This document shows positions 1 to 64,000 of a stretch of 64,000 nucleotides of DNA, piece by piece. The stretch spans positions 62,001 through 126,000 of the forward strand of contig NZ_AP023248.1 in assembly GCF_016756535.1 (NCBI RefSeq), given 5' to 3'. Positions within the stretch are counted from its first letter, which is position 1; every line of letters starts with the position of its first letter. The DNA is from Mesorhizobium sp. 131-2-1. GTDB lineage: Bacteria > Pseudomonadota > Alphaproteobacteria > Rhizobiales > Rhizobiaceae. The notes below the pieces were generated by a model that worked only from the letters and a program-made list of their open reading frames with translations, made no database searches and was not told the DNA's origin. A program made the position numbers and the translations under genes.

Positions 1-2240
1 GTCTCTATACGGCGCGTTCGCTCTCCTATGACGGCGTCGAATACGACCTCCTCGAGCACACGCTGACCGAGGAGCAGATCCGCATCTACAACGCCTATGC
101 CGATGCATTCCAGGTCATCCACAACAACCTGACCGCCGCACTCAAGGCGGCCAACATCACCAGCGAGGCAGGCACGCTGAACCGCAACGCCAAGTCGGCG
201 GCACGCTCAGCCTTCGAGAGCACGAAGCAGCGCTTCTTCAGCCATCTCATCACCTCGATGATGACGCCGACCCTGATCGGCGTGATCGAGCAGGACCTCG
301 CCGACGGTCATTCGGCGGTCGTGCAGATCGTCTCCACCGGCGAAGCGCTGATGGAACGACGCCTTGCCGAGATCCCGACCGAGGAATGGTCGGATCTGCA
401 TGTCGACATCACGCCGCGCGAGTACGTCGGCGGGTACTTGATGCACTCCTTCCCCACGCAGTTGTTCGAGGAATATTCGGATGCGGAGGGCAACGTCTAT
501 TCGCGGCCTGTCCATGACGAAGATGGCAATCCCGTCCGGTGCCGGGAGGCCGTGCGTCGGCGCGACGAGATGATCGAGAAGCTCGGGTCGCTGCCGCCGG
601 TCGGCAGCGCGCTCGACCAGATCCTCCATCACTTTGGCACCGACACCGTCGCCGAGGTGACCGGCCGCTCGCGCCGCATCGTGAAGAATACCGGCCGCGA
701 TGGCATCGACCGGCTTGCCGTCGAGAATCGCCCAGGCTTGGCCAACCTCGCCGAGACCCAGAGTTTTATGGACGACGACAAGCGCGTGCTGATTTTTTCA
801 GAGGCCGGCGGCACCGGTCGCTCCTACCACGCCGATCTCGGGGCGCGAAACCAGAGGCTGCGCAAGCACTATCTGCTCGAAGCCGGCTGGCGCGCCGACA
901 ACGCCATCCAGGGTCTCGGACGGACCCACCGCACAAATCAGAAGCAACCGCCGTTGTTCCGGCCGATGGCCGCCAATGTGAAGGCGGGCAAGCGCTTCCT
1001 GTCAACCATAGCGCGACGTCTCGACACGCTGGGCGCGATCACACGCGGCCAGCGCCAGACTGGCGGGGCAGGGCTGTTCCGTGCCGAAGACAATCTCGAG
1101 AGCCCGTACGCGCGGGCCGCACTTCGCCAATTCTACATGCTGCTGCATCAGGGCAAGATCGAAGGTTGTTCGCTCACGACCTTCGAGACCGTGACCGGGC
1201 TGTCTTTAACGACCGACGAGGGCGGGTTGCGCGACGAGCTGCCGCCGATCACGACCTGGCTCAACCGCCTGCTGGCGCTGCGCATCGAAACACAGAACCT
1301 GCTGTTCGAAGTGTTCGAGCAGTTGATGACGGCGAAGGTCGAGGCCGCGATCGCTGCCGGCTCCTATGACAAAGGTCTGGAGACGATTGCGGCGGAGAGC
1401 ATCGTCGTCACCGATCGTCGCACCGTCTACATGCATCCGGTCTCGGGCGCGCAGTCGCATGTGCTGACCGTCGCGCGCAGGGACCGTATTCGGCCGCTCG
1501 GTCTGGTCGATGCGCTGGCGATCACCCGCGCGGAGCCACAATCTGTTCTGTTGGTGAACACGCGGTCGAACCGCGCGGCGATACAGCTGCCGACGGCGAG
1601 CCTGATGCTCGACGACGGCACGATAGAGCATCGCGTACGCCTGCTGCGGCCGACGGACGAGGTGCGCTTCGGTCTCGACGCCCTTGCCGAAACCCACTGG
1701 CAGCCCGCCGACCGAAAACTTTTCTGCGACCTGTGGCAAGCAGAAGTCGCCGCCCTCCCGGAGTTCACCACCAGCACCTTCCACATCGTGACGGGTCTGC
1801 TGCTCCCGATCTGGCGTCGGCTGCCGGACCATGATTGTCAGGTCTACCGGATCCAGACCGATGCCGGCGAACGCATCATCGGGCGTCACATTGCGCCGAC
1901 CCTTGTCACGACCATGTTCCGCAATCTGGGGCTCGATAATGTACCGGCGCTCGCACCGGACGATGCATGGACCGGCTTGGTCGAGGGCAGGATCGAGTTA
2001 CAACTTGCCGACGGCTTGATCCTGCGCCGCAGTCGGGTCATGAACGATTACCGTATCGAGCTGATCGGCTTCACGGACGCTTTTGTTCCCCGACTGAAGG
2101 CGCTGGGGCTGATCTCCGAGATCATCTCCTGGAAGCTCCGGCTGTTCATCCCGACGTCCACGCTGGGGTCCGCCATCCTCGCCTCCCTTCTCGAGCGCCA
2201 TACGCTGGTCGGGGTCACCGACCGTACTGCAGTGGCTTGA
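1..2240 (+). CDS. Strawberry-notch-like helicase, C-terminal part (5' truncated by window)
   Basis: The reading frame is open from base 3 and has no start in the window, so this is the C-terminal ~745 residues of a larger protein. Rhizobial plasmid and ICE homologues of the strawberry-notch (Sno) family are often well over 1,000 residues and carry an N-terminal methyltransferase-like part and a superfamily 2 helicase core. Visible here is the helicase motif VI region QGLGRTHR (bases 909-932), after a segment reading FSEAGGTGRSYHAD (about 796-837). These are hallmarks of the Sno C-terminal helicase domain. The protein probably acts in DNA processing of the mobile element. It is followed after 12 bp by a Toprim protein, a pairing common in such backbones. 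The family call is firm; the biochemical role is unproven. Confidence 0.85.
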   Translation, partial: LYTARSLSYDGVEYDLLEHTLTEEQIRIYNAYADAFQVIHNNLTAALKAANITSEAGTLNRNAKSAARSAFESTKQRFFSHLITSMMTPTLIGVIEQDLADGHSAVVQIVSTGEALMERRLAEIPTEEWSDLHVDITPREYVGGYLMHSFPTQLFEEYSDAEGNVYSRPVHDEDGNPVRCREAVRRRDEMIEKLGSLPPVGSALDQILHHFGTDTVAEVTGRSRRIVKNTGRDGIDRLAVENRPGLANLAETQSFMDDDKRVLIFSEAGGTGRSYHADLGARNQRLRKHYLLEAGWRADNAIQGLGRTHRTNQKQPPLFRPMAANVKAGKRFLSTIARRLDTLGAITRGQRQTGGAGLFRAEDNLESPYARAALRQFYMLLHQGKIEGCSLTTFETVTGLSLTTDEGGLRDELPPITTWLNRLLALRIETQNLLFEVFEQLMTAKVEAAIAAGSYDKGLETIAAESIVVTDRRTVYMHPVSGAQSHVLTVARRDRIRPLGLVDALAITRAEPQSVLLVNTRSNRAAIQLPTASLMLDDGTIEHRVRLLRPTDEVRFGLDALAETHWQPADRKLFCDLWQAEVAALPEFTTSTFHIVTGLLLPIWRRLPDHDCQVYRIQTDAGERIIGRHIAPTLVTTMFRNLGLDNVPALAPDDAWTGLVEGRIELQLADGLILRRSRVMNDYRIELIGFTDAFVPRLKALGLISEIISWKLRLFIPTSTLGSAILASLLERHTLVGVTDRTAVA

Positions 2241-2252
2241 GGGGAGGCGATC

Positions 2253-3296
2253 ATGTCCGGTTCGGCCTCCGAGCTGGCACGCCGCCTTGGCGAACATGCC
2301 GAGGCGGTGTGCCGCGAATATCTCTCCAACGGCCATCGCGCCGGCAATTACTGGATGGTCGGCGATGTCCGCAACACGCGCGGCCGTTCCATGCATGTGC
2401 GGCTCAAGGCTGTTGGTGGCAAGGCAGCCGGAAAATGGGTCGACGAGGCGACGGGGGAATATGGCGACCTGCTCGACGTCATCGAGCAGAGCTGTGGTCT
2501 GGTCGACTTCCGCGAGGTCGCGGATGAAGCACGCCGCTTCCTCTCCATGCCGCTGCCACCGCCCCAGCCCCTTGGCGTGCCGCGCCAACCTGCCGCGGCA
2601 CGCAGCTCGCCTGAGGCCGCGCGTCGCCTGTTCGCCATGTCGCAACCGATCGCCGGCACGCTGGCTGAACGATACCTCGCCGGCCGCGGCATCCTGCTTT
2701 CCACGCACGAGAGTGCGCTACGTTTCCATCCCGGCTGCTACTACAGGGATCTCGTGACCGGCGAGACGCAGACCCTGCCTGCGCTGATTGCCGCTGTCAC
2801 CAACCTCGACGGGGAGATCACCGGCCTGCAGCGCACCTGGCTTGATCCTTCGGGTCAGGGCAAGGCGCAACTCACTGATCCACGCCGCTCACTGGGAGAC
2901 CTCCTTGGCAACGGCATCTGGCTTGGTCTTGAGTCCGGTGCGCCCGTCCCGGCCATGGTCGCCGGCGAGGGGTTCGAGACGATGGCCTCGCTGCGCACGG
3001 TGATGCCGACACTGCCTGTAGCCGCCGCCACCTCGGCCAATCACCTTGCGGGCCTGTCCTTCCCGGCGGGCTGCCGTCGCCTCTACATCGCGGCCGATGC
3101 CGACGCCGCCGGCCGGCACGGCATCGAGCGTCTCAGCCAGCGCGCAGCCGAATCAGGGATCCTCGCCCTGGTGTTGCGGCCGCAGCTCGGCGACTTCAAC
3201 GACGATCTGCGCCATCTCGGCCCCGCGCATCTCGCGGCATGGCTCAGCGATCAGCTCGTCCCGGAGGATGCCCGTCTTTTCCTGCCGCCCGGGTGA
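2253..3296 (+). CDS. Toprim-domain primase-like protein
   Basis: A 347-residue protein with a strong Shine-Dalgarno (GGGGAGG at about 2240-2246). The N-terminal ~100 residues (GNYWMVGDVRN at 31-41, then KWVDEATGEYGDLLDVI) match the zinc-ribbon-like DUF7146 region that precedes Toprim domains on alphaproteobacterial mobile elements. The C-terminal half is a Toprim domain: the catalytic Glu lies in AGEGFET (E239) and the DxD motif in IAADADAAG (D282, D284), with a Gly-rich tail. Toprim proteins of this type are primase- or topoisomerase-like and bind Mg2+ through these acidic residues. It probably works with the upstream helicase in replication or in making the complementary strand after transfer; that role is inferred from context. 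Confidence 0.82.
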   Translation: MSGSASELARRLGEHAEAVCREYLSNGHRAGNYWMVGDVRNTRGRSMHVRLKAVGGKAAGKWVDEATGEYGDLLDVIEQSCGLVDFREVADEARRFLSMPLPPPQPLGVPRQPAAARSSPEAARRLFAMSQPIAGTLAERYLAGRGILLSTHESALRFHPGCYYRDLVTGETQTLPALIAAVTNLDGEITGLQRTWLDPSGQGKAQLTDPRRSLGDLLGNGIWLGLESGAPVPAMVAGEGFETMASLRTVMPTLPVAAATSANHLAGLSFPAGCRRLYIAADADAAGRHGIERLSQRAAESGILALVLRPQLGDFNDDLRHLGPAHLAAWLSDQLVPEDARLFLPPG

Positions 3297-3475
3297 ACGG
3301 CCCGAACCGGCACGCGGGCAGGGGTGGCGTCACCGGAATATTCGCTGGCATGGCGGCGGTCCGCCGGAGAGGCCGCGCCCGCGGCCTGCCCGAGAGGCGA
3401 CCCCTGCCACCCCCCGGTCACGGCTGCAACGGCTGCGCCGTCCTCCGCTTTGCTACGGCCTTCGGTGCAGCCGCG

Positions 3476-3495
3476 CCCGGCGCGCGGCCGGGTTT
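3476..3495 (+). terminator. GC-rich hairpin with short T run
   Basis: CCCGGC (3476-3481) pairs with GCCGGG (3487-3492) across a 5-nt loop and is followed by TTT. It lies in the 245-bp leader between the Toprim gene and the DUF2493 gene. It is a weak attenuator-like structure; the T run is too short to call a strong terminator. Confidence 0.28.
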
Positions 3496-3541
3496 CGCTG
3501 TCAGGCCGCGATGGGCGCGGCACAACCGACGGAGACCCACC

Positions 3542-4483
3542 ATGACCTACGAACTTCCTTTCGACGACGCCCACGAGCCCTACCACGCCTCCTCGCCGAC
3601 CGATCGCGTCATCCTCGAACTGCAGATGTACGGCCACCGCCCGCATCAGGACGACCCGGATCCCCGGCCGCTGCCCGATGACGAGGTCATCCGGGCCGGC
3701 CTGGCGGGGATCGTCGAGACCTTTGCCGGCATGCTCGGCGATACCAGGCTCGAACCCGATCTCGACGACCTGCTCTGGTCCTTCGCAAACGTCTTCCACC
3801 GTGCCGCCGAGCGCGTCGCCCGAAGCCTCGACCGCAACGAGGAAGCGCAGCGTTCGAGCCAGCAGGAGCAGGACGGCTCCGAGGTGAAGTCGGTCGAGCT
3901 CGAACGGCTCACCGCGGAAGGCATCACCTATATCGAGCGCCGCAACGTGCTCGAAATCATGCGCGATGAGGCCGCCGACCTCTACGAGGCACAAACCGGA
4001 TCGGCATGGCGGCCGCGCACCGGCTCCAAGGTCAGCCACCAGGCGATGACCGCGGCGGTGATCGACTCCAGAGACTTCCTCGCCGCCCGCCGCCACGCCG
4101 AAACCGAGGTGCTGGTCCCGGCCGGCACCAAGATCGCGTTCGCCGGCGGCCTCGACTGCAACGATCACGACCGGATCTGGAACGCGCTCGATACGGCCCG
4201 GGAGAAGCATCCTGACATGGTGCTGCTCCACGGCGGCAGCCCGCGCGGCGCCGAGCGCATCGCCGCCAGCTGGGCCGACAACCGCAAGGTCACCCAGATC
4301 GCCTTCAAGCCAGACTGGAACCGTCACGCCAAGGCGGCTCCGTTCCGCCGCAACGACCAGCTTCTCTCGGTGGTACCCTACGGCCTGATTGTCTTTCCCG
4401 GCTCCGGCATCACCGACAACCTTGCCGACAAGGCCCGCAGGCTCGGCATCCCCGTCTGGCGGTTCGCGGAGGGTGGCGCGTGA
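3542..4483 (+). CDS. DUF2493 / YspA-like SLOG-fold protein
   Basis: A 313-residue protein. The frame stays open upstream, but the ATG at 3542 follows a CGGAGAC ribosome site and begins the acidic N-terminus seen in this family (MTYELPFDDAHEP). The first ~190 residues are helical and unassigned. The last ~110 residues form a Rossmann-like SLOG domain (DUF2493): KIAFAGGLDCNDHDRIW, then LLHGGSPRGAERIA, then LIVFPGSGITDNLADKA. These are the glycine-rich loops that bind nucleotide-like ligands in SLOG proteins. The family is a regular passenger of rhizobial plasmids and ICEs next to Toprim and DUF736 genes. The ligand and role are unknown; SLOG proteins have been linked to nucleotide sensing and conflict systems. 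Confidence 0.82.
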   Translation: MTYELPFDDAHEPYHASSPTDRVILELQMYGHRPHQDDPDPRPLPDDEVIRAGLAGIVETFAGMLGDTRLEPDLDDLLWSFANVFHRAAERVARSLDRNEEAQRSSQQEQDGSEVKSVELERLTAEGITYIERRNVLEIMRDEAADLYEAQTGSAWRPRTGSKVSHQAMTAAVIDSRDFLAARRHAETEVLVPAGTKIAFAGGLDCNDHDRIWNALDTAREKHPDMVLLHGGSPRGAERIAASWADNRKVTQIAFKPDWNRHAKAAPFRRNDQLLSVVPYGLIVFPGSGITDNLADKARRLGIPVWRFAEGGA

Positions 4484-4639
4484 AGCGCCGCTTTCCTCGC
4501 AACCGCATCATTGAACCCGACCGGGCGCGGTCGGGTTCGGCCCGCGCGACGTGCAGCAAAGCACGCGCAGGAACCACGGCACCCTCCGACTCCACGGATC
4601 GTATCGATGCGGTGGAGCCTTCCGCCAGGCAACGTGGTA

Positions 4640-4672
4640 TTGCGTTCCGCGTTACATAGACGTATATACGTC
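4640..4672 (+). promoter_or_regulatory. tacAT promoter with palindromic operator
   Basis: TTGCGT (4640-4645) and TATATA (4663-4668) are spaced by 17 bp, a good sigma70-type promoter 20-50 bp ahead of the antitoxin ATG. The -10 box sits inside a perfect 14-bp palindrome, GACGTATATACGTC (4659-4672). A ribbon-helix-helix antitoxin binding here would block RNA polymerase, which is the usual autoregulation of TacAT/AtaRT modules. Confidence 0.72.
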
Positions 4673-4691
4673 CGCAGCACAGGAGCGCGCC

Positions 4692-4976
4692 ATGGCCACC
4701 ACAGCCACGAGGAAGGAAACACCCGTCTCGATGCGGTTTCGCGACGATGATCTCACCATCATCGACCGCGGCGCGGAGTTGCTCGGCCTGTCGCGTACGG
4801 AGTTCGTGCGGCGCGCGGCACTCCACGAGGCGCAGGCGGCCATCCTCAACGAAACCGTCATCCGCGTGTCCCCGGAAGCCTATGACGCCTTCATGCAGGC
4901 GATCTCGGCCCCCGCCGCCGCGCCTCCGCCGAAGGCGGCCGAGCGGCTGCGTCGTTCCGCGCCCTGGGATCGCTAG
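4692..4976 (+). CDS. tacA: DUF1778 antitoxin, TacA family
   Basis: A 94-residue protein. The N-terminal ~45 residues form a ribbon-helix-helix: the strand VSMRFRDDD is followed by two helices, including LLGLSRTEFVRRAAL. This is the DNA-binding part that represses the operon. The C-terminal tail, with an alanine/proline-rich linker and the ending PWDR, would wrap around the partner acetyltransferase as in other TacA/AtaR antitoxins. The ATG at 4692 is chosen because it starts the RHH fold just after the promoter; an open frame upstream has no homology-like content. Its stop codon directly abuts the GTG of the toxin gene. Confidence 0.88.
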   Translation: MATTATRKETPVSMRFRDDDLTIIDRGAELLGLSRTEFVRRAALHEAQAAILNETVIRVSPEAYDAFMQAISAPAAAPPPKAAERLRRSAPWDR

Positions 4977-5480
4977 GTGGCGCTTTCAGGCATTGAACTC
5001 CTCGACGACGCACACCGCCTCGACAGCTTCGATTGCGGCAAGCCGGCGCTCAACGCTTGGCTGGCCGGCTTCGCGCGAACGAACCAGGCGCGCGGGTTTA
5101 CCCGCGTCCTGGTCGTTCACGACGAGGGAACAGTCGTCGGCTATTACGGCCTCGCGCCGGGCGTGATCCAGCCAAACAGCGCACCGCGCGCCATCCGCAC
5201 CGGGCGCCCGCCCGATCCGATCCCCTGCCTGCTCATTGGACAACTCGCCGTCGACCACCGCTATGCCGGACAAGGCATCGGCAGCGGCCTGGTCAAGGAT
5301 GCGCTGCATCGCTGCGTCGCCGGCGCCGGCATCGTCGGCGGTCGCGCGGTGGTGGTGCGGGCGATCGACGCCGAGGCCGAGCGCTACTGGCAGAGCTGGG
5401 GTTTTGTCCCGTCGCGGGACAACCCGTCTATCCTGATGCGCTCGATCCAGGATGTGAGCCTCTGGCTGGCCGACCACTAG
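4977..5480 (+). CDS. tacT: GNAT acetyltransferase toxin, TacT family
   Basis: A 167-residue GCN5-type N-acetyltransferase with a GTG start immediately after the antitoxin stop. Visible features are the N-terminal segment LDSFDCGKPALNAWL typical of TacT/AtaT toxins, the acetyl-CoA loop VDHRYAGQGIGSGLV (Q/RxxGxG/A type), and the C-terminal AERYWQSWGFVPS carrying the conserved tyrosine. Family members acetylate the amino group of aminoacyl-tRNA and stop translation; TacA binding neutralises them. On a mobile element the pair probably aids stability through post-segregational killing, or limits phage. The target tRNA cannot be read from sequence. Confidence 0.88.
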   Translation: MALSGIELLDDAHRLDSFDCGKPALNAWLAGFARTNQARGFTRVLVVHDEGTVVGYYGLAPGVIQPNSAPRAIRTGRPPDPIPCLLIGQLAVDHRYAGQGIGSGLVKDALHRCVAGAGIVGGRAVVVRAIDAEAERYWQSWGFVPSRDNPSILMRSIQDVSLWLADH

Positions 5481-5523
5481 CTTCACGCGCGTAGCGCCTC
5501 CGGCAGCGGCAGGGTCCGGGCGC

Positions 5524-5540
5524 GCCGGCCTGCGGCCGGC
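5524..5540. other. GC-rich hairpin after tacT
   Basis: GCCGGCC (5524-5530) pairs perfectly with GGCCGGC (5534-5540) across a 3-nt loop, 44 bp after the tacT stop. There is no T run, so it may stabilise the mRNA end or act in factor-dependent termination. Confidence 0.3.
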
Positions 5541-5679
5541 CGGGCTCTAGTCGCGGCGTCCCGCCGCTCCCCGCGCCGGCTTCGCCGCGCGGCCCTTGGG
5601 TGACGATCCTTCGCGCAGGGCCAGAGGGAGAGGGCGGCCGGCGCGGGGGCGGGGGCGCTGGAGAGAAGGGAAAGTCACG

Positions 5680-6213
5680 ATGTCGATGATATTCATAGGT
5701 GGATCACGCGAGATATTCGAGCTGCCGGAACCTGTCATCACGCGCATCGGCGCAATCGTTGCTGCCGAGCACGGCGTGCTGATTGGCGACGCCTCGGGAG
5801 CCGATGCCGAGGCGCAAGGCCTGCTCGCGGGCTACAAGTACGAGCATGTCGGCGTCTTCCATGCCGGCAAGGAACCCCGCAACAATCTGGGCGACTGGGC
5901 TGCCTACCATGTCCCGTCTCTTGACGATGCCAGAGGGGACTTTGTCCACGCCGCCAAGGACCAGGAGATGGCGCGGCGCGCCGACTTTGGGATGATGGTC
6001 TGGGACGGTGCATCACCCGGCACGGCCGTCAACGTGCTTCGGCTCGCCATCGCGAACAAGCCGTGCGTCATCTACGATCTGGCCAGGGGCAGCGTCGCGA
6101 CCACTTACCATGTGCAAGACTGGTGCGCCATGCTCCGCCATGCCGGTCCCGACATTCGCCGCCAAGCCGAGGCCCGCATGACGCCGGACGAGCGTCTGGC
6201 GCTGCCAGGATGA
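5680..6213 (+). CDS. Small SLOG/Rossmann-fold protein
   Basis: A 177-residue protein starting at the ATG at 5680, preceded by GAGAAGGG. The N-terminus MSMIFIGGSREI and the loop IGDASGADAEAQG (about residues 36-48) are the two glycine-rich ligand loops of the SLOG/DUF2493 superfamily. A third, LGMMVWDGASPGTAVNVLRLA-like stretch lies near residues 105-125. It is a stand-alone SLOG domain and the second such gene within 2 kb. It has its own leader and is not overlapped with the TacAT pair. Function is unknown; nucleotide-derivative binding is the family expectation. Confidence 0.7.
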   Translation: MSMIFIGGSREIFELPEPVITRIGAIVAAEHGVLIGDASGADAEAQGLLAGYKYEHVGVFHAGKEPRNNLGDWAAYHVPSLDDARGDFVHAAKDQEMARRADFGMMVWDGASPGTAVNVLRLAIANKPCVIYDLARGSVATTYHVQDWCAMLRHAGPDIRRQAEARMTPDERLALPG

Positions 6214-6893
6214 TGTAGGCGCGGACCCGCCGACAGCCCGGCGGGTCCGATCCTGATCGCCCCCTGAACGCCGAGGCCGGCCCCTTTCGAAACCGGACCA
6301 TGCGCCGCGGGGCGTTGTGCAGGACGATCATCTCCACCCGTCTCGCATCTGAAGCCTGTGCAAGCGTGGCGAACATCCTGGCTTGCGCGGTCATCCATCG
6401 TGACTTCGAGGTATTGCTACCGAGGGGCGTGAAGTTCGCTGCCAGTCGGCTCCGGTCTCGAAAACGCTGTGCCGATATGCCCGGTACGCAAGGCGGTTCA
6501 CACGCCATGCTGCTGTTGGATGTAGTGACGACGCAGGCGACATGACTCGAAAGGTGCGCGGCAAGCATCCCGGCGATCCGGCAGCGTTGAATGAGCGGCC
6601 ACGCGATGGCGGCCTGAGTTATTCTCCTCCGGTTACATCCGGGGCCATTCCCGTTTCATGTCGCCTTTGTAGACGACCGCCTGCTTTGTGCGGTCAACCC
6701 CCGTTGGGGGTACACTCGGCGAATATTCAGGAAAATTCGATTTCTGTTTTTGTCTGCGGACAGGCGAAGGGCCTGCCCGCTATTTTTCGGCAAATAGAAT
6801 TTTCCAGAATTTTCGCCGAGATGACCGCAGCAGGACGGCCCTCTCCTTTGGCGCCATCGGGAATGGTCCCGATGCAACCGAAGGAGAACTACC
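6214..6893. other. 680-bp structured non-coding region
   Basis: No convincing gene is present in this stretch. From 6675 to 6820 it contains a chain of inverted repeats: GACCGC/GCGGTC (6675-6680 and 6690-6695), ACCCCC/GGGGGT (6697-6702 and 6706-6711), and the large pair annotated separately. The remaining ~450 bp shows no recognisable feature. Confidence 0.6.
6715..6820. repeat. 106-bp nested inverted repeat upstream of the DUF736 gene
   Basis: The outer arms 6715-6738 (starting CTCGGCGAATATTC) and 6797-6820 (ending TTTTCGCCGAG) are 24 bp each and pair at 22 positions. Pairing resumes inside (ATTT/AAAT), and a second stem, GCGG-CAGGC with GCCTG-CCGC, closes around bases 6756-6780. The element ends 74 bp before the DUF736 start. 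Possible explanations are a single-stranded-DNA promoter in the leading region of transfer, a replication or partition element, or a MITE. No target-site duplication is visible at its edges. Confidence 0.65.
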
Positions 6894-7217
6894 ATGGCCA
6901 CCACGATCGCAAACCTCACCACCAAGGCCGACGGCTCGATGGAAGGCGTCTTTGCCACGCTCCGGGTCAACGCCCCGATCACCCTCATCCCGAACACCAA
7001 CAAGTCGCGCGAGGACGCGCCCGACTACCGGATCGTCAACAAGCGCACGGGCTTCGAGATCGGAGCCGGCTGGCACCGCATCTCGCAGCGTTCGGGAGAG
7101 GAATACCTCTCGGTCAAGCTGGAAGCCCCCGAGATCGGCGTGATCTTCGGCAATCTCGCTCCCGCCCCGGGTGGCGAGGAAAACAAGAAGGTCATCCTCT
7201 GGAACAACCCCCAGTGA
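6894..7217 (+). CDS. DUF736 family protein
   Basis: A 107-residue protein with a strong ribosome site (AAGGAG at 6881-6886). The sequence MATTIANLTTKADGSMEG opens a small beta-rich fold, and DYRIVNKRTGFEIGAGW near the middle is the signature of DUF736. Members occur almost only on alphaproteobacterial plasmids and ICEs, often as several copies close to transfer genes. No catalytic residues are evident. It starts a two-gene unit ending at the terminator at 7631. On the transfer orientation proposed here it is among the first genes to enter a recipient, so an early establishment role is conceivable but unproven. Confidence 0.85.
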   Translation: MATTIANLTTKADGSMEGVFATLRVNAPITLIPNTNKSREDAPDYRIVNKRTGFEIGAGWHRISQRSGEEYLSVKLEAPEIGVIFGNLAPAPGGEENKKVILWNNPQ

Positions 7218-7275
7218 GGCATCGGTGGCCGGCCCCTCGAGGGGCCGGCTTCCCCACCGGCAAAAGGAGGTTGCA

Positions 7276-7617
7276 ATGAGCCGCTACACCATCACTGTCA
7301 CGGGCACCGTCACCGGAAAAGTCCGCTCGGATCCAGACGCTGTCATCGGCTACGATCCACCGCTTCGGACCTACTTCCTGCAAGCGTTCCCGCACGAAGA
7401 AACCGACGAGCCCGCACTCTGGCTTGGCACCCGCGATCGCGCGTTCGAAACGCTTGAGGATCTTCGCCACACAGCCATCTCACACGGCTACGACTTCATG
7501 CCGCTGCCGCCTGAACTGGCCGCAAAGCTGGTCGACGACAAAGCCGCAGCCAGCGGGCGTCCGGACCGGGACGGCGTGCTCGGGGAACTGCTGAAACACC
7601 TCGACCAGCCCAACTAG
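7276..7617 (+). CDS. Small conserved mobile-element protein, function unknown
   Basis: A 113-residue protein with a near-consensus ribosome site (AAAGGAGG) and ATG at 7276. The N-terminal half (MSRYTITVTGTVTGKV, then FLQAFPHEETDEPALWLGT) predicts a beta-sheet fold; the C-terminal third is helical and charged (ELAAKLVDDKAA). It has no signal peptide or membrane segment. It lies 58 bp after the DUF736 gene and is probably cotranscribed with it up to the terminator. I do not recognise a named family. The excellent translation signals and codon use argue that it is a real gene. Confidence 0.7.
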   Translation: MSRYTITVTGTVTGKVRSDPDAVIGYDPPLRTYFLQAFPHEETDEPALWLGTRDRAFETLEDLRHTAISHGYDFMPLPPELAAKLVDDKAAASGRPDRDGVLGELLKHLDQPN

Positions 7618-7630
7618 CCAAATACGTCTT

Positions 7631-7671
7631 AGAGCCCGCGACGGAGTATCCCGTCGCGGGCTCTTTTTTTT
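7631..7671 (+). terminator. Strong intrinsic terminator
   Basis: A perfect 14-bp stem, AGAGCCCGCGACGG (7631-7644) with CCGTCGCGGGCTCT (7651-7664), has a 6-nt loop and is followed by a run of eight Ts (7664-7671). It ends the DUF736 operon and insulates it from the convergent minus-strand virC-like operon. Confidence 0.95.
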
Positions 7672-7735
7672 GCGCGTCGCAAAGAGCCAGGACCATCAGC
7701 CGTCACAGCATGCGACAGCGACTCCCGACCGCCGA

Positions 7736-8146
7736 TTATTCCTTCGGCAGTTTGTGCTTATGAATGCGGATATAATCCTGCACAGCCTTTCGCAGCAGCT
7801 CGGTCATGCTGTGCCCGTTGCTGATCGCCAGCAACTTGAACTGGCGCTGCTCAACGGCCGTCAGATAGTACCCGCAGCGGATCATCTCCTCCTCGCGAAT
7901 CTTCTTGCCGGCGATGGGATCCTTTTTCTGACCTCGCCGCAGCAGCTTGCGAAAGTCAGGCGTTGCACCCGATGTCGGCTCAGGCGTCTGCGGCATGGCC
8001 GATCCGGCATTTGGCTCCAGCTTCTGCCCCTCGTTTTTCGCTGAAGAAATGAACATGCTGGGCAATGCCGGCGGCTGCGTGGAGATCGCTTTCATCATGC
8101 GCGCTTTCTTGTCGTCACCGGGTTTCGGCGCGGTTTCTTCACTCAT
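7736..8146 (-). CDS. Ribbon-helix-helix partner of the ParA-like ATPase (VirC2-like position)
   Basis: A 136-residue protein. The N-terminal ~75 residues are proline/lysine-rich and look disordered. The C-terminal ~60 residues (REEEMIRCGYYLTAVEQRQFKLLAISNGHSM-type stretch, then LLRKAVQDYIRIHK) form a ribbon-helix-helix DNA-binding domain. The ATG overlaps the stop of the ParA gene by 4 bp, so the two are translationally coupled. The order ATPase then RHH protein is that of virC1-virC2 of Ti plasmids and of parA/parG-type partition operons. The likely DNA targets are the palindromes upstream of the operon (8849-9131). Sequence similarity to VirC2 itself is not claimed. Confidence 0.72.
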   Translation of the reverse strand: MSEETAPKPGDDKKARMMKAISTQPPALPSMFISSAKNEGQKLEPNAGSAMPQTPEPTSGATPDFRKLLRRGQKKDPIAGKKIREEEMIRCGYYLTAVEQRQFKLLAISNGHSMTELLRKAVQDYIRIHKHKLPKE

Positions 8147-8823
8147 GCCGCGTTCCTCGTGGCTTCGATGAAGGTTTGCAGGAGGTCGTCGAAGACCCCT
8201 TCGCTCTCGGCAACCGCCTTCGCATCGGGCACCGCGGGGCTGTAAAGTGTCTGCCCGGTCTGTAGGTCGCGGTAGGCAACACGATTGTGCAGGACGTGTT
8301 CCGCAATCGGCGTGCCGTTGGCCTGGATGATGGCGCGCAGTTCGGTCAGGGCTCGCGCCCTGCCATCGATGATGGTCTGCTTGGTCAGCACGAATATCGC
8401 GGGCAGCGGTCTACCCCGGCTCTCGACCGCCAGCGGAATGTAGTGGTCGGTGATCTGGATGGCGGCGGTCACGTCGTCGAGGGCAAAATAGACAGGCACG
8501 ACGACAATATCGGCCGCGAAGAGCCCGGCCATGAGGTTGTCATTTGTGGTGCCTTCCGTATCGATCAATACGACGGAGCGCTCACCGTTGTGAGTGGCTG
8601 CAGCGTCGAGAATTTCCTGCGGGGTGATTGCGCTGACCAGCTGCAGGCTGTCAGGGCGATTGCCAGCGTCACCCAGCATCTGGAACCAGCGGTTCATGTT
8701 CTGCCGCCGATCGCCATCGATAAGGGTGACCGAATAACCCCGATGCAGCGCGACGGATGCGAGGGTGCGCAGCAGCGTCGATTTGCCGGTGCCGCCCTTT
8801 GGGATCGCAGCGGAGATGATCAT
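8143..8823 (-). CDS. ParA/MinD-type ATPase, VirC1-like
   Basis: A 226-residue P-loop ATPase. The start at 8823 is preceded by GGAAGGAGG. It has the deviant Walker A PKGGTGKST (K9 signature lysine, K14), the segment LIDGDRRQNMNRWFQ where Ti-plasmid VirC1 has its DADxNRP/RW region, and the switch region VLIDTEGT. The short length, lack of an N-terminal DNA-binding domain and the RW motif place it nearer to VirC1 than to RepA or chromosomal ParA. VirC1 binds overdrive DNA beside the T-DNA border and spatially positions the relaxosome at the cell poles. Here the gene also sits next to a border-like oriT. Partition or transfer stimulation are both possible. Confidence 0.82.
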   Translation of the reverse strand: MIISAAIPKGGTGKSTLLRTLASVALHRGYSVTLIDGDRRQNMNRWFQMLGDAGNRPDSLQLVSAITPQEILDAAATHNGERSVVLIDTEGTTNDNLMAGLFAADIVVVPVYFALDDVTAAIQITDHYIPLAVESRGRPLPAIFVLTKQTIIDGRARALTELRAIIQANGTPIAEHVLHNRVAYRDLQTGQTLYSPAVPDAKAVAESEGVFDDLLQTFIEATRNAA

Positions 8824-8848
8824 GGGGGCCTCCTTCCGGCGTTGGCTC

Positions 8849-8876
8849 CTTGTTTCCATGTCGACATGGAAACAAG
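8849..8876. promoter_or_regulatory. Perfect 28-bp palindrome upstream of the virC-like operon
   Basis: The half-site is CTTGTTTCCATGTC and its exact reverse complement follows, centred between 8862 and 8863. It begins 26 bp upstream of the ParA-like start codon. A degenerate half-site, ATGGAACA, follows at 8890-8897. It is probably the binding site of the RHH partner protein, as operator, partition site or transfer enhancer. Confidence 0.8.
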
Positions 8877-9060
8877 TCATCATGGACACATGGAACAATG
8901 TTGCGGTCGAAACCTGGTGACATAGTCAACAGGGCAGACCGGTTTGGCAACCCAGGCGCGAATCAAAAAGGCTCGCCCAGGGGTGCCCATCACTACGAGG
9001 CTGCTACCTTTATAGGGATCGAATCCGGTGGGCCGTTCGTGACTGCGAACCGGCTCTGGT

Positions 9061-9082
9061 GTTTCTATGTTAACATGGAAAC
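9061..9082. promoter_or_regulatory. Second palindrome of the same family
   Basis: GTTTCTATGTT (9061-9071) faces AACATGGAAAC (9072-9082) with a single mismatched pair. With the 3' flank, CATGGAAACAAGTC at 9074-9087 is identical to 8865-8878 in the first palindrome. A further half-site, ATGGAAACA, is at 9123-9131. The cluster fills the region between the virC-like operon and oriT. Confidence 0.72.
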
Positions 9083-9200
9083 AAGTCCTCACCGCATCAT
9101 AGACACATCGCATCAAATCACGATGGAAACATTGCGACCAGGGCCCTTGCGGTTGACAATCGGCCGGCGGAGAAAGGAACGTCCGCTTTCACTCGTTTAT

Positions 9201-9239
9201 TGGCAGGATAGCCTATTTTGTGATACACACAAAATAGGC
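9201..9239 (-). other. oriT: Candidate origin of transfer (oriT) with nick site
   Basis: A perfect 12-bp inverted repeat, GCCTATTTTGTG (9211-9222) and CACAAAATAGGC (9228-9239), has a 5-bp loop. Directly next to it, 9201-9210 reads TGGCAGGATA. On the minus strand this is the repeat followed by TATCCTG/C, the nick consensus YATCCTG/Y of IncP-type oriTs, with nic predicted between 9204 and 9203. TGGCAGGATA is also the core of the Agrobacterium T-DNA border. The site is 45 bp upstream of mobC and the relaxase gene, where oriTs usually lie. Transfer would lead leftward through the virC-like and DUF736 genes. Confidence 0.8.
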
Positions 9240-9283
9240 GGCGCGGCCCTGGCGGGCTTAGCGCCCGCAAGCGGGCTTGAGAG

Positions 9284-9691
9284 ATGAATGCAAACCCCCA
9301 GAAAGCAGCGGTGAAGAGCGCGTCACGACGCTACGGCGAGGTGACGCACATCCGGTTTTCGGCTGACGAGCTGGCCAGCCTCAAAGCCATTGCGGAGCGG
9401 GACGGCGTCACCGTCAGCGAGGTCGTCCGGCGTCTGGTGCGGGCTGAGGCCGGGCATCTGCCTATCGCGTCAGAGGGGTTGCGGCCGGCGATCGTGGACA
9501 TGACCGATCAGCTGCGGCGCGTAGGCGTCAATTTCAATCAGGCCGTGCGCGCCATGAGCGACGGCCGGGTTGCCCATGATGAGGATCTTGAGCAGGCGTT
9601 GATGGCGGTGGGCAACCTCGTGCGGCAGTTCCGCGAGGAGCTGAAGGCGATGACTGGCGAGTCCCGCAAGGCGAGGGACACCAGGCCATGA
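9284..9691 (+). CDS. mobC: MobC-like relaxosome accessory protein
   Basis: A 135-residue protein. The N-terminal part (VTHIRFSADELASLKAIAE then VTVSEVVRRLVRAE) is a ribbon-helix-helix DNA-binding fold. The C-terminal helices (LRPAIVDMTDQLRRVGVNF-type, NQAVRAM) carry the LRRVGVNFNQ pattern characteristic of MobC/MbeC-type relaxosome proteins. It would bind the oriT inverted repeat just upstream and help melt the nick region for the relaxase. Its stop overlaps the relaxase ATG (ATGA at 9688-9691), so the two are coupled. The inverted repeat at 9211-9239 may also make it autoregulatory. Confidence 0.85.
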   Translation: MNANPQKAAVKSASRRYGEVTHIRFSADELASLKAIAERDGVTVSEVVRRLVRAEAGHLPIASEGLRPAIVDMTDQLRRVGVNFNQAVRAMSDGRVAHDEDLEQALMAVGNLVRQFREELKAMTGESRKARDTRP

Positions 9692-11910
9692 GCGGTCGCC
9701 TTGCTGGCTACGCGGCCGAAATCGAACGCTATCTTCGAGGCGAGTCCGGCGTGAAGCGTGAGGAGCTGGACGACGACAAGTCCGCGATGAGCGCCCGACG
9801 CGAGGCCGGAGAACTTCAGGCGATGAAGAGTTATGAGCGGACCGGTGGCGGCGGACGGATTGGGCAAGGACAGGCCGGCTCGACGCCAGGTGGGCGCAGG
9901 AACGCCCCTCGTTCGTCGCCGGGAGGGACAGGAGGAGGCTCCGTCTCCAGCGGTGCTCCGAAATCCGCGACGGCTGCTGCGACCTCTAGCGCGCCGATCA
10001 TGGTCTATGGCGCCACGCTCGCCGGTTTTCGGCCGGAAGAGGAGGAGGAAGACTGGAAGCGGCGCGGCGGCGGCGGCCGTCGTGGGGGTCTCCCGGGCGG
10101 TACAGGGCGAGCGGCGCGGGCGGGCTATCAGGCGCGGGCCGTGGCGGCACGGGCAGGCTATGCGGCGGGCGCGCAGCCTGCTGTGTTCAAGGTCATGCCC
10201 AATCCGCCATCAACCAAGGAAGCCGCTGCTCGGCTGCTCAATTACATCGGAAAGCGCGAGGACGAAAAAGGCGAGAAGCACGACATCGAGATTTTTGACG
10301 AGGATGGACAGGTCCTTGCGACAGGCGGCGCGCGAAAGGCGTTCCTGGAAACGTTTTGCGAGACGTTCGAACCACCCCTGGAAAATACCAATTTTATCGA
10401 GGTTCGTTTCGATCTCGCCGGCCAGGTCACCGGTGCCGCCTTGAGCGAAGCGTTGAACAAGGCATTCGGCGTAAAACCGTTCATCTATGCACAGGACGGA
10501 CAGACGGCGCAGGTATACGCGCACACCGATGAGCGGGCGGGACCGCTTGCGAAAGTCCTGGCCGGCGGTCGGGATAATTCCCGCAACAAGGCGCTCGACA
10601 AGATCGAGGCGCGCTTGTCTGAAGCTATGGGCGCGGCGGGGGTGGTAGCCAAGGCAGAGGTGACGGCGGCCGTGAGCCGTGAACCCAAGGCGAAATATTT
10701 CCTGCAGAAGTTCATCCGCACCCACAGCCAGGTTCGCCACGCAAATGGCGAGCCTGTGCCCGGGGCGAAGAACTCCAACAAGGCGGCGGCTTCTGTCTAC
10801 GAACAATGGCGCCCGCAGTTTTCGGGGCGTGAGCGCCGCAATGCCTATCACCTGCTTTTCTCGGCAAGAGCCGGCACCGATGCCAACGCCGTTATGGCCG
10901 CGGCGCGCGCCGTGCTCGAGGAGCGCGCGCCAGGATACAAGTTCGTCCTGGCACATCACAAGGACACCAAGCACGTTCATATCCATGCGATGGTGCAGGC
11001 GCGGTCAGCCGACGGTGAGCGCCTGAAATTCTACAAGCCGGATCTCGCCGCCTGGCGCGAGAGCTTTGCGGAAAAAGCACGCGAGAACGGCATTGCGATG
11101 GTGGCGACGCGGCGTATGGATCATGCGATGACGCGGCCATTCACCAAGGAGCATGCCGGAGCCTACAGCCGCGCCCAGAGCGATCCGCGCTACCAGGTCA
11201 GCGCTAGGACGATCGAGCGGGTGGAGGCCAAACGGCAACGCCGTTTGGATGGGCAATCCCTTGTCGTTAACGGCGATGCAATCGCTGCCGCATGGCAAAA
11301 GACTGTGACGACCATGCGGACCGCGGGCGTAGTCGGTCAAGCTCTCACGGCAGCGGAGTCGATTGGCAACAATTTTCTGCAGTTCCGTCGCGATCGGACA
11401 GGGGAGGGGCAACCACGTCCTGCCGCGGGTCGCGGAGCTGATCAATCGGGACAGAAGTCTTTCCTGTCCCATCCCCGTATGAGAGAATTGAACGCACTGA
11501 TAGGAGATTTGGACATGGCGCAAACCCCCTTGGAAATGCGGCGTCAGATGGCCCGCGTCAATCAGGCTTTGGACAACATGCGCGAGACGCTGCCGCCGGC
11601 GCATCAAGGACAGTTCGAGCAGTATCGTGAAGAGGTCAACGACAAGATGCACGACCGTCTCGCGCGGCTCCAATTCGAGCGGCAGCAACAGCGTCGTGGT
11701 AGTGGCGGTGGCGAGCCGATCCCCGAGCGCGAGGCGCGAGGGCGAGACCTTCCGACCCGGGACGAGCCCCGCCAGCCGGAGCAGCCGCGCACCGGCACCG
11801 AGCAGGAGATGAGAGCCAAGCAGAAGGACGCCAACAAGCAGAAGGCCCAGCAGGCTGAAGAGCAGGACCGCAAGACCCAGCGCTCGAACGATAACGATTA
11901 CGAGCGCTGA
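9688..11910 (+). CDS. MOBP-type relaxase (conjugative nickase)
   Basis: A 740-residue relaxase. The relaxase domain begins unusually late, near residue 165. A likely nicking tyrosine is Y186 in ARLLNYIGKRE. The metal-binding triad is plain in HKDTKHVHIH (H424, D426, H429, H431, H433). It would cleave the oriT strand, stay attached to the 5' end and be delivered by the VirB/VirD4 channel. Residues 1-165 are glycine/arginine-rich and disordered, with no family resemblance. The C-terminal ~200 residues are a charged, glutamine-rich helical tail (KQKDANKQKAQQAEEQDRK), likely carrying the secretion signal recognised by VirD4. Coupled to mobC; no other relaxase is seen in the window. Confidence 0.88.
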   Translation: MSGRLAGYAAEIERYLRGESGVKREELDDDKSAMSARREAGELQAMKSYERTGGGGRIGQGQAGSTPGGRRNAPRSSPGGTGGGSVSSGAPKSATAAATSSAPIMVYGATLAGFRPEEEEEDWKRRGGGGRRGGLPGGTGRAARAGYQARAVAARAGYAAGAQPAVFKVMPNPPSTKEAAARLLNYIGKREDEKGEKHDIEIFDEDGQVLATGGARKAFLETFCETFEPPLENTNFIEVRFDLAGQVTGAALSEALNKAFGVKPFIYAQDGQTAQVYAHTDERAGPLAKVLAGGRDNSRNKALDKIEARLSEAMGAAGVVAKAEVTAAVSREPKAKYFLQKFIRTHSQVRHANGEPVPGAKNSNKAAASVYEQWRPQFSGRERRNAYHLLFSARAGTDANAVMAAARAVLEERAPGYKFVLAHHKDTKHVHIHAMVQARSADGERLKFYKPDLAAWRESFAEKARENGIAMVATRRMDHAMTRPFTKEHAGAYSRAQSDPRYQVSARTIERVEAKRQRRLDGQSLVVNGDAIAAAWQKTVTTMRTAGVVGQALTAAESIGNNFLQFRRDRTGEGQPRPAAGRGADQSGQKSFLSHPRMRELNALIGDLDMAQTPLEMRRQMARVNQALDNMRETLPPAHQGQFEQYREEVNDKMHDRLARLQFERQQQRRGSGGGEPIPEREARGRDLPTRDEPRQPEQPRTGTEQEMRAKQKDANKQKAQQAEEQDRKTQRSNDNDYER

Positions 11911-12606
11911 GCAAGATCGCCTGCCGGCCCTTTAAGGCGCGGGAGAGCGGAGGGACAATGTTGCCGAGGCTCGTTCGTGCGTCGGAGGTTCCGGATCAAG
12001 AGCCACGCATCTCATTGCGACCTGCCTAATCGCGGGTGATCAGGTGCTGGTCCCGTTTCCGGCGAGCCGAAGCATCTGTCTTTTAACCTTGCTCTCCGAT
12101 GACGGCAAATGAGATAGCCTGAGGTCGCACCGGCGGAGCCGGCATCCGGCGACGTACATAGCGCAGCTCACAAGTTCATCTTTTCTGAAGCCACCTTTCC
12201 AAAAAACTTAATTGAACAAATAATTCTGGAAGCACGTCTCCTTCCGCGCAAATGATGCCACGCAACGTGAAAGCATTAGTAGGACGATGCACCCTGCGGA
12301 TCTGTCCCGACCGGGTGGCGCGCTTTAACCTGACCCCAGCCTTCGTCTCGCCCGTGCTCGAAGTGAAAGGACCTGCAGTATGTATCGAAGGTCATGCCGG
12401 GTTCAGTTGCGTCGTACGGGTAACTGGCGGGGGATTAGGCCGATAGAGCTCAATCTGCGACTGCCCCGCATCCCTATCGACCAATCAAGTGGATTTGGCG
12501 GATGGCTGTATGTCGACCACACGCCGGATGACGACTTGCAGTTCGATAATTCAGAACAAGTTCTACAATAGAGAACTAGACAACAACTATGAATGGGAGA
12601 AATGGA
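11911..12606. other. Intergenic junction between transfer backbone and cargo
   Basis: About 700 bp with no supported gene. Base composition becomes visibly more AT-rich from about 12170, ahead of the betaine transporter operon, which should have its promoter here. No tRNA, integrase site or insertion-sequence end was recognised. The stretch marks the left edge of the metabolic cargo. Confidence 0.55.
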
Positions 12607-13569
12607 ATGCGTGCAATCATAAAATCCATAACGGCATTGACCTTCGGGGCACTGGGCACTGTATCAACAGCCTCTGCGGCCGATGTCGTGGTCGGTCAAC
12701 AGAACTGGCCATCCGCGACCGCAACTGCATATATCATCAAGGCGGCTATCGAAGAGAATCTCGGCTTGAACGTGGAACTACAAAACGGCTCGAACCCGAT
12801 CATTTTTGAAGCGATGGACAAGGGCTCGATGGACGTGATGCCCGAGGTATGGCTGCCCAACCAGCAGAACCTTTATGACACCTATGTAAAGAACAAAGGT
12901 ACGGTGGAGCTTAATCCCAACGGAGTGCCGGCTAAACAGGGACTATGTGTGCCTGCCTATGTTGTGGACGAAATGGGGGTCGCCTCGGTGGACGACCTGA
13001 CCGATCCTGCCAAGGCGGCGCTGTTCGATACAGACGGCGACGGCAAGGGAAACATGTGGGTTGGAAATCCTGGCGACGCCTCCGGCAATGTGGAGAAGAT
13101 CAAGGCGAAATCCTACGGCTACGACCAGACAATGAAGACGGAAGTTTATGATGAAGTCGTAAATTTCGCCAATCTTGGAAACGCGGTTAAGGCGCATAAG
13201 CCCTGGATCAGCGCCTGCTATTCGCCACATTATATTTTTGCGCTCTACGATCTCAAATGGCTAAAGGAGCCAGCCTACGATGCTTCGAAGTGGCACGTCG
13301 TCCAGCCGACGGACGATCCTGACTGGCTTAGCAAATCATCGGCGCCAGTCGCTTGGCCGGCCGCCTCTGTGCATGTTGCCTATCGCAAGGCGCTGGACAC
13401 CGACAAACCCCAAGTCGCTACATTCCTGCGCAACATCAAACTGACTGACGAGGAGGTCAGCGCGATGACGAAGGCTTTAGTCATCGACAAAATCGAGCCC
13501 GAAACATTCGCAAAAAAATGGATACGGGATCATCAGTCCGAAATTGCCGGGTGGTTCGCAGGCAAGTAG
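12607..13569 (+). CDS. Glycine betaine/proline-type ABC transporter, periplasmic binding protein
   Basis: A 320-residue OpuAC/ProX-type solute-binding protein. The ATG at 12607 follows GGGAGA; an in-frame ATG at 12589 is less well placed. Residues 1-24 are a Sec signal peptide ending at TASA before ADVVVGQQNW. Members of this family bind quaternary amines in a cage of aromatic residues; several Trp residues are present (QNWPSA, EVWLPN, PWISACY, APVAWPAA). It delivers the ligand to the permease and ATPase encoded next. Downstream demethylation genes make glycine betaine or a related betaine the likely ligand. Confidence 0.85.
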   Translation: MRAIIKSITALTFGALGTVSTASAADVVVGQQNWPSATATAYIIKAAIEENLGLNVELQNGSNPIIFEAMDKGSMDVMPEVWLPNQQNLYDTYVKNKGTVELNPNGVPAKQGLCVPAYVVDEMGVASVDDLTDPAKAALFDTDGDGKGNMWVGNPGDASGNVEKIKAKSYGYDQTMKTEVYDEVVNFANLGNAVKAHKPWISACYSPHYIFALYDLKWLKEPAYDASKWHVVQPTDDPDWLSKSSAPVAWPAASVHVAYRKALDTDKPQVATFLRNIKLTDEEVSAMTKALVIDKIEPETFAKKWIRDHQSEIAGWFAGK

Positions 13570-13580
13570 CGGCCGCTTCA

Positions 13581-13603
13581 GTGGTCGTCGTTGCGACGGC
13601 CAC
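13581..13603 (+). other. Intercistronic hairpin between binding-protein and ATPase genes
   Basis: GTGGTCGTCG (13581-13590) pairs with CGACGGCCAC (13594-13603), including one G-U pair, across a TTG loop. It is placed 11 bp after the binding-protein stop and has no T run. Such structures commonly protect the upstream mRNA so that the binding protein is made in excess. Confidence 0.55.
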
Positions 13604-13625
13604 TTCTCTCCGATCGGAGCCCTAG

Positions 13626-14660
13626 ATGCCAGAAGCGCTTGTCAGCTTGTCGAATGTCTGGAAGATTTTCGGCGCCCGCGCTGCTGAGGCGATGACCGCT
13701 GTCAAGATGGAAGCGTTGACAAAGGCCCAAGTCCTTGAGCGCTTCTCATGCGTTGTCGGTGTTCAAGATGTCAGTTTTGCTGTGCCGCGCGGTGAGATTT
13801 TCTGCATTATGGGTCTTTCGGGCTCCGGCAAGTCGACCTTGATCCGCCACGTCAACCGACTGATCGAGCCGACGGCCGGTACGATCGAGATTCGCGGGAC
13901 AAATGTCAGCGCAATGTCAGAGCGAGAGTTGCGGCAAGTCCGGTCGCGGCAGATCGGCATGGTCTTTCAGCACATGGCGCTTCTGCCGCACCGCTCGGTA
14001 CGCGACAATGTCGCCTATCCGCTCCAAATCCGAGGTGTTGCCAAATCGAGACGCTGGGCGGTATCCGATCATGTGCTGAGGCTCGTCGATCTGGTCGGTT
14101 ACGAGGATCGACTGCCAAGCGAGCTTTCCGGCGGCATGCAGCAGCGTGTTGGCATTGCAAGGGCGCTTGCCTCGGACCCCGAGATCCTATTGATGGACGA
14201 GCCTTTTTCGGCGCTCGATCCGCTGATCCGCATGCAGTTGCAGGATCAGTTCAAGGCGTTGGTCGGCCAGCTTGGCAAGACGACGATTTTCATTACGCAT
14301 GATCTCGATGAGGCCATCCGCATCGGCCACCGGATCGCGATCATGAAGGATGGTGTCATTGTGCAGATCGGCACGCCTGAGGACATCGTGACAAATCCGG
14401 TCGACGACTATGTGCGCGAATTCGTCAAGGGTATATCGAGGCTGAAGCTGGTCAAGGCGCATTCGATCATGGAGCCGCTCAACGGCTATCGCGGGACGCT
14501 GGTGGACGCGCCGCGGACCGACGAGAACACCGATCTGGACCAGCTGATCGATCTGTCGGTCGCGACCGACAGACCCGTCGTTGTCACCAAAGAGGGTGTC
14601 GATGTGGGAGTGATCAGCAAACCGGGGCTGCTGCGGGGCATTCAGGGAGGAAAAGCGTGA
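13626..14660 (+). CDS. Quaternary amine ABC transporter, ATP-binding protein (ProV-like)
   Basis: A 344-residue ATPase with Walker A GLSGSGKST, signature LSGGMQQR, Walker B ILLMDEPFSALD and the H-loop ITHDLDEA. The N-terminal extension (NVWKIFG... LERFSCVVGVQDVSFAVPRGE) and the length beyond 300 residues are typical of ProV/OpuAA. The C-terminal ~70 residues (after EFVKGISRLKLVKAHSIM) form a reduced CBS-like region in which family members sense ionic strength. The stop overlaps the permease start by 4 bp. It couples ATP hydrolysis to betaine import through the next gene product. Confidence 0.87.
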   Translation: MPEALVSLSNVWKIFGARAAEAMTAVKMEALTKAQVLERFSCVVGVQDVSFAVPRGEIFCIMGLSGSGKSTLIRHVNRLIEPTAGTIEIRGTNVSAMSERELRQVRSRQIGMVFQHMALLPHRSVRDNVAYPLQIRGVAKSRRWAVSDHVLRLVDLVGYEDRLPSELSGGMQQRVGIARALASDPEILLMDEPFSALDPLIRMQLQDQFKALVGQLGKTTIFITHDLDEAIRIGHRIAIMKDGVIVQIGTPEDIVTNPVDDYVREFVKGISRLKLVKAHSIMEPLNGYRGTLVDAPRTDENTDLDQLIDLSVATDRPVVVTKEGVDVGVISKPGLLRGIQGGKA

Positions 14661-16195
14661 CAGAAATCAAGGCTGTCGCGGCCGCCGACATTAACGTTGA
14701 CCGCGAAGCGCTGGATGCTTCGATTGACGAATTCGCCGGGAAGAATGGCAGCTACTACGCCAAGGCATTCCGCAGCATCCACGAATCCACCCGTGTCGTG
14801 CCTCTCAGCTTTAACGCTGCGACCGCTGTGCTGGGCCCGCTGTGGGCGGCCATGCGCGGTATGTGGGGCTTCTTCTGGACATTCCTCCTGCTCGAAATGA
14901 TAGCTTTCGTGCAGATAGGTCGCGGTGCCTGGGGCAATCTTGGCGGCGACCTGATGGAGCGGGCAGCCAAACAACTCGCGCAGGCCCAGGTTTTTCTCAA
15001 CAACGCAAAGGAGGCTCGCGACGCTCTCGAAGATCCAAGTCGCTTTGAAACCTTGGCTGCCAACCTGACCCGTGCAGCAGCCAAAAGTCGAGAGGCGGCG
15101 GAAGCAGCAGCGTCGGAAGCGACTTTCATCATCATTGCCGGCCTGATCTTGCTTGTCGCGATCAGGATTTGCGAGGGGATGGCGGCCAACATTGTCTATG
15201 AAAGGCAATATTCACGCTGGAGAATCAAACCCGGTCAAGTCGAATCCGGAGCTGGCCTGAGCAATCTCCTGCTGGGAATCGTACTGATTTTGGCGATTGC
15301 CCCGCTGACCGTCTACAAGTTCACCGCCGGGGATGCGCCCGAGTTCCTGAATGCATTTCCGGCCAGGAAGGAAGTGTTTGTCACCACAGCGAATTGGCTG
15401 GACATGCAGATCGATGCCGCCGCTATCGCCGGGTCCGGAGCGTTTGAGTCGATTGTGGCGGGCGTCCGTTCAGTGATCAACGCAATGTCGATTGCACTGA
15501 TCGGGACCCCCTGGCCGGTGGTCATGGTGGTGATCTGTGCCGTGGCGTGGCGCGCGGCCGGGCCGCGCGTGGCCATCTTCACAGCGGCCTGCATGGCCTA
15601 TATTGCGTTCTTCGGCTATTGGGAAATCTCAATGGAAACCGTCGCGCTGGTTGGCGCCGCAGTCATTATCTGCGTGGCGTTCGGCATACCGTTGGGAATC
15701 TGGTTCGGGAAATCCAAAAGGGTGTATCAGTTCGCCGAGCCGGTTCTCGATCTGATGCAGACGCTTCCGGCGTTTGTCTATCTTATACCGATCATCGCAT
15801 TCTTCGGTACGGGCAATCCACCGGGAATTCTGGCGACAATCATCTTCGGTATGCCACCGGTCATCAGGCTGACCGCGCTCGGAATGCGGGGCGTCCCAGA
15901 AGGGATCAAGGAGGCGGCCACCGCGTTCGGGGCCTCCAGGTGGCAACTTCTCAAGGACGTCGAGGTTCCCCTGGCGCTGCCTTCGATAATGACGGGGGTC
16001 AACCAGACCATCCTCATGTGCCTGTCGATGGTGGTAATAATATCGCTGATCGGCGGCGGCGGCCTGGGCAAAGTGATACTCGAAGCGCTCCAGTACGCGG
16101 CCAAGGGACCGGGGCTGCTGGGTGGCCTGGCTATCCTTTGCGTCGCTATGGTCATGGACCGGATCGTCCAGGGCGCCTTCCGACGCTCCGGCTGA
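14657..16195 (+). CDS. Quaternary amine ABC transporter permease with N-terminal extension (ProW-like)
   Basis: A 512-residue membrane protein, longer than ordinary ProW permeases (~280-350). The last ~250 residues are a binding-protein-dependent permease domain with several membrane helices and the EAA-type loop EGIKEAATAFGASRWQLLKDVEVPLALP (shown in part). The first ~200 residues carry extra hydrophobic segments (WGFFWTFLLLEMIAFVQ; FIIIAGLILLVAIRICEGM; LSNLLLGIVLILAIA) separated by an alanine-rich helical stretch near residues 105-150. The segment LSFNAATAVLGPLWAAMRGMW resembles DUF2628-like membrane domains. A sensory or regulatory use of the extension is possible. Confidence 0.85.
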   Translation: MTEIKAVAAADINVDREALDASIDEFAGKNGSYYAKAFRSIHESTRVVPLSFNAATAVLGPLWAAMRGMWGFFWTFLLLEMIAFVQIGRGAWGNLGGDLMERAAKQLAQAQVFLNNAKEARDALEDPSRFETLAANLTRAAAKSREAAEAAASEATFIIIAGLILLVAIRICEGMAANIVYERQYSRWRIKPGQVESGAGLSNLLLGIVLILAIAPLTVYKFTAGDAPEFLNAFPARKEVFVTTANWLDMQIDAAAIAGSGAFESIVAGVRSVINAMSIALIGTPWPVVMVVICAVAWRAAGPRVAIFTAACMAYIAFFGYWEISMETVALVGAAVIICVAFGIPLGIWFGKSKRVYQFAEPVLDLMQTLPAFVYLIPIIAFFGTGNPPGILATIIFGMPPVIRLTALGMRGVPEGIKEAATAFGASRWQLLKDVEVPLALPSIMTGVNQTILMCLSMVVIISLIGGGGLGKVILEALQYAAKGPGLLGGLAILCVAMVMDRIVQGAFRRSG

Positions 16196-16338
16196 GCGTC
16201 CCCTTGTAAAAGGGGCATCCACGTGACGACCGCCTTGTTGGCCAACCTGCTTCTGGAGGCGCAGTCTAGCGCCTTACCGATTGATTGGGTGCGAAAATCG
16301 GTCCACTGTAGGCTTAGACTAGCCAGGTTCCCGCGCAA

Positions 16339-17346
16339 TTGAATACCGACACAATTCGTTCCTCGAAAGCGAGCGCCAAGCCAAATTCGGGACTGAGTTT
16401 GCGTGGTCTTCGGGTGTTTGTCGCCGTCGAGGAAACAGGATCGATCGGTGAGGCGGCGACGCAGATTGGAGGCAGCCCCTCTGGGGTATCACAACTGATT
16501 ACGGCACTGGAATCTGCCGTGGGGGCCAAGCTTTTCGACCGGAGTGCGCGCCCCGTCACGTTGACGCCGGCGGGTCAGGTCCTGCGCGTTCACGCGCACC
16601 GCATACTCGAAGCGGTGTCGGAAGCGCAGTCTGAATTGGCTGAATTGAACCTTTCCAGCCTGCCGCAACTAACCCTTGCGATCCTTGATGATCTTGATGC
16701 TTCACTGACGCCCGTTCTGGTCGCCAGCCTGCAGACTCGATTCCGCAATTGCTTCGTCAACGCCTTTTCCGGGCGCTCCGATACGATCACTCAAATGGTT
16801 ATCGACCGCAAAGCAGATATCGCTGTCTCGGTGGTCATGCCATCGGACGCCAACCGATATCGGTCCATTGCGATTTTGCGGGAGCCTTTCATTCTGGTGG
16901 CGGCGAAGGGTGCGATCTCTCCCGGCAGCGATCTTCGCGAACAACTGGCTAGCCTTCCATTCGTGCAGTATTCGGAAGCCATGCCGATCGGGCGTATCGT
17001 GGCGCAGCAAATGAAGCGCTTGCGTTTCAAGGTGCCCCGACGCTATGCCTTCGAGGCGTCACGGTCCGTTTTTGCGATGGTCGTTCAAACCAAAGGCTGG
17101 GCATTGACTACGCCTCTGAATGTTTTGGATGCGGAGCGCTTCGTGCCGCAGCTCGACATCATGACAATACCGTTTCCGGCGTTTTCGAGACGAATTTATC
17201 TCATCGCCCGCAATGAGGAGCTTGGGCATTTGCCACAGCAACTCGCTGACGATTGCCGGCGATTGGTTCGTGAGCGGCTCCTTCCGAGATTCTCCGAGAT
17301 CGCCCCGGCGATATCGTCTCCTATTGAAGTCGTTGAGGACGAATAG
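16339..17346 (+). CDS. LysR-family transcriptional regulator
   Basis: A 335-residue LysR regulator. The winged helix-turn-helix spans about residues 20-80 (LRGLRVFVAVEETGSIGEAA... LFDRSARPVTLTPAG), followed by the two-lobed effector-binding domain. The predicted start is a TTG at 16339 with a poor ribosome site, so the true start is uncertain. It ends 2 bp from the convergent methyltransferase gene. Placed between the betaine transporter and the demethylation genes, it is a candidate regulator of either; the effector is unknown. Confidence 0.82.
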   Translation: MNTDTIRSSKASAKPNSGLSLRGLRVFVAVEETGSIGEAATQIGGSPSGVSQLITALESAVGAKLFDRSARPVTLTPAGQVLRVHAHRILEAVSEAQSELAELNLSSLPQLTLAILDDLDASLTPVLVASLQTRFRNCFVNAFSGRSDTITQMVIDRKADIAVSVVMPSDANRYRSIAILREPFILVAAKGAISPGSDLREQLASLPFVQYSEAMPIGRIVAQQMKRLRFKVPRRYAFEASRSVFAMVVQTKGWALTTPLNVLDAERFVPQLDIMTIPFPAFSRRIYLIARNEELGHLPQQLADDCRRLVRERLLPRFSEIAPAISSPIEVVEDE

Positions 17347-17348
17347 GG

Positions 17349-18905
17349 TCAGGCAGAGAGTTTCATCGCATTCGGTGCCAGGGCAATATTGAAGCGATCG
17401 CGAATTTTGGAATCGACTGCGGTGTCAAGATACAGCGGGTAGTGAGTTGAAAGGATTTGCGTAGCTTTGTCCCGCGCTTTTGACCAGATGTCGCGGGCGC
17501 CTTTTTCCTCCCAGACGCGCGGGGCATCGCGATCTGCGAGCGGCGGGTAGAAATAGTCGCGCTGCATGGCGGACATTGTATGCGGGGCTCCGAGGAAGTG
17601 GCCTTCACCAGTGACCGCGTTCCTGATCGCATCGAAGCCCAGCGTTTCGTCGTTAACTTCAATTCCGCGAATTATGCGATGGACGTGCGACAGCATTTCA
17701 TTGTCAAGCACGAACGCTTCGAACGAGGCGCCAAGAAGGCTGGCCATCATCCCGGAAGATTCATAGATCATGTTTCCGCCGGCCAACCCGGCGGTCAGTG
17801 CCGCGATCGCTTTTTCCGCGCCCATTTGCGCATCGACTGCCTTTGCATCCGCCATCGATGACGCCACGCCAGATGGCAGACCAAGATGATTGCTGATCTG
17901 CGCTGCGCCAGCGTTCATCAGCGAGATTTCTCCCCCACCACCGCAGAACGCACCGGTTCTGAGATCGATGACAAGTGGCCAATTGGAAAAGATCATCGGA
18001 TAGCCGGGGGCGAAGATGTTCACCAGAATAAGTCCGGCAAGCGTCTCTGCAGTGGTTTGGGCCAGCATACCGGCAAGTGTCGCCGGCGCGGTTGCTCCCG
18101 ATTGTGCGGCGATGATGGAATTTATCGGCACGCCTCGTCGAATGCAGGCCAGCGTTACGTCGACCGCATCCTCGCCAAAACGCAGCGGGGAGATCACCGG
18201 CGAAATGTGCGCCTTGCAGAAAGGACGGTCAAGGAACCGACCTTCGCCGCCAAGTACCAGATCGAACATGTCGACGATCGGATCGACATGTTCGGCAACG
18301 GTAAATGAAGTGCCGACCGGTTTCATGGTCCCGGCCAAAAGGGCGTAAGCGGTGTTCACGTCAAGATCGAAATTGTCCGGTATGTCTGTTGCCACACAGC
18401 AGCGGGTGAACCAGCTTACGTTGTCGAGCGTGTCAGCCAGACGCGTGAAATCGTAAAGATCCTTGAGCGTCGACGACCGGTACAGACCCGTGTCCATGTC
18501 GAGTGTCTGCACAGCAGCTCCGCCCGTGCCGAAATAGACCCGATCACCACCGATTTCAAAGTCATGGCTGGGATCTCGGCCGTGGTAGACGAATTTCTTC
18601 GCAGCGCCGCTGACGATATCTTCGACAAAGGCTCTTGAGAACAGCAGGCGCCCGGTATCGCTTTTTGTGGCCCCCATATAGAGCGCCCGTTCGAGCACCA
18701 CCGGCGGAACCTCACCAATACCGATCTCCGCCAGTATTCTGAAGGCGGTATCCAGGATCCTCGCGACGTTGTTGTCGGACAGGGGCCGATATTGCCCGCC
18801 GCGCTGCCCGGGCGGGCACGGATTGACTTCGGACTTCGGCGCCATCCGTGCCTGCACCCGAGAGGCTCGTCCACGCCGGTTAATGCGCAACTCTTCACTC
18901 GTCAT
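17349..18905 (-). CDS. MttB/MtgB-family methyltransferase without pyrrolysine
   Basis: A 518-residue member of the trimethylamine methyltransferase family (PF06253). The reading frame is continuous, with no in-frame amber codon, so it belongs to the non-pyrrolysine branch, in which MtgB demethylates glycine betaine onto a corrinoid protein. Characteristic stretches are SLMNAGAAQISNHLGLPS and GGNMIYESSGMMASLLGAS. Rhizobial homologues commonly neighbour GcvT-type flavoproteins, as here. No corrinoid-binding partner is encoded in the window, so it must either use one encoded elsewhere or work differently. It is divergent from the dehydrogenase gene, sharing a 196-bp promoter region. Confidence 0.85.
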   Translation of the reverse strand: MTSEELRINRRGRASRVQARMAPKSEVNPCPPGQRGGQYRPLSDNNVARILDTAFRILAEIGIGEVPPVVLERALYMGATKSDTGRLLFSRAFVEDIVSGAAKKFVYHGRDPSHDFEIGGDRVYFGTGGAAVQTLDMDTGLYRSSTLKDLYDFTRLADTLDNVSWFTRCCVATDIPDNFDLDVNTAYALLAGTMKPVGTSFTVAEHVDPIVDMFDLVLGGEGRFLDRPFCKAHISPVISPLRFGEDAVDVTLACIRRGVPINSIIAAQSGATAPATLAGMLAQTTAETLAGLILVNIFAPGYPMIFSNWPLVIDLRTGAFCGGGGEISLMNAGAAQISNHLGLPSGVASSMADAKAVDAQMGAEKAIAALTAGLAGGNMIYESSGMMASLLGASFEAFVLDNEMLSHVHRIIRGIEVNDETLGFDAIRNAVTGEGHFLGAPHTMSAMQRDYFYPPLADRDAPRVWEEKGARDIWSKARDKATQILSTHYPLYLDTAVDSKIRDRFNIALAPNAMKLSA

Positions 18906-18982
18906 TCCGTCTTCTCCCAGACCGCACGCAAATGTCGCGCGAAAGCAGATCGTGCGAAACAGCTAGTGCACATTGTTACAAA

Positions 18983-19003
18983 TTCGGAACCAACTCTTCC
19001 GAA
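18983..19003. promoter_or_regulatory. Inverted repeat in the methyltransferase/dehydrogenase divergent promoter
   Basis: TTCGGAA (18983-18989) and TTCCGAA (18997-19003) form a 7-7-7 inverted repeat about midway between the two divergent starts. It is a plausible operator for a regulator controlling both genes, such as the LysR or GlxA-type protein nearby. Confidence 0.5.
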
Positions 19004-19101
19004 AAACTGAACTGCTGAAATGGGACTGGAAATGAAAGGTGGGTCCGCGCAACTCTCAGCGAGAAAATTGCTGCTGCTATTGCGGAAATCGGAAAACAAA
19101 A

Positions 19102-21522
19102 ATGAAATCCCACGCAGAGGTTGTCGTCATTGGTGGGGGCATCGGAGGATGTTCCACACTCTATCATCTCACCCAGGAAGGGATCACTGACTGCGTTCTA
19201 ATCGAACGGGACGAGCTCACTTCCGGAACGACCTGGCATTCGGCGGCGCAAGTCACGAATTTCGGCGGAACACAGACAATGGTTGGCCTGAAAAGCCACT
19301 CTATCCGTCTGTACAAGGAGTTGGCCGCCGATCCCGAATATCCGATCAACTACCACCAGGATACTGGCGGGCTCCGACTTGCCTCGAAGCAAGACCATAT
19401 TGATGGCTACCATCATTTCATAAGCTTGGCGAAGGGTATGGGCGTAGATTTCGAGCTCATCGACGCCGTGGAATGCAAGCGCCGCCATCCTCTCATTTCG
19501 ACCGAAAATTTGCTTGGGGCATTGTGGGACCCGATGGATGGCGACATCGATCCGGCGCAGCTCTGTCAGGCATTAGCGCAACGGGCACGAAAGGCGGGTG
19601 CGGAAATCTACCGCTTCAACCCGGTTGTCGGGCTCGTTCAAAAGCCGGACCAAAGCTGGATCGTCCAGACGAAGAACGGCGATATCCATTGCGAAAAGAT
19701 CGTCAATGCCGGCGGCTATCGCTGCAACGAACTGAGCGCGATGATGGGGGTCGAGCATCCAGTCGCCTCGATGGAGCATCAATACATGCTCACCGAACCG
19801 ATCGCCGAGATAGAGACGCTCGGATTTCGTGTTCCCCTGATCCGTTGTCCAACCGACGATTTCTATTCGAGACAGGAGAAAAATGGTCTTCTGGTCGGGT
19901 TCTACGAACAGGGCTGCAAAACCTGGGGCCTCGACGGGATAGACCCGAATTTCACCATGGCGCTTTGTCCTGATGATCTCGACCGCGTCGTTGATGTTAT
20001 GGACGGCGCGTTCAAGCGTCTGCCATGCCTGACAGAGGCGGGCATTCACACCATCATCAACGGACCGATCACTTACACGCCCGACGGGCTGCCGCTCGTT
20101 GGCCCCATCCCGGGAAAACGCAACGCATACTGCATCACGGGTCTTCGCGCCGGCCTTGGAGAAGGCGGCGGGCATGGCTGGCTGCTGGCTCAGATCATTG
20201 CGCATGGCGAGGCTTGCTATGACACCTGGTGCATCGATCCTAGGCGATTTTCACGCTATGCAAATGTTGAGTATACCGCGCTCAAGGCCGTCGAGGACTA
20301 TCAGAACGAATTCCGTTTTCACATGCCGCACGAGCATCGCCCGGCCGGCCGGCCCGCAAAGACGACTCCCCTGACTGAAACGCTTGCGGAAATGAATGCG
20401 GAATTCGGAGTCGTGAATGGTTGGGAGCGAGCGGCATTTTACAAACCATCCGCCGATTTCGTCGAAACCCATTCATTCCGCTTCAACAATACTTTCAAGA
20501 TTGTCGCTGACGAGATCAACGCCGTCCAAAACGGCGTGGGTATCATGGAGGTGTCGGGCTTCAACCGATACGAAATCACAGGAGATAATGCCCAAGATTG
20601 GCTCGATGGCATTGTTTGCTCCCGGTTGACGCGCAAGTTGGGAAAAGTCGGCCTTTGCTACCTCCTCAATGAGCTTGGAAACATCAAAGGTGAGGCCACG
20701 ATCGCCAATCTGGCTGACGGCCGGATTTGGTATGGCTCTGCGGCCGCCGCAGAATATCACGACATGGATTGGCTCACCAAGCACCTGCCTGCCGACGGGT
20801 CGGTGCGCCTCGAAATCCTGACGAACGACTACACCATCCTGGTCGTTGCTGGCCCGAAATCGCGCCAGGTTCTATCGAAGGCGGCCCCGCGCACCGATTG
20901 GTCCAAGGAAGCTTTTCCCTGGCTTTCTGTCCGTCGCACTTTCATCGGGAACGCCGAAGCAATCGCGATGTCGGTCTCGTTTTCTGGAGAACTGGCATGG
21001 GAACTGCACATTCCTAACGCCCAGTTGCGACGCGCATTCTCCGTTTTATGGGAAGCTGGCAAAGGTTTTGGCATGAAGCCCTTTGGGCTTTATGCCACTG
21101 AGTCCATGCGGTTGGAAAAGGGCTATCGGCACTGGAAAGCCGATCTGGTCACCGAATACAATCCGTTCGAAAGCGCGCTCGATCGCTTCGTCCGGCTCGA
21201 CAAGTCCTTTATTGGCAAGGACGCGTTGCTGAAAATGCACAACACGGGGCCGCGCAAACGTTTCGTGTCGATGGTAGTTGATACGGATCTGGCGCCTGCT
21301 CATCCGGGCGATTCGATCGTTGTCGATGAGCGCGTCGTCGGAACAGTCACGTCCGCCGCTTGGGGCCATCGCGTAGGCAAGAACCTCGCTATGGGCTTCG
21401 TCGAGCCGGAGTTTTCAGCGATTGGAACCAACATTGGCATCGAGATCATCGGCAGGACATTCCCGGCGAGCATCTGTGAGGAGGTTCTTTATGATCCAGA
21501 ATATCAGCGCGTGCGGGGATAG
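19102..21522 (+). CDS. Dimethylglycine/sarcosine dehydrogenase-like flavoprotein with GcvT domain
   Basis: An 806-residue two-part enzyme starting at MKSHAEVVVIGGGIGG. Residues 5-400 are a DAO-type FAD domain: the dinucleotide motif GGGIGG is near the N-terminus, and TSGTTWHSAAQ carries the histidine that binds FAD covalently in dimethylglycine dehydrogenase. The rest comprises an FAO_M linker and a GcvT-like folate-binding domain (GVGIMEVSGFNRYEITG; FSGELAWELHIP). Family members oxidise N-methyl groups of dimethylglycine or sarcosine and pass the one-carbon unit to tetrahydrofolate. With the methyltransferase opposite, this completes a likely betaine to dimethylglycine to sarcosine route. 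Exact substrate is not resolvable by eye. Confidence 0.85.
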   Translation: MKSHAEVVVIGGGIGGCSTLYHLTQEGITDCVLIERDELTSGTTWHSAAQVTNFGGTQTMVGLKSHSIRLYKELAADPEYPINYHQDTGGLRLASKQDHIDGYHHFISLAKGMGVDFELIDAVECKRRHPLISTENLLGALWDPMDGDIDPAQLCQALAQRARKAGAEIYRFNPVVGLVQKPDQSWIVQTKNGDIHCEKIVNAGGYRCNELSAMMGVEHPVASMEHQYMLTEPIAEIETLGFRVPLIRCPTDDFYSRQEKNGLLVGFYEQGCKTWGLDGIDPNFTMALCPDDLDRVVDVMDGAFKRLPCLTEAGIHTIINGPITYTPDGLPLVGPIPGKRNAYCITGLRAGLGEGGGHGWLLAQIIAHGEACYDTWCIDPRRFSRYANVEYTALKAVEDYQNEFRFHMPHEHRPAGRPAKTTPLTETLAEMNAEFGVVNGWERAAFYKPSADFVETHSFRFNNTFKIVADEINAVQNGVGIMEVSGFNRYEITGDNAQDWLDGIVCSRLTRKLGKVGLCYLLNELGNIKGEATIANLADGRIWYGSAAAAEYHDMDWLTKHLPADGSVRLEILTNDYTILVVAGPKSRQVLSKAAPRTDWSKEAFPWLSVRRTFIGNAEAIAMSVSFSGELAWELHIPNAQLRRAFSVLWEAGKGFGMKPFGLYATESMRLEKGYRHWKADLVTEYNPFESALDRFVRLDKSFIGKDALLKMHNTGPRKRFVSMVVDTDLAPAHPGDSIVVDERVVGTVTSAAWGHRVGKNLAMGFVEPEFSAIGTNIGIEIIGRTFPASICEEVLYDPEYQRVRG

Positions 21523-21708
21523 GCATCAACCGAATCTACAAGTGCGAGATTGTGGCCACAATATTACGAAGGCCCGATACGTTGCTGAACGAATTCGTAA
21601 TCATCTTGGTTTAGTCTCAACCATTGTTAGATTGGCTTCCCTTTGGCAACCTATCGGCCAAGCTATGGATGAGGACGCTGCGACATCGGGCAGGGGGAGG
21701 ATCGTCGA

Positions 21709-22857
21709 ATGAACGCACCTCCACAATTAAAGGCCTTTCACGAGCGAGAGGGCGAAACCGCGTTACCTGATGCTAGATTTCTCGTTGAGACTCCTGTTGC
21801 CGAGTTAACGATCGTGCTTTTGCCAGGGTTTTCGCAGCTGTGCCTGGCATCATTGGTCGAACCGCTGCATATCGCCAATAAATTGACCCAACGTGTCCAT
21901 TTCAAATGGCGACTTATCGGTCAAGACGGCGGCAGCGTCACATCCGCCAGTGGATTTAAAGTTGCCGTTTCGGCGACGCTAGATGACGAGAACAAACGCA
22001 TTTCGGCCGGCCAGCCGGGTCGAATCTTTCTTTGTGCCGGCGAGGGGGTGGAAAACCACATAAATCCATCCTTGCTCCGACTGGTTCGCTCTTGCGTAAG
22101 GATGCGGGTGCCGCTAGTTGCGCTCGGCTCGGCAACTTTCGTTCTTGCCCATGCCGGACTTCTTGACGATGCAAGTTGCACAGTGCACTGGCCACAAATT
22201 GTGACTTTGTCGGAGCGCTTTGGGCGGCTTAATGTTCAAAACTCATTGTTCGTGAGCGATGGGCTTATGACAACGTGCGCAGGAGAGTTTGCCGCATTCG
22301 ATTTCGTCATCGATCTCATTGGCAAGCAATTCGGCGACGAGCTGGTGCGAGGAGTATGCGCGCTGGCCTTGGCGGACCGATGGCGATCCGGCGAGCAGCA
22401 TCAATCGGCGCCACCAGGTTTGAGTTACAGTGGCACCAGCGGCAAATTAATAACGGTCGTTCGTTTGATGGAAAAACACGTTGACGAGGTACTTAGTATT
22501 GACAATCTGGCGCGTGAGATAGGTCTTTCACGCCGTCAGATCGAGCGTTTGTTTCAACAGCATCTTGGCACGACCCCCTGGCAATACTACACCGGCCTAA
22601 GGCTTGAACGGGCCAAGCAGATGATCAGATTTACTGACATGCCCATCATCGAGATCGCGGTCGCTTGCGGATTTCAGACTGCCTCCCATTTTACGAAATG
22701 CTTTCGCACAAGGTTCAATACCTCGCCGAGCACCCTGCGGCGTTCGTCTCTGATCGGATTGAAACCAGTTGTGGCGTCCGGCAGACAGCGCGGCTTGACG
22801 CTGGGCCTGGACGCCGGCGATGATGTGGTAGACGTCGTCGGCACAACGGCCGCGTGA
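21709..22857 (+). CDS. GlxA/GbdR-type AraC-family regulator
   Basis: A 382-residue regulator with ribosome site GGGGGAGG. Residues ~30-215 are a DJ-1/PfpI-like domain (ELTIVLLPGFSQLCLASLVEPL at the start, shown in part as motif), and ~255-350 are an AraC double helix-turn-helix (IDNLAREIGLSRRQIERLF; IIEIAVACGFQTASHFTKCF). This architecture is that of GbdR, the glycine betaine/dimethylglycine-responsive activator of Pseudomonas, and of arginine regulator ArgR. Its place beside betaine import and demethylation genes fits a GbdR-like role. The nucleophile-elbow cysteine of active DJ-1 enzymes is not obvious, as expected for a sensor domain. Confidence 0.85.
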   Translation: MNAPPQLKAFHEREGETALPDARFLVETPVAELTIVLLPGFSQLCLASLVEPLHIANKLTQRVHFKWRLIGQDGGSVTSASGFKVAVSATLDDENKRISAGQPGRIFLCAGEGVENHINPSLLRLVRSCVRMRVPLVALGSATFVLAHAGLLDDASCTVHWPQIVTLSERFGRLNVQNSLFVSDGLMTTCAGEFAAFDFVIDLIGKQFGDELVRGVCALALADRWRSGEQHQSAPPGLSYSGTSGKLITVVRLMEKHVDEVLSIDNLAREIGLSRRQIERLFQQHLGTTPWQYYTGLRLERAKQMIRFTDMPIIEIAVACGFQTASHFTKCFRTRFNTSPSTLRRSSLIGLKPVVASGRQRGLTLGLDAGDDVVDVVGTTAA

Positions 22858-22936
22858 CAGGTCGTTTGCTGGTTTGGCAAGACCACTAACGATTAGCCCG
22901 ACCACCTTGGAGGCGTCGATCCGCAGGTGCGCCGCA

Positions 22937-23842
22937 TCAGGCAAGAAGCCAAATCCCAAGTTCGTCCGCTCGGTGCCGCAACGACCGTCGCAGCTCGGCG
23001 ATGAACGCTTCCTCGGCCGGAGAGTTGCGCTCGATCGACCGTGTGATCAGCCCAACGGCACGCTTGGCCTGGGGATCGCTCAACGGCACGAACGACAGTC
23101 CTTCGCGCGCCGAGACAATCGACAGATGCGGTAAGACCGTGATGCCCATGCCGGCGCGCACCAGGGCCAGGAGCGACAAAACGTTGTAGACGACGATCGG
23201 CGCCCCCGAGATCAATCCGGCCAGCTCGGAAATCTCCATTGCGCCGCTGATGCCGTTGCCCAGAAAGGTTCGTTCTCGCAACTGATGCCACTCGACAGCA
23301 GCCTGTACCTTTGTCAGCGGATCGTCGCTGCGGCAGACGATGCCCAACCCCTCCTCGAACAACGGTTCAAAGTGGAGCGCAGGTCGGGAGCGGCTCAAGC
23401 TGGCGATGCCGAGCGCTACCTTGCCCGTCTCGACCGCCTCAGAGACCGATGGCGAGTCGGCGTCGCGCACATTGATCTCGACGCCCGGATGGCGTTTGCG
23501 GAAATCGATCAGCAACGGCGGCAGGATCGCGGTTGCGACAGATGGCACGCAGGCGAGGTCGACGCGTCCGGACTGGTTACGCACGAAAGCCTGCATGGCC
23601 AGGACGCTGCGTGCATGATGGGCAAGCAGATCGCGCGCCTCCGCCAGCACGAGCATGCCTGTCTTCGACAACCGGTTCTTGCGGTCGCTCTCGAAGAGCG
23701 GTGCGCCTATCTCCTCCTCTAGCGCCTTGAGCGCCATGGAAACAGTGGAGGGTGTGCGGCCAAGTTTCGCGCCGGCCTCCGTGATGCTGCCCATTTCGGC
23801 CACGGCAGCGAATGTTCGTAGATTGGCCAGTGAGTAGCGCAT
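22937..23842 (-). CDS. LysR-family transcriptional regulator
   Basis: A 301-residue LysR regulator: helix-turn-helix at about residues 3-60 (LRTFAAVAEMGSITEAGAKLGRTPS, shown in two halves as a continuous HTH), then an effector domain beginning GRVDLACVPSV. It is transcribed divergently from the aldehyde dehydrogenase operon across about 100 bp that contains an 8-5-8 inverted repeat. This is the standard LysR layout, so it most likely controls the 23.9-34.5 kb catabolic operon and itself. The inducer is presumably the imported compound or a breakdown product. Confidence 0.88.
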   Translation of the reverse strand: MRYSLANLRTFAAVAEMGSITEAGAKLGRTPSTVSMALKALEEEIGAPLFESDRKNRLSKTGMLVLAEARDLLAHHARSVLAMQAFVRNQSGRVDLACVPSVATAILPPLLIDFRKRHPGVEINVRDADSPSVSEAVETGKVALGIASLSRSRPALHFEPLFEEGLGIVCRSDDPLTKVQAAVEWHQLRERTFLGNGISGAMEISELAGLISGAPIVVYNVLSLLALVRAGMGITVLPHLSIVSAREGLSFVPLSDPQAKRAVGLITRSIERNSPAEEAFIAELRRSLRHRADELGIWLLA

Positions 23843-23850
23843 CGCTCGAT

Positions 23851-23890
23851 TTCAATTTTCTCGAAATTGAATTGACTTATTTCAAATTGA
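23851..23890. promoter_or_regulatory. LysR operator between regulator and aldehyde dehydrogenase operon
   Basis: TTCAATTT (23851-23858) and AAATTGAA (23864-23871) are perfect inverted arms around a 5-bp spacer. A further half-site-like TTCAAATTGA lies at 23881-23890. Dyad plus adjacent half-site is the usual recognition/activation site pair of LysR regulators, placed 9 bp from the regulator start. Confidence 0.65.
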
Positions 23891-23940
23891 CCGAACCGCA
23901 CGAAAAATTCAAGTATGTTCTGACAATCGGGACGAGACCA

Positions 23941-25392
23941 TTGGCTGAAGCATCTGCAAATTTAATTGGCGGCGCTTGGACAAACGGCCCATCTGCCATC
24001 GCCAACATCAATCCGTCGGACGTTTCCGATGTCGTTGGCCATTATGCGCAGGCCGATCTCAAGCAACTGGAACAAGCCATCGACGCGGCCAGGGCAGGCG
24101 CGCGCGCCTGGGGCCGCGCGCCGATCGAGCAGCGCCACAAGGTGCTGATGTCGATCGGCCGCGAGTTGATCGCGCGGTCCGCCGAGCTTGGCGAGCTGCT
24201 GTCGCGTGAGGAGGGCAAGCCTCGCGCCGAGGGTATCGGTGAGGTCTATCGCGCCGGACAGTTCTTTGAGTTCTATGCGGCCGAGTGCCACCGCCAGTAT
24301 GGCGAGAACGCCGAGAGCGTACGGCCGGGCATCGATGTCGACATCAGGCGCGAGCCGGTCGGCGTGGTCGCAATCGTGTCGCCGTGGAATTTCCCGACCG
24401 CCACCGCGAGCTGGAAGATTGCCCCGGCGCTCGCCTATGGCAACGCGGTGATCTGGAAGCCCTCAAATCTCACCCCCGCCTCGGCTTGGGCGCTAACCGA
24501 AATCATCTCGCGGCAAGGGTTGCCCGCAGGAACGTTCAACCTCGTCATGGGCCCCGGGTTCTCGATCGGCAACGCGCTTGCAAGCAGTCCCGATATCGAC
24601 GCGATCACGCTCACCGGCTCTTACGAAACAGGCCGGGCCGTGGCGATCGCCGCAGCACCCAACTTGACCAAGCTGCAACTCGAAATGGGCTCGAAGAACG
24701 CGCTGGTGGTGATGGACGATGCGGACATCGACCTCGCCGTGGCGCATGCAGTCAACGGTGCCTTCTTCGGCTCTGGCCAGAAGTGCACGGCATCCTCCCG
24801 CATTGTCGTCGATCGCAAGGTGCACGACGTGTTCGCGCAGAAGTTCGTGAAGGCCGCGGCCGCGCTCAAGGTCGGTCACGCCCTGGACGAAGGCACCCAG
24901 ATCGGGCCGGTGGTCGACGAGAAGCAGCTTGCCGCGGCCGAGCGCTACGTGGAGATCGGCAAGGCGGCCGGCGCGGAGCTGGCCTGCGGCGGCGAAAAGC
25001 TGGAGCGACGTACAAAGGGCCATTATTTCGCGCCGACCGTCTTTCTCGGCACGAAAAACGAGATGCGAATAAACCGTGAGGAGATGTTCGTGCCGATCGC
25101 CTGCGTCATTGAGGTGGAGGGTTTCGAACATGCCGTATCCGTCGTCAACGACACCGAATTCGGCCTGACCGCCGGTATCATGACGCGCTCGCTGGGGCGC
25201 GCCAACGCCTTCCGCCGCGAGGTCAAGACTGGCTGCGTCATGGTCAACCTGCCGACCGCGGGCACCGACTACCATGTGCCCTTTGGCGGGCGAAAGCACT
25301 CGTCGCACGGGCCTCGCGAACAGGGCCGCGCCGCCGCCGAATTCTACACCGCGGTCAAGACCAGCTACATCAATGCGGGGATGCCGCAATGA
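23941..25392 (+). CDS. NAD(P)-dependent aldehyde dehydrogenase
   Basis: A 483-residue class I aldehyde dehydrogenase from a probable TTG start after GGGACGAG. An upstream extension of the frame would run through the operator and into the LysR gene and is rejected. Catalytic residues are visible: C282 in GQKCTASSR, general base E248 in LQLEMGSKN, and the cofactor region SPWNFP and K173. Closest flavour by eye is the semialdehyde-dehydrogenase group (2,5-dioxovalerate or lactaldehyde type), with the C-terminal FGGRKHSSHGPREQG segment. It would oxidise an aldehyde intermediate to a carboxylate. The stop overlaps the next start by 4 bp. Confidence 0.86.
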   Translation: MAEASANLIGGAWTNGPSAIANINPSDVSDVVGHYAQADLKQLEQAIDAARAGARAWGRAPIEQRHKVLMSIGRELIARSAELGELLSREEGKPRAEGIGEVYRAGQFFEFYAAECHRQYGENAESVRPGIDVDIRREPVGVVAIVSPWNFPTATASWKIAPALAYGNAVIWKPSNLTPASAWALTEIISRQGLPAGTFNLVMGPGFSIGNALASSPDIDAITLTGSYETGRAVAIAAAPNLTKLQLEMGSKNALVVMDDADIDLAVAHAVNGAFFGSGQKCTASSRIVVDRKVHDVFAQKFVKAAAALKVGHALDEGTQIGPVVDEKQLAAAERYVEIGKAAGAELACGGEKLERRTKGHYFAPTVFLGTKNEMRINREEMFVPIACVIEVEGFEHAVSVVNDTEFGLTAGIMTRSLGRANAFRREVKTGCVMVNLPTAGTDYHVPFGGRKHSSHGPREQGRAAAEFYTAVKTSYINAGMPQ

Positions 25393-26405
25393 GTGCAGCC
25401 TCGCCCGGCCACGTCATCGACTGCCTGCAATATTGCAACGTCTCCGAGACGATTCTGCGCGAGCTGCGCGCCGGCGGCGTCGATGCCATTCACACGACCA
25501 TCTCTTACCATGAGGATTTCCGCGAGACGGTCGAGAACATCGTCGGCTGGAACACTCTGTTCGCCGAGCATCCCGACTTGATCTTCCATGGCAAAGTGGG
25601 CGGGGATGTGCGGCGTGCCCGCACCGAAGGCCGTACCGCCGTGTTCTTTGGTCTGCAGAACTGCTCGCCGATCGAGGACGATATCGGCCTCGTCGAGGTC
25701 TGCCACACGCTTGGCGTGCGCTTTATGCAGCTCTCCTACAACAATCAAAGCCTGCTGGCGTCCGGTTGCTACGAAAGGGAAGATACGGGCATCACGCGCA
25801 TGGGGCGCGAAGTCATCGTCGAGATGAACCGGCTTGGCATGGTCATAGACATGTCGCACTCCGGCACGCGCTCGACGCTTGAGGCGATCGAACTGTCGCA
25901 GCGACCGATCGCGGTTACCCATGCAAACCCGCATCGCTGGCATCCGGTCGTGCGCAACAAGCCTGACGAGGTCCTGAAGGCGCTTGCCCAAGGCGGCGGC
26001 CTGCTCGGCTTCAGCATCTACCCCCACCATTTGAAGAACGGCGGAGCCTGCACGTTGCGGGAGTTCTGTGAAATGGTTGCGCGCACGGCCGATCTCATCG
26101 GCGTCGCGCATCTCGGTATCGGCTCGGACCTGTGCCAGGACCAACCCGACGAGGTGGTGCAGTGGATGCGCCGCGGCCGTTGGACCAAGGAACCTGTCGA
26201 CGCGATAAATCCCGTTGTCTTCCCCAAGCAGCCGTCCTGGTTCCGCGGCAATGTAGATTTTCCGGGCATTGCGGAAGGGCTGGCAGCAGTTGGCTTCTCG
26301 CCTTCTGACGTCGCCGGCATCATGGGAGAGAACTGGCTCCGCTTTTTCGAGCAATCGTTTGCTCCGGCCGCCGCCACGTCAGGCGGTGCGAGGCAGACGC
26401 CATGA
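25389..26405 (+). CDS. M19 membrane-dipeptidase-like protein with altered metal site
   Basis: A 338-residue cytoplasmic M19 (renal dipeptidase) homologue. Distal metal-site histidines remain in VIDMSHSG and VTHANPH, and the later aspartate in GIGSDLC. However, the N-terminal HxD of canonical members (IDGHND) is replaced by IDCLQYC, and the bridging glutamate region reads FFGLQNCSP, where a Glu is expected. Two of the usual zinc ligands are therefore gone. It may bind one metal and act on a non-peptide amide or lactam, or have no hydrolase activity. It sits in a tight operon, overlapping both neighbours by 4 bp, so it belongs to the same pathway as the aldehyde dehydrogenase. Confidence 0.8.
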   Translation: MSAASPGHVIDCLQYCNVSETILRELRAGGVDAIHTTISYHEDFRETVENIVGWNTLFAEHPDLIFHGKVGGDVRRARTEGRTAVFFGLQNCSPIEDDIGLVEVCHTLGVRFMQLSYNNQSLLASGCYEREDTGITRMGREVIVEMNRLGMVIDMSHSGTRSTLEAIELSQRPIAVTHANPHRWHPVVRNKPDEVLKALAQGGGLLGFSIYPHHLKNGGACTLREFCEMVARTADLIGVAHLGIGSDLCQDQPDEVVQWMRRGRWTKEPVDAINPVVFPKQPSWFRGNVDFPGIAEGLAAVGFSPSDVAGIMGENWLRFFEQSFAPAAATSGGARQTP

Positions 26406-28846
26406 TGCCCGGACCCGTCAGCGCCGCGCAGGATCCGCCGGACGGGCAGGCGCCGTTGCGTCGGCCGGAAACGGTTCTGCGCCTCGAGCGCATGGGCAGC
26501 TTCCACCAGACGCGGCTGAGTTTCATGCGTGTTCTGCTGCGCCGGCTGGCGCGTGAGGGCTGGCAATTCGCGACGGTGCTGTTTGACATCGACGCGCGTG
26601 GCAAAGGCGTCGCCATCTATGAAGCGCGCGGCAATGGCCGCGTCTACTCACTGGTCGCCTTCGGCCACGATCTCGACCCCGCCAAGCGCACCGACCGCGT
26701 CATCGCCGAAGAATGGGACGCGACATTTGCTCTGCATGACGGTGTTGTCAGCCGGGCCGATATCGAGCGCCTGTCGCGCAACGTTCCCAAGCAGGAGGCA
26801 GGCCGCTGCACCTGCGCGGAGCTAGTTCTCGCGCGCGCCAACCGCAGCGTGCGCCTGTTCGATCACGTCGTCGCCACGCTTGCCGACGGACGCCAGCCGG
26901 CCGCGCAGGACCTTGACGCCGTCGGCTATCTGATGCGCACCACGGCCGTCTATGGCAGTGGCAAGTTCGGCCTCGCAGACCGTGAGAAGATCGCCACGCG
27001 GCCTGAATTCTCCGGGCCGTTCGCCGCCGAAATGCTGACGGTCTGGTTGATTCGTGCCTTTACAATCGATCTCGTCGAGCACATGGCGAAACTCAAATCG
27101 CCCAAGACAGCCATTGCATTCGACCGCGCCCTTTGCCGGCGTCTGGGGGTCGGCAATTCCACCGGGCTCGGCATGGCCCCCTTCGTCGTCAACCATCCCA
27201 GCCTCTTCCACCGTTGGATCCACGCGCGCGAAACCGCGCTTGCCCGCGTTCGTTCGGTCAAGCACGCCAGCGCCGAGGCCATCGCGACGTTCCGCGACCG
27301 GCTTGCCCGCGGCATGCGGCAAGTGGCGGCATGGCGCGTCGACGACCTGATCCAGGGCGCACGCATCGCCGGCCTTGCCCGCGACCTCTCAAGCCTCGCC
27401 GACCACATCGAAAAGCTCGATCTCGCGGCAAGCTTCGGATGGGACCGATTGGTTCGCTTTGCCGCCGAGCAGCTCGGAACGGAAGCCCAGGAATTTCTGC
27501 TGACGCTGTTGCTTGAGCCCTATGGCGACCTGGTCGATGACCTCGCCGAGACCATGGGCGGCGAGGAAGCCAATGACCTGCGCATCGACGGCGCGGCGAC
27601 GGTCGGATCGCTGCGGAACGAACTGGAGCGTTTCTATCGCCACGCCCTCGATACCGATTTCGAGCGGCCCGACGCGCAGGCCCGGTTCTGGTACGTTTCC
27701 GAGGAGAAGCTTGAGCCGCGTCTTGGCGAACGCGCCTCGGAAGACGGAGCCGAGCGCGAACAGCCCCTGGCCGTGGCGCGTGATGTTTCGCGTCTCCATC
27801 GAGCTTTGCGTGCCGAGGCAGCCGACACAAGCGTAGCGGCCTTCCTGTCGGCGCATCCCGAACACAGGCATGTTGTGCGCCGCGTGCAGCTTACCGCGCG
27901 ACGGCCCTATGCAGAGATCCGCGACAATCTCATCTCGGCAAGGATGCGGCCGATCGACATTCTACGCTGCAAGCTCTCCTTCTTTGGCGCCACCGATTTC
28001 GATCCCCGTTCCGATCGCTGGGTGCGCATTTCGATGTTCAAGCATGCGCCGTTTCCGGACGAGTTGCATGCGATGGCCCCCGACGACTGGGCGATCCCGC
28101 CGCTGGAGCATTCCAACAACGCCTTGCCGCAAATGTCCGTACAATCCTGGACCCCTGCCAGGGGTACCGATCAACCGGCTGGTTCTTCGCTCAACGAAAT
28201 CGAGGCCCAGGTGAAAAAAGCGGCGCGTGGCGCCGGGCTGCCCTGGGGTTTGGCCGAGGAAGCCGGGCGCGGCGGGCGCGCGCTGGCAGGTGCGTCACCG
28301 CGCCATCTCGAGGCACTCGCCGACGCATTGGAAGCGTTGAAAGCCGGACGGCATTCCTGGCGGTTCGACGCCAGCGGCACAAGTTTGCATGCACTGGACG
28401 ACAAGCCGCTCAGCGCGCTCGCCGTTGCCCCTGCGGTCTCGGACCGATCGCGCGGGATGGAAGCGGGGGCGATGCTTTCGATCGACGCCCCGGTCGCCGC
28501 GGCCTGCCTGCTTGCACCGACCCTGGCGGACATCTCCAGACGCAGCGGCCGCAGGGTCCTGGTCAGCCTTGCCGGGCGCCAGATATCGATCGGCCCCGAC
28601 ATCGCCAAAGCCGCCACGGCGCTCGAGCAGGTTCCGGGCGACACAAGAAAACAGACTGTTGCAGAGATTTCGCTTTCCAGCGAGCCGGCATCCGACAGCG
28701 CCGCCGCCGCCTGCGATCATCAGGGCATCCACATCCCACAAGGCCTTTGGCAGCGTTTCGGCGCGCTTGCGGCTCTCACATATGTGCCCGCCTCGGAAAT
28801 ATCCCGCCTTGCGGGCGCCGGGGCCGGCTTGAGCGACAATGACTGA
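26402..28846 (+). CDS. 814-residue two-part protein of unknown function (C-terminal DUF3726-like)
   Basis: A large soluble protein, overlapping its neighbours at both ends. Residues 1 to ~580 match nothing I recognise: mostly helical, rich in Arg and Ala, with a cysteine pair in GRCTCAEL. From about residue 595 a second unit begins with NEIEAQVKKAARGAGLPWGL, which from memory resembles the start of DUF3726 proteins. These are found beside LDH2/MDH2 oxidoreductases, as here. The protein may be a fusion of two subunits. No signal peptide, membrane segment or nucleotide-binding loop is visible. Its conserved operon position argues for a catalytic or structural role in the pathway. Confidence 0.6.
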   Translation: MMPGPVSAAQDPPDGQAPLRRPETVLRLERMGSFHQTRLSFMRVLLRRLAREGWQFATVLFDIDARGKGVAIYEARGNGRVYSLVAFGHDLDPAKRTDRVIAEEWDATFALHDGVVSRADIERLSRNVPKQEAGRCTCAELVLARANRSVRLFDHVVATLADGRQPAAQDLDAVGYLMRTTAVYGSGKFGLADREKIATRPEFSGPFAAEMLTVWLIRAFTIDLVEHMAKLKSPKTAIAFDRALCRRLGVGNSTGLGMAPFVVNHPSLFHRWIHARETALARVRSVKHASAEAIATFRDRLARGMRQVAAWRVDDLIQGARIAGLARDLSSLADHIEKLDLAASFGWDRLVRFAAEQLGTEAQEFLLTLLLEPYGDLVDDLAETMGGEEANDLRIDGAATVGSLRNELERFYRHALDTDFERPDAQARFWYVSEEKLEPRLGERASEDGAEREQPLAVARDVSRLHRALRAEAADTSVAAFLSAHPEHRHVVRRVQLTARRPYAEIRDNLISARMRPIDILRCKLSFFGATDFDPRSDRWVRISMFKHAPFPDELHAMAPDDWAIPPLEHSNNALPQMSVQSWTPARGTDQPAGSSLNEIEAQVKKAARGAGLPWGLAEEAGRGGRALAGASPRHLEALADALEALKAGRHSWRFDASGTSLHALDDKPLSALAVAPAVSDRSRGMEAGAMLSIDAPVAAACLLAPTLADISRRSGRRVLVSLAGRQISIGPDIAKAATALEQVPGDTRKQTVAEISLSSEPASDSAAAACDHQGIHIPQGLWQRFGALAALTYVPASEISRLAGAGAGLSDND

Positions 28847-29861
28847 CATGACAACCACAAGCCTTTCCCTCGACGAGGTCGAAGAGCGCGCCTTTGCCGC
28901 GCTGTCAGCCTGCGGTGCGTCGCAAATCGCCGCGAGCTCGCTTGCACGGGCCGTGGCAGCCGCGGAAGCCGAGGGCATTGCTTCGCACGGCCTGCTTTAT
29001 GTGCCGACCTATTGCGAGCATCTCGGGTGCGGCAAGGTCGTGAGAGACGCAGTCCCCATGCTCTCGAAGACCAAGCCATCGACGCTCGTCGTTGATGCTG
29101 GCAGCGGTTTTGCCCATCCGGCGATCGACATGGGCTTCGAGAGTCTCATTCCGCTGGCGCATGAAATGGGCATTGCCGCGCTCGCCGTGCGCAACTCCTA
29201 CAATTGTGGCGTTCTCGGCTACCACACTGACCGGCTTGCCGGTGCTGGCCTGCTGGCCATGGGCTTTACCCATGCGCCGGCCTCGATCGCACCTGTCGGC
29301 GGCCGCCGCCCGGTCATTGGCACCAATCCGTTCGCCATCGCCGCGCCCGGCGCCAATGGCAGCGTCGTCATCTCCATTGACCAAAGCGCCAGCGTCATTG
29401 CCAAGAGCGAGATCATCAAGCGAAAGCGTGATGGCCGTGGCATTCCACCGAACTGGGCGTTCGGCCCCGACGGCGAACCGACGACGGACGCCGATCTCGC
29501 CCTAAAGGGGACCATGGCGCCATCGGGCGGCTACAAGGGGTTCGGGGTGGGGCTCCTGGTTGAATTGCTTGCCTCGGCGGCCGCAGGTGCCCTGCCGTCG
29601 ACCGAGGCCAGTCCTTTCTCCGGCCCCGTGGGCGAGCCGCCGCGGACCGGGCAGTTCTTCATCGCCATCGATGCCGGCGCCACATCGGGCGGCATCTTCG
29701 CCGATCGCATCGCGACACTTGTGGAGGCGATTGTCGGCCAGGACGGCGCGCGGCTGCCAGGGAAAAGGCGCGTTGCACAACGCGCCAAAGCCGAACGCGA
29801 GGGCGTGACTGTCCCCACCGAACTTCTGGAGCGGATCGCAAGGATCAGCTCCGGCAATTGA
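28839..29861 (+). CDS. LDH2/MDH2-family oxidoreductase (malate/sulfolactate/ureidoglycolate type)
   Basis: A 340-residue NAD(P)-dependent dehydrogenase. The catalytic histidine lies in GIASHGLLYVPTY (H50) and the cofactor-fold signature in ALKGTMAPSGGYKGFGVGLL (20 residues). The family includes malate, 2,3-diketogulonate, ureidoglycolate and (R)-sulfolactate dehydrogenases and the piperideine/pyrroline-2-carboxylate reductases, so it acts on a 2-hydroxy acid or cyclic imino acid. Start at 28839 overlaps the preceding gene by 8 bp. It precedes the Liv importer by 26 bp. Substrate choice cannot be made from sequence. Confidence 0.85.
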   Translation: MTDMTTTSLSLDEVEERAFAALSACGASQIAASSLARAVAAAEAEGIASHGLLYVPTYCEHLGCGKVVRDAVPMLSKTKPSTLVVDAGSGFAHPAIDMGFESLIPLAHEMGIAALAVRNSYNCGVLGYHTDRLAGAGLLAMGFTHAPASIAPVGGRRPVIGTNPFAIAAPGANGSVVISIDQSASVIAKSEIIKRKRDGRGIPPNWAFGPDGEPTTDADLALKGTMAPSGGYKGFGVGLLVELLASAAAGALPSTEASPFSGPVGEPPRTGQFFIAIDAGATSGGIFADRIATLVEAIVGQDGARLPGKRRVAQRAKAEREGVTVPTELLERIARISSGN

Positions 29862-29887
29862 ATAACAACCACAGAAGGGTAACTAAC

Positions 29888-31075
29888 ATGATCTATGGAT
29901 TGACGCGGCTGTCCCGCCGCACGCTGTTGGGCTCGCTGGCAATGTTGGGAGCGCTTGGCGCGTTGCCAGCGACGGCCGAGGCAGCCGACATCACGCTGGG
30001 CCTCGTCTCGCCCCTGTCCGAGCCGGGCGACGCGCGTTCGGGCGATGCGATCAAGAAGACCGCCGAGCTCTGGGTGAAGCTGACCAACGAGGCCGGCGGC
30101 ATCATCGGCAACCAGGTCAAGCTCGCCGTTTATGACGACCAGGGCAAGGTCGAGGTCGGCGCTGCCGCCATGGAACGCGCCATCACGGAAGCCAACGCCT
30201 CCGCCATACTCGGCATCTGGTCGTCGTCCGTCGCGCTGGCGCAGATGGAAGTCGCAAAGGGCTACAACGTCCCGCTCATGGCCTTCTATTCCTGGTCGGA
30301 CGACATCACCCTGAAGAACTATCCGCAGGTGTTCCGCATCGGTCCTTACAACAGCCAGATCGCGGCGCAGATGGTGCCGTTCGTCAAGCAGCGTGGCTAC
30401 AAGAAGGTGGTAGTGCTGGCCGAGGACACCGCTTACGGCCTGGGCTTCGCCAAGGCTTTCACGGAATCGGTCAAGGCCGCGCCCGAAGTGTCCGTCGACG
30501 TCGTGCAGTTCCAAGCGCAGACGCAGGACCTGACCGCCGTCATGTCGAAGGTCGCCGCATCGAAGCCCGATGTGGTGATCGTGCAGACGGTCTTCGCCGC
30601 GACCAACCTTTCCATCAAGCAGGGCCGCGAAGTGGGTTTGAAGGCCGACATCATCACCGGCTGGGACTGGCCACTTCTGCCTGATTTCTGGCCGACCGTC
30701 GGCGAGGCCGGCGTTGGCGTCATCTATCCGACTTTCTCCGATCCCTCGTTGAATGTCACCGCGACCGGCAAGAAATTCGTCGAAGCCTACAACGCTGCCT
30801 ACGGAAATGACCCGGCAATCTTCCAGTACTACCTCTGGGACAATTTCAACGCGGTAAGGGCGGCGATCGAGAAGACCGGTTCCGCGGAGCCGGCGCAATT
30901 GGTCAAGGCACTGCCGGATGTCAGCTTCGAAGGCACGATCGGCCCTGTCTCCTTCCGCAATGAAGCCGGCACGGTGAATTTCCACCAGTGGGACAAGTTC
31001 GCCATGTTCTTCAAGAAGCTGAACAAGGTCGCCGATGGCGAGAAGGAAGCCGAACTGGTGGGTGTGGCCAAGTAG
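29888..31075 (+). CDS. Branched-chain-amino-acid-type ABC transporter, binding protein (LivK-like)
   Basis: A 395-residue periplasmic binding protein of the type I LivJ/LivK fold. The ATG at 29888 follows AAGGGTAA; a TTG 30 bp upstream is rejected. The N-terminus (LTRLSRRTLLGSLA) has a twin-arginine motif SRRTLLG and a hydrophobic core ending ATAEA before ADITLGLVSPLS, so export may use Tat. The ligand-binding residues of family members lie near GIWSSSVALA and YSWSD. The domain is wide-range (amino acids, amides, aromatic acids), so the ligand is presumably the substrate of the enzymes encoded upstream in the same operon. Confidence 0.88.
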   Translation: MIYGLTRLSRRTLLGSLAMLGALGALPATAEAADITLGLVSPLSEPGDARSGDAIKKTAELWVKLTNEAGGIIGNQVKLAVYDDQGKVEVGAAAMERAITEANASAILGIWSSSVALAQMEVAKGYNVPLMAFYSWSDDITLKNYPQVFRIGPYNSQIAAQMVPFVKQRGYKKVVVLAEDTAYGLGFAKAFTESVKAAPEVSVDVVQFQAQTQDLTAVMSKVAASKPDVVIVQTVFAATNLSIKQGREVGLKADIITGWDWPLLPDFWPTVGEAGVGVIYPTFSDPSLNVTATGKKFVEAYNAAYGNDPAIFQYYLWDNFNAVRAAIEKTGSAEPAQLVKALPDVSFEGTIGPVSFRNEAGTVNFHQWDKFAMFFKKLNKVADGEKEAELVGVAK

Positions 31076-31182
31076 TCCCCTGGGGTAGCGAAGCCCTCCT
31101 CTTCACGTGGTGGAGAAGAGGGTTTCCTCCCCCTTCGAACCTAGTCCGAAACATCGCTACCTGCTTCGCCGGATAAAACTCC

Positions 31183-32070
31183 ATGACCCAGCTTCTCGTT
31201 CAATCGCTGCTACTGGGCCTGCTTCAGGGCGGCCTCTACGCGCTGCTGGCCGTCGGCCTGTCGCTGGTGTTCGGCATCCTGCGAGTGGTCAATTTCGCGC
31301 ATGGCGAATTCGCCATGCTGGGCAGCTTCGCCGCCGTCCTCGCGGTGACCACGCTCGGCCTGCCGGCGTGGACCGGGCTCATTGCGGCGGCTCTGGTCGG
31401 CGCGACCGTCGCCTACGCCACCAATATCATGGTTCTCAAACCCATCTATCTGTCGCGCATGCGGCAGAAAGGCGAATATACGATCATTGCCACATTCATG
31501 CTGAGCCAGTTCCTGATCGCGACCGCGACGCTGGTTCTCGGCACGACCTATCGCAAACTACCTGGCCTGTGGGATCAGAACCTCGCCATCTTCGAATATA
31601 TCTACCTTTCGGGAAACCGTATCGTCGCCTTTGTCGCGGCGCTGATCCTGGTCGCTGTTCTGTTCTTCATCGTCTACCGCACCGACACCGGCCGCGCCTG
31701 GCGTGCGCTGACGCAGAATCCGCTTGGCGCATCGGTCGTCGGCATCAACGTCAACCGTTATGCCAACTATGCGTTCATGCTGTCGGGCGCCTTTGCCGGC
31801 GTGGCTGCAGCACTTCTCGCGCCGCTGATGTTCGTGTTTCCGTCCTCCGGCGTAGTCGCACTGGTGAAAGCCTTCATCGTCGTCATCATCGGCGGCATGG
31901 GGTCGATCGGCGGCACGCTTCTGGCCGGGCTGCTGCTAGGCGTGGTCGAGGTGATGTGCACCATCTACATCGCCACCGGCTACACCGATGCCTATGGCTT
32001 CGCGCTGATGATAGCGGTGCTGCTGTTCCGTCCCGCCGGACTGTTCGGGCGCGCAGGGAGGGCAGTCTGA
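31183..32070 (+). CDS. livH: Liv-type ABC transporter permease (LivH-like)
   Basis: A 295-residue inner-membrane permease with about eight hydrophobic helices. LLQGGLYALLAVGLSLVFGI at the N-terminus and the cytoplasmic loop TDTGRAWRALTQNPLGASVVGIN (quoted in part) are LivH hallmarks, with GGMGSIGGTLLAGLLLGVVE near the end. It forms a heterodimer channel with the LivM-like protein. A 107-bp gap containing a weak hairpin separates it from the binding-protein gene, which would allow unequal expression. Its stop overlaps the start of livG by one base. Confidence 0.88.
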   Translation: MTQLLVQSLLLGLLQGGLYALLAVGLSLVFGILRVVNFAHGEFAMLGSFAAVLAVTTLGLPAWTGLIAAALVGATVAYATNIMVLKPIYLSRMRQKGEYTIIATFMLSQFLIATATLVLGTTYRKLPGLWDQNLAIFEYIYLSGNRIVAFVAALILVAVLFFIVYRTDTGRAWRALTQNPLGASVVGINVNRYANYAFMLSGAFAGVAAALLAPLMFVFPSSGVVALVKAFIVVIIGGMGSIGGTLLAGLLLGVVEVMCTIYIATGYTDAYGFALMIAVLLFRPAGLFGRAGRAV

Positions 32071-32780
32071 TGTCCGTCATCCTCGAAACGATCGGCCTCA
32101 AGAAGTCCTTCGGTGGCAACAAGGTGATCGACGGTGTCGACTTCGCGCTCAATGCCGGCGAACTCGTCGCCATCGTCGGTCCGAATGGTGCCGGCAAGAC
32201 CTCGTTCCTCAATCTCATTTCCGGTCAGTTCAAACCCAACGGCGGCACCATCCGCCTCGGTGGCACGGACATCAGCCGTCTCCAGCCAAATGCCGGTGCC
32301 CGCAAACGCCTGTTTCGCAGCTTCCAGAATGGCGGCGCCTTCGGCAAGCTGACGGCCAGGGAGAATGTCGCGCTCGCCGGCATGATCCGCGGCATGGGGC
32401 GCGCCGAGGCCGAGCGCGAGGCGGCAAAGGCGCTGGAGCGCGTCGGGCTGTCGCCTGTCGCGGAGTGGACCGCCGAACATCTTTCCGGCGGCCAGCGCAA
32501 GCTGATCGATTTCGCCCGCCTGCTGCTGGCGCGTCCCAGCGTGGCCCTGCTCGACGAACCGACCGCCGGCGTCAACCCCGCAATCATGGATGTGATGCGC
32601 GGCATCATCGCGAGCATGCGCGACGACGGCTGCGGCTTCGCCGTGATCAGCCACGACCTGCCCTGGGTGTTTGGGCTCTGCCACCGCGTCGTCGTGATGG
32701 CGGCCGGACGCGTGCTTGCCGCCGGTTCGCCAGACGAGGTTTCCGCCAATCATGCGGTCCGGGAGGCCTATCTGGCATGA
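32070..32780 (+). CDS. livG: Liv-type ABC transporter ATPase (LivG-like)
   Basis: A 236-residue ATP-binding subunit, starting at the ATG whose A is the last base of the livH stop. The frame remains open far upstream but there it only shadows livH. Walker A GPNGAGKTS, signature LSGGQRKL, Walker B VALLDEPTAGVNP and H-loop ISHDLPW are present. It pairs with the LivF-like ATPase to drive import. The ISR region RLFRSFQNGGAFGKLTAREN matches LivG proteins. Confidence 0.88.
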   Translation: MSVILETIGLKKSFGGNKVIDGVDFALNAGELVAIVGPNGAGKTSFLNLISGQFKPNGGTIRLGGTDISRLQPNAGARKRLFRSFQNGGAFGKLTARENVALAGMIRGMGRAEAEREAAKALERVGLSPVAEWTAEHLSGGQRKLIDFARLLLARPSVALLDEPTAGVNPAIMDVMRGIIASMRDDGCGFAVISHDLPWVFGLCHRVVVMAAGRVLAAGSPDEVSANHAVREAYLA

Positions 32781-33523
32781 GCGCGGCAATTGAAATCGCA
32801 GGCCTGCGCGTCGCCTATGAGGCCGATGTCGAGATCCTGCGCGGCGTCTCGCTGTCCGGGCCGGCCAACACCATGACCGCGATTATCGGCCCGAACGGCG
32901 CCGGCAAGTCGACCCTGCTCAAGGGCGTCGCCGGCGTCGCGCCCGTAACCGGGGGCGAAATCCACCTGGGAGACAAGCGCATCGACCGCTTGTCGACCGC
33001 CGAACTGGTCCAGTACGGTGTCTCCTTCGTGCCCCAGGAAGCTTCCGTGTTCGGACAGATGACAGTTGCCGAAAACATCAGGCTCGGCGGCTGGACGCGC
33101 CGTCGCGAAAAAGCCTGGCTGGAGAAGCGCATCGAGATTTGTGGCAACCTCTTCGCCTCGATACGTCCGCACCTCGATCGCTACGCCGGCGACCTCTCCG
33201 GCGGCCAGCAGAAGCTGGTCGAGATCGCGCGCGGGCTGGTCGCCGAACCACAGCTGCTTTTGCTCGACGAACCGACGGCGGGTTTGAGCCCGATCATGGT
33301 CAAGGAGGTCTACACCGAATTGGCCCGCCTCAAGGACATGCGCTCGGTGACCGTGCTTCTGGTCGAGCAGAACGTGCGCGAGGCCTTGGCGGTGGCCGAC
33401 CATGTGTATGTCCTGGCCACGGGCCGGAACGACACCGATGGAACGGCGTCCGAGGTCGCCAGCAGGCTGGACGAAATTGTGCGGAACTGGATGTTGCGGG
33501 AAGGCTCGGGGGTCGCGTCATGA
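32777..33523 (+). CDS. livF: Liv-type ABC transporter ATPase (LivF-like)
   Basis: A 248-residue second ATP-binding subunit, overlapping livG and livM by 4 bp on each side. Walker A GPNGAGKST, the LivF-typical VPQEASVFGQMTVAENI, signature LSGGQQKLVEIARGL, and Walker B LLLLDEPTAGLSP are visible, with VLLVEQNVREAL after the H-loop position: the glutamate-glutamine pair replaces the usual histidine, as in LivF proteins. Works with the LivG-like subunit. Confidence 0.88.
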   Translation: MSAAIEIAGLRVAYEADVEILRGVSLSGPANTMTAIIGPNGAGKSTLLKGVAGVAPVTGGEIHLGDKRIDRLSTAELVQYGVSFVPQEASVFGQMTVAENIRLGGWTRRREKAWLEKRIEICGNLFASIRPHLDRYAGDLSGGQQKLVEIARGLVAEPQLLLLDEPTAGLSPIMVKEVYTELARLKDMRSVTVLLVEQNVREALAVADHVYVLATGRNDTDGTASEVASRLDEIVRNWMLREGSGVAS

Positions 33524-34461
33524 CCAGGTATGCTCACCACACCGCGCCGCTCATTTTTTCCCTGTCGGGCTTCGTGCTGGCCGCGATCGGGGTGAAGCCA
33601 AGTCTGGCCGACCTTCTCATCATGTCGGCCTATTATCTGCTGCTCGCCGGCTCATGGAACTTGCTGGCCGGTTTCGGAGGTCAGTATTCCTTCGCCCATG
33701 TCGGCCTTGCGACAGCCGGAGCCTATGGCACGGCCGTGCTGATCCATGCCTTCGGCTTGCCGGGCTGGAGCGGCTTCATCCTGATGCCACCTGTCATCGC
33801 GCTTTTGGGTGGCGGGCTCGGGCTGGTGGCATTGCGCGTCCGCGGCGTGCAATTGCCACTGATCACCTTCGCCTTTGCCGGCGCGTTTGCCGTGTTCCTG
33901 GCTGCCGCTGCTGATCTCACCGGCGGCTCGATGGGCATGCAATTGCCGAAACTGGTCGAAGGGTTTGACCGTTCGCCCTATCTCGTCATCGCAGGTTTCC
34001 TGGTCGCGTTGCTCTTCCTCGTCCAGAACCTCGTGATCGACGGCCGGATCGGCCTCTTCATGCAATCCATCCGCGACAATGAGGATGTCGCGCATGGCAT
34101 GGGTGTCAATATTTTCGGCGTGAAGATCACGGCTTTCATGATCACCGCCGCGCTCGCCGGCTTGGCCGGCACCTTCTACGCGAACTATGTCGGCGTGCTG
34201 GCGCCATCCATGCTGTCGATGGGCGAGATGGGTTTTGTCGTGGCCATGGTGGTGATTGGCGGCCTCGGCCATCGCTACGGACCGTTGGTCGGCGTGGCCA
34301 TCATTCGCACTATTGAGTATTTCGTGCGCGGCTTCGGTGCAGAATACACGCTGGTCATCATCACGGGCATAGCCCTTTTGGTCGTGCTGTTCTTTCGCGA
34401 AGGCGTGATCGCTCATGCCAAAAGCCTGCTGCCGCACAATACAACCCGATGGAAGAGCTGA
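33520..34461 (+). CDS. livM: Liv-type ABC transporter permease (LivM-like)
   Basis: A 313-residue inner-membrane permease. LLLAGSWNLLAGFGGQYSFA is the LivM signature, and IRDNEDVAHGMGVN is the cytoplasmic coupling loop. It starts at ATG 33520 inside the livF stop; the longer open frame upstream is a shadow of livF. It closes the operon that began at 23.9 kb. The permease pair, two ATPases and binding protein make a complete importer. Confidence 0.88.
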   Translation: MTRYAHHTAPLIFSLSGFVLAAIGVKPSLADLLIMSAYYLLLAGSWNLLAGFGGQYSFAHVGLATAGAYGTAVLIHAFGLPGWSGFILMPPVIALLGGGLGLVALRVRGVQLPLITFAFAGAFAVFLAAAADLTGGSMGMQLPKLVEGFDRSPYLVIAGFLVALLFLVQNLVIDGRIGLFMQSIRDNEDVAHGMGVNIFGVKITAFMITAALAGLAGTFYANYVGVLAPSMLSMGEMGFVVAMVVIGGLGHRYGPLVGVAIIRTIEYFVRGFGAEYTLVIITGIALLVVLFFREGVIAHAKSLLPHNTTRWKS

Positions 34462-34556
34462 TTCAGTTTGCTCGATCCACTGGCGCGCCCGAATGACGCC
34501 AGGCGGCATTCACGATATCGGTAAGAGCCTGATTGGCTTGATGATTGACGACGCAG

Positions 34557-35010
34557 TCAAAAACCGAGCTTCGCGAGGGCGCGGCCGTGCCCCAATTCGA
34601 CGACAGTTTGCCGGCTCGTGGAGGCAACCCGGAAATCGAGCCCCCGCTTCTCGTTTGATCTAATCGCAAACTCCCTACACCAGGCGGAATCTTCATAGAT
34701 CGCAATTGGAAAAACGTCGCCATTGCAATACCACCGCCAGGTCGAGTTTGCCTGCATGGAGCGCTTCAATCTGTTCTGACGATGGCTGACGGTAACGTCT
34801 ACCTTGGGATGGCGCTTTGCGAATGCGCCGAGTGCTCTGGTCAGCACCGAATAGCCGTACTCCTGCGGAATGCCGATCCGCACTGGCCCGCGAAATGGGC
34901 GTGCGTTCAACATTACGTGCCGGACACCTCGCGAAGCATCGTTCGACCCGAATCAAGCGCCTGATCAAAAAACATCTTCGGGCCCCGATAGCTGTCGTCT
35001 CCATGTTTGA
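34557..35010 (-). pseudogene. Degraded LysR-family regulator fragment
   Basis: Pieces of a LysR effector domain appear in different frames on the minus strand: MFFDQALDSGRTMLREVSGT (linker helix), then after a shift ARPFRGPVRIGIPQEYG and GAFAKRHPKVDVTVSH, then in another frame SSEQIEALHAGKLDLAVV. The order is colinear with a normal LysR protein, so at least two frameshifts have broken it, and the DNA-binding domain is missing. It lies between the Liv operon and the next LysR gene and probably marks a past rearrangement. Confidence 0.7.
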
Positions 35011-35041
35011 TGGCCACCGTCCATGGTAGCAGGTCAACATG

Positions 35042-35962
35042 CTATTCTCCGCTTGCGGCGTCAGCAGACTGATATTTGAGAAGTCTCTCCCAGACGGCAA
35101 CCTCGACGGGTCTCGGCTTGCCAACCAGCCGGACCGCCGTCACGTCCAAGCTACAACTGGGAAGGGTTTCGGACAGGTCCACAAGTTTGCCCGTGTCGAT
35201 GCGGTCCCGCGCAAGAGACTCGGGGACCCAGGCGACACCGATGCCCATGCTTGCCATCTCGATTGATGCGAGCGTGAGCGCGGTTTCCGCTTTTGGGGAC
35301 GCATCGCCAAAGTCGCGGATTAGTGGCAGAATCGTGCGCTCCAAAACTTGGCCAAAAAAGACATCCGCAGGGTAGGCGATGTAGGGCACCTCGCCGGCCT
35401 CGCGGCTCGCGGACAATCGGGCCAATCCCTCAGGCGCCAACACGGGAATGAGACGCTCCACCCCAATAGTGACGCTGTCGATATAGGCCCCGAGGATGGG
35501 ATGGTCGTGTCCTGGTAGTCGATAAACGATCAGGATGTCTGCCTGCCGCGACAGAAGTTGGGCGAAGCAGTCCGCCAGATTGGCCGAACGGAGACGGATA
35601 TAGATGTCGCTGCGGTGAAGACTGATATCCTTGATAATCGAGGGTGTCAGGCTTGTCGTCAGCGAATGTTGGCTGGAAATGACCAGCTTGTTATCCGACA
35701 TCCGGTCGCCGCGGCGTAGGTCGGCGTTAAGCTGGCGCAGCATTCTTGCGAGGTGTGCGATTTGATCCCGCTGCGCCTCTGTATGTTTGAGCAGATGGAT
35801 CGGCTTGCGCGTCCTGTCGAAGAGTTCGGTGCCAACCTGGTCCTCAATATTCTGTATCCGGCGCGAAAAGGCAGACTGAGTGAGGTGGCGCCGATCTGCG
35901 GCCTCACTGAAGGAACCGGTTTCCGCAACCGCAAGGATGTCTTCAAGCCAATCCAGCCGCAT
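35042..35962 (-). CDS. LysR-family regulator, divergent from the cysteate lyase gene
   Basis: A 306-residue LysR regulator. The ATG at 35962 has GGAGG 5 bp upstream, better than a TTG 12 bp further out. The helix-turn-helix is at residues ~4-60 (DILAVAETGSFSEAADRRHL). It is divergent from the cysteate sulfo-lyase gene across ~110 bp holding a dyad and a direct repeat, so it is the likely regulator of the sulfonate operon, in the position of CuyR in other bacteria. The effector is unknown, perhaps cysteate or sulfopyruvate. Confidence 0.86.
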   Translation of the reverse strand: MRLDWLEDILAVAETGSFSEAADRRHLTQSAFSRRIQNIEDQVGTELFDRTRKPIHLLKHTEAQRDQIAHLARMLRQLNADLRRGDRMSDNKLVISSQHSLTTSLTPSIIKDISLHRSDIYIRLRSANLADCFAQLLSRQADILIVYRLPGHDHPILGAYIDSVTIGVERLIPVLAPEGLARLSASREAGEVPYIAYPADVFFGQVLERTILPLIRDFGDASPKAETALTLASIEMASMGIGVAWVPESLARDRIDTGKLVDLSETLPSCSLDVTAVRLVGKPRPVEVAVWERLLKYQSADAASGE

Positions 35963-35972
35963 TCGAGCCTCC

Positions 35973-36058
35973 AACTTGCACTATTTGCAAGTTATGTCAA
36001 AAATTTCGCATTTGCCATCGGCATATAGAGCGCAGATAGTTCCAGTACGCAAGTTATG
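35973..36058. promoter_or_regulatory. LysR operator in the regulator/cuyA divergent promoter
   Basis: AACTTGCA (35973-35980) and TGCAAGTT (35986-35993) are perfect inverted arms with a 5-bp spacer, starting 11 bp from the regulator ATG. GCAAGTTATG, part of this dyad at 35987-35996, recurs exactly at 36049-36058, 62 bp away and just before the cuyA ribosome site. The pair suits a recognition site and an activation site of the LysR protein. Confidence 0.68.
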
Positions 36059-36071
36059 ATAAGGAAGCCAA

Positions 36072-37094
36072 ATGCACCTCGCTCGTTTTCCTCGCGTCTT
36101 TCTGGCCCATTTGCCGACTCCGCTTGAAAAGCTGGATCGTCTGTCGAAAGAGTTGGGAGGGCCAGAAATCTGGATCAAGCGAGATGACTGCACAGGTCTG
36201 TCGACGGGCGGCAACAAGACGCGCAAGCTGGAGTTCCTGATGGCCGAAGCGCTGGCCATGGGTGCGGACACCGTCATGACCCAGGGCGCCACGCAGTCCA
36301 ACCATGCGCGTCAGACCGCAGCCTTCGCGGCCAAGCTGGGCATGGATTGCCACATCCTGCTGGAAGACCGCACCGGGTCGAATGACGCCAACTATAACGG
36401 CAACGGCAACGTGCTGCTGGACCACTTGCATGGGGCGACAATTTCCAAGCGCGCCGGCGGCATGGATATGCAGGCCGAGATGGAGGCGGTGGCCGGCGAG
36501 CTGCGCGCCGAGGGGCGCCAAGTCTACGTGATCCCAGGCGGGGGCTCGAACGCCACAGGCGCGCTCGGCTATGTAAACTGTGCCTTCGAGCTGGTCTCGC
36601 AAGCGAATGATCGCGGGCTGGTGATCGACCACCTGGTCACGGCAACCGGGAGCGCGGGTACCCAAGCGGGTCTGATCACGGGCTTGAAGGCGATCAACGC
36701 GGGCATCCCGCTGACAGGGATCGGCGTGCGCGCGCCTAAGGAAAAGCAGGAAGAAAACGTCTACAATCTGGCGCTGTTAACGGCCAAAAAACTTGGGTGC
36801 CCGGATGTCGTGTCGCGTAGCGATGTTGTTGCAGACAGCAGCTATGTCGGGCCCGGCTATGGTATCCCGCGCGAAGATACGCTGGAAGCAATCCGAATGT
36901 TCGCGCAGCTCGAGGCTATCCTTCTGGACCCGGTATATTCCGGCAAAGGCGCGGCTGGCCTGATCGACTATTGCCGGAAGGGCAATTTCAAGAAGGGCGA
37001 GCGTGTTGTCTTCCTGCACACCGGTGGATCGGCGGCGCTATTCGGCTATGACGCTGCTTTTGCCGGCGACAACCAAGCCCTGGCTGCCGAGTAA
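36072..37094 (+). CDS. cuyA: L-cysteate sulfo-lyase (CuyA-like PLP enzyme)
   Basis: A 340-residue enzyme of the ACC deaminase/D-cysteine desulfhydrase family (fold type II). The PLP lysine is K49 in [12 protein letters not shown], and the ligand loop is [15 protein letters not shown]. Overall wording strongly recalls the CuyA of Ruegeria (start MHLxRFPR, then [20 protein letters not shown]). CuyA splits L-cysteate into pyruvate, ammonia and sulfite. D-cysteine desulfhydrases are close relatives, so the substrate is inferred mainly from the sulfonate transporter and HpsN-like gene in the same operon. The ribosome site is AAGGA at 36060-36064. Confidence 0.78.
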
Positions 37095-37098
37095 CCAG

Positions 37099-38307
37099 AT
37101 GGTCCGACCTCGCTTCACCGGCAGCTTTACGCAACAGCCCTCGATCCCGGACGAGGCGATCGCAGCTGCAGTCGCGGTGATGCGCTCGGGTCGGTTGCAC
37201 CGCTACAATATTGCCACCGGCGAAGAGAGTGAGACCATGGCTTTGGAGCGCGAGTATGCCTCCTGGCAAGGCTCGCGATATTGCATAGCTGTGGCGTCTG
37301 GCGGGCAAGCGATGCAAATCGCTTTGCGGGCGGCGGGAGTTTTGCCGCAAGATGCCGTTCTGACGAATGGCTTCACGCTTGCCCCGGTGCCTGGCGCGAT
37401 TGCGGCGGTGGGGTGCAGTCCAATCCTCATCGAGATCACCGAAGACATGGTCATCGATCTTGACGATCTGGCCGTCAAAGCACGTCAGACCGGCGCGCGC
37501 CACTTGCTGCTGTCACATATGCGTGGCCATCAGTGCGACATGGACAGGCTGGTCCGCCTGGCTGCAGACCTAAAACTGGCCGTGATCGAAGATTGCGCGC
37601 ATACGATGGGCGCAACATGGAACGGCCGTCGCTCGGGCGCTTTCGGGCTCGCGGGGTGTTTCAGCACGCAAACCTACAAACACCTGAACTCGGGGGAAGG
37701 CGGGCTTCTGACGTCGGATGACGCCGAGTTCATTGCGCGTGCGACCATCCTTTCCGGGTCCTACATGCTGTACGAACGGCATGGAGCGGGCCCCGGCAAA
37801 GAAACGTTTGCCGATATCCGTCTGGATACCCCGAACATGTCGGCGCGCATGGACAATTTGCGCGCCGCTCTGTTGCGGCCCCAGTTGAGGATGATCGACG
37901 AAAGCATCAGGGCGTGGAACGAGCGACATGACTATCTGGCTCGGCGTCTTGCCGCTTGCTCCTCGATCCAAATGCCGCACCGTCCGGATGCCGAAGCTTA
38001 CGTCGGTTCGTCGATCCAGTTTCTCGTTCCCGGAATTTCTTCCGGCGCAGCCCGCGAAATTGTCGACCGTCTTGCCGAAGTCGGCGTCGAGCTGAAATGG
38101 TTTGGCGCCGAACAGCCAGTGGGGTTCACGTCCGATCACCACAGCTGGCGTTATGCAGGAGCTCAAAGCCTCCCCATTACCGATGCCATTCTGTCTGGCC
38201 TGTTCGACATGCGCCTGCCCTTGACGTTCAGCCTCGAGGATTGCGCCCTGCTGGCCGACCACATCCTCGACACCGTCGCGGTGCTCGCATCGAAGTGTGA
38301 CGCATGA
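37099..38307 (+). CDS. DegT/DnrJ/EryC1-family PLP aminotransferase
   Basis: A 402-residue fold type I aminotransferase, starting 4 bp after the lyase stop. The PLP-binding lysine is K194 in FSTQTYKHLNSGEGG and the cofactor aspartate D165 in VIEDCAHTMGA. Most members transaminate keto sugars, but no sugar or antibiotic gene lies nearby. In this operon it could supply or consume the substrate of the lyase, for example by interconverting 3-sulfopyruvate and cysteate. That proposal is an inference. The stop overlaps the racemase gene by 4 bp. Confidence 0.8.
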   Translation: MVRPRFTGSFTQQPSIPDEAIAAAVAVMRSGRLHRYNIATGEESETMALEREYASWQGSRYCIAVASGGQAMQIALRAAGVLPQDAVLTNGFTLAPVPGAIAAVGCSPILIEITEDMVIDLDDLAVKARQTGARHLLLSHMRGHQCDMDRLVRLAADLKLAVIEDCAHTMGATWNGRRSGAFGLAGCFSTQTYKHLNSGEGGLLTSDDAEFIARATILSGSYMLYERHGAGPGKETFADIRLDTPNMSARMDNLRAALLRPQLRMIDESIRAWNERHDYLARRLAACSSIQMPHRPDAEAYVGSSIQFLVPGISSGAAREIVDRLAEVGVELKWFGAEQPVGFTSDHHSWRYAGAQSLPITDAILSGLFDMRLPLTFSLEDCALLADHILDTVAVLASKCDA

Positions 38308-38990
38308 TGCGACGCGTAGGTGTGCTCGGCGGCATGGGACCGGAGGCGACCATCCTGATCATGCAAAAGATTCTGACCCGGGTCAGAGCGGCGGATGATG
38401 CCGATCACATCCCACTGATTGTCGATCAGAATCCGCAGGTGCCCTCGCGAATTCGGCACTTGATCGAAGGAACTGGCGAAGATCCTGGTCCGGTGTTGGC
38501 CGATATGGCCCGTCGCCTCGTTGCGGCCGGAGCTGAAGCCTTGGCCATGCCCTGCAATACTGCCCACTATTATGCGCCGACCATCCGTGCCGCGGTGACG
38601 GTGCCTTTTCTTGACATGGTCGAGGTCTCGGTCGCGCATGCGGCGGCTTTGGTGGGGCAAAACACGTCGATCGGAATTCTTGCCTCGCCTGCCGTCCGGA
38701 AGGTCGGCCTGTTCGATATCCAGCTGTCGAAACTGGGGTTGACCGGGCTTTACGCCAGCGACGAGCCGGCGATGCTGGCTGCTATCCGACAGATCAAGGC
38801 CAAAGGCCCTCAACCTGAGGCGCGGCAAATCCTGAGGGCCGCTTCAGACGATTTGCTGGCGCGCGGCGCGGTCGTTCAAATGATCGCTTGCACAGAGTTC
38901 TCTCTGATCGCCGATGCCGTTGCCGAAGGCGCCACAACCTTCGACACACTTGACCAATTGGTTCAAGCCATCCTGTCTTTTGCCGCCTAG
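38304..38990 (+). CDS. Aspartate/glutamate racemase-family protein
   Basis: A 228-residue protein with the two catalytic cysteines of cofactor-independent Asp/Glu racemases: C84 in AMPCNTAHYY and C196 in MIACTEFS. The N-terminus VGVLGGMGPEAT is the family signature. Cysteate is an aspartate analogue (sulfonate for carboxylate), so racemisation of D- to L-cysteate would feed the sulfo-lyase. This is inferred from context; aspartate itself is the default substrate. Both cysteines are intact, so it should be active. Confidence 0.85.
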   Translation: MMRRVGVLGGMGPEATILIMQKILTRVRAADDADHIPLIVDQNPQVPSRIRHLIEGTGEDPGPVLADMARRLVAAGAEALAMPCNTAHYYAPTIRAAVTVPFLDMVEVSVAHAAALVGQNTSIGILASPAVRKVGLFDIQLSKLGLTGLYASDEPAMLAAIRQIKAKGPQPEARQILRAASDDLLARGAVVQMIACTEFSLIADAVAEGATTFDTLDQLVQAILSFAA

Positions 38991-39084
38991 GACAGCGGCA
39001 AGAAAAGAACAGCTACGGGGATCGACTGCCCTGCAAGAAAAAGAGCGAAACCGCCGGAACACTCAACAAAGGAGAAATGAGAAA

Positions 39085-40077
39085 ATGACCACAATGCTCA
39101 CAAGGGCCATCATAGCGGGGGCCGCCGTTCTGGCATTGTCCTCGACTGCACTTTCGGCAGAAACAGTAGTGATGTCGACATTTGGCGATCCGACGCCGAT
39201 GAACGCCGCGCGCGCCACGCATGAATTCGAAAAAGCCACCGGCTGGACCATCGAGTGGCGCAAATTTGACTCGGGCGCCGATGTTATCGCGGCGATGGCG
39301 TCGGGCGACGTCAAGGTCGGTGAACTAGGCTCGTCCCCCTTGGCAATCGCGACCAGCCAAGGCGTCGATCTGCAGATGTTCATGTTTTCCTACGCCGTCG
39401 GCCAGTCGGAAAGTCTGATCGCGCACAACGGATCCGGGATCACCTCGCTTGCGGACCTGAAGGGTAAGCGCGTTGCGGTGCCCGTTGGCTCGACGGCGCA
39501 TTTCTCTCTGATGGGTGCGATTGCTCATGCCGGGCTGAAGGAAACCGATGTCACCATCATGTCGATGAAGCCCGATCAGATCGCTGCCGCATGGGAACAG
39601 GGCACGATCGATGCCGCCTTTATATGGCCTCCGGTTCAAAACGAGATATTGAAAACCGGCACCCGGATCGTCGGCGCGAACCAGACGGCTGAATGGGGAT
39701 ACCCGACCTTCAACGCCTGGGTAGCTAACACCGAATTTGCAACCGCGCACAAGGCTGAACTGGTTGCCTTCGCAAAGGCCATGGATGCGGCGAACATGGC
39801 CTACCTCAAGGATCCGTCAGCCTGGACCGCTGACAATGAAAGCGTCAAAGCCATTGCGAATCTGACGGGCGCGGAACCGGCCCAGGTCCCTGAGATCCTG
39901 ACTGGCTATACCTTCATTCCGCTGAAAGACCAGATGAGTGATAAATGGCTGGGCAACGCCGCCGCAGTAATGAAGGCCACTGCCCAGTTTCTGAAGGCGG
40001 CCGGCCGGATCGACAACGTGGCGGATGACTACTCGCGCTTCGTGAACACTTCCATTGCCGAAGAAGCGCTCAAGTGA
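39085..40077 (+). CDS. tauA: Taurine/sulfonate-type ABC transporter, binding protein (TauA-like)
   Basis: A 330-residue periplasmic protein of the TauA/SsuA/NrtA family (PF09084-like). The start at 39085 follows AAAGGAG; residues 1-24 form a Sec signal peptide ending STALSA. Motifs include VGELGSSPLAIATSQG, KGKRVAVPVGSTAHFSL and WPPVQNEI. These are shared with TauA proteins and cover the sulfonate-binding cleft. With the lyase upstream, the ligand may be cysteate, taurine or dihydroxypropanesulfonate. Confidence 0.85.
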   Translation: MTTMLTRAIIAGAAVLALSSTALSAETVVMSTFGDPTPMNAARATHEFEKATGWTIEWRKFDSGADVIAAMASGDVKVGELGSSPLAIATSQGVDLQMFMFSYAVGQSESLIAHNGSGITSLADLKGKRVAVPVGSTAHFSLMGAIAHAGLKETDVTIMSMKPDQIAAAWEQGTIDAAFIWPPVQNEILKTGTRIVGANQTAEWGYPTFNAWVANTEFATAHKAELVAFAKAMDAANMAYLKDPSAWTADNESVKAIANLTGAEPAQVPEILTGYTFIPLKDQMSDKWLGNAAAVMKATAQFLKAAGRIDNVADDYSRFVNTSIAEEALK

Positions 40078-40141
40078 CCTGACAAGGTCCTGCCCGGTTC
40101 TTACGCCGGGCAGGATACCGAGATCGCTCGAGGAGGAGCTC

Positions 40142-40930
40142 ATGCGCCTGAATGTCGACAACGTATCCGTGGTCTACCCAGCGGCGGACGGTCGCCCCCC
40201 TGTGGCGGCTCTGAGCCAGATCAACCTGACCATCGAGAATGATGAATTCGTCGTCGCACTTGGCGCTTCGGGTTGTGGGAAGTCCACGCTGCTCAATCTC
40301 ATAGCCGGCTTCTTGTCACCCACATCCGGAAGCCTCAAGCTGGATGACAATCTGGTTTCCGGGCCTGGGGCAGACCGCGCCGTCGTCTTCCAAAAGCATG
40401 CACTCCTGCCCTGGCTCAACGTCCTCGACAACGTGGCTTTTGGACTCCAAATCCAAGGTGTCGGGAAGAATGCTCGCTATGAGACAGCCGACAAGTTCGT
40501 CGGGCTTCTGGGTCTGGATGGCTTTCAGCAATCTCCTGTCTACAAGCTATCAGGCGGGATGCAGCAGCGTGTCGGTATCGCCCGAGCCCTGACCTGCGAC
40601 CCAAAGATTCTGCTGATGGATGAACCACTTGGCGCCTTGGATGCCTTGACGCGTGAAAAGGCCCAGGAGCTGATCCTCAACATCTGGAACGATACCAACA
40701 AGTCGGTGTTCTTCATCACCCACAGCGTCGAAGAGGCGCTGTTCATGGGGACAAAACTGATCGTGATGTCGCCACGGCCGGGTCGGATCACGCATACTTT
40801 CGACTTGCCGTTCTCACGAGAGTTTCTGAACGGAACGCCGGCGCGTCAGGTCAAGGCATCGCGTGAGTTCATTGGCCTTCGGGAAGACGTCCTAAAAATC
40901 ATCTTTGCCGACGAGGAGCAGGCAGCATGA
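40142..40930 (+). CDS. tauB: Taurine/sulfonate-type ABC transporter ATPase (TauB-like)
   Basis: A 262-residue ATP-binding subunit with a strong ribosome site (GAGGAGG). Walker A GASGCGKST, signature LSGGMQQR, Walker B ILLMDEPLGALDALTRE and H-loop ITHSVEEA are all of the TauB/SsuB/NrtD type, as is the Q-loop segment VFQKHALLPWLNVLDNVAFG. It overlaps the permease gene by 4 bp. Confidence 0.87.
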   Translation: MRLNVDNVSVVYPAADGRPPVAALSQINLTIENDEFVVALGASGCGKSTLLNLIAGFLSPTSGSLKLDDNLVSGPGADRAVVFQKHALLPWLNVLDNVAFGLQIQGVGKNARYETADKFVGLLGLDGFQQSPVYKLSGGMQQRVGIARALTCDPKILLMDEPLGALDALTREKAQELILNIWNDTNKSVFFITHSVEEALFMGTKLIVMSPRPGRITHTFDLPFSREFLNGTPARQVKASREFIGLREDVLKIIFADEEQAA

Positions 40931-41796
40931 CAGACAGGGCATCTTCACCGCCGCGCGAGGTGGCCGGCCTGATCGCGCGCCTCTCCCGTGCGCGGCCCAC
41001 CAGGCCGGGCGAGATCTACGGTGTTCCGGGTCAAGGCAATACGCTTTGGCTTTCGGCCTGCTCGATCGCCCTGTTCTTCTTCGTCTGGTGGCTCGTCACG
41101 GCCATGGGCTGGGTCAAACCGCTGTTCGTGCCCTCTCCAATGGAGATCGTGGGAAAGTTCATCTTCATATTGAACAATGGCTTTACTGGCACGTCGTTTC
41201 TTGACCACGTGACGATATCGACGGTGCGCGTGTTCGGGGCGTTCCTTCTGGCCTGCGCCATCGGTCTGCCGCTCGGGCTTGCAATGGGTATGAGCCCGGT
41301 CATGCGCGGCATTTTCGATCCGCCGATCGAATTTTACCGACCGATTCCGCCGCTGGCCTATTTGCCGCTCATGATCATCTGGTTCGGCATCGGCGAGACT
41401 TCCAAGATTCTGCTGATCTTCCTGTCGGTTTTTGCCCCGGTGGTTCTAGGTGCCAGATCCGGTGTCAAGTCTGCCGCGATCGAGCAGATCCATGCGGCTT
41501 ATTCTTTCGGTGCGACCCGCTGGCAGGTAATGCGTTATGTTATCATGCCTTCAGCCATGCCCGAGATCCTGACGGCCATGCGGATCGGCATCGGTTTTGG
41601 ATGGACGACGCTGGTCGCCGCTGAAATGGTCGCTGCCACCAAGGGTCTTGGCTACATGGTTCTGTCGGCCAGCCAGTTTTTGCAAACGCCCGTCGTGATC
41701 ATGGGAATCTTCGTGATCGCCATCATTGCCTTCGCCTTCGACCTCTTGATGCGCTTTGTCGAGCGTCGCCTCGTGCCCTGGAAGGGCAGAATGTAA
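40927..41796 (+). CDS. tauC: Taurine/sulfonate-type ABC transporter permease (TauC-like)
   Basis: A 289-residue inner-membrane protein with about six hydrophobic helices and the permease loop IEQIHAAYSFGATRWQVMRY, together with FIWFG-like spacing (LPLMIIWFGIGETSKILLIF, 20 residues). It completes the importer with the TauA- and TauB-like proteins. It is followed 16 bp later by the HpsN-like gene. Confidence 0.87.
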   Translation: MTDRASSPPREVAGLIARLSRARPTRPGEIYGVPGQGNTLWLSACSIALFFFVWWLVTAMGWVKPLFVPSPMEIVGKFIFILNNGFTGTSFLDHVTISTVRVFGAFLLACAIGLPLGLAMGMSPVMRGIFDPPIEFYRPIPPLAYLPLMIIWFGIGETSKILLIFLSVFAPVVLGARSGVKSAAIEQIHAAYSFGATRWQVMRYVIMPSAMPEILTAMRIGIGFGWTTLVAAEMVAATKGLGYMVLSASQFLQTPVVIMGIFVIAIIAFAFDLLMRFVERRLVPWKGRM

Positions 41797-41812
41797 TCTG
41801 AAAGCTAAAGAC

Positions 41813-43123
41813 ATGATTTATCTGAAAAAAGCCGGGCAGACTGCTGAAGCGGGCCACCGTGACGTGCGCGCCATCGTTGAAAAGATGCTTTCCGAAATTG
41901 CCACCGGGGGCGAAAGCGTTGCGCGAAGATTTGCGAGTGATCTCGATAAATGGAATGGCGAGATCGTCGTTTCGGTCGAGGAGCGCAGGGCTGCAGCCGC
42001 CTTGGTGCCGGAGCGGTTGAAAGCCGATATCCGTTTTGCCCACGACAACGTGCGCCGCTTTGCCGAAGCCCAGCTCGCGACGGCGACCGATTTTGCTGTC
42101 GAGATATTGCCGGGCCTCATGGCCGGACAAAGGCAGATTCCGGTATCGGCGGCCGGGTGTTATGTGCCCGGCGGGCGTTACAGCCACGTCGCCAGCGCGA
42201 TCATGACTATTACCACGGCCAAGGTCGCCGGTGTTCGGCATATCGCCGCATGCTCCCCGCCGCGTCCGGGGATCGGAATTCCACCGGCTATCATCTACAC
42301 GATGGATTTATGCGGCGCCGATGCCATCCTGAACATGGGCGGCGTTCAGGGTATCGCCTCCATCGCAAACGGCCTGTTCGGTTTGCCAAAGGCCGACATC
42401 CTTGTCGGCCCGGGCAACCAGTATGTCGCCGAGGCCAAGCGTATTCTCTATGGGCAGGTTGGCATCGACATGTTTGCCGGCCCGACCGACAGCATGGTCA
42501 TCGCCGACGGCCGTGCGGACGCGGAGTTGGTCGCTGCCGATCTGGTTGGGCAGGCCGAGCACGGTTATAATTCACCGGTCTGGCTGGTGACCTCGGACGC
42601 AGACCTGGCTGCACGCGTGATGGCGCGGGTGCCGGTACTGATCGAAACGCTGCCCCATCTCAACCGCGACAGTGCCCGCGCCGCCTGGACCGATTTTGCG
42701 GAGGTAATTCTTTGTGATGACGCCGAGGAAATGGCTGATGTCGCGGATCAGTTCGCGCCCGAGCATCTCCATGTTCAGGCTGACGATCTTGACTGGTGGT
42801 TGCAGCGCCTGCGGTCCTACGGATCGCTGTTCCTGGGCGAAGAGACCACGGTGGCCTTCGGCGACAAGACCTCCGGCCCGAACCACGTGCTTCCGACCTC
42901 CGGGTCGGCGCGCTATACCGGCGGCCTTTCAGTGCACAAATTCATGAAAACAGTGACCTGGCAGAGGGCGACACGCGCTGCCGCCCGGCCACTGGCAGAG
43001 GCGACGGCCCGGATTTCGCGCCTTGAGGGTATGGAAGGCCATGCCCGGTCCGCCGACATCCGGCTAGCCAAGTATTTCCCTGAGGACGTCTTTGACCTGA
43101 CTGCCGGAGATGTTTCGTCCTGA
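41813..43123 (+). CDS. hpsN: HpsN-like sulfopropanediol 3-dehydrogenase (histidinol dehydrogenase family)
   Basis: A 436-residue member of the HisD superfamily. It keeps the HisD landmarks AAGCYVPGGRY, VGPGNQYVAEAKR, IAG-type IDMFAGPTDS and the catalytic FAPEHLHV. It has the sub-signature of HpsN (ITTAKVAGVRHIAACSPPRP, 20 residues; LSVHKFMKTVTWQR) rather than of true HisD. HpsN oxidises (R)-2,3-dihydroxypropane-1-sulfonate to sulfolactate with two NAD+. No other his genes are near, and transporter and lyase genes support the sulfonate role. Oxidation of sulfolactate to sulfopyruvate is not obviously encoded in this operon. Confidence 0.72.
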   Translation: MIYLKKAGQTAEAGHRDVRAIVEKMLSEIATGGESVARRFASDLDKWNGEIVVSVEERRAAAALVPERLKADIRFAHDNVRRFAEAQLATATDFAVEILPGLMAGQRQIPVSAAGCYVPGGRYSHVASAIMTITTAKVAGVRHIAACSPPRPGIGIPPAIIYTMDLCGADAILNMGGVQGIASIANGLFGLPKADILVGPGNQYVAEAKRILYGQVGIDMFAGPTDSMVIADGRADAELVAADLVGQAEHGYNSPVWLVTSDADLAARVMARVPVLIETLPHLNRDSARAAWTDFAEVILCDDAEEMADVADQFAPEHLHVQADDLDWWLQRLRSYGSLFLGEETTVAFGDKTSGPNHVLPTSGSARYTGGLSVHKFMKTVTWQRATRAAARPLAEATARISRLEGMEGHARSADIRLAKYFPEDVFDLTAGDVSS

Positions 43124-43301
43124 TCTGGCCAGCGCCTCCCAAGCGTGGCGTTAAAGGGGCGATTTTTATTTCGACCTCGGTTGGCCGGGCGTATCCGGAG
43201 GAGAATTTCGGCGCTCCCGGGCATCGTTACCCCAGCTTTCAACTTGGCGAGAAGCTGCAAAAAGTCCCGTTCCTCGACTGGAAAGGCTTAAGACCCCGAA
43301 G

Positions 43302-44045
43302 ATGTCGTTTTTGTCGTATCGAAGGCAAGGCAAAGGGCCTGCGCTTGTCCTTGTGCATGGGTTTCTTGGTGGTAGTTCGATCTGGTCGTCGCAACTGGAG
43401 GAGTCCAGCGCAACGCGCGACGTCATCTGCCCTGATTTGGCAGGGTTTGGTGATAGCGCCTCGCTGGCCGCACCGGACACGATCGAAGGCCACGCAAAGA
43501 ACGTGCTTAAACTCCTAAGTTGCCTAGACATACCGGAATTCGACCTTTTGGGTCATTCGATGGGAGGAATGATCGTTCAGGAAATGGCGCGGCTTGCCCC
43601 GAAACGCATACGCAATTTGATCCTTTACGGGACAGGCCCTCAAGGCGTTTTGCCAGGTCGATTTGAAACCATCGCGCAATCTCGCGTCCGTTTTTTGGAC
43701 GAGGGACCGGCTAACACGGCATCGAGGATCGCCGCGACATGGTTTCTGCACGGCGAAATGGCGGAGGGATTCGAGCTATGCCAGTCGTTGGGCAGTAGGG
43801 TTAGCTTGCAAGCGATCCTTGTATCTGGCAGGAAAGTTGCCTCGAATTCGACTCGGGTCATCTTCGCTATTGGGCAACTCCTTCGCTCTCCTACTGGGCT
43901 GCGCCAGCGTCGGACACGACGTGCGCGCTGCCATCGGATGACGCAAAGTAGATTTGGCAAGCATCAGAAAAGGCCTGCACGGCGCGTCGGCGGGGACCAG
44001 GTACATGTCCCAACGACAAAGTCAGACCACTCGTTAATCCGGTGA
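43302..44045 (+). pseudogene. Truncated alpha/beta hydrolase
   Basis: The first ~185 residues are a normal alpha/beta hydrolase: oxyanion loop LVHGFLGGSS and nucleophile elbow LLGHSMGG (S86). The region carrying the catalytic histidine, expected at about residue 240, is absent. After about base 43870 the frame becomes arginine-rich and simply runs antisense through the 3' end of the neighbouring LysR gene. The gene was evidently cut where the next module joins. No activity is expected. Confidence 0.7.
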
Positions 44046-44829
44046 TGGGGATGCAAGCAGTACCGCTACCGCCATAGCTCACGCTGGTGGCGGGACGCAT
44101 GTTCAGCAATGCACAGCCTAGCCCCACGCCCACCAAGGATCTTACCATTTCAGTCGAGTTTGCTGTTGCAACGACATTAAACCTTCTGCCGCTGCTCTCC
44201 AGGAGTTCGAGATAATGCGTTTTCGCGACCGGACGGTCCAAAATGATCAAAGGTTCAACCGCAAGTTTTTCGAGTTCGACCGTTCGCTGTGCGGCAAAGG
44301 GATGCTGATCCGAGCACAGGCAGTAACTGGGCGCATGGATCAGGGGCTCGACGACGATCTGCGCCGCAGGCAAGTCTGCCACGAACACGATGACGTCGAA
44401 ACTGCCATCGAGGAGGCCCAACTGCACTTGAGTGTTATCGCACTCTTCAAAGGACAGGGTCAGGCCAGGATTTGCCGTCATGAGCGGCGCGACAATTCTC
44501 GGCAGGAAGGCAGGTGCGATTGGCGCGTAGTAGCCGATCTTTAGCATGCCAGAGAGACTCGATCTCAGGTCGACGCCATCTGCAAGCATCGACTCATAGC
44601 GTTCCAGAAGATCCTCAATCCTGCGCAGCACAACACGCCCGCTGGATGTGGGTGAGATGCCCTTGGCGCGGGCCCTCGTCACGAGGGCCATGCCAAAGGC
44701 CGTTTCGGCCTGATCAAGGGCCGCTGACACAGCGGAGGCCGCAACGTTCATTTCGTCCGCCGCAGCCGAAATGTTGCCCAGCCGCATGGCCGCGCGGACA
44801 TAACGCATAGCGCGTAGCGAAAGGTCCAT
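43891..44829 (-). CDS. LysR-family regulator of the hydroxylase operon
   Basis: A 312-residue LysR regulator. The start at 44829 has AGAGG 6 bp upstream; an ATG 6 bp earlier would be too close. The helix-turn-helix covers ~MRYVRAAMRLGNISAAADEM with VAASAVSAALDQAE. It is divergent from the hydroxylase operon across 100 bp containing an AT-rich dyad. It probably senses the substrate of that operon. The C-terminus overlaps the remnant hydrolase frame on the other strand. Confidence 0.85.
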   Translation of the reverse strand: MDLSLRAMRYVRAAMRLGNISAAADEMNVAASAVSAALDQAETAFGMALVTRARAKGISPTSSGRVVLRRIEDLLERYESMLADGVDLRSSLSGMLKIGYYAPIAPAFLPRIVAPLMTANPGLTLSFEECDNTQVQLGLLDGSFDVIVFVADLPAAQIVVEPLIHAPSYCLCSDQHPFAAQRTVELEKLAVEPLIILDRPVAKTHYLELLESSGRRFNVVATANSTEMVRSLVGVGLGCALLNMRPATSVSYGGSGTACIPITGLTSGLTLSLGHVPGPRRRAVQAFSDACQIYFASSDGSAHVVSDAGAAQ

Positions 44830-44857
44830 TCTCATCCTCTGAATTTCCGAGGTTAAT

Positions 44858-44870
44858 CTATTAATAATAG
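44858..44870. promoter_or_regulatory. AT-rich dyad, probable LysR operator
   Basis: CTATT (44858-44862) and AATAG (44866-44870) are inverted around AAT, within a locally AT-rich stretch 28 bp upstream of the LysR start. It fits a LysR T-N11-A type site serving the divergent hydroxylase operon. Confidence 0.5.
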
Positions 44871-44929
44871 TATTTTTCGAGGAGCGTGTCCTGTGGCAAA
44901 TTGCGAAATAACATACTCGGGAGTTCGCG

Positions 44930-45921
44930 ATGACTGTTTCTCACAACGACCCGCCGGCCTTGCCCGGCTGGAACTACACACCGAAGGTGCCATTAGCAGT
45001 TTCTCCGCTGTTTCAATGGCCCCTGCGGCCGCTGGCGATTCTGCGCTGGGTTTGGGACAGCTGGTTCCTCCTTTCCGAACGGCTGATCATCGTCGGCATT
45101 GCTTTCGCGACCTTCATCTGGACGCAGCCGTCGCTGGAAGTCACGAAACATCTAGAGCCTGCTTGGATCGCGCAGATCTGGCTGCGTAACATCGTGCTTT
45201 TGACGGTTGTGGCCGGTGGCCTGCATATCTATTTCTACCGCTGGAACGCTCAGGGTAAGAAGCTGAGGTACGACGCTCGTCCCCTGATGGTGAACGGCAA
45301 GCAATTCACCCTGGGTGGCCAGATACGTGACAACGTATTCTGGTCGTTGGCCAGCGGCGTCACCGTTTGGACTTTTTACGAGGTCGTTATGTTCTGGGCG
45401 ATGGCCAACGGCTGGGCGCCGGTTATGACTTGGGATCAGAGCCCTGTCTGGTTCGTCGCGCTCTTCTTGCTCGTGCCGATGTGGGAGAGCTTCTATTTCT
45501 ACTGGATTCACCGCGCGCTGCATTGGCCACCACTCTACAAGCGTGTCCATTCGCTCCACCACCGGAACATCAATGTCGGACCTTGGTCGGGCAATTCAAT
45601 GCATCCGGTTGAGCACATCATCTACTATGGGTCTGTCCTGATCCACTTCATCGTTCCGGCCAACCCGGTCCACATTCTGTACCACCTGCAGTATTATCTG
45701 CTGACCGCAGCCACGACGCATGCCGGCTTCGAAGGTCTTGTCGTGAGGGACCGTAACCGGCTGAAGCTCGGCACTTTTCACCATCAGATGCACCACCGCT
45801 ACTTCGAGTGCAATTATGGCGGCTTGGAAGTTCCCTGGGATCTAGTGTTCGGGTCGTTTCACGACGGTACACTTGAAGCCAACGAGCGGATGAAGGAACG
45901 CCGCAAGCGGATCATGGGGTC

Positions 45922-45925
<4 letters not shown>
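44930..45925 (+). CDS. Fatty acid hydroxylase/sterol desaturase-superfamily membrane di-iron enzyme
   Basis: A 331-residue integral membrane enzyme. Four or so hydrophobic helices are visible, and the di-iron histidine boxes are intact: HRALHW, HSLHHR and HHQMHHRY, plus HPVEH between them. Superfamily members use O2 and two electrons to hydroxylate an aliphatic C-H bond. The electrons here should come from the ferredoxin and reductase encoded two and three genes downstream, an arrangement that sets it apart from lipid-modifying members. Ribosome site GGGAG at 44919-44923. The stop overlaps the next gene (GTGA). Substrate unknown. Confidence 0.84.
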
Positions 45926-47096
<1,171 letters not shown>

Positions 47097-47172
47097 TTGG
47101 CCAGGTGTTTCGTGGGCCATGAAAGGTTCATGCCGTGACGCAGGATACTGATATCACCACTAGGAACTTGCC

Positions 47173-48378
47173 ATGAGCGGGATCATTATCGTTGGCGCGG
47201 GGCAGGCCGGAGCGTCGCTGGCAACAAAGCTGCGCATGCTCGGATATGACGGGGCGATCACGATGATCGGCGAAGAGCCGGCACCGCCCTATCAGCGTCC
47301 ACCGCTTTCGAAAGGCTATCTTCTAGGCGATATGAGGCTAGAACGGCTCTGTCTTCGGTCGGTCGCGTTCTGGGAGGAGCAGAAGGTCACGCTGCGCCTC
47401 GGTGCCCCAGTCACCGCGCTTGACCGTATCGCAAAGTCCGTGCGGGTCGGCAGCGAAATCATTCCCTATGGCAAGCTCGCGCTGACCACCGGTTCACGCC
47501 CCCGTCGCCTGCCTGCGGCAAGCGGCGGCGAACTTGACGGCGTCTACACCGTACGCACGATTGCAGATGTCGATGCGATGGCACCCGAGTTCCAGAAGGG
47601 CCGCCGGCTTCTCATTGTCGGCGGCGGCTATGTCGGGCTTGAGGTGGCGGCGGTGAGCGCGAATTTCGGGCTTCAGGTCACGCTGATCGAGATGGCGCCG
47701 CGCATCCTGCAACGCGTGGCCTCGCCCGCAACCTCGGATTATGTCCGCAAGCTTCATACCAATCATGGCGTGAAGATCCTCGAGAACACCGGACTTGATC
47801 GGCTGACTGGCAACGGTCGTGTGTCCGGCGCGATCCTATCGGACGGGGTCGAAATCGCGGTCGACTTTGTTGTCGCCGGCGTCGGCATCACGCCGACGGT
47901 GCTGCTGGCCGAAGAGGCCGGGCTCGATATCGAGAACGGCATCCGCACCGACGATTTTGGTCAAACATCCGATTCCTCTATCTGGGCGGCTGGTGATTGC
48001 GCGTCCTTTCCATACAAAGGTGCGCGAATCCGGCTTGAAAGCGTCGGCAACGCCATCGACCAGGCTGAAGTCGTGGCCGAAAACATGCTCGGCGCCAGCA
48101 AGTCCTACGAAGCGAAAGCATGGTTCTGGTCGGACCAATACGACGTGAAGCTCCAGATCGCCGGGCTTAGCAGCGGCTATGATCACGTCGTCACCCGGGG
48201 CGACGGCGATGCGGTCAGCTTCTGGTATTACGCTGGCGACAAGCTTCTGGCCATTGATGCGATCAACGACGCACGCGCCTACATGGTTGGCAAACGGCTT
48301 ATCGAGATGGGCAAGTCTCCGGATCCAGTTGTGATCGTCAACCCCGCCGCCGACATTCGTATGCTACTGAAATCATAG
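47173..48378 (+). CDS. NAD(P)H:ferredoxin reductase (rhodocoxin reductase-like)
   Basis: A 401-residue flavoprotein with FAD motif IIIVGAGQAGASLA at the N-terminus, a second Rossmann motif IVGGGYVGLEVA for NAD(P)H near residue 150, and the WAAGDCASF segment near residue 275. The class is that of putidaredoxin/rhodocoxin/BphA4-type reductases, which serve P450s and oxygenases. Start ATG at 47173. With the ferredoxin it forms a complete electron chain for the hydroxylase. It is the last gene of the operon. Confidence 0.9.
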   Translation: MSGIIIVGAGQAGASLATKLRMLGYDGAITMIGEEPAPPYQRPPLSKGYLLGDMRLERLCLRSVAFWEEQKVTLRLGAPVTALDRIAKSVRVGSEIIPYGKLALTTGSRPRRLPAASGGELDGVYTVRTIADVDAMAPEFQKGRRLLIVGGGYVGLEVAAVSANFGLQVTLIEMAPRILQRVASPATSDYVRKLHTNHGVKILENTGLDRLTGNGRVSGAILSDGVEIAVDFVVAGVGITPTVLLAEEAGLDIENGIRTDDFGQTSDSSIWAAGDCASFPYKGARIRLESVGNAIDQAEVVAENMLGASKSYEAKAWFWSDQYDVKLQIAGLSSGYDHVVTRGDGDAVSFWYYAGDKLLAIDAINDARAYMVGKRLIEMGKSPDPVVIVNPAADIRMLLKS

Positions 48379-48717
48379 ACACCGTTGAAGTTAGGCGGCG
48401 CATTTGGACAAAGCTGATCGATGAACCGATGGCTGAAACGGGCACACGTAATGAGTTCACCCGCGCCACGCATGACCGCTCTAATGAAGCGGGCGCCCTT
48501 TATGCTCTGGAAGCGGGCAAAATGACGAGTTGCAAAGTCATCGAGGGCGATGCGGGGTCGCGCTTTGCGTTGCCGGGAATTGGGTGCCGCCGTTGGGATT
48601 GAAGCATTTCAACAGTTGTGTTGTGAGGCCGCGAGGTTTGCTCGCCGCGCCTATCGTGGCGTGGCTGACCTCGTCCGCCAGAGGCTGCCACGCTGAATTG
48701 AACCCCTGGATGCGGGA
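48379..48717. other. 340-bp intergenic stretch
   Basis: No gene or insertion-sequence end is supported. Short open frames on both strands lack ribosome sites and recognisable motifs. It presumably contains the promoter of the cupin gene downstream. Confidence 0.4.
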
Positions 48718-49395
48718 TTGGATCAACCTATGAAAAGTGTCGCCGAAAAAGCCTTGCATAATGTCGTTGATGAGATAGATCGCTATCTGGGGCGGCTAGA
48801 TGGGCCCGGCGTAGCGGATGTCCGCGCCGGGATAATGCGATGGGGGCAAGGTTCCATCCGCCCTGCATCCCCACAGCACCTGTCGACCAATAAGCGCATG
48901 TCGGAGGCACTCGCCCTGCTCAGGGCCGATGGTGAAGTGGCCTTCGCTCTGGCCCTGGAAGCGGTCGATCCTTACCTTCGCTGGGTTGCGTACGACTACT
49001 ATCCCCGCTCCGAGATCGGCGAAGCATTTGCCGGAGGTCACGCCTTCGCCTCTTTAATAGGCGAAAGGGGCTCCATCATGGGAGCCGATTACGACCTCGG
49101 CCTATTCCTCATCGAACCTGGTGTACTTTATCGTGATCATCGTCATGCAGCGCCTGAGCTGTACGCTCCATTAACCGGTCCGCATGGCTGGCGTTTCGCG
49201 CCGCTCGAGCCGCTATCTTGGAAGCCTGCGCATCAGCCAATCTGGAATGAAGCCCACCAGCACCATGCCATTCGTGTTGGCAATGTGCCATTTCTCTGCA
49301 TCTTTGGATGGACGAGCGATGTCAACGAGATCGCCACGGTTATTCGCTCTGACGACTGGGTAGAACTGGAAGAAACCGTCTTGTCATCAACTTAG
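48718..49395 (+). CDS. DMSP-lyase-family cupin (DddQ/DddL-like)
   Basis: A 225-residue protein (TTG start at 48718; ATG at 48730 is possible). The C-terminal ~110 residues form a cupin with the metal motif of DddQ: Y138-RD-H141-R-H143-AAP-E147-L-Y149, and a second histidine group H180, H182, H183 in EAHQHHAIRVG. The N-terminal helical half also fits the DMSP-lyase family (PF16867). True members cleave dimethylsulfoniopropionate to dimethyl sulfide and acrylate with the motif tyrosine as base. Many relatives in non-marine bacteria have unknown substrates. It stands alone, after the hydroxylase operon, with no acrylate genes nearby. Confidence 0.78.
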   Translation: MDQPMKSVAEKALHNVVDEIDRYLGRLDGPGVADVRAGIMRWGQGSIRPASPQHLSTNKRMSEALALLRADGEVAFALALEAVDPYLRWVAYDYYPRSEIGEAFAGGHAFASLIGERGSIMGADYDLGLFLIEPGVLYRDHRHAAPELYAPLTGPHGWRFAPLEPLSWKPAHQPIWNEAHQHHAIRVGNVPFLCIFGWTSDVNEIATVIRSDDWVELEETVLSST

Positions 49396-49846
49396 TGAGA
49401 TCGGAGTCCCCGTTCATGTCAGTGCGCGCTTTACCTACGGCCTGAGCGCGGAGCAGTAATCGCGCACTCGGTGAGTGCACCGCTACGCATAAAGCATTAA
49501 GTGCAGAGTCCGGGTTCGTGTGGGCGGCGGCCATCCGGGCAACAACGCCCCCAAAGCTTTGGGCGAATGCTAGCCATTCGCACGAGCGCTTCGTCAGCCT
49601 CACAATATTCTGCGGCTGACGTTGTTTTAGCGGTCGCATTTGGTTTTGCGGGCTGCGGCCCCTGCTTTGGCGAACCTGAAGAATCTTCTAAACAACAGCC
49701 TCCCGACGAATGGCGGGAGCGCGTTGGTCAAGCCCCGCGCCGGCGGGAATCCTCGACACCGCTTTACGCGGCGGCTGGCGGATCAAATGCGGCCTGTTAC
49801 GGTTGGGCGAGAGGCTCGCTGTCGGCGATCGTCGTACATTGCTAGG
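49396..49846. other. Junction between cargo and type IV secretion genes
   Basis: About 450 bp without a convincing gene. A small dyad GCACTC/GAGTGC lies near 49465-49480. Short overlapping frames exist on both strands but none has a ribosome site or recognisable domain. This is the right edge of the cargo; a recombination scar is possible but none was recognised. Confidence 0.4.
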
Positions 49847-51994
49847 CTAATCGACTAGATCAGGCAAAGCTTCTTCGACGATGCTCAGATTTCGATCGAA
49901 AGTCTCGGTGTCGGATACGTTGACGCGCAGAGAACGCACCTTGTTCAGGATGGCCGCAACCGCCGCTTCCTTGTCGGCCGCTATGCGTGTTGTCACCGCT
50001 TTGGCCGCCAAAGCGGTGAAATCTATGGCGGCATAGACTGGTACGGCTGCAGCGTCTGTTGCTTTCAGCCGGTCTTTCACGAATGCGCGCCGGCCCGGAG
50101 GCGGAGCTATACGGCCTGCCTTTGCGGCAAATGTCGCGCCGCGCCGCAGCCGGGTCTGCACAAGGCCTGAGCGGTACCTGGGTGCTTTCGGCACAATCGT
50201 CGGGAGCGCAGGAGATGGAACCGCCGCGGAAGTGTCCAATGCAGGGCTTTTCGTGCGCGAAGCGTCGATAGAGGCGGGCAGGGGCATGGACGCGCGTTTG
50301 GCTAGCTGGCCGTCGGCGAAATAGAAATTGCGGGTGCCGAGGATCGGCAGTTCCCCACGCGGCAATATGATCACCTTGTTCTTGTCGAGCGTGCGGATTT
50401 CATCTGGCCGCATCAAGGGCCGCCGCACTTCCTTGCTGTGCTCCGAGCGCGTGTAATAAGTGTCGAACAACGTTGCCTTGGTGCGCGTCACGTCTTTTTG
50501 CACGTCCGACGTTTCGCCGAGCTGCTCGGAAACGTAGCGCAGATCGTCAGCGTCCTGCGCACCGAAAAAGATCTGCACGCGAGCAGCGTTGATGAGCGTC
50601 TTGCGCCCTTCCTGGCGATAGATCTCGTCTACGGCCTTCAGCGACTGCACGAAAAACCACATGGAAACGCCGTTGCCGCCGAGCACGCTCGCCATTTCGG
50701 TCACGTTCTCGAGCTTGCCGAGGTTCTGGAACTCGTCGAGGAGCACAAGCACCGGGTGCTCGTCCGGACGCGGCATGGTTTCCGACATGAAGTTCATCAT
50801 TTGCGTAATCAGGACGTTGAACAATGGCCCGAGCGAGGTGATCTGCTCACGCCGCACGTCGAGATAAACAGAGATCCGGTCGCGTTTGAGATTGCGAATA
50901 TCGAACGTGCTTCGCGACGTGGCCCGCATCAGGCGCTCGTTGAGAAACGGGGCCATGGCGGTGCGAACGCCGGCGTAGATTCCGGAAAACTGCCGCTCAG
51001 ACATCTCGAAATACGGCAACAGGGTTTGCAGCGTAAAATGCGAACATTCGCGGCGGCGTTCCTCGCGCAGCGAGCCAATGAACTCCAGGAGCGGCTGCTC
51101 GGTGCCGTTCATGATCTCGAGAATTGTGGCGAAGGTCTTCCTCTCGTTCGGGATCGTAGGCGATTCCATGACGAAGGACGCGATCCCGGTAAAAAGCAGG
51201 CGGGCATCGTTGACCCAATAGGGATCCGCGTTCGAAGGGGGGCGCGGAAACAGTGCCGCAGCGATGTTGCGAAGGTCGATGTCGCGCTGTGCTGGGTCCA
51301 GCGAGATGAAGTCCATCGGGTTATAGCATGCGGTATTGCCGTCCGGATCAGCCGGCGCGAAACGCACCACGCGGCTCATGGTCGAACGGTAACCAGCAGT
51401 GGCCGCATAGGTCTCGCCGCGCAAGTCGAGAACCACGAGCGAGTGCGGCCAGGTCAAGGCGTTCGGGATTATGAGAGCCGTGCCCTTACCGGAGCGCGGC
51501 GGGCCTATGACGAAGCCGCCGACATCATCGCCATCAATCCATAATTTCTTGCCACCGACCAGCTTGCGCTGGGTCAAGCGGATCTTGCCGGAGCGCTGAT
51601 CGCGGCTGGGCGACAGAATTTCGGCAAGCCTGCCGCCGGCTCGACCGACGAAAACGCCGCCAACTTTCGTCAGGCCGGTTTTTGATACGTCGCTCATCGT
51701 CATGAAGCGCGAGTCATTGCGCTTTCTCGGACGCATGAGAAACAAGCTGACCAGTGGCAACAGAAACCCTAATGCTCCTGCCGTAACGGCGTATTGTACC
51801 CGGTCAAAATTCCTCGCCATCGTGTCCGCCCAGGCCTGACGAACAACCGGTAAGGGATTGGCGTTCAGCTGGTCGAACAGGACGTGGGCGCCAGTGCGAT
51901 ACCAATCAGTCGCGGCATAGGCGACCGTGAACAGCAGTGCGCCCAGGGCCAGCGCCATGAGCACCATGAAAATTGCTGTTGCGATTTTCTGCAT
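49847..51994 (-). CDS. virD4: VirD4/TraG-type coupling protein
   Basis: A 715-residue inner-membrane ATPase. Two N-terminal hydrophobic segments (about residues 7-28 and 68-87) anchor it. Walker A is GPPRSGKGT (164-172), Walker B VLVLLDEFQ (415-423). It receives the relaxase-DNA complex and hands it to the VirB channel. The C-terminal ~130 residues are alanine/proline-rich and variable, as in family members that read substrate signals. It is the last gene of the minus-strand operon, 12 bp after virB11, at the end nearest the cargo. Confidence 0.93.
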   Translation of the reverse strand: MQKIATAIFMVLMALALGALLFTVAYAATDWYRTGAHVLFDQLNANPLPVVRQAWADTMARNFDRVQYAVTAGALGFLLPLVSLFLMRPRKRNDSRFMTMSDVSKTGLTKVGGVFVGRAGGRLAEILSPSRDQRSGKIRLTQRKLVGGKKLWIDGDDVGGFVIGPPRSGKGTALIIPNALTWPHSLVVLDLRGETYAATAGYRSTMSRVVRFAPADPDGNTACYNPMDFISLDPAQRDIDLRNIAAALFPRPPSNADPYWVNDARLLFTGIASFVMESPTIPNERKTFATILEIMNGTEQPLLEFIGSLREERRRECSHFTLQTLLPYFEMSERQFSGIYAGVRTAMAPFLNERLMRATSRSTFDIRNLKRDRISVYLDVRREQITSLGPLFNVLITQMMNFMSETMPRPDEHPVLVLLDEFQNLGKLENVTEMASVLGGNGVSMWFFVQSLKAVDEIYRQEGRKTLINAARVQIFFGAQDADDLRYVSEQLGETSDVQKDVTRTKATLFDTYYTRSEHSKEVRRPLMRPDEIRTLDKNKVIILPRGELPILGTRNFYFADGQLAKRASMPLPASIDASRTKSPALDTSAAVPSPALPTIVPKAPRYRSGLVQTRLRRGATFAAKAGRIAPPPGRRAFVKDRLKATDAAAVPVYAAIDFTALAAKAVTTRIAADKEAAVAAILNKVRSLRVNVSDTETFDRNLSIVEEALPDLVD

Positions 51995-52006
51995 GGATGG
52001 GCCTCG

Positions 52007-53032
52007 CTAGATCGTCTCCGCCTTGGTGAACTTGATCTCGCTGATGCCGCGGCGGCCGCCTTCGGTGCGGACCATCTGGACGACCACTGGAATGACCTCT
52101 CGCAGATAGTCGAGGATTTCACTGCGTGAGAGGCCCGTACTGCCCTGCATGACCATGAGCGTCAGCCGCTCATAGGCGGACCGGGCGGAATTGGCATGAA
52201 CGGTCGTGAGCGAACCAGGATGGCCGGTGTTGATGGCCTGCAGAAATGCGAAGGTTTCAGCGCCGCGCAATTCGCCCAACAACAGACGGTCGGGTCGCAT
52301 GCGAAGCGAGGCTTCGAGAAGCTGTTGCGCGGAGACTTTGGCAAGGCCCTGGTCGCCCTTCGAGGCTATCAGGGTGACGTTGTTGGGAGCCGGCAGCCTC
52401 AGTTCGCGGGTGTCTTCGATCGTGATGATCCGTTCATGAGCCGGAATCTCCTTCAGGAGTGCATTCAAGAACGTTGTCTTGCCGGTCGACGTGCCGCCTG
52501 AAACGACGATCGAGATGCGGTTGCGCACCGCATAACGCAGGAAGTCCATCGGCGATGTGTCGTGCAGCATTTCGACAAGTCGCTTTTCTTCGCTTGAAAG
52601 CGCCAGGCCGCTGCCCATCGTCGTGCTTTCGAATGCACCGAGATCGTTGTAGGCATCAAGGCTCATATCCATGATGACCTGCTTGCGGATCGATATCGCC
52701 CCGCCTTCGGGAGCCGCCGGCGGCAAGATGCATTGGATGCGCTCACCCGAGGGTAGAGCGGCCGAAAGGACCGGCTTTTCTTCGTTGATGACCTGATTTG
52801 TCGCCGAGGCGACGCCAGTCGATATGTTGCGAATCCAGCCGGGCGTGATCTCGCGCTTGACGACGTGCTCCATTTCCTTCGCGCCGAGGCGTTCGATGAA
52901 CAGTTCACCCGGCCTGTTGATCGCAATCTCGGAAACCGAGTCTTCGTTCAAATAGGAGCATATCGGTTCCAGATGAGCGCGCAGGACCGGGGCTCTTGCC
53001 CAAGGGTCGGGGAGGGGATGCACGGCGTTCAT
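52007..53032 (-). CDS. virB11: VirB11 secretion ATPase
   Basis: A 341-residue hexameric traffic ATPase. Walker A is GGTSTGKTT (179-187), the Asp box ITIEDTREL (203-211), Walker B RLLLGELRG (249-257) and the His box NTGHPGSLTTVHAN (268-281), all intact. It switches the secretion system between pilus assembly and substrate transfer with VirB4 and VirD4. The start overlaps the virB10 stop by 4 bp. Confidence 0.94.
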   Translation of the reverse strand: MNAVHPLPDPWARAPVLRAHLEPICSYLNEDSVSEIAINRPGELFIERLGAKEMEHVVKREITPGWIRNISTGVASATNQVINEEKPVLSAALPSGERIQCILPPAAPEGGAISIRKQVIMDMSLDAYNDLGAFESTTMGSGLALSSEEKRLVEMLHDTSPMDFLRYAVRNRISIVVSGGTSTGKTTFLNALLKEIPAHERIITIEDTRELRLPAPNNVTLIASKGDQGLAKVSAQQLLEASLRMRPDRLLLGELRGAETFAFLQAINTGHPGSLTTVHANSARSAYERLTLMVMQGSTGLSRSEILDYLREVIPVVVQMVRTEGGRRGISEIKFTKAETI

Positions 53033-54492
53033 TTCACCGGGCTCCCATAGCCGGGATAGAAATGATCCTTCGGCGTCGGGTAAAGGGGCGTCGGATCGAT
53101 CGCTGTCTTCGGCCGACCACCTGCCTTCAGGCGCACGACTTCTTCCTGAATGGGATCAGCGTACAAATCCGAAAAATCGAGATCTCGCCGCACCAGCACG
53201 ACGATCGATGTGCCCTGGTCGACGTAGACTGTCGGGCCAATGTTCTGCGTGTCGCGAAACGCCTCTTGCGCAAGTTGCTGCAGGGCGGTTGATGACTTGT
53301 CGAACGCGATGCTGCGGGCGTCGCGCTGCGAGCCATTGCCACCATACGTTACGGTCGTGGTCTCACCGGTTACGGGATCAACCGTCGACACCTGGCGCTG
53401 TTGTCCATCCTGGCTGCGATCGCCAAGCGAGGACAGATATTCAGAGACGCCGCCAACAACGGAAAGCATGATGGCGTTGCCGTACCGTTCAACCCAGTGC
53501 GTATCGACACGTCCGCCCATGCCGCCGCGGCCGAGCGCATCTGCCCCCGGCGACTTGATATCGACGGAAATGCCGTCCGAGCGAATGACCCTGTTCCAGA
53601 CGATGAAGACACGCTTCTGACCGCGCGCAAGCCCGGAGCGATATTCCCCGGTTAGCCGCGAGCCCTTCGGGATGAGGATCCGCCTGCCGTCGAGCGAGAA
53701 GACATCCTCACGCACGACTGCACGTACGGCGCCGGGAAGGTCAGTGTTAACAGCGGTTTCCAAATAGCCGCGAAGGATCGTTCCTTCAGGGATCAAGGCA
53801 TCGGTGCGTCGGAAGGCCCTGGCTTTGACGATACCGGAAGAACTTGCCTCAGACTGCGCCAGGAATGCCTTGTTGGGGTCAGTGTCGGCGCCGGGCACCG
53901 GAACGATCTGACCGTCGGGCGCGATTTCGACCTGTGCCGCCTGGGCGCCCGCATTCGTCGATCCGTTTTCATCATTCGTCACCATCTGGTTCGACCGCAG
54001 GCGCTCCCATACGGCCTTTTCATGCTCGGCGGCCTCAGCCTTGCGGCGAGCCTCGTCCTCAGCCGCGGCCTTACGTCGGGCCTCTTCCTCTTCGGCCTTG
54101 CGGCGAGCCTCCTCGGCCGCCATTTGCGCCTCGAGCGCGCGTCGCTGTGCATCGAGATCCGCGCCCTCCTGCACGGTCTGATCGACATTGTCTGCCTGCT
54201 GCGTGCCACTCTGGTCGGCGGCCGGCGGCGGAACCACGATCTGGTCGATCGTGCCGTCGGCAGGTTGAGGCGGCTCGTTCAACGCCGGGGGGCGAAACTC
54301 CGGCGGGTTGAAGTTTTCCTCGCCATCGCTGCGGAGATCACGCGACACCGGCTCCCGGGGCCAGTTCAGCCATATCAGCGCGCCTACGAGCACCACGCCG
54401 AGGCCGACCAGGGCGATCTTGGTACCCACGCCCGCGCCGCGGCGCGCGACCGTCGGGCTGCCGTCTAGCTGGTTATAGTCGATCTGGGTCAT
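53029..54492 (-). CDS. virB10: VirB10 core-channel protein
   Basis: A 487-residue envelope-spanning protein. The ATG at 54492 overlaps the virB9 stop (TGATG) and has GGAGGG 5 bp upstream; the adjacent GTG is too close. One membrane helix (IALVGLGVVLVGALIWL, about residues 26-42) is followed by a proline-rich stretch, then a Glu/Lys/Ala/Arg-rich coiled-coil segment (EEARRKAAAEDEARRKAEAA). The C-terminal ~220 residues are the conserved beta-barrel domain (ILIPKGSRLTGEYRSGLARG, 20 residues). It bridges inner and outer membranes and senses ATP energy. Confidence 0.93.
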   Translation of the reverse strand: MTQIDYNQLDGSPTVARRGAGVGTKIALVGLGVVLVGALIWLNWPREPVSRDLRSDGEENFNPPEFRPPALNEPPQPADGTIDQIVVPPPAADQSGTQQADNVDQTVQEGADLDAQRRALEAQMAAEEARRKAEEEEARRKAAAEDEARRKAEAAEHEKAVWERLRSNQMVTNDENGSTNAGAQAAQVEIAPDGQIVPVPGADTDPNKAFLAQSEASSSGIVKARAFRRTDALIPEGTILRGYLETAVNTDLPGAVRAVVREDVFSLDGRRILIPKGSRLTGEYRSGLARGQKRVFIVWNRVIRSDGISVDIKSPGADALGRGGMGGRVDTHWVERYGNAIMLSVVGGVSEYLSSLGDRSQDGQQRQVSTVDPVTGETTTVTYGGNGSQRDARSIAFDKSSTALQQLAQEAFRDTQNIGPTVYVDQGTSIVVLVRRDLDFSDLYADPIQEEVVRLKAGGRPKTAIDPTPLYPTPKDHFYPGYGSPVK

Positions 54493-55289
54493 CACCGCCC
54501 TCCGCTCGATCCGAACAGCGTGGAACCGTGTGTCAGTTTCGTAGGACCGTAGACCTGCTCGACTGGATCGATAGCGTTGGGTCGCGCCCGGTTGTAGAGG
54601 CAGAGCGTCTTGCCATCGGCCCGCAGGGTGAATTGCCGTGCGACCTTGTCGACGACGGTGTATTTGCCCTGTGTGCGAACGTTGACCAGCGACTCCTGAC
54701 GCTTGTCGTCGACAACGAAAATCGCCGGAATGTCGCCCTTGAATTCCAGAAACACCTTGGTGCCGTCGTCGAACACGGTGCGCGGCTTCAAGCTGTCGTC
54801 GCCCTTGTAGGCATAATCGTAGTTGAGATCGGCATAGTTCAGGTCCTTCAAGTCGGGATCGGCGGCGCTCTCCTTGGCCTGTGCGAGCAGCCGCGCGTTG
54901 ATATCCTCGTCCGGGTATTTGAACCGAACCTGGAAGGATGCCCGATCCCGGTCATTGTCAGTCGCCTGCAGCAGCAGGGAATAGACGCGCCGGTTGGTGA
55001 CGACGTTGACGTTGGTCCAAGCATCGCGCTCCAGCGGCTTGACGAACAGAAATCGCGATCCGCGTTTGGGGATGATCGACCAGCCCTTCGTGTCGCCGGC
55101 GGAGACGGTTTCGATGACTTCGGTCGGACTGAGCTCGACCATGGTTGAAATGCCAAGAGCTGCACGCACCGACGTCACGTCGTCATTGTTGAAGGTGACA
55201 TATCGGATGCGGCCGTCGCGCGCGGCCGCGCCGTGGATCGTGCCGAGCATAAGGGCGGCTGACAGGGCGAGGCCCGCGCGCCATCTCAT
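54492..55289 (-). CDS. virB9: VirB9 outer-membrane core protein
   Basis: A 265-residue periplasmic/outer-membrane protein. The ATG at 55289 begins a signal peptide ([20 protein letters not shown]), giving mature protein from about AAARDGRI. The longer open frame upstream is antisense-like shadow of virB8. Typical VirB9 motifs are [23 protein letters not shown] and [19 protein letters not shown] (19 residues), and a C-terminal beta-domain. It forms the outer core ring with VirB10 and a VirB7 lipoprotein. Confidence 0.92.
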
Positions 55290-56005
55290 TGCAGGCTCCC
55301 CGCGGCCGGCGCCGATTCCTGGTCGCGGCGGTAATCCGTAACCTGAAATCCCAACGGGTTGTCGAAACGCCATTCGTTCTTGAGTGGCGTCGAGGTGTAG
55401 CGGAATTTTATCACGGCCACCCAATTGCCGGTTGTCGACGAATTGTCCCGCCGCGTCGTCGTGGCAAAGCGTACCGAGGCGGTGTTGCGATTGAGCAGGG
55501 AAACGGACTTGATCTCGACCGCGACGGTGACATTGCGGCCATAGGTCTTGTCCAGAGATTGCGGATTTGCGGGCGTGAAAGCCCAAGTCAAATCCTTGGA
55601 CGCCGCGTCGGTGGAGTAGAGCTGCGCCAGGTCGTAATTCTGTTTCAGTTCACGAGAATCGTACGTTTCGCGGGCCCTGATGTAACGCACCAGATTGGCC
55701 GCCGTGACGGCTTCGTTTTGGGACAAATCCCCAGGCTTCAAAGCGCGCATGATCTCGAGGTAGCCCGTCGATTTGTCGACCTCGACAACGTACGGCTCGA
55801 ACTGCCGGAGCGGCAGGATCAGCACGAGCGCCAGCAGCGACAGCACCGCCACCAGTCCGGAAACGCCGCTGACGATCCATGCCAATGTCCGCGATCGCCG
55901 CATTGACCTGTGCGTGTCGTCTTCCCAGGTCGCGCCTGCCCTGTAGTAGCGCTTGTCGACGAGTACGCCGCTGACGCCAGCTGCAGTTTCCGATGGTGTT
56001 GACAC
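55286..56005 (-). CDS. virB8: VirB8 assembly protein
   Basis: A 239-residue bitopic protein with GTG start. A single membrane helix ([20 protein letters not shown], 20 residues, about 41-60) precedes a periplasmic NTF2-like domain ([27 protein letters not shown]). VirB8 nucleates the channel. Its start codon lies inside a copy of a repeated element also found before virB1 (55993-56012), so virB8-virD4 may be separately controlled. It overlaps virB9 by 4 bp. Confidence 0.92.
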
Positions 56006-56012
56006 TTTCCTA
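55993..56012 (-). promoter_or_regulatory. Repeated regulatory element at the virB8 start
   Basis: On the minus strand this reads TAGGAAAGTGTCAACACCAT, identical at 18 of 20 positions to 62907-62926 in the virB1 divergent promoter. It covers the virB8 GTG start codon and lies in the only sizeable gap (68 bp) of the virB operon. A regulator bound here could block transcription or translation of virB8-virD4. Confidence 0.62.
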
Positions 56013-56073
56013 TTGCCTCGTTTGCGCGACGCAATCCTTATCCAGGGCCGCGATCGATGATCGTTCTTGAGTT

Positions 56074-57117
56074 CTAGGCCAGAGGCTTGGCGTTATCGCG
56101 CGCACCTTGCTGGATGGCGGACCGAGTTGCGGCATCGGCCCTTGCTGCCCGCGGAGACCAAAAACTGTTTGCCGCGAGCTGCCGGGCGCCCCGAGCGGCG
56201 CGGCCGGCTGCCCATCGTGCACCGGAGTAGCGCACGGCGTTTCTGCCGAAGTTTCTGTAAGGGTTGTATGCGCCGACGGTACTGAGATATCCGCCGCCAT
56301 TCAGGATCGAAGCAATCGATGGTATCTGCATCAGAACGTAGATCCCGATGATTGTCACCAGCACCAAGGGCAGCACCAGCGACATCTTGCTGTCCATGGT
56401 CGCCCCACCGGACGTGGCGGTGTTCAGCGCCGCATTGACGAGCGAGAAGTAGAAGCCGAGAAAACCGTAAATCAGGATTTGCTGAATCATCAGGAAGGTC
56501 GTGAGCGAAAGGAAGCCTTCGCTCATGCGAGAGGACCAGCGGTAAAGCCAGAGAATGATCCATATCGGCGCCAAGGCGAGCGTGATGAACAACATCACCT
56601 TGGCGGCGATGATCGCGGCAATGGCTAGCGCTGCGAAGATGATGGCCGAAAGCAGAACGAGCAGCGACAAGAGCGCGCCAAAAATGTCATAGAAGGATCC
56701 GCTATAGACCTGATTGGCGACGTCCTGCGCTCCTCGGTAGAGATTGTCGATCAGCGCCGGAATTGCCGCCTGATCGCTGAGTTGATTGCCGGTGGCTCGC
56801 GATACGGCGCCGACGATGACCTTACCGACCTCATCCGGGATGCTTTGAACAAGCTGGTAGATCGTCGCGGAAAATGTGCCCCATCCGGTCAGCAGCAGAT
56901 AGATGATGACGGCGCGGCCGAGGCGATAGGCTGCTTCGAGCGGCGAGATCGACTCTCGCCCGCTCAGGATCGAGTAGCCCCACCACACGATGTAGAGGGT
57001 GAGCATGAGGGTGAAGACGTTGCCCATCGCATTGCCCAACTGCATATAGACGGTGCGGACGAAGTCCTCGCCGATGTTGTCAATGCCACCGAGAATGCTT
57101 TCGGCAAGACCGTTCAT
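56074..57117 (-). CDS. virB6: VirB6 polytopic membrane protein
   Basis: A 347-residue inner-membrane protein starting MNGLAESILGGIDNIG at 57117. The open frame upstream belongs to the lipoprotein gene region and is discarded. Several hydrophobic helices cluster at 30-70, 165-245 and 270-290, with the conserved tryptophan-rich loop IWIILWLYRWSSRM. The C-terminal ~60 residues are arginine/alanine-rich and cytoplasmic. VirB6 forms part of the translocation channel through the inner membrane. The start overlaps the lipoprotein gene by 4 bp. Confidence 0.9.
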   Translation of the reverse strand: MNGLAESILGGIDNIGEDFVRTVYMQLGNAMGNVFTLMLTLYIVWWGYSILSGRESISPLEAAYRLGRAVIIYLLLTGWGTFSATIYQLVQSIPDEVGKVIVGAVSRATGNQLSDQAAIPALIDNLYRGAQDVANQVYSGSFYDIFGALLSLLVLLSAIIFAALAIAAIIAAKVMLFITLALAPIWIILWLYRWSSRMSEGFLSLTTFLMIQQILIYGFLGFYFSLVNAALNTATSGGATMDSKMSLVLPLVLVTIIGIYVLMQIPSIASILNGGGYLSTVGAYNPYRNFGRNAVRYSGARWAAGRAARGARQLAANSFWSPRAARADAATRSAIQQGARDNAKPLA

Positions 57118-57296
57118 GGATCCTCGTGAATGATGCTGGCGAACGGCGTTGAATTGACCGGCTTTAGCGCGCCGCATTCGTCGGTGTGGGCATACGCCAA
57201 AGGCCCGCACGGCGCTTTCAATTCGCGATTTGCGCATCCGAAAAGCACTGCGCCGAGCCCAATCACAGCGCATATGCGCAACGCCCGCCTCGACAA
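57114..57296 (-). CDS. Small lipoprotein, VirB7- or entry-exclusion-like
   Basis: A 60-residue protein from a TTG start (57296) with GGAGG that overlaps the end of virB5. The N-terminus ALRICAVIGLGAVLFGC is a lipoprotein signal with lipobox LFGC, so the mature protein is ~40 residues. Position between virB5 and virB6 is where IncN/IncW systems keep an entry-exclusion (Eex) lipoprotein, whereas VirB7 of Ti plasmids lies between virB6 and virB8. No other VirB7 candidate is present, so it may serve as VirB7. The mature part contains two further cysteines. Confidence 0.68.
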   Translation of the reverse strand: MSRRALRICAVIGLGAVLFGCANRELKAPCGPLAYAHTDECGALKPVNSTPFASIIHEDP

Positions 57297-57299
57297 GCG

Positions 57300-58034
57300 C
57301 TAGCCTCCGCTCTTGCCAAATTCCGCGAACGGATTGACGTTGCGCGGTGTCATCATCTTCTGCACCTGGCTCTGGCGAAGAAGATCTCCCTTCAGCTTCT
57401 CATTCAGGGCCGCGACCGCACCATTCTGGACACCGATCAATTCGTTGACCGCGCGCGCGTTTTCCAGCTGCATCCGTGTGTTCTGGTCCACCGATCCCTT
57501 GACGTCCTGCGACTGGCCAATCTGCCCACTCGCGGACTGCAGGGACTGCTGGCGTTGGGTGACGCCCTGCGAGGCCTGCGAAGTCAGCGCGCTTAGCAAC
57601 GAGGCCACGTTGACACTGCCGCCATAGGCAGTGTTGACGGCGCTCGTCTCCTTGCCGGCAATCTGCTGCAGCTGCTTCACCAGTTGCAACCCGTTGATAA
57701 CGGCGCCGGCGATTTTCTGGATTTCAGGGGACAGGCCACCAAACGAAAGCGCGCCACCATTGAGGATCGATCCGAAGGACGGCGCCTGGGCAATCGACAT
57801 GTTGCCTCCGAGGCCCATTTGTCCGATCCCGAGCGAACCGTCGCGGCTGCCGCTGAGAGCCTGCAGGATCTCCTCGCTCTTTTTCATGATATCCTTGTTC
57901 GAATCCATGATGGAGTTGGTGTTCTCCGCATTCTTGCGGGCGACATCGAGATTGGCGCCATCGATGACGGCAATCTGTGCAAGGGCAGCACTCGTCCAAA
58001 GCGCTATGCCTGCAGCAATCGCGAATTTCTTCAT
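57300..58034 (-). CDS. virB5: VirB5 minor pilin
   Basis: A 244-residue secreted protein. The ATG at 58034 has GGAGG 6 bp upstream; an ATG 6 bp earlier would sit on the ribosome site. The signal peptide is MKKFAIAAGIALWTSAALA, with cleavage before QIAVIDGANLDVARKNAENT. Long amphipathic helices rich in Gln and Ser follow, as expected for a VirB5/TraC pilus-tip protein. Its mature N-terminus QIAVIDGxNLD is shared with the product of the next gene upstream. Confidence 0.85.
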   Translation of the reverse strand: MKKFAIAAGIALWTSAALAQIAVIDGANLDVARKNAENTNSIMDSNKDIMKKSEEILQALSGSRDGSLGIGQMGLGGNMSIAQAPSFGSILNGGALSFGGLSPEIQKIAGAVINGLQLVKQLQQIAGKETSAVNTAYGGSVNVASLLSALTSQASQGVTQRQQSLQSASGQIGQSQDVKGSVDQNTRMQLENARAVNELIGVQNGAVAALNEKLKGDLLRQSQVQKMMTPRNVNPFAEFGKSGG

Positions 58035-58044
58035 GGTCATCCTC

Positions 58045-59202
58045 CTATTGCTGTAGAGAATTGATCACGCTGGCAGCGCCCGCAGGATCACTGGTGATGA
58101 TCATCGAGCGGCTGTCGGCCGAGCTTGCCTCCGCGTTCTCAACCGCGCATGGTAGCCACCGGCCGCGATCGATCTTCAATCGTTCCAGTTCCGCGGGATC
58201 ACAAGAGAATGGGTTTGGAGAGCCGGTCTTCGGCTGCTGCACCAGCTTTGACGACTGCGATGCCTGAACATTCTGCAATGATAGAAATTGGGCTAGCAAA
58301 GCCGTAAAATCCCCCGCCTGGGCGAGGTACTGGTTGGTGACATCGGCGTTGATCCCACGGGCGGACGAGTTGAGCTCCCAAGCGTCCTTGTATTCGGTCA
58401 CCTGGCCAACATTGCCCGCCAGCGCGTCGATTGCCGCGTCGTTGGCGCCCATCCGCGATGCACTTGCATCGAGGCCGCCAGCCGCCTTCCTCACAGTGCC
58501 CATGGCGGCGTCCTGGGCCGAGCCGCCTGCGCCGTCGGCCGTTACGATCGAGAATGGTGGCGGTGCGGCGGCCGGAGCCTTGCCGCTCGATACATACTCG
58601 TTGAAGTAGCCGTTCCAGCGGCCGACGCCGCCTGCCCACCCTCTTTGCTCGGCAGCGTTCGATCCGTTGTAGAAGGAGGCGAGACAGCTGTAATTCGTCG
58701 CTCCGCATTGCTTCACGCCCATTCCGAGATATTTGACGCCGCCTTCGACATTCTGCTCGTTCACGTCGCGATCAAGTCCCATGGACTTGCCGGTGCCCTT
58801 GGTCAGCTGCATCACGCCTTTGACGCCGGTGTGGCTCCCGGCGCATGTGTCGAAGCGCGATTCCTGATAGGCAACGGACAGCGCCAGGCCTTCGGGCACG
58901 CCGTATTTCTGCGCATAATAGCGGATCATCTTCACGTTGCCCGCGTCGCGCTGCAACGCTTCGGCCGGGGATCGGCGAAACATCTGTGAGCGGTATTTGT
59001 TCGAGTAGGTGCAGACTACGCTTTTCTTCTTGTCGGTTTCGTCCTTCTTGGCCTCGTCCGACTTCGTACTGTGCTGCTCGTCCTCTTGCCGCTTGTCGAG
59101 GTTCGGCCCGTCGATGACCGCGATCTGAGCGACAGCCACGGTCATGCTTTCCGCCGTCGCGAGAGCCACGGCCAGACAAAAGCTGCTAATCCGCTTCGTC
59201 AT
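58045..59202 (-). CDS. Lytic-transglycosylase-domain protein with VirB5-like N-terminus
   Basis: A 385-residue secreted protein starting MTKRISSFCLAVALA after GGGAGGACGAG. After the signal peptide the mature end reads QIAVIDGPNLDKRQEDEQ, nearly the same as VirB5. Residues ~75-190 form an SLT-type transglycosylase domain: YGVPEGLALSVAYQESRF holds the catalytic glutamate, then GVKGVMQLTKGTGKSMG and ASFYNGSN. The C-terminal ~190 residues are Ala/Gln-rich helices like VirB5. It would open the cell wall at the channel. It is the second transglycosylase of the cluster besides VirB1, and looks like a VirB1-VirB5 hybrid. Confidence 0.82.
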   Translation of the reverse strand: MTKRISSFCLAVALATAESMTVAVAQIAVIDGPNLDKRQEDEQHSTKSDEAKKDETDKKKSVVCTYSNKYRSQMFRRSPAEALQRDAGNVKMIRYYAQKYGVPEGLALSVAYQESRFDTCAGSHTGVKGVMQLTKGTGKSMGLDRDVNEQNVEGGVKYLGMGVKQCGATNYSCLASFYNGSNAAEQRGWAGGVGRWNGYFNEYVSSGKAPAAAPPPFSIVTADGAGGSAQDAAMGTVRKAAGGLDASASRMGANDAAIDALAGNVGQVTEYKDAWELNSSARGINADVTNQYLAQAGDFTALLAQFLSLQNVQASQSSKLVQQPKTGSPNPFSCDPAELERLKIDRGRWLPCAVENAEASSADSRSMIITSDPAGAASVINSLQQ

Positions 59203-61588
59203 GCTCGTCCTCCCATCCGCAGAAGTACGGCAACCACATCTCCGGCTCGGCGCCGAAGGTTTCCCGCAGCCGCGCGCATTCCTTGCTGTTGGCTTCATTC
59301 GAGGACAAGACCTTGATGAGATCGGGCATCGCCGACAAATCGAGCTTGGCTACGATGGAATCGCTGTCGTGCTTGACGAGGAAGGTGCGTGTCTCCTTCG
59401 CGGTGCGGCGCACGAACTCGAATTCCTTCGCTGTCAGCGAGAAGCGCTCCATGTAGGATTCCTTGCTCGCCTTCGGGTTGGGGAAGAAAATGTTGGTCTT
59501 CGTTTGCTCGATCAATGACGACGAGATGGAGGAACTGACGACATCTTCGGCCGTCTGCGTGCCAAAGCCGACCACGCCGTTGCGGCGGCGAATGGTCTTC
59601 AGCGTCTCGTTGATGAAGGCGGCGAAAACCTCGTCGTCCAGCAGCTTCCAGCCTTCATCGAGGAAGAGCATGATCGGCGAGCCGTCGATGACGTCCTCAA
59701 GGCGGTGGAAGATGTAGAGCAACGCCGCCGAGCGCAGCTTTCGGTCGCCCAGGATCTTTGTCATGTCGAACCCGACAACGGGTTTCGAGAAATCGACCAG
59801 ATCGACGGGATTGTTGAAAAGCCAGCCCTTGTCCTTCGGGTCGAGCCAGGGCTGTATCCGCGCGGCCAGATCGTTCATGTCAGGCATGAGCGAGCCCCGC
59901 AGAACTTCCGGCAGCAGGTCGAAGGTCCGCCGTTCGCGCGGGATCTTGTAGATCATGTCGACGGCGGCGTTGATGACGCGCATCTCCGCCACGTCCAGCG
60001 CGCCGCCTTCCGGCGTCAGAATGTAGAGGAGCAAATCTTCAAGGAACGAACGGTTTTCCGCCGTGTCATCAAGCTGCAGCGGCGCGAACCCGGTCGGCTG
60101 AGAGGGCTCCATCACCTCGTAGCGACCGCCGAGCGCCCGAACGAAAATTTCAGCGCCGCGCATGTAGTCGAAATAGACGCATCGCGGCCGCGGCATGATG
60201 CGCATGGCCTGCGCCATCAGGAACGACAGCACCACGGTCTTGCCCGAGCCGGTCGGGCCAAACACCGTGAAGTGCCCGACATCGTGAACGTGGAAATTGA
60301 AATAGTAAGCCGTCTGGCTGGTCGTTTCGAGCAAAGCGATGGGCCGTTTCCAATGCAGCCGCTCACGTTGGCCGGACGGGAAATTATGTCCCGAAAACAG
60401 CCCGGCAAAGTTAAGAGACGAGATCAACGCACGTCGCGCGATGTAGCTGAAATTTCCTGGCAACTGCGCCCAGAAGGCGAGTTCCGTGTTCAGTGTCTCG
60501 CGCACCGGCACGATCGACATGCGCGAAAGCTCGGCCGTGATGTCGGATAGCGCGCGGTTGAGACCGTTCATGTCCGGCGCCAATGCCATGACGCTCATGT
60601 GATGTTGTCCGAAGACGACTTCGCCGCCGGCCAGCTTATCGGCGCCGTCGTGTACCGACTCCTCGACCGTCGTGCCCGCCTCGTCGGAAGCCTCAACCTG
60701 GTTGGCGATGGTGTTGATCCTGCGCATCGCCGTCACACGGTCTTCGATCGCGAAGCTCTGCGTCAGGACAAACTCATGCGGCAGGCGCAAGAGACCGTCC
60801 AATGAGCCCGGCGCGGTGAACGGCGGGTATTCCTTGATCGACACCATGGCGCCGAGCTTGCCTTGGTCCGGCCCGCGAATTTCCAGCGCCGACTTGCCGA
60901 AAAACAGCTGCCGCGTCGCCAGCACATCGCCAAGTGACATGCGCGGCAAAGGCATTTCCACGTCCACGCCGCCGGCGAGGATCTTCGCCAGAAATTCCGC
61001 GGGCTCGGAAAAGAAGCTGTCGCGGCGCTTCACGACACCGAGAAGACGTCCCCCATATGCGGAGAAATCCTTGACCATGCCGTCAAGGATGTCATGCAGT
61101 TCGGCGATAGCCTCTTCGCGCGTTTCTTCGCCGGCGGTGCTGACGCGGAATGCATTGAGCGCCTTGTCCACCCAGCCGACCCGGCCGACCATCGGGCGGC
61201 GTATGACCGTCAGATACGCCTCGTTGACGAAAAGGTTTTTCGATCCAAGCTCATCCATGTAGCGGGCGTCGAGCTCGGCCACGAAAGGATTGTCAAAGTC
61301 GCCTTCGATCTCCGGCGTCACGTGGCGGCGGATGATCGTTGTGTAGACCGCAAAGCGAGAGGTCGACAGGTTGCGGAACGTGGTGTTGCGGTTGAACATT
61401 CGGCTGTTCAACTCGGCCTGGTCCATCGTCTGGAACGGCAGGCCGCTGAGCTGGATGGCGCCGACCAGAAAGCCACTCTTCGTCACGATCAGATTGTCAT
61501 CGACATGGCGAAGGTAGGGGATGTGCATCGCAGCTGGTTTTTCGCGGCGGCGCTCACGGCCAAATTTAAGGTCGGCATCGAGGCTCAT
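59186..61588 (-). CDS. virB4: VirB4 secretion ATPase
   Basis: An 800-residue ATPase starting MSLDADLKFGRE at 61588, overlapping virB3 by 4 bp. Walker A is FGPTGSGKTVVLSFL near residue 440-455 and Walker B is PIMLFLDEGWKLLDD near residue 640. The N-terminal half contains the conserved IPYLRHVDDNL and LPRMSLGDVLATRQ segments. It powers pilin extraction and substrate movement. The last 17 bp overlap the start of the transglycosylase gene. Confidence 0.94.
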   Translation of the reverse strand: MSLDADLKFGRERRREKPAAMHIPYLRHVDDNLIVTKSGFLVGAIQLSGLPFQTMDQAELNSRMFNRNTTFRNLSTSRFAVYTTIIRRHVTPEIEGDFDNPFVAELDARYMDELGSKNLFVNEAYLTVIRRPMVGRVGWVDKALNAFRVSTAGEETREEAIAELHDILDGMVKDFSAYGGRLLGVVKRRDSFFSEPAEFLAKILAGGVDVEMPLPRMSLGDVLATRQLFFGKSALEIRGPDQGKLGAMVSIKEYPPFTAPGSLDGLLRLPHEFVLTQSFAIEDRVTAMRRINTIANQVEASDEAGTTVEESVHDGADKLAGGEVVFGQHHMSVMALAPDMNGLNRALSDITAELSRMSIVPVRETLNTELAFWAQLPGNFSYIARRALISSLNFAGLFSGHNFPSGQRERLHWKRPIALLETTSQTAYYFNFHVHDVGHFTVFGPTGSGKTVVLSFLMAQAMRIMPRPRCVYFDYMRGAEIFVRALGGRYEVMEPSQPTGFAPLQLDDTAENRSFLEDLLLYILTPEGGALDVAEMRVINAAVDMIYKIPRERRTFDLLPEVLRGSLMPDMNDLAARIQPWLDPKDKGWLFNNPVDLVDFSKPVVGFDMTKILGDRKLRSAALLYIFHRLEDVIDGSPIMLFLDEGWKLLDDEVFAAFINETLKTIRRRNGVVGFGTQTAEDVVSSSISSSLIEQTKTNIFFPNPKASKESYMERFSLTAKEFEFVRRTAKETRTFLVKHDSDSIVAKLDLSAMPDLIKVLSSNEANSKECARLRETFGAEPEMWLPYFCGWEDEHDEAD

Positions 61589-61878
61589 GGCGAATAGCTC
61601 CTCGCGCCCCAGAAAGTGAGGTTCGCCACCGCTCCGCGTTTGGAGACGCGCCGCTCGAAAATATGAAAGATGTAGGGGTCGCGCTGGCACAGATATGCGC
61701 TGACCAGATGCACCGCGCCGAACACGCCAAGACCGAGCATGAAGCTGCTTGTGGCGATAAAGCCGATCACCGCCAGGATGCCGTTCAGGGCAAAAACTTC
61801 ATATCGCACCCCCCATTTCATCGGGGGGCGTGTCAGGGGCAGGCTGACCGGCTCGACATAGACTTCCTCGTCGTCCAT
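61585..61878 (-). CDS. virB3: VirB3 inner-membrane protein
   Basis: A 97-residue protein with the conserved N-terminal SLPLTRPPMKWGV, one hydrophobic hairpin (FALNGILAVIGFIATSSFML, 20 residues, then GLGVFGAVHLVSAYL), and the DPYIFHIFERR segment that contacts VirB4. Start ATG at 61878, 3 bp after the virB2 stop. Confidence 0.9.
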   Translation of the reverse strand: MDDEEVYVEPVSLPLTRPPMKWGVRYEVFALNGILAVIGFIATSSFMLGLGVFGAVHLVSAYLCQRDPYIFHIFERRVSKRGAVANLTFWGARSYSP

Positions 61879-61881
61879 GTC

Positions 61882-62196
61882 TCAGCCGCCTCCCGCCGTC
61901 GCGCGAACCGCGTCCACGAGCTGGGCAGCGCCGAAGATCAGAGCGATGCCGATGATAATGGAAAAAGCCATCATCCACGCCAGCCGGCCCGTCATGGCGA
62001 GGAAGCCGAGAAAACAGACCGCGATGATGGCAAATGAGCGTGCTATGTTGCCCTGCAGAACGCCGACGAACCACTCCAGCACGTTTTCGACTGGCGCCGC
62101 CGACTGGGCGTACGCAATGGTTGGCGCGACTGCTATTCCGACCGCCGAGGCCAAGGCCAGTTTCAGGGCAAATTTGCCCGCTTTCCTGTACTCCAC
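61882..62196 (-). CDS. virB2: VirB2 major pilin
   Basis: A 104-residue prepilin. A long signal sequence ends at TIAYA before QSAAPVENVLEWFVGVLQGN. The mature ~75 residues contain two hydrophobic helices (IARSFAIIAVCFLGFLAM; LAWMMAFSIIIGIALIFGAA) joined by a short basic loop TGR, the classic VirB2 hairpin. It is the main pilus subunit. Confidence 0.9.
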   Translation of the reverse strand: MEYRKAGKFALKLALASAVGIAVAPTIAYAQSAAPVENVLEWFVGVLQGNIARSFAIIAVCFLGFLAMTGRLAWMMAFSIIIGIALIFGAAQLVDAVRATAGGG

Positions 62197-62208
62197 CCTT
62201 GGCTCCTT

Positions 62209-62862
62209 TCAGTTGCCGAAATCCATGACATGACCATCCTGCCAAGCGTCCCCGTTTGCTGGCGGAGCGGCCGCGAGCATTTCGGATTTGGTCAGGGCGG
62301 ACTTCTTCACGACACCGCCGAACTTCCAGCGGTTTAAGATTTTCACGATGTATTCCGCGGTCTCCGGATTCACCGGAATCCCTTGCGCCTTGTAGACGCT
62401 GTTGGGCCCGGCGTTGTAAGCCGCAAGCATCAGCAGCGGATCCTGGAACTCGTCATAGAGTGACTTGAGATAGCGAAGGCCAGCCCGGACATTCGCCTGC
62501 GTATCGCAACGGTCGCTGACGCCGAGATCGGCCGCCGTGGCCGGCATCAACTGCATGATTCCCAAGGCTCCAGCCTTGGACGGACCCTGACTCGCGCCGA
62601 GATCGCTTTCAGCCCATGCAATCGCCTCGGCCAGATCGGCGTCGAACCCTTCGTCTTGCGCGATTGAACGCACAAGTTGGGCGACTTCAGTACGGTTTCC
62701 CGTTTTGCACGCCCCCTGCCTTTTCTCCCCGCCCGCGGCAATGGGGTCTGTCGGCGTTGCAAAGGCGACTGCTACGCGGTCTGATGCCAGGTCACGGCAG
62801 TGCGCTACCAAGGGTATTGCAGCGCCACACAAGGTGAGCAGGAGAGCGAATCGAGTGTTCAT
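62209..62862 (-). CDS. virB1: VirB1 lytic transglycosylase
   Basis: A 217-residue secreted muramidase starting MNTRFALLLTLCGAAIPL (a GTG 21 bp upstream is an alternative). The SLT domain shows LAEAIAWAESDLG with the catalytic glutamate, GALGIMQLMPATA and MLAAYNAGPN. It heads the virB operon and loosens peptidoglycan for channel assembly. The C-terminal ~40 residues are unstructured. Transcription starts in the divergent region carrying the 14-bp inverted repeat. Confidence 0.9.
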   Translation of the reverse strand: MNTRFALLLTLCGAAIPLVAHCRDLASDRVAVAFATPTDPIAAGGEKRQGACKTGNRTEVAQLVRSIAQDEGFDADLAEAIAWAESDLGASQGPSKAGALGIMQLMPATAADLGVSDRCDTQANVRAGLRYLKSLYDEFQDPLLMLAAYNAGPNSVYKAQGIPVNPETAEYIVKILNRWKFGGVVKKSALTKSEMLAAAPPANGDAWQDGHVMDFGN

Positions 62863-62876
62863 ACTGTCGCCAAAAT

Positions 62877-62926
62877 TTGACACTTTACTATGGCTACACG
62901 GAGCCCTAGTAAAGTGTCAACACGAT
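62877..62926. promoter_or_regulatory. 14-bp inverted repeat in the virB1 divergent promoter
   Basis: TTGACACTTTACTA (62877-62890) and TAGTAAAGTGTCAA (62907-62920) are perfect inverted arms with a 16-bp spacer. Each arm begins with a consensus -35 hexamer TTGACA, pointing outward-inward on opposite strands, so it could be both operator and part of the divergent promoters for virB1 and the plus-strand operon. The right arm with its flank (62907-62926) recurs at the virB8 start. Confidence 0.78.
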
Positions 62927-62949
62927 ATGCACCGCAGGGACGAATTTCG

Positions 62950-63552
62950 ATGAAACAGATTGCCCTTTGCATGGTTTTGCTGCTCCAGGGGGCCGTGGCT
63001 TATGCCGCCGGCGCCGACGCGCCAAATGCCTTCGCGCAGCCGTCGGAGCGCTACCTGCTTCAGTTTGCCAAGCCGGGTGAGAAGGTGTTCGTCTATGAGC
63101 GCTACGATGCCAAAGGCGCGCTCTTCCAGCGCGACGCCGCGACCCTCATCTCGCCGGTCAAGGTGCCGTCGGCGACCGAGCGCGTCATCAACGGCGTGAC
63201 GTATCGACTGCGCGGCCTTGCGGCCTGCCCAAAACCAAAGATTACCTACAAGACGCAGGAGTGGGACTGCACGAAGGCCGCGCAGGACTATGAAGGAGGA
63301 ATCTACAACGATCGTGCATCTGTCGTGCTTTGCAAAACGCTTGTGCTGCAGAGCAGGAAGGGGGAACCCGACGCCGTGTCGTGTTTCTCTCTCGTGGGCG
63401 GGGGCAATGCGAACGACCCGTACAACGTCGCCTATGACGATGACGAAATGGTCTTTTTCAACATGGCGGCAATCGGACGTAACAAGGACGGCAAGTCTCT
63501 GCGCCCGGATTTGGAGCACTCTGCCGACCTCGGTGGACAGTTCCAGGAATGA
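62950..63552 (+). CDS. Secreted protein of unknown function, divergent from virB
   Basis: A 200-residue protein starting MKQIALCMVLLLQGAVAYA, a Sec signal peptide cleaved before AGADAPNAFAQ. The mature protein has paired cysteines (AACPKPK, EWDCTKAA, VLCKTLV, VSCFSLVGG), suggesting disulfides in the periplasm, and a beta-rich pattern. The frame upstream of 62950 runs through the operator and is not used. It overlaps the next gene by 4 bp and is probably coregulated with the secretion system. No family recognised. Confidence 0.68.
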   Translation: MKQIALCMVLLLQGAVAYAAGADAPNAFAQPSERYLLQFAKPGEKVFVYERYDAKGALFQRDAATLISPVKVPSATERVINGVTYRLRGLAACPKPKITYKTQEWDCTKAAQDYEGGIYNDRASVVLCKTLVLQSRKGEPDAVSCFSLVGGGNANDPYNVAYDDDEMVFFNMAAIGRNKDGKSLRPDLEHSADLGGQFQE

Positions 63553-64000
63553 AACAGGCGAGCTTTGCAGCGCTGGCCGCGTTCTCGGTATGCGCATCGG
63601 CACAGGCGCAGGATGCTCCCGATTCTGCCGCTCCAATTCCCTTGGTGGTATCGAAATCGGCTCAACTGCTTACCGGAGATACCTGGCGCGACGGAGATCG
63701 CACTTTCCGGCTCTATGGCGTCCAGTCATGTCTTCGCAGCACATCAGCCGAAGAGCCAAATGGTAAGAAAGTCGATTGCGGGAATGCCTCGCTGGCGCAC
63801 CTTGCTGCCCTGTTCGATAGCGCCGCGGTGACATGCCAGCCAATCGGCTACGCCCTGGACAAGGCGGTTTTTGTCATTTGCGGTGCGCAGCTAAATGGCG
63901 AAACAATTGACGTTGGCACCGCGCTCATAGCGACTGGATACGCGTTTGCCGCAACGACAGCAAAGGGTAAAGCCGTCAATGAGAACTACCTTGTCGCGGA
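63549..64000 (+). CDS. Staphylococcal-nuclease-fold secreted protein (3' truncated by window)
   Basis: The first 150 residues are visible and remain open at the window edge. MKQASFAALAAFSVCASAQA is a signal peptide. The pattern LLTGDTWRDGDRTFRLYGVQ is the start of an SNase (thermonuclease-like) domain (GDT and RLxG). Where active enzymes have D-x-P-E after RLxGI, this one has SCLRST, so the catalytic glutamate appears missing. Several cysteines suggest disulfides. Thermonuclease-like proteins occur near rhizobial conjugation genes; here a structural rather than nuclease role is likely. Confidence 0.68.
   Translation, partial: MKQASFAALAAFSVCASAQAQDAPDSAAPIPLVVSKSAQLLTGDTWRDGDRTFRLYGVQSCLRSTSAEEPNGKKVDCGNASLAHLAALFDSAAVTCQPIGYALDKAVFVICGAQLNGETIDVGTALIATGYAFAATTAKGKAVNENYLVA

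Follow-up and report, generated by a model that had tools for sequence, protein, structure and literature searches.

The type IV conjugation system of rhizobia, as described in part of PMC10410297, combines avhB/avhD4 with traA/mobC/parA and is assigned to MOBP0 and MPF_T. The same part of that paper names pAtS4 (~79 kb) as a type IV plasmid, and the record of pAtS4a (78,730 bp), from the same strain, is taken here to be this plasmid. For MOBP origins of transfer, the excerpt of PMC3772185 used here quotes the nick consensus (C/T)ATCCTG(C/T) and ascribes to VirD2 and RP4 TraI a requirement for one and the same ATCCTG core. The oriT of RP4 (IncP) given there has TATCCTG^CC with an inverted repeat 5' of the nick, and in the H. 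pylori tfs4 oriT TATCCTGC stands by an inverted repeat before a relaxase gene, with a VirC1-like partner.

The DNA compared with these systems is a stretch of 64,000 nucleotides from Mesorhizobium sp. 131-2-1, referred to as the window (Table 1). Positions 9201–9210 read TGGCAGGATA and abut a perfect 12-bp inverted repeat with a 5-nt loop (arms 9211–9222 and 9228–9239). Read along the minus strand, the repeat comes first, followed by TATCCTG and CCA; it lies 5' of the predicted nick and ends 7 nt before it, and TATCCTGC at 9210–9203 of that strand agrees with the MOBP consensus. The end of the repeat is separated from the mobC ATG (9284) by 45 bp, and the relaxase gene starts at 9688. A sequence-only reading of this DNA had proposed an oriT from an IncP-like nick on the complement of the ten-mer, a perfect repeat adjoining it on the 5' side of the nick, and mobC with a MOBP-type relaxase close by, and each of these elements was found as proposed. 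The polarity it had given also stands: nicking of the minus strand between 9204 and 9203 would put the coordinates below 9203 at the head of the transferred strand and the relaxase gene at its tail. Two further marks of a MOBP-type oriT are present in the window, an inverted repeat 5' of the nick and a linked accessory protein and PF03432-domain relaxase. Rfam gave nothing at the gathering score in 8800–9700. The site agrees at nine of ten bases with the RP4 nick, GGGCAGGATA in the window's orientation, as printed in the excerpt of PMC3772185; RP4 differs in its repeat and in the third base past the nick on the nicked strand, C in RP4 and A in the window. The tfs4 site differs in its repeat and in the CAC past the nick, and its VirD2-like relaxase is called phylogenetically distinct (PMC3772185, same excerpt).

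Table 1 Features of the predicted transfer region, in window coordinates.
Feature	Position	Strand	Remarks
Nick core TATCCTG^CCA	9201..9210	-	Predicted nick 9204/9203; exact core in 30 of 31 distinct family sites
Inverted repeat, 12-bp arms, 5-nt loop ATACA	9211..9239		Likely relaxosome binding site / recapture hairpin
Second inverted repeat, G+C-rich, between oriT and mobC	9249..9271		I17, 89%
Hypervariable tract beyond the nick, pyrimidine-rich (purine-rich when read as the 5' end of the transferred strand)	9181..9200		
mobC, NikA-like ribbon-helix-helix relaxosome protein	9284..9691	+	Pfam PF21983, 28.3 bits (cut-off 27)
MOBP-type relaxase, 740 aa	9688..11910	+	Candidate nucleophile Tyr186; His motif HHKDTKHVHIH at 423-433
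ParA/VirC1-superfamily ATPase, divergent, leading side	8143..8898	-	
Coupling protein VirD4/TraG	49847..51994	-	PF02534, 287 bits
virB-type mating channel genes	52007..61690	-	VirB11, B10, B9, B8, B6, PF07996 T4SS match, transglycosylase, VirB4

The second inverted repeat has a similar sequence in most family rows of the relaxase-linked site comparison described below, and many sites of other classes carry an analogous GATCGAGGG/CCCTCGATC repeat at its place. Two copies of a palindrome like TTGTTTCCATGTCGACATGGAAACAA, the second imperfect, lie at or near the parA–oriT intergenic region (8850–8875 and 9060–9083) and are possible operators. The relaxase aligned at 18–40% with 13 relaxases of other groups; Foldseek alone returned no match at E <= 0.001, relaxases emerging only at a second look, and a phmmer search of PDB sequences found no relaxase. 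The divergent leading-side gene, earlier called virC-like, encodes a ParA-family ATPase, for which that name is only loosely right: the Pfam VirC1 profile scores 26.9, above its cut-off of 24, but the NCBIfam VirC1 profile reaches only 27.8 against a cut-off of 313, and NCBIfam ParA_partition, at 89.7 bits, stays below its cut-off of 180. Farther into the leading region, 258–4483 encodes a strawberry-notch helicase domain (660-aa frame), a toprim/DUF7146 protein and a YspA-like protein; the plasmids of loci L008 and L009 share this gene order. These products would enter a recipient early. A TacA1-like antitoxin and a GNAT acetyltransferase form a pair of toxin–antitoxin type at 4551–5480.

Judged by gene content, the system belongs with the type IV group of rhizobia. 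It has the parA/mobC/traA block and a virB/virD4 set (MPF_T), among whose virB-type genes VirB2, B3 and B7 were not identified, and it shares with the type IV system of PMC10410297, as far as the part used here goes, the order divergent parA, oriT, mobC, relaxase and the presence of virB/virD4 on the plasmid. The order parA/mobC/relaxase is the same on pAtS4a and on the plasmid of Rhizobium sp. 007, and pAtS4a has the same ten-base nick core. The window differs in its arms, GCCTATTTTGTG as against the CGGAAAAA/CGCAAAAA type of the type IV relatives, in its relaxase, only 24% identical to that of locus L094, which is itself 44.8% identical to that of pAtS4a, and in being of a kind often missed by MOB-suite. 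Neither this oriT nor arrays at nic were reported in titles and abstract beginnings, mostly of open-access literature, and no paper was found in the literature search for MOBP0 together with oriT. A 2020 paper is said to treat the transfer requirements of pRleVF39b and may map an oriT of this class.

Conservation of the site was assessed in 63 sequences, the window and loci L008–L069, which were collected through relaxases from overlapping sources (23 loci, nine plasmid records and a genome search). The site was present with at least 28 of its 39 bases in 49 sequences. These reduce to 31 distinct sites, all with the exact TGGCAGGATA before the repeat except L038, which has one change; the arms are damaged or mismatched in L017, L029, L031 and L058. 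Of the 14 sequences without the site, ten (L060–L069) belong to relaxases that are distant or fragmentary; L061, L064, L067 and L068 among them have the core with other arms. The remaining four are L026, where the contig begins inside the gene, L059, with a short flank, and L039 and L053, equated via their coordinates, which represent a broken copy. Mesorhizobium is the source of all nine plasmid records that match the window's transfer region (a set from which the window's own genome may be missing), and eight of the nine plasmids with the relaxase locus (L008, L009, L033–L039) are typed as non-mobilizable by PLSDB/MOB-suite, which counts against the oriT assignment, though L008 has virB/virD4 genes nearby.

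Some copies are irregular. On pMspAR02b of Mesorhizobium sp. AR02 (L039, 1–230) nick core and repeat are gone and the relaxase frame is broken; by eye, the homologue of about window position 8960 joins directly to the base after the repeat (9240). The corresponding genome (G070) has no match to the search pattern given below. In strains 582 and 583 (L034, L036 and L037) the oriT is intact before a relaxase annotated in pieces or shortened, and transfer of these plasmids may require a relaxase supplied in trans. Joint decay of site and relaxase was considered as support for the oriT assignment and dropped, because these three loci retain the site. An apparent doubled oriT (G044:C59, L183) spans an N and has exactly repeated flanks; it was taken as a scaffolding artefact and left uncounted.

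The ten bases reach beyond the close relatives. Among 20 sampled upstream regions of distant relaxases (27–41% identity to that of the window), ten carry them with a repeat of other arms, imperfect in some, and ten lack the exact site; one of the latter, L086, has a TGACAAGATA variant, and our guess is that most of them belong to the symbiosis-ICE relaxase type. The ten bases precede mobC on pAtS4a and on plasmids of Rhizobium sp. 007 and Shinella, AGGCAGGATA stands ahead of mobC on pRmeGR4b, Methylocystis has the ten bases at a shorter spacing, and Nitrobacter has TGACAAGATA. CAGGATA, which may be chance, is the sole candidate in Bradyrhizobium sp. 155 and Hydrogenophaga. A sister oriT class, TGACAAGATA with a repeat like CCGGTTTGTGGGCCAAACCGG, lies before other relaxases (L086, L103, L105, L106 and L175).

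The pattern TGGCAGGATA-N8-YGTGNNACA was derived from the relaxase loci and then searched without reference to a relaxase. Within the genus it occurred in 42 of 146 genomes (reversed control, one of 146), and within the family in 41 of 394 genomes, spread over 29 of 109 genera (reversed control, none). At the level of the order, three of 397 genomes matched, all three within the family (reversed control, none), and none of 376 genomes of the order outside it. Sixty-one loci were fetched (L110–L170), among them the window's own site and others known from the relaxase searches, and were scanned with phmmer for a relaxase frame (E up to 0.001) downstream on the same strand. Such a frame was found at 57 of the 61, that is, at 29 of 30 loci from the genus and at 28 of 31 from the family and order searches, two of these 31 being already known from the earlier relaxase work. 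Three of the four misses lie within ~500 nt of a contig end, and the fourth (L168) has 1.5 kb without a detected relaxase. A relaxed pattern, TGRCARGATA-N8-YGTG, matched 37 of 199 family genomes, with matches of the reversed control occurring as well; its TGAC and TGGCAAG matches lack the family's arm sequence and, from their letters, look like chance. The N7 form seen in Methylocystis was absent from 289 genomes of the class, a count that says nothing on the main N8 class.

The arms differ between classes and their pairing is kept. For 41 distinct sites of the other classes, Watson–Crick pairing of the arms was 0.871, whereas exchanging arms between sequences 500 times gave a mean of 0.722 and at most 0.771, and shifted axes gave 0.40–0.46. 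The window's class (11 distinct sites) paired at 0.826 against an exchange mean of 0.783 and maximum of 0.826 and thus shows no excess, because its arms vary little; double changes that keep a pair were seen in L013 and L044. The constancy of the repeat centre is partly imposed, since the centre belonged to the search pattern.

Around the site, identity was computed pairwise for 26 loci with full flanks, aligned with MAFFT and with gaps counted as differences. It was 0.97 for the 39-nt site and 0.84–0.96 on the right side. On the left side it was 0.25 in the first 20 nt, 0.38–0.43 to 60 nt, 0.62–0.77 from 60 to 140 nt and 0.36–0.54 from 140 to 240 nt; variability in the intergenic region is therefore not confined to the near tract. 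Within the window's subfamily, the conserved sequence ends 3 nt beyond the predicted nick, and a hypervariable stretch of 20 nt follows. The first five bases agreed at 0.60 in an ungapped anchored comparison, and pairwise gapped alignment of the tract gave a mean of 0.58, compared with 0.52 after shuffling of the tracts, which keeps their composition. Pyrimidines make up 80% of the tract at the 26 loci and 48–52% of the other left bins. Among distinct sites the tract contains 78% pyrimidine in the window's class (n = 31) and 54% in the other classes (n = 61), which also retain some common sequence there, and the pyrimidine-rich variable tract is thus a trait of the subfamily.

Taken by itself, the ten-mer is not significant, since it occurs exactly seven times in the whole 7.1-Mb genome (two contigs, the window lying on contig 2), where the reversed motif occurs six times, and since the five window matches with at most one mismatch (2.16 expected) were equalled or exceeded in seven of 100 shuffles. 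A chance ten-mer beside an unrelated terminator-like hairpin is nonetheless an extremely unlikely account, refuted by the conservation of the site, its taxonomic spread relative to the reversed control and its linkage to relaxases. A long repeat adjoins only the copy at 9201 (a 12-bp perfect arm, as against at most 6 bp at the other six), the exact core occurs once in the window, and the full site occurs once in the genome. The repeat could also be mainly an operator at which MobC represses its own promoter, with the nick elsewhere; its place 45 bp ahead of mobC and the ribbon-helix-helix nature of MobC fit this, as does RA3, whose MobC autoregulates the mobC–nic operon according to the portion of PMC4175270 used here. 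From that precedent, one site can serve both ends. An operator leaves unexplained, however, why ten bases outside the repeat that agree with the MOBP nick consensus are conserved at fixed spacing beside differing repeats, and why conservation in the window's subfamily ends 3 nt past the expected nick, and we consider it very improbable as the main function.

The core also recalls the T-DNA border, which is cut at the equivalent position. The left-border form, which we take to be TGGCAGGATA, a string that occurs in vector papers, would agree with the site at ten of ten bases. Presumably the second conserved block of the border consensus shares with the centre of the window's repeat a GT at bases 20–21, which, being two bases only, gives no support for a T-DNA link. 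The right border TGACAGGATA, as printed in part of PMC5985610, agrees at nine of the ten core bases and, by our own count, at four of 15 at positions 11–25, which is chance. The identification of the ten-mer with the border core, TG[G/A]CAGGATA, hence holds for the core, and the likeness stops at base 10. With nine of ten bases for the right border, nine for RP4 and ten for that left-border form, likeness to the border exceeds likeness to IncP by one base at most. A site of border type, at which a VirD2-like enzyme would cut to export DNA to plants, is scarcely credible: the window has an inverted repeat instead of a 25-base repeat continuing past the core, the single core and single full genomic site leave no direct pair of flanking borders, and mobC, relaxase and virB/virD4 set are the element's own, as in conjugative plasmids. 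The special link to the T-DNA system drawn in the sequence-only reading is therefore not supported; a core common to VirD2 and RP4 TraI was already known, so that the resemblance reflects known MOBP nick biology, and the proposed bridge adds little to it.

The stretch 9201–9239 is thus very probably the origin of transfer of a type IV (MOBP0-like, MPF_T) conjugative rhizobial plasmid. The DNA itself shows the site with its conservation, and the genes in their order; from these we infer a transfer scheme in which MobC would bind the inverted repeat and the relaxase would cut the minus strand at 9204/9203, with Tyr186 joining it covalently to the 5' end so formed. Delivery of this complex to VirD4 may be aided by the ParA-like ATPase, and the strand would leave through the VirB channel, starting with the leading region and ending with the relaxase gene.

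In four of the 31 distinct sites of the window's class, tandem arrays abut the nick, with units of 39 nt (L008), 28 nt (L011 and L012) and 19 nt (L015). A repeat of at least 18 nt was found at one of 1185 random control positions, and none of 66 sites in the other classes has an array at the nick. Apart from a single 28-nt unit, L011 and L012 are identical over 1.9 kb on the left and 1.5 kb on the right; they therefore count as one lineage, leaving three independent arrays. Plasmids of the M. huakuii 7653R pMHa type (L033) carry the 28-nt array. Each unit contains a nick-like TGGC[A/G]G, as TGGCGGG in L008, TGGCAGG or TGGCGGG in L011/L012, where it is 4–5 nt out of the register of the true nick, and TGGCAGC in L015. 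Tentatively, sequence 3' of the nick may be rearranged in this oriT family by the relaxase itself, and the hypervariable tract may have arisen from repeated events of this kind, although we hold this to be somewhat less probable than its contrary. A round of transfer ending not at nic but at a nick-like sequence a few tens of bases beyond it would duplicate the intervening strand, and such late cleavage, duplicating from nic to the nick-like site, would give units bearing TGGC[A/G]G; selection would keep the tract purine-rich on the transferred strand. Slippage could expand the units afterwards, or could alone explain the arrays. A nick-exact recombination between p_2 and p_3 of strain 583 was considered and rejected: the right sides are identical for ~725 nt and the left sides diverge from the base beside TGG, but the breakpoint cannot be placed within roughly 90 nt because the oriT block is conserved in all.

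For the large Mesorhizobium plasmids, eight of nine of which MOB-suite calls non-mobilizable, the analysis provides a candidate oriT with its polarity, together with a simple pattern that locates origins of this kind across one bacterial family. The newer element is the variable tract past the nick, together with the nick-abutting arrays, in the window's subfamily. If the arrays are made by the relaxase, past errors of transfer would be preserved in plasmid genomes at a defined position, and errors in the termination of conjugation would become readable from genomes.
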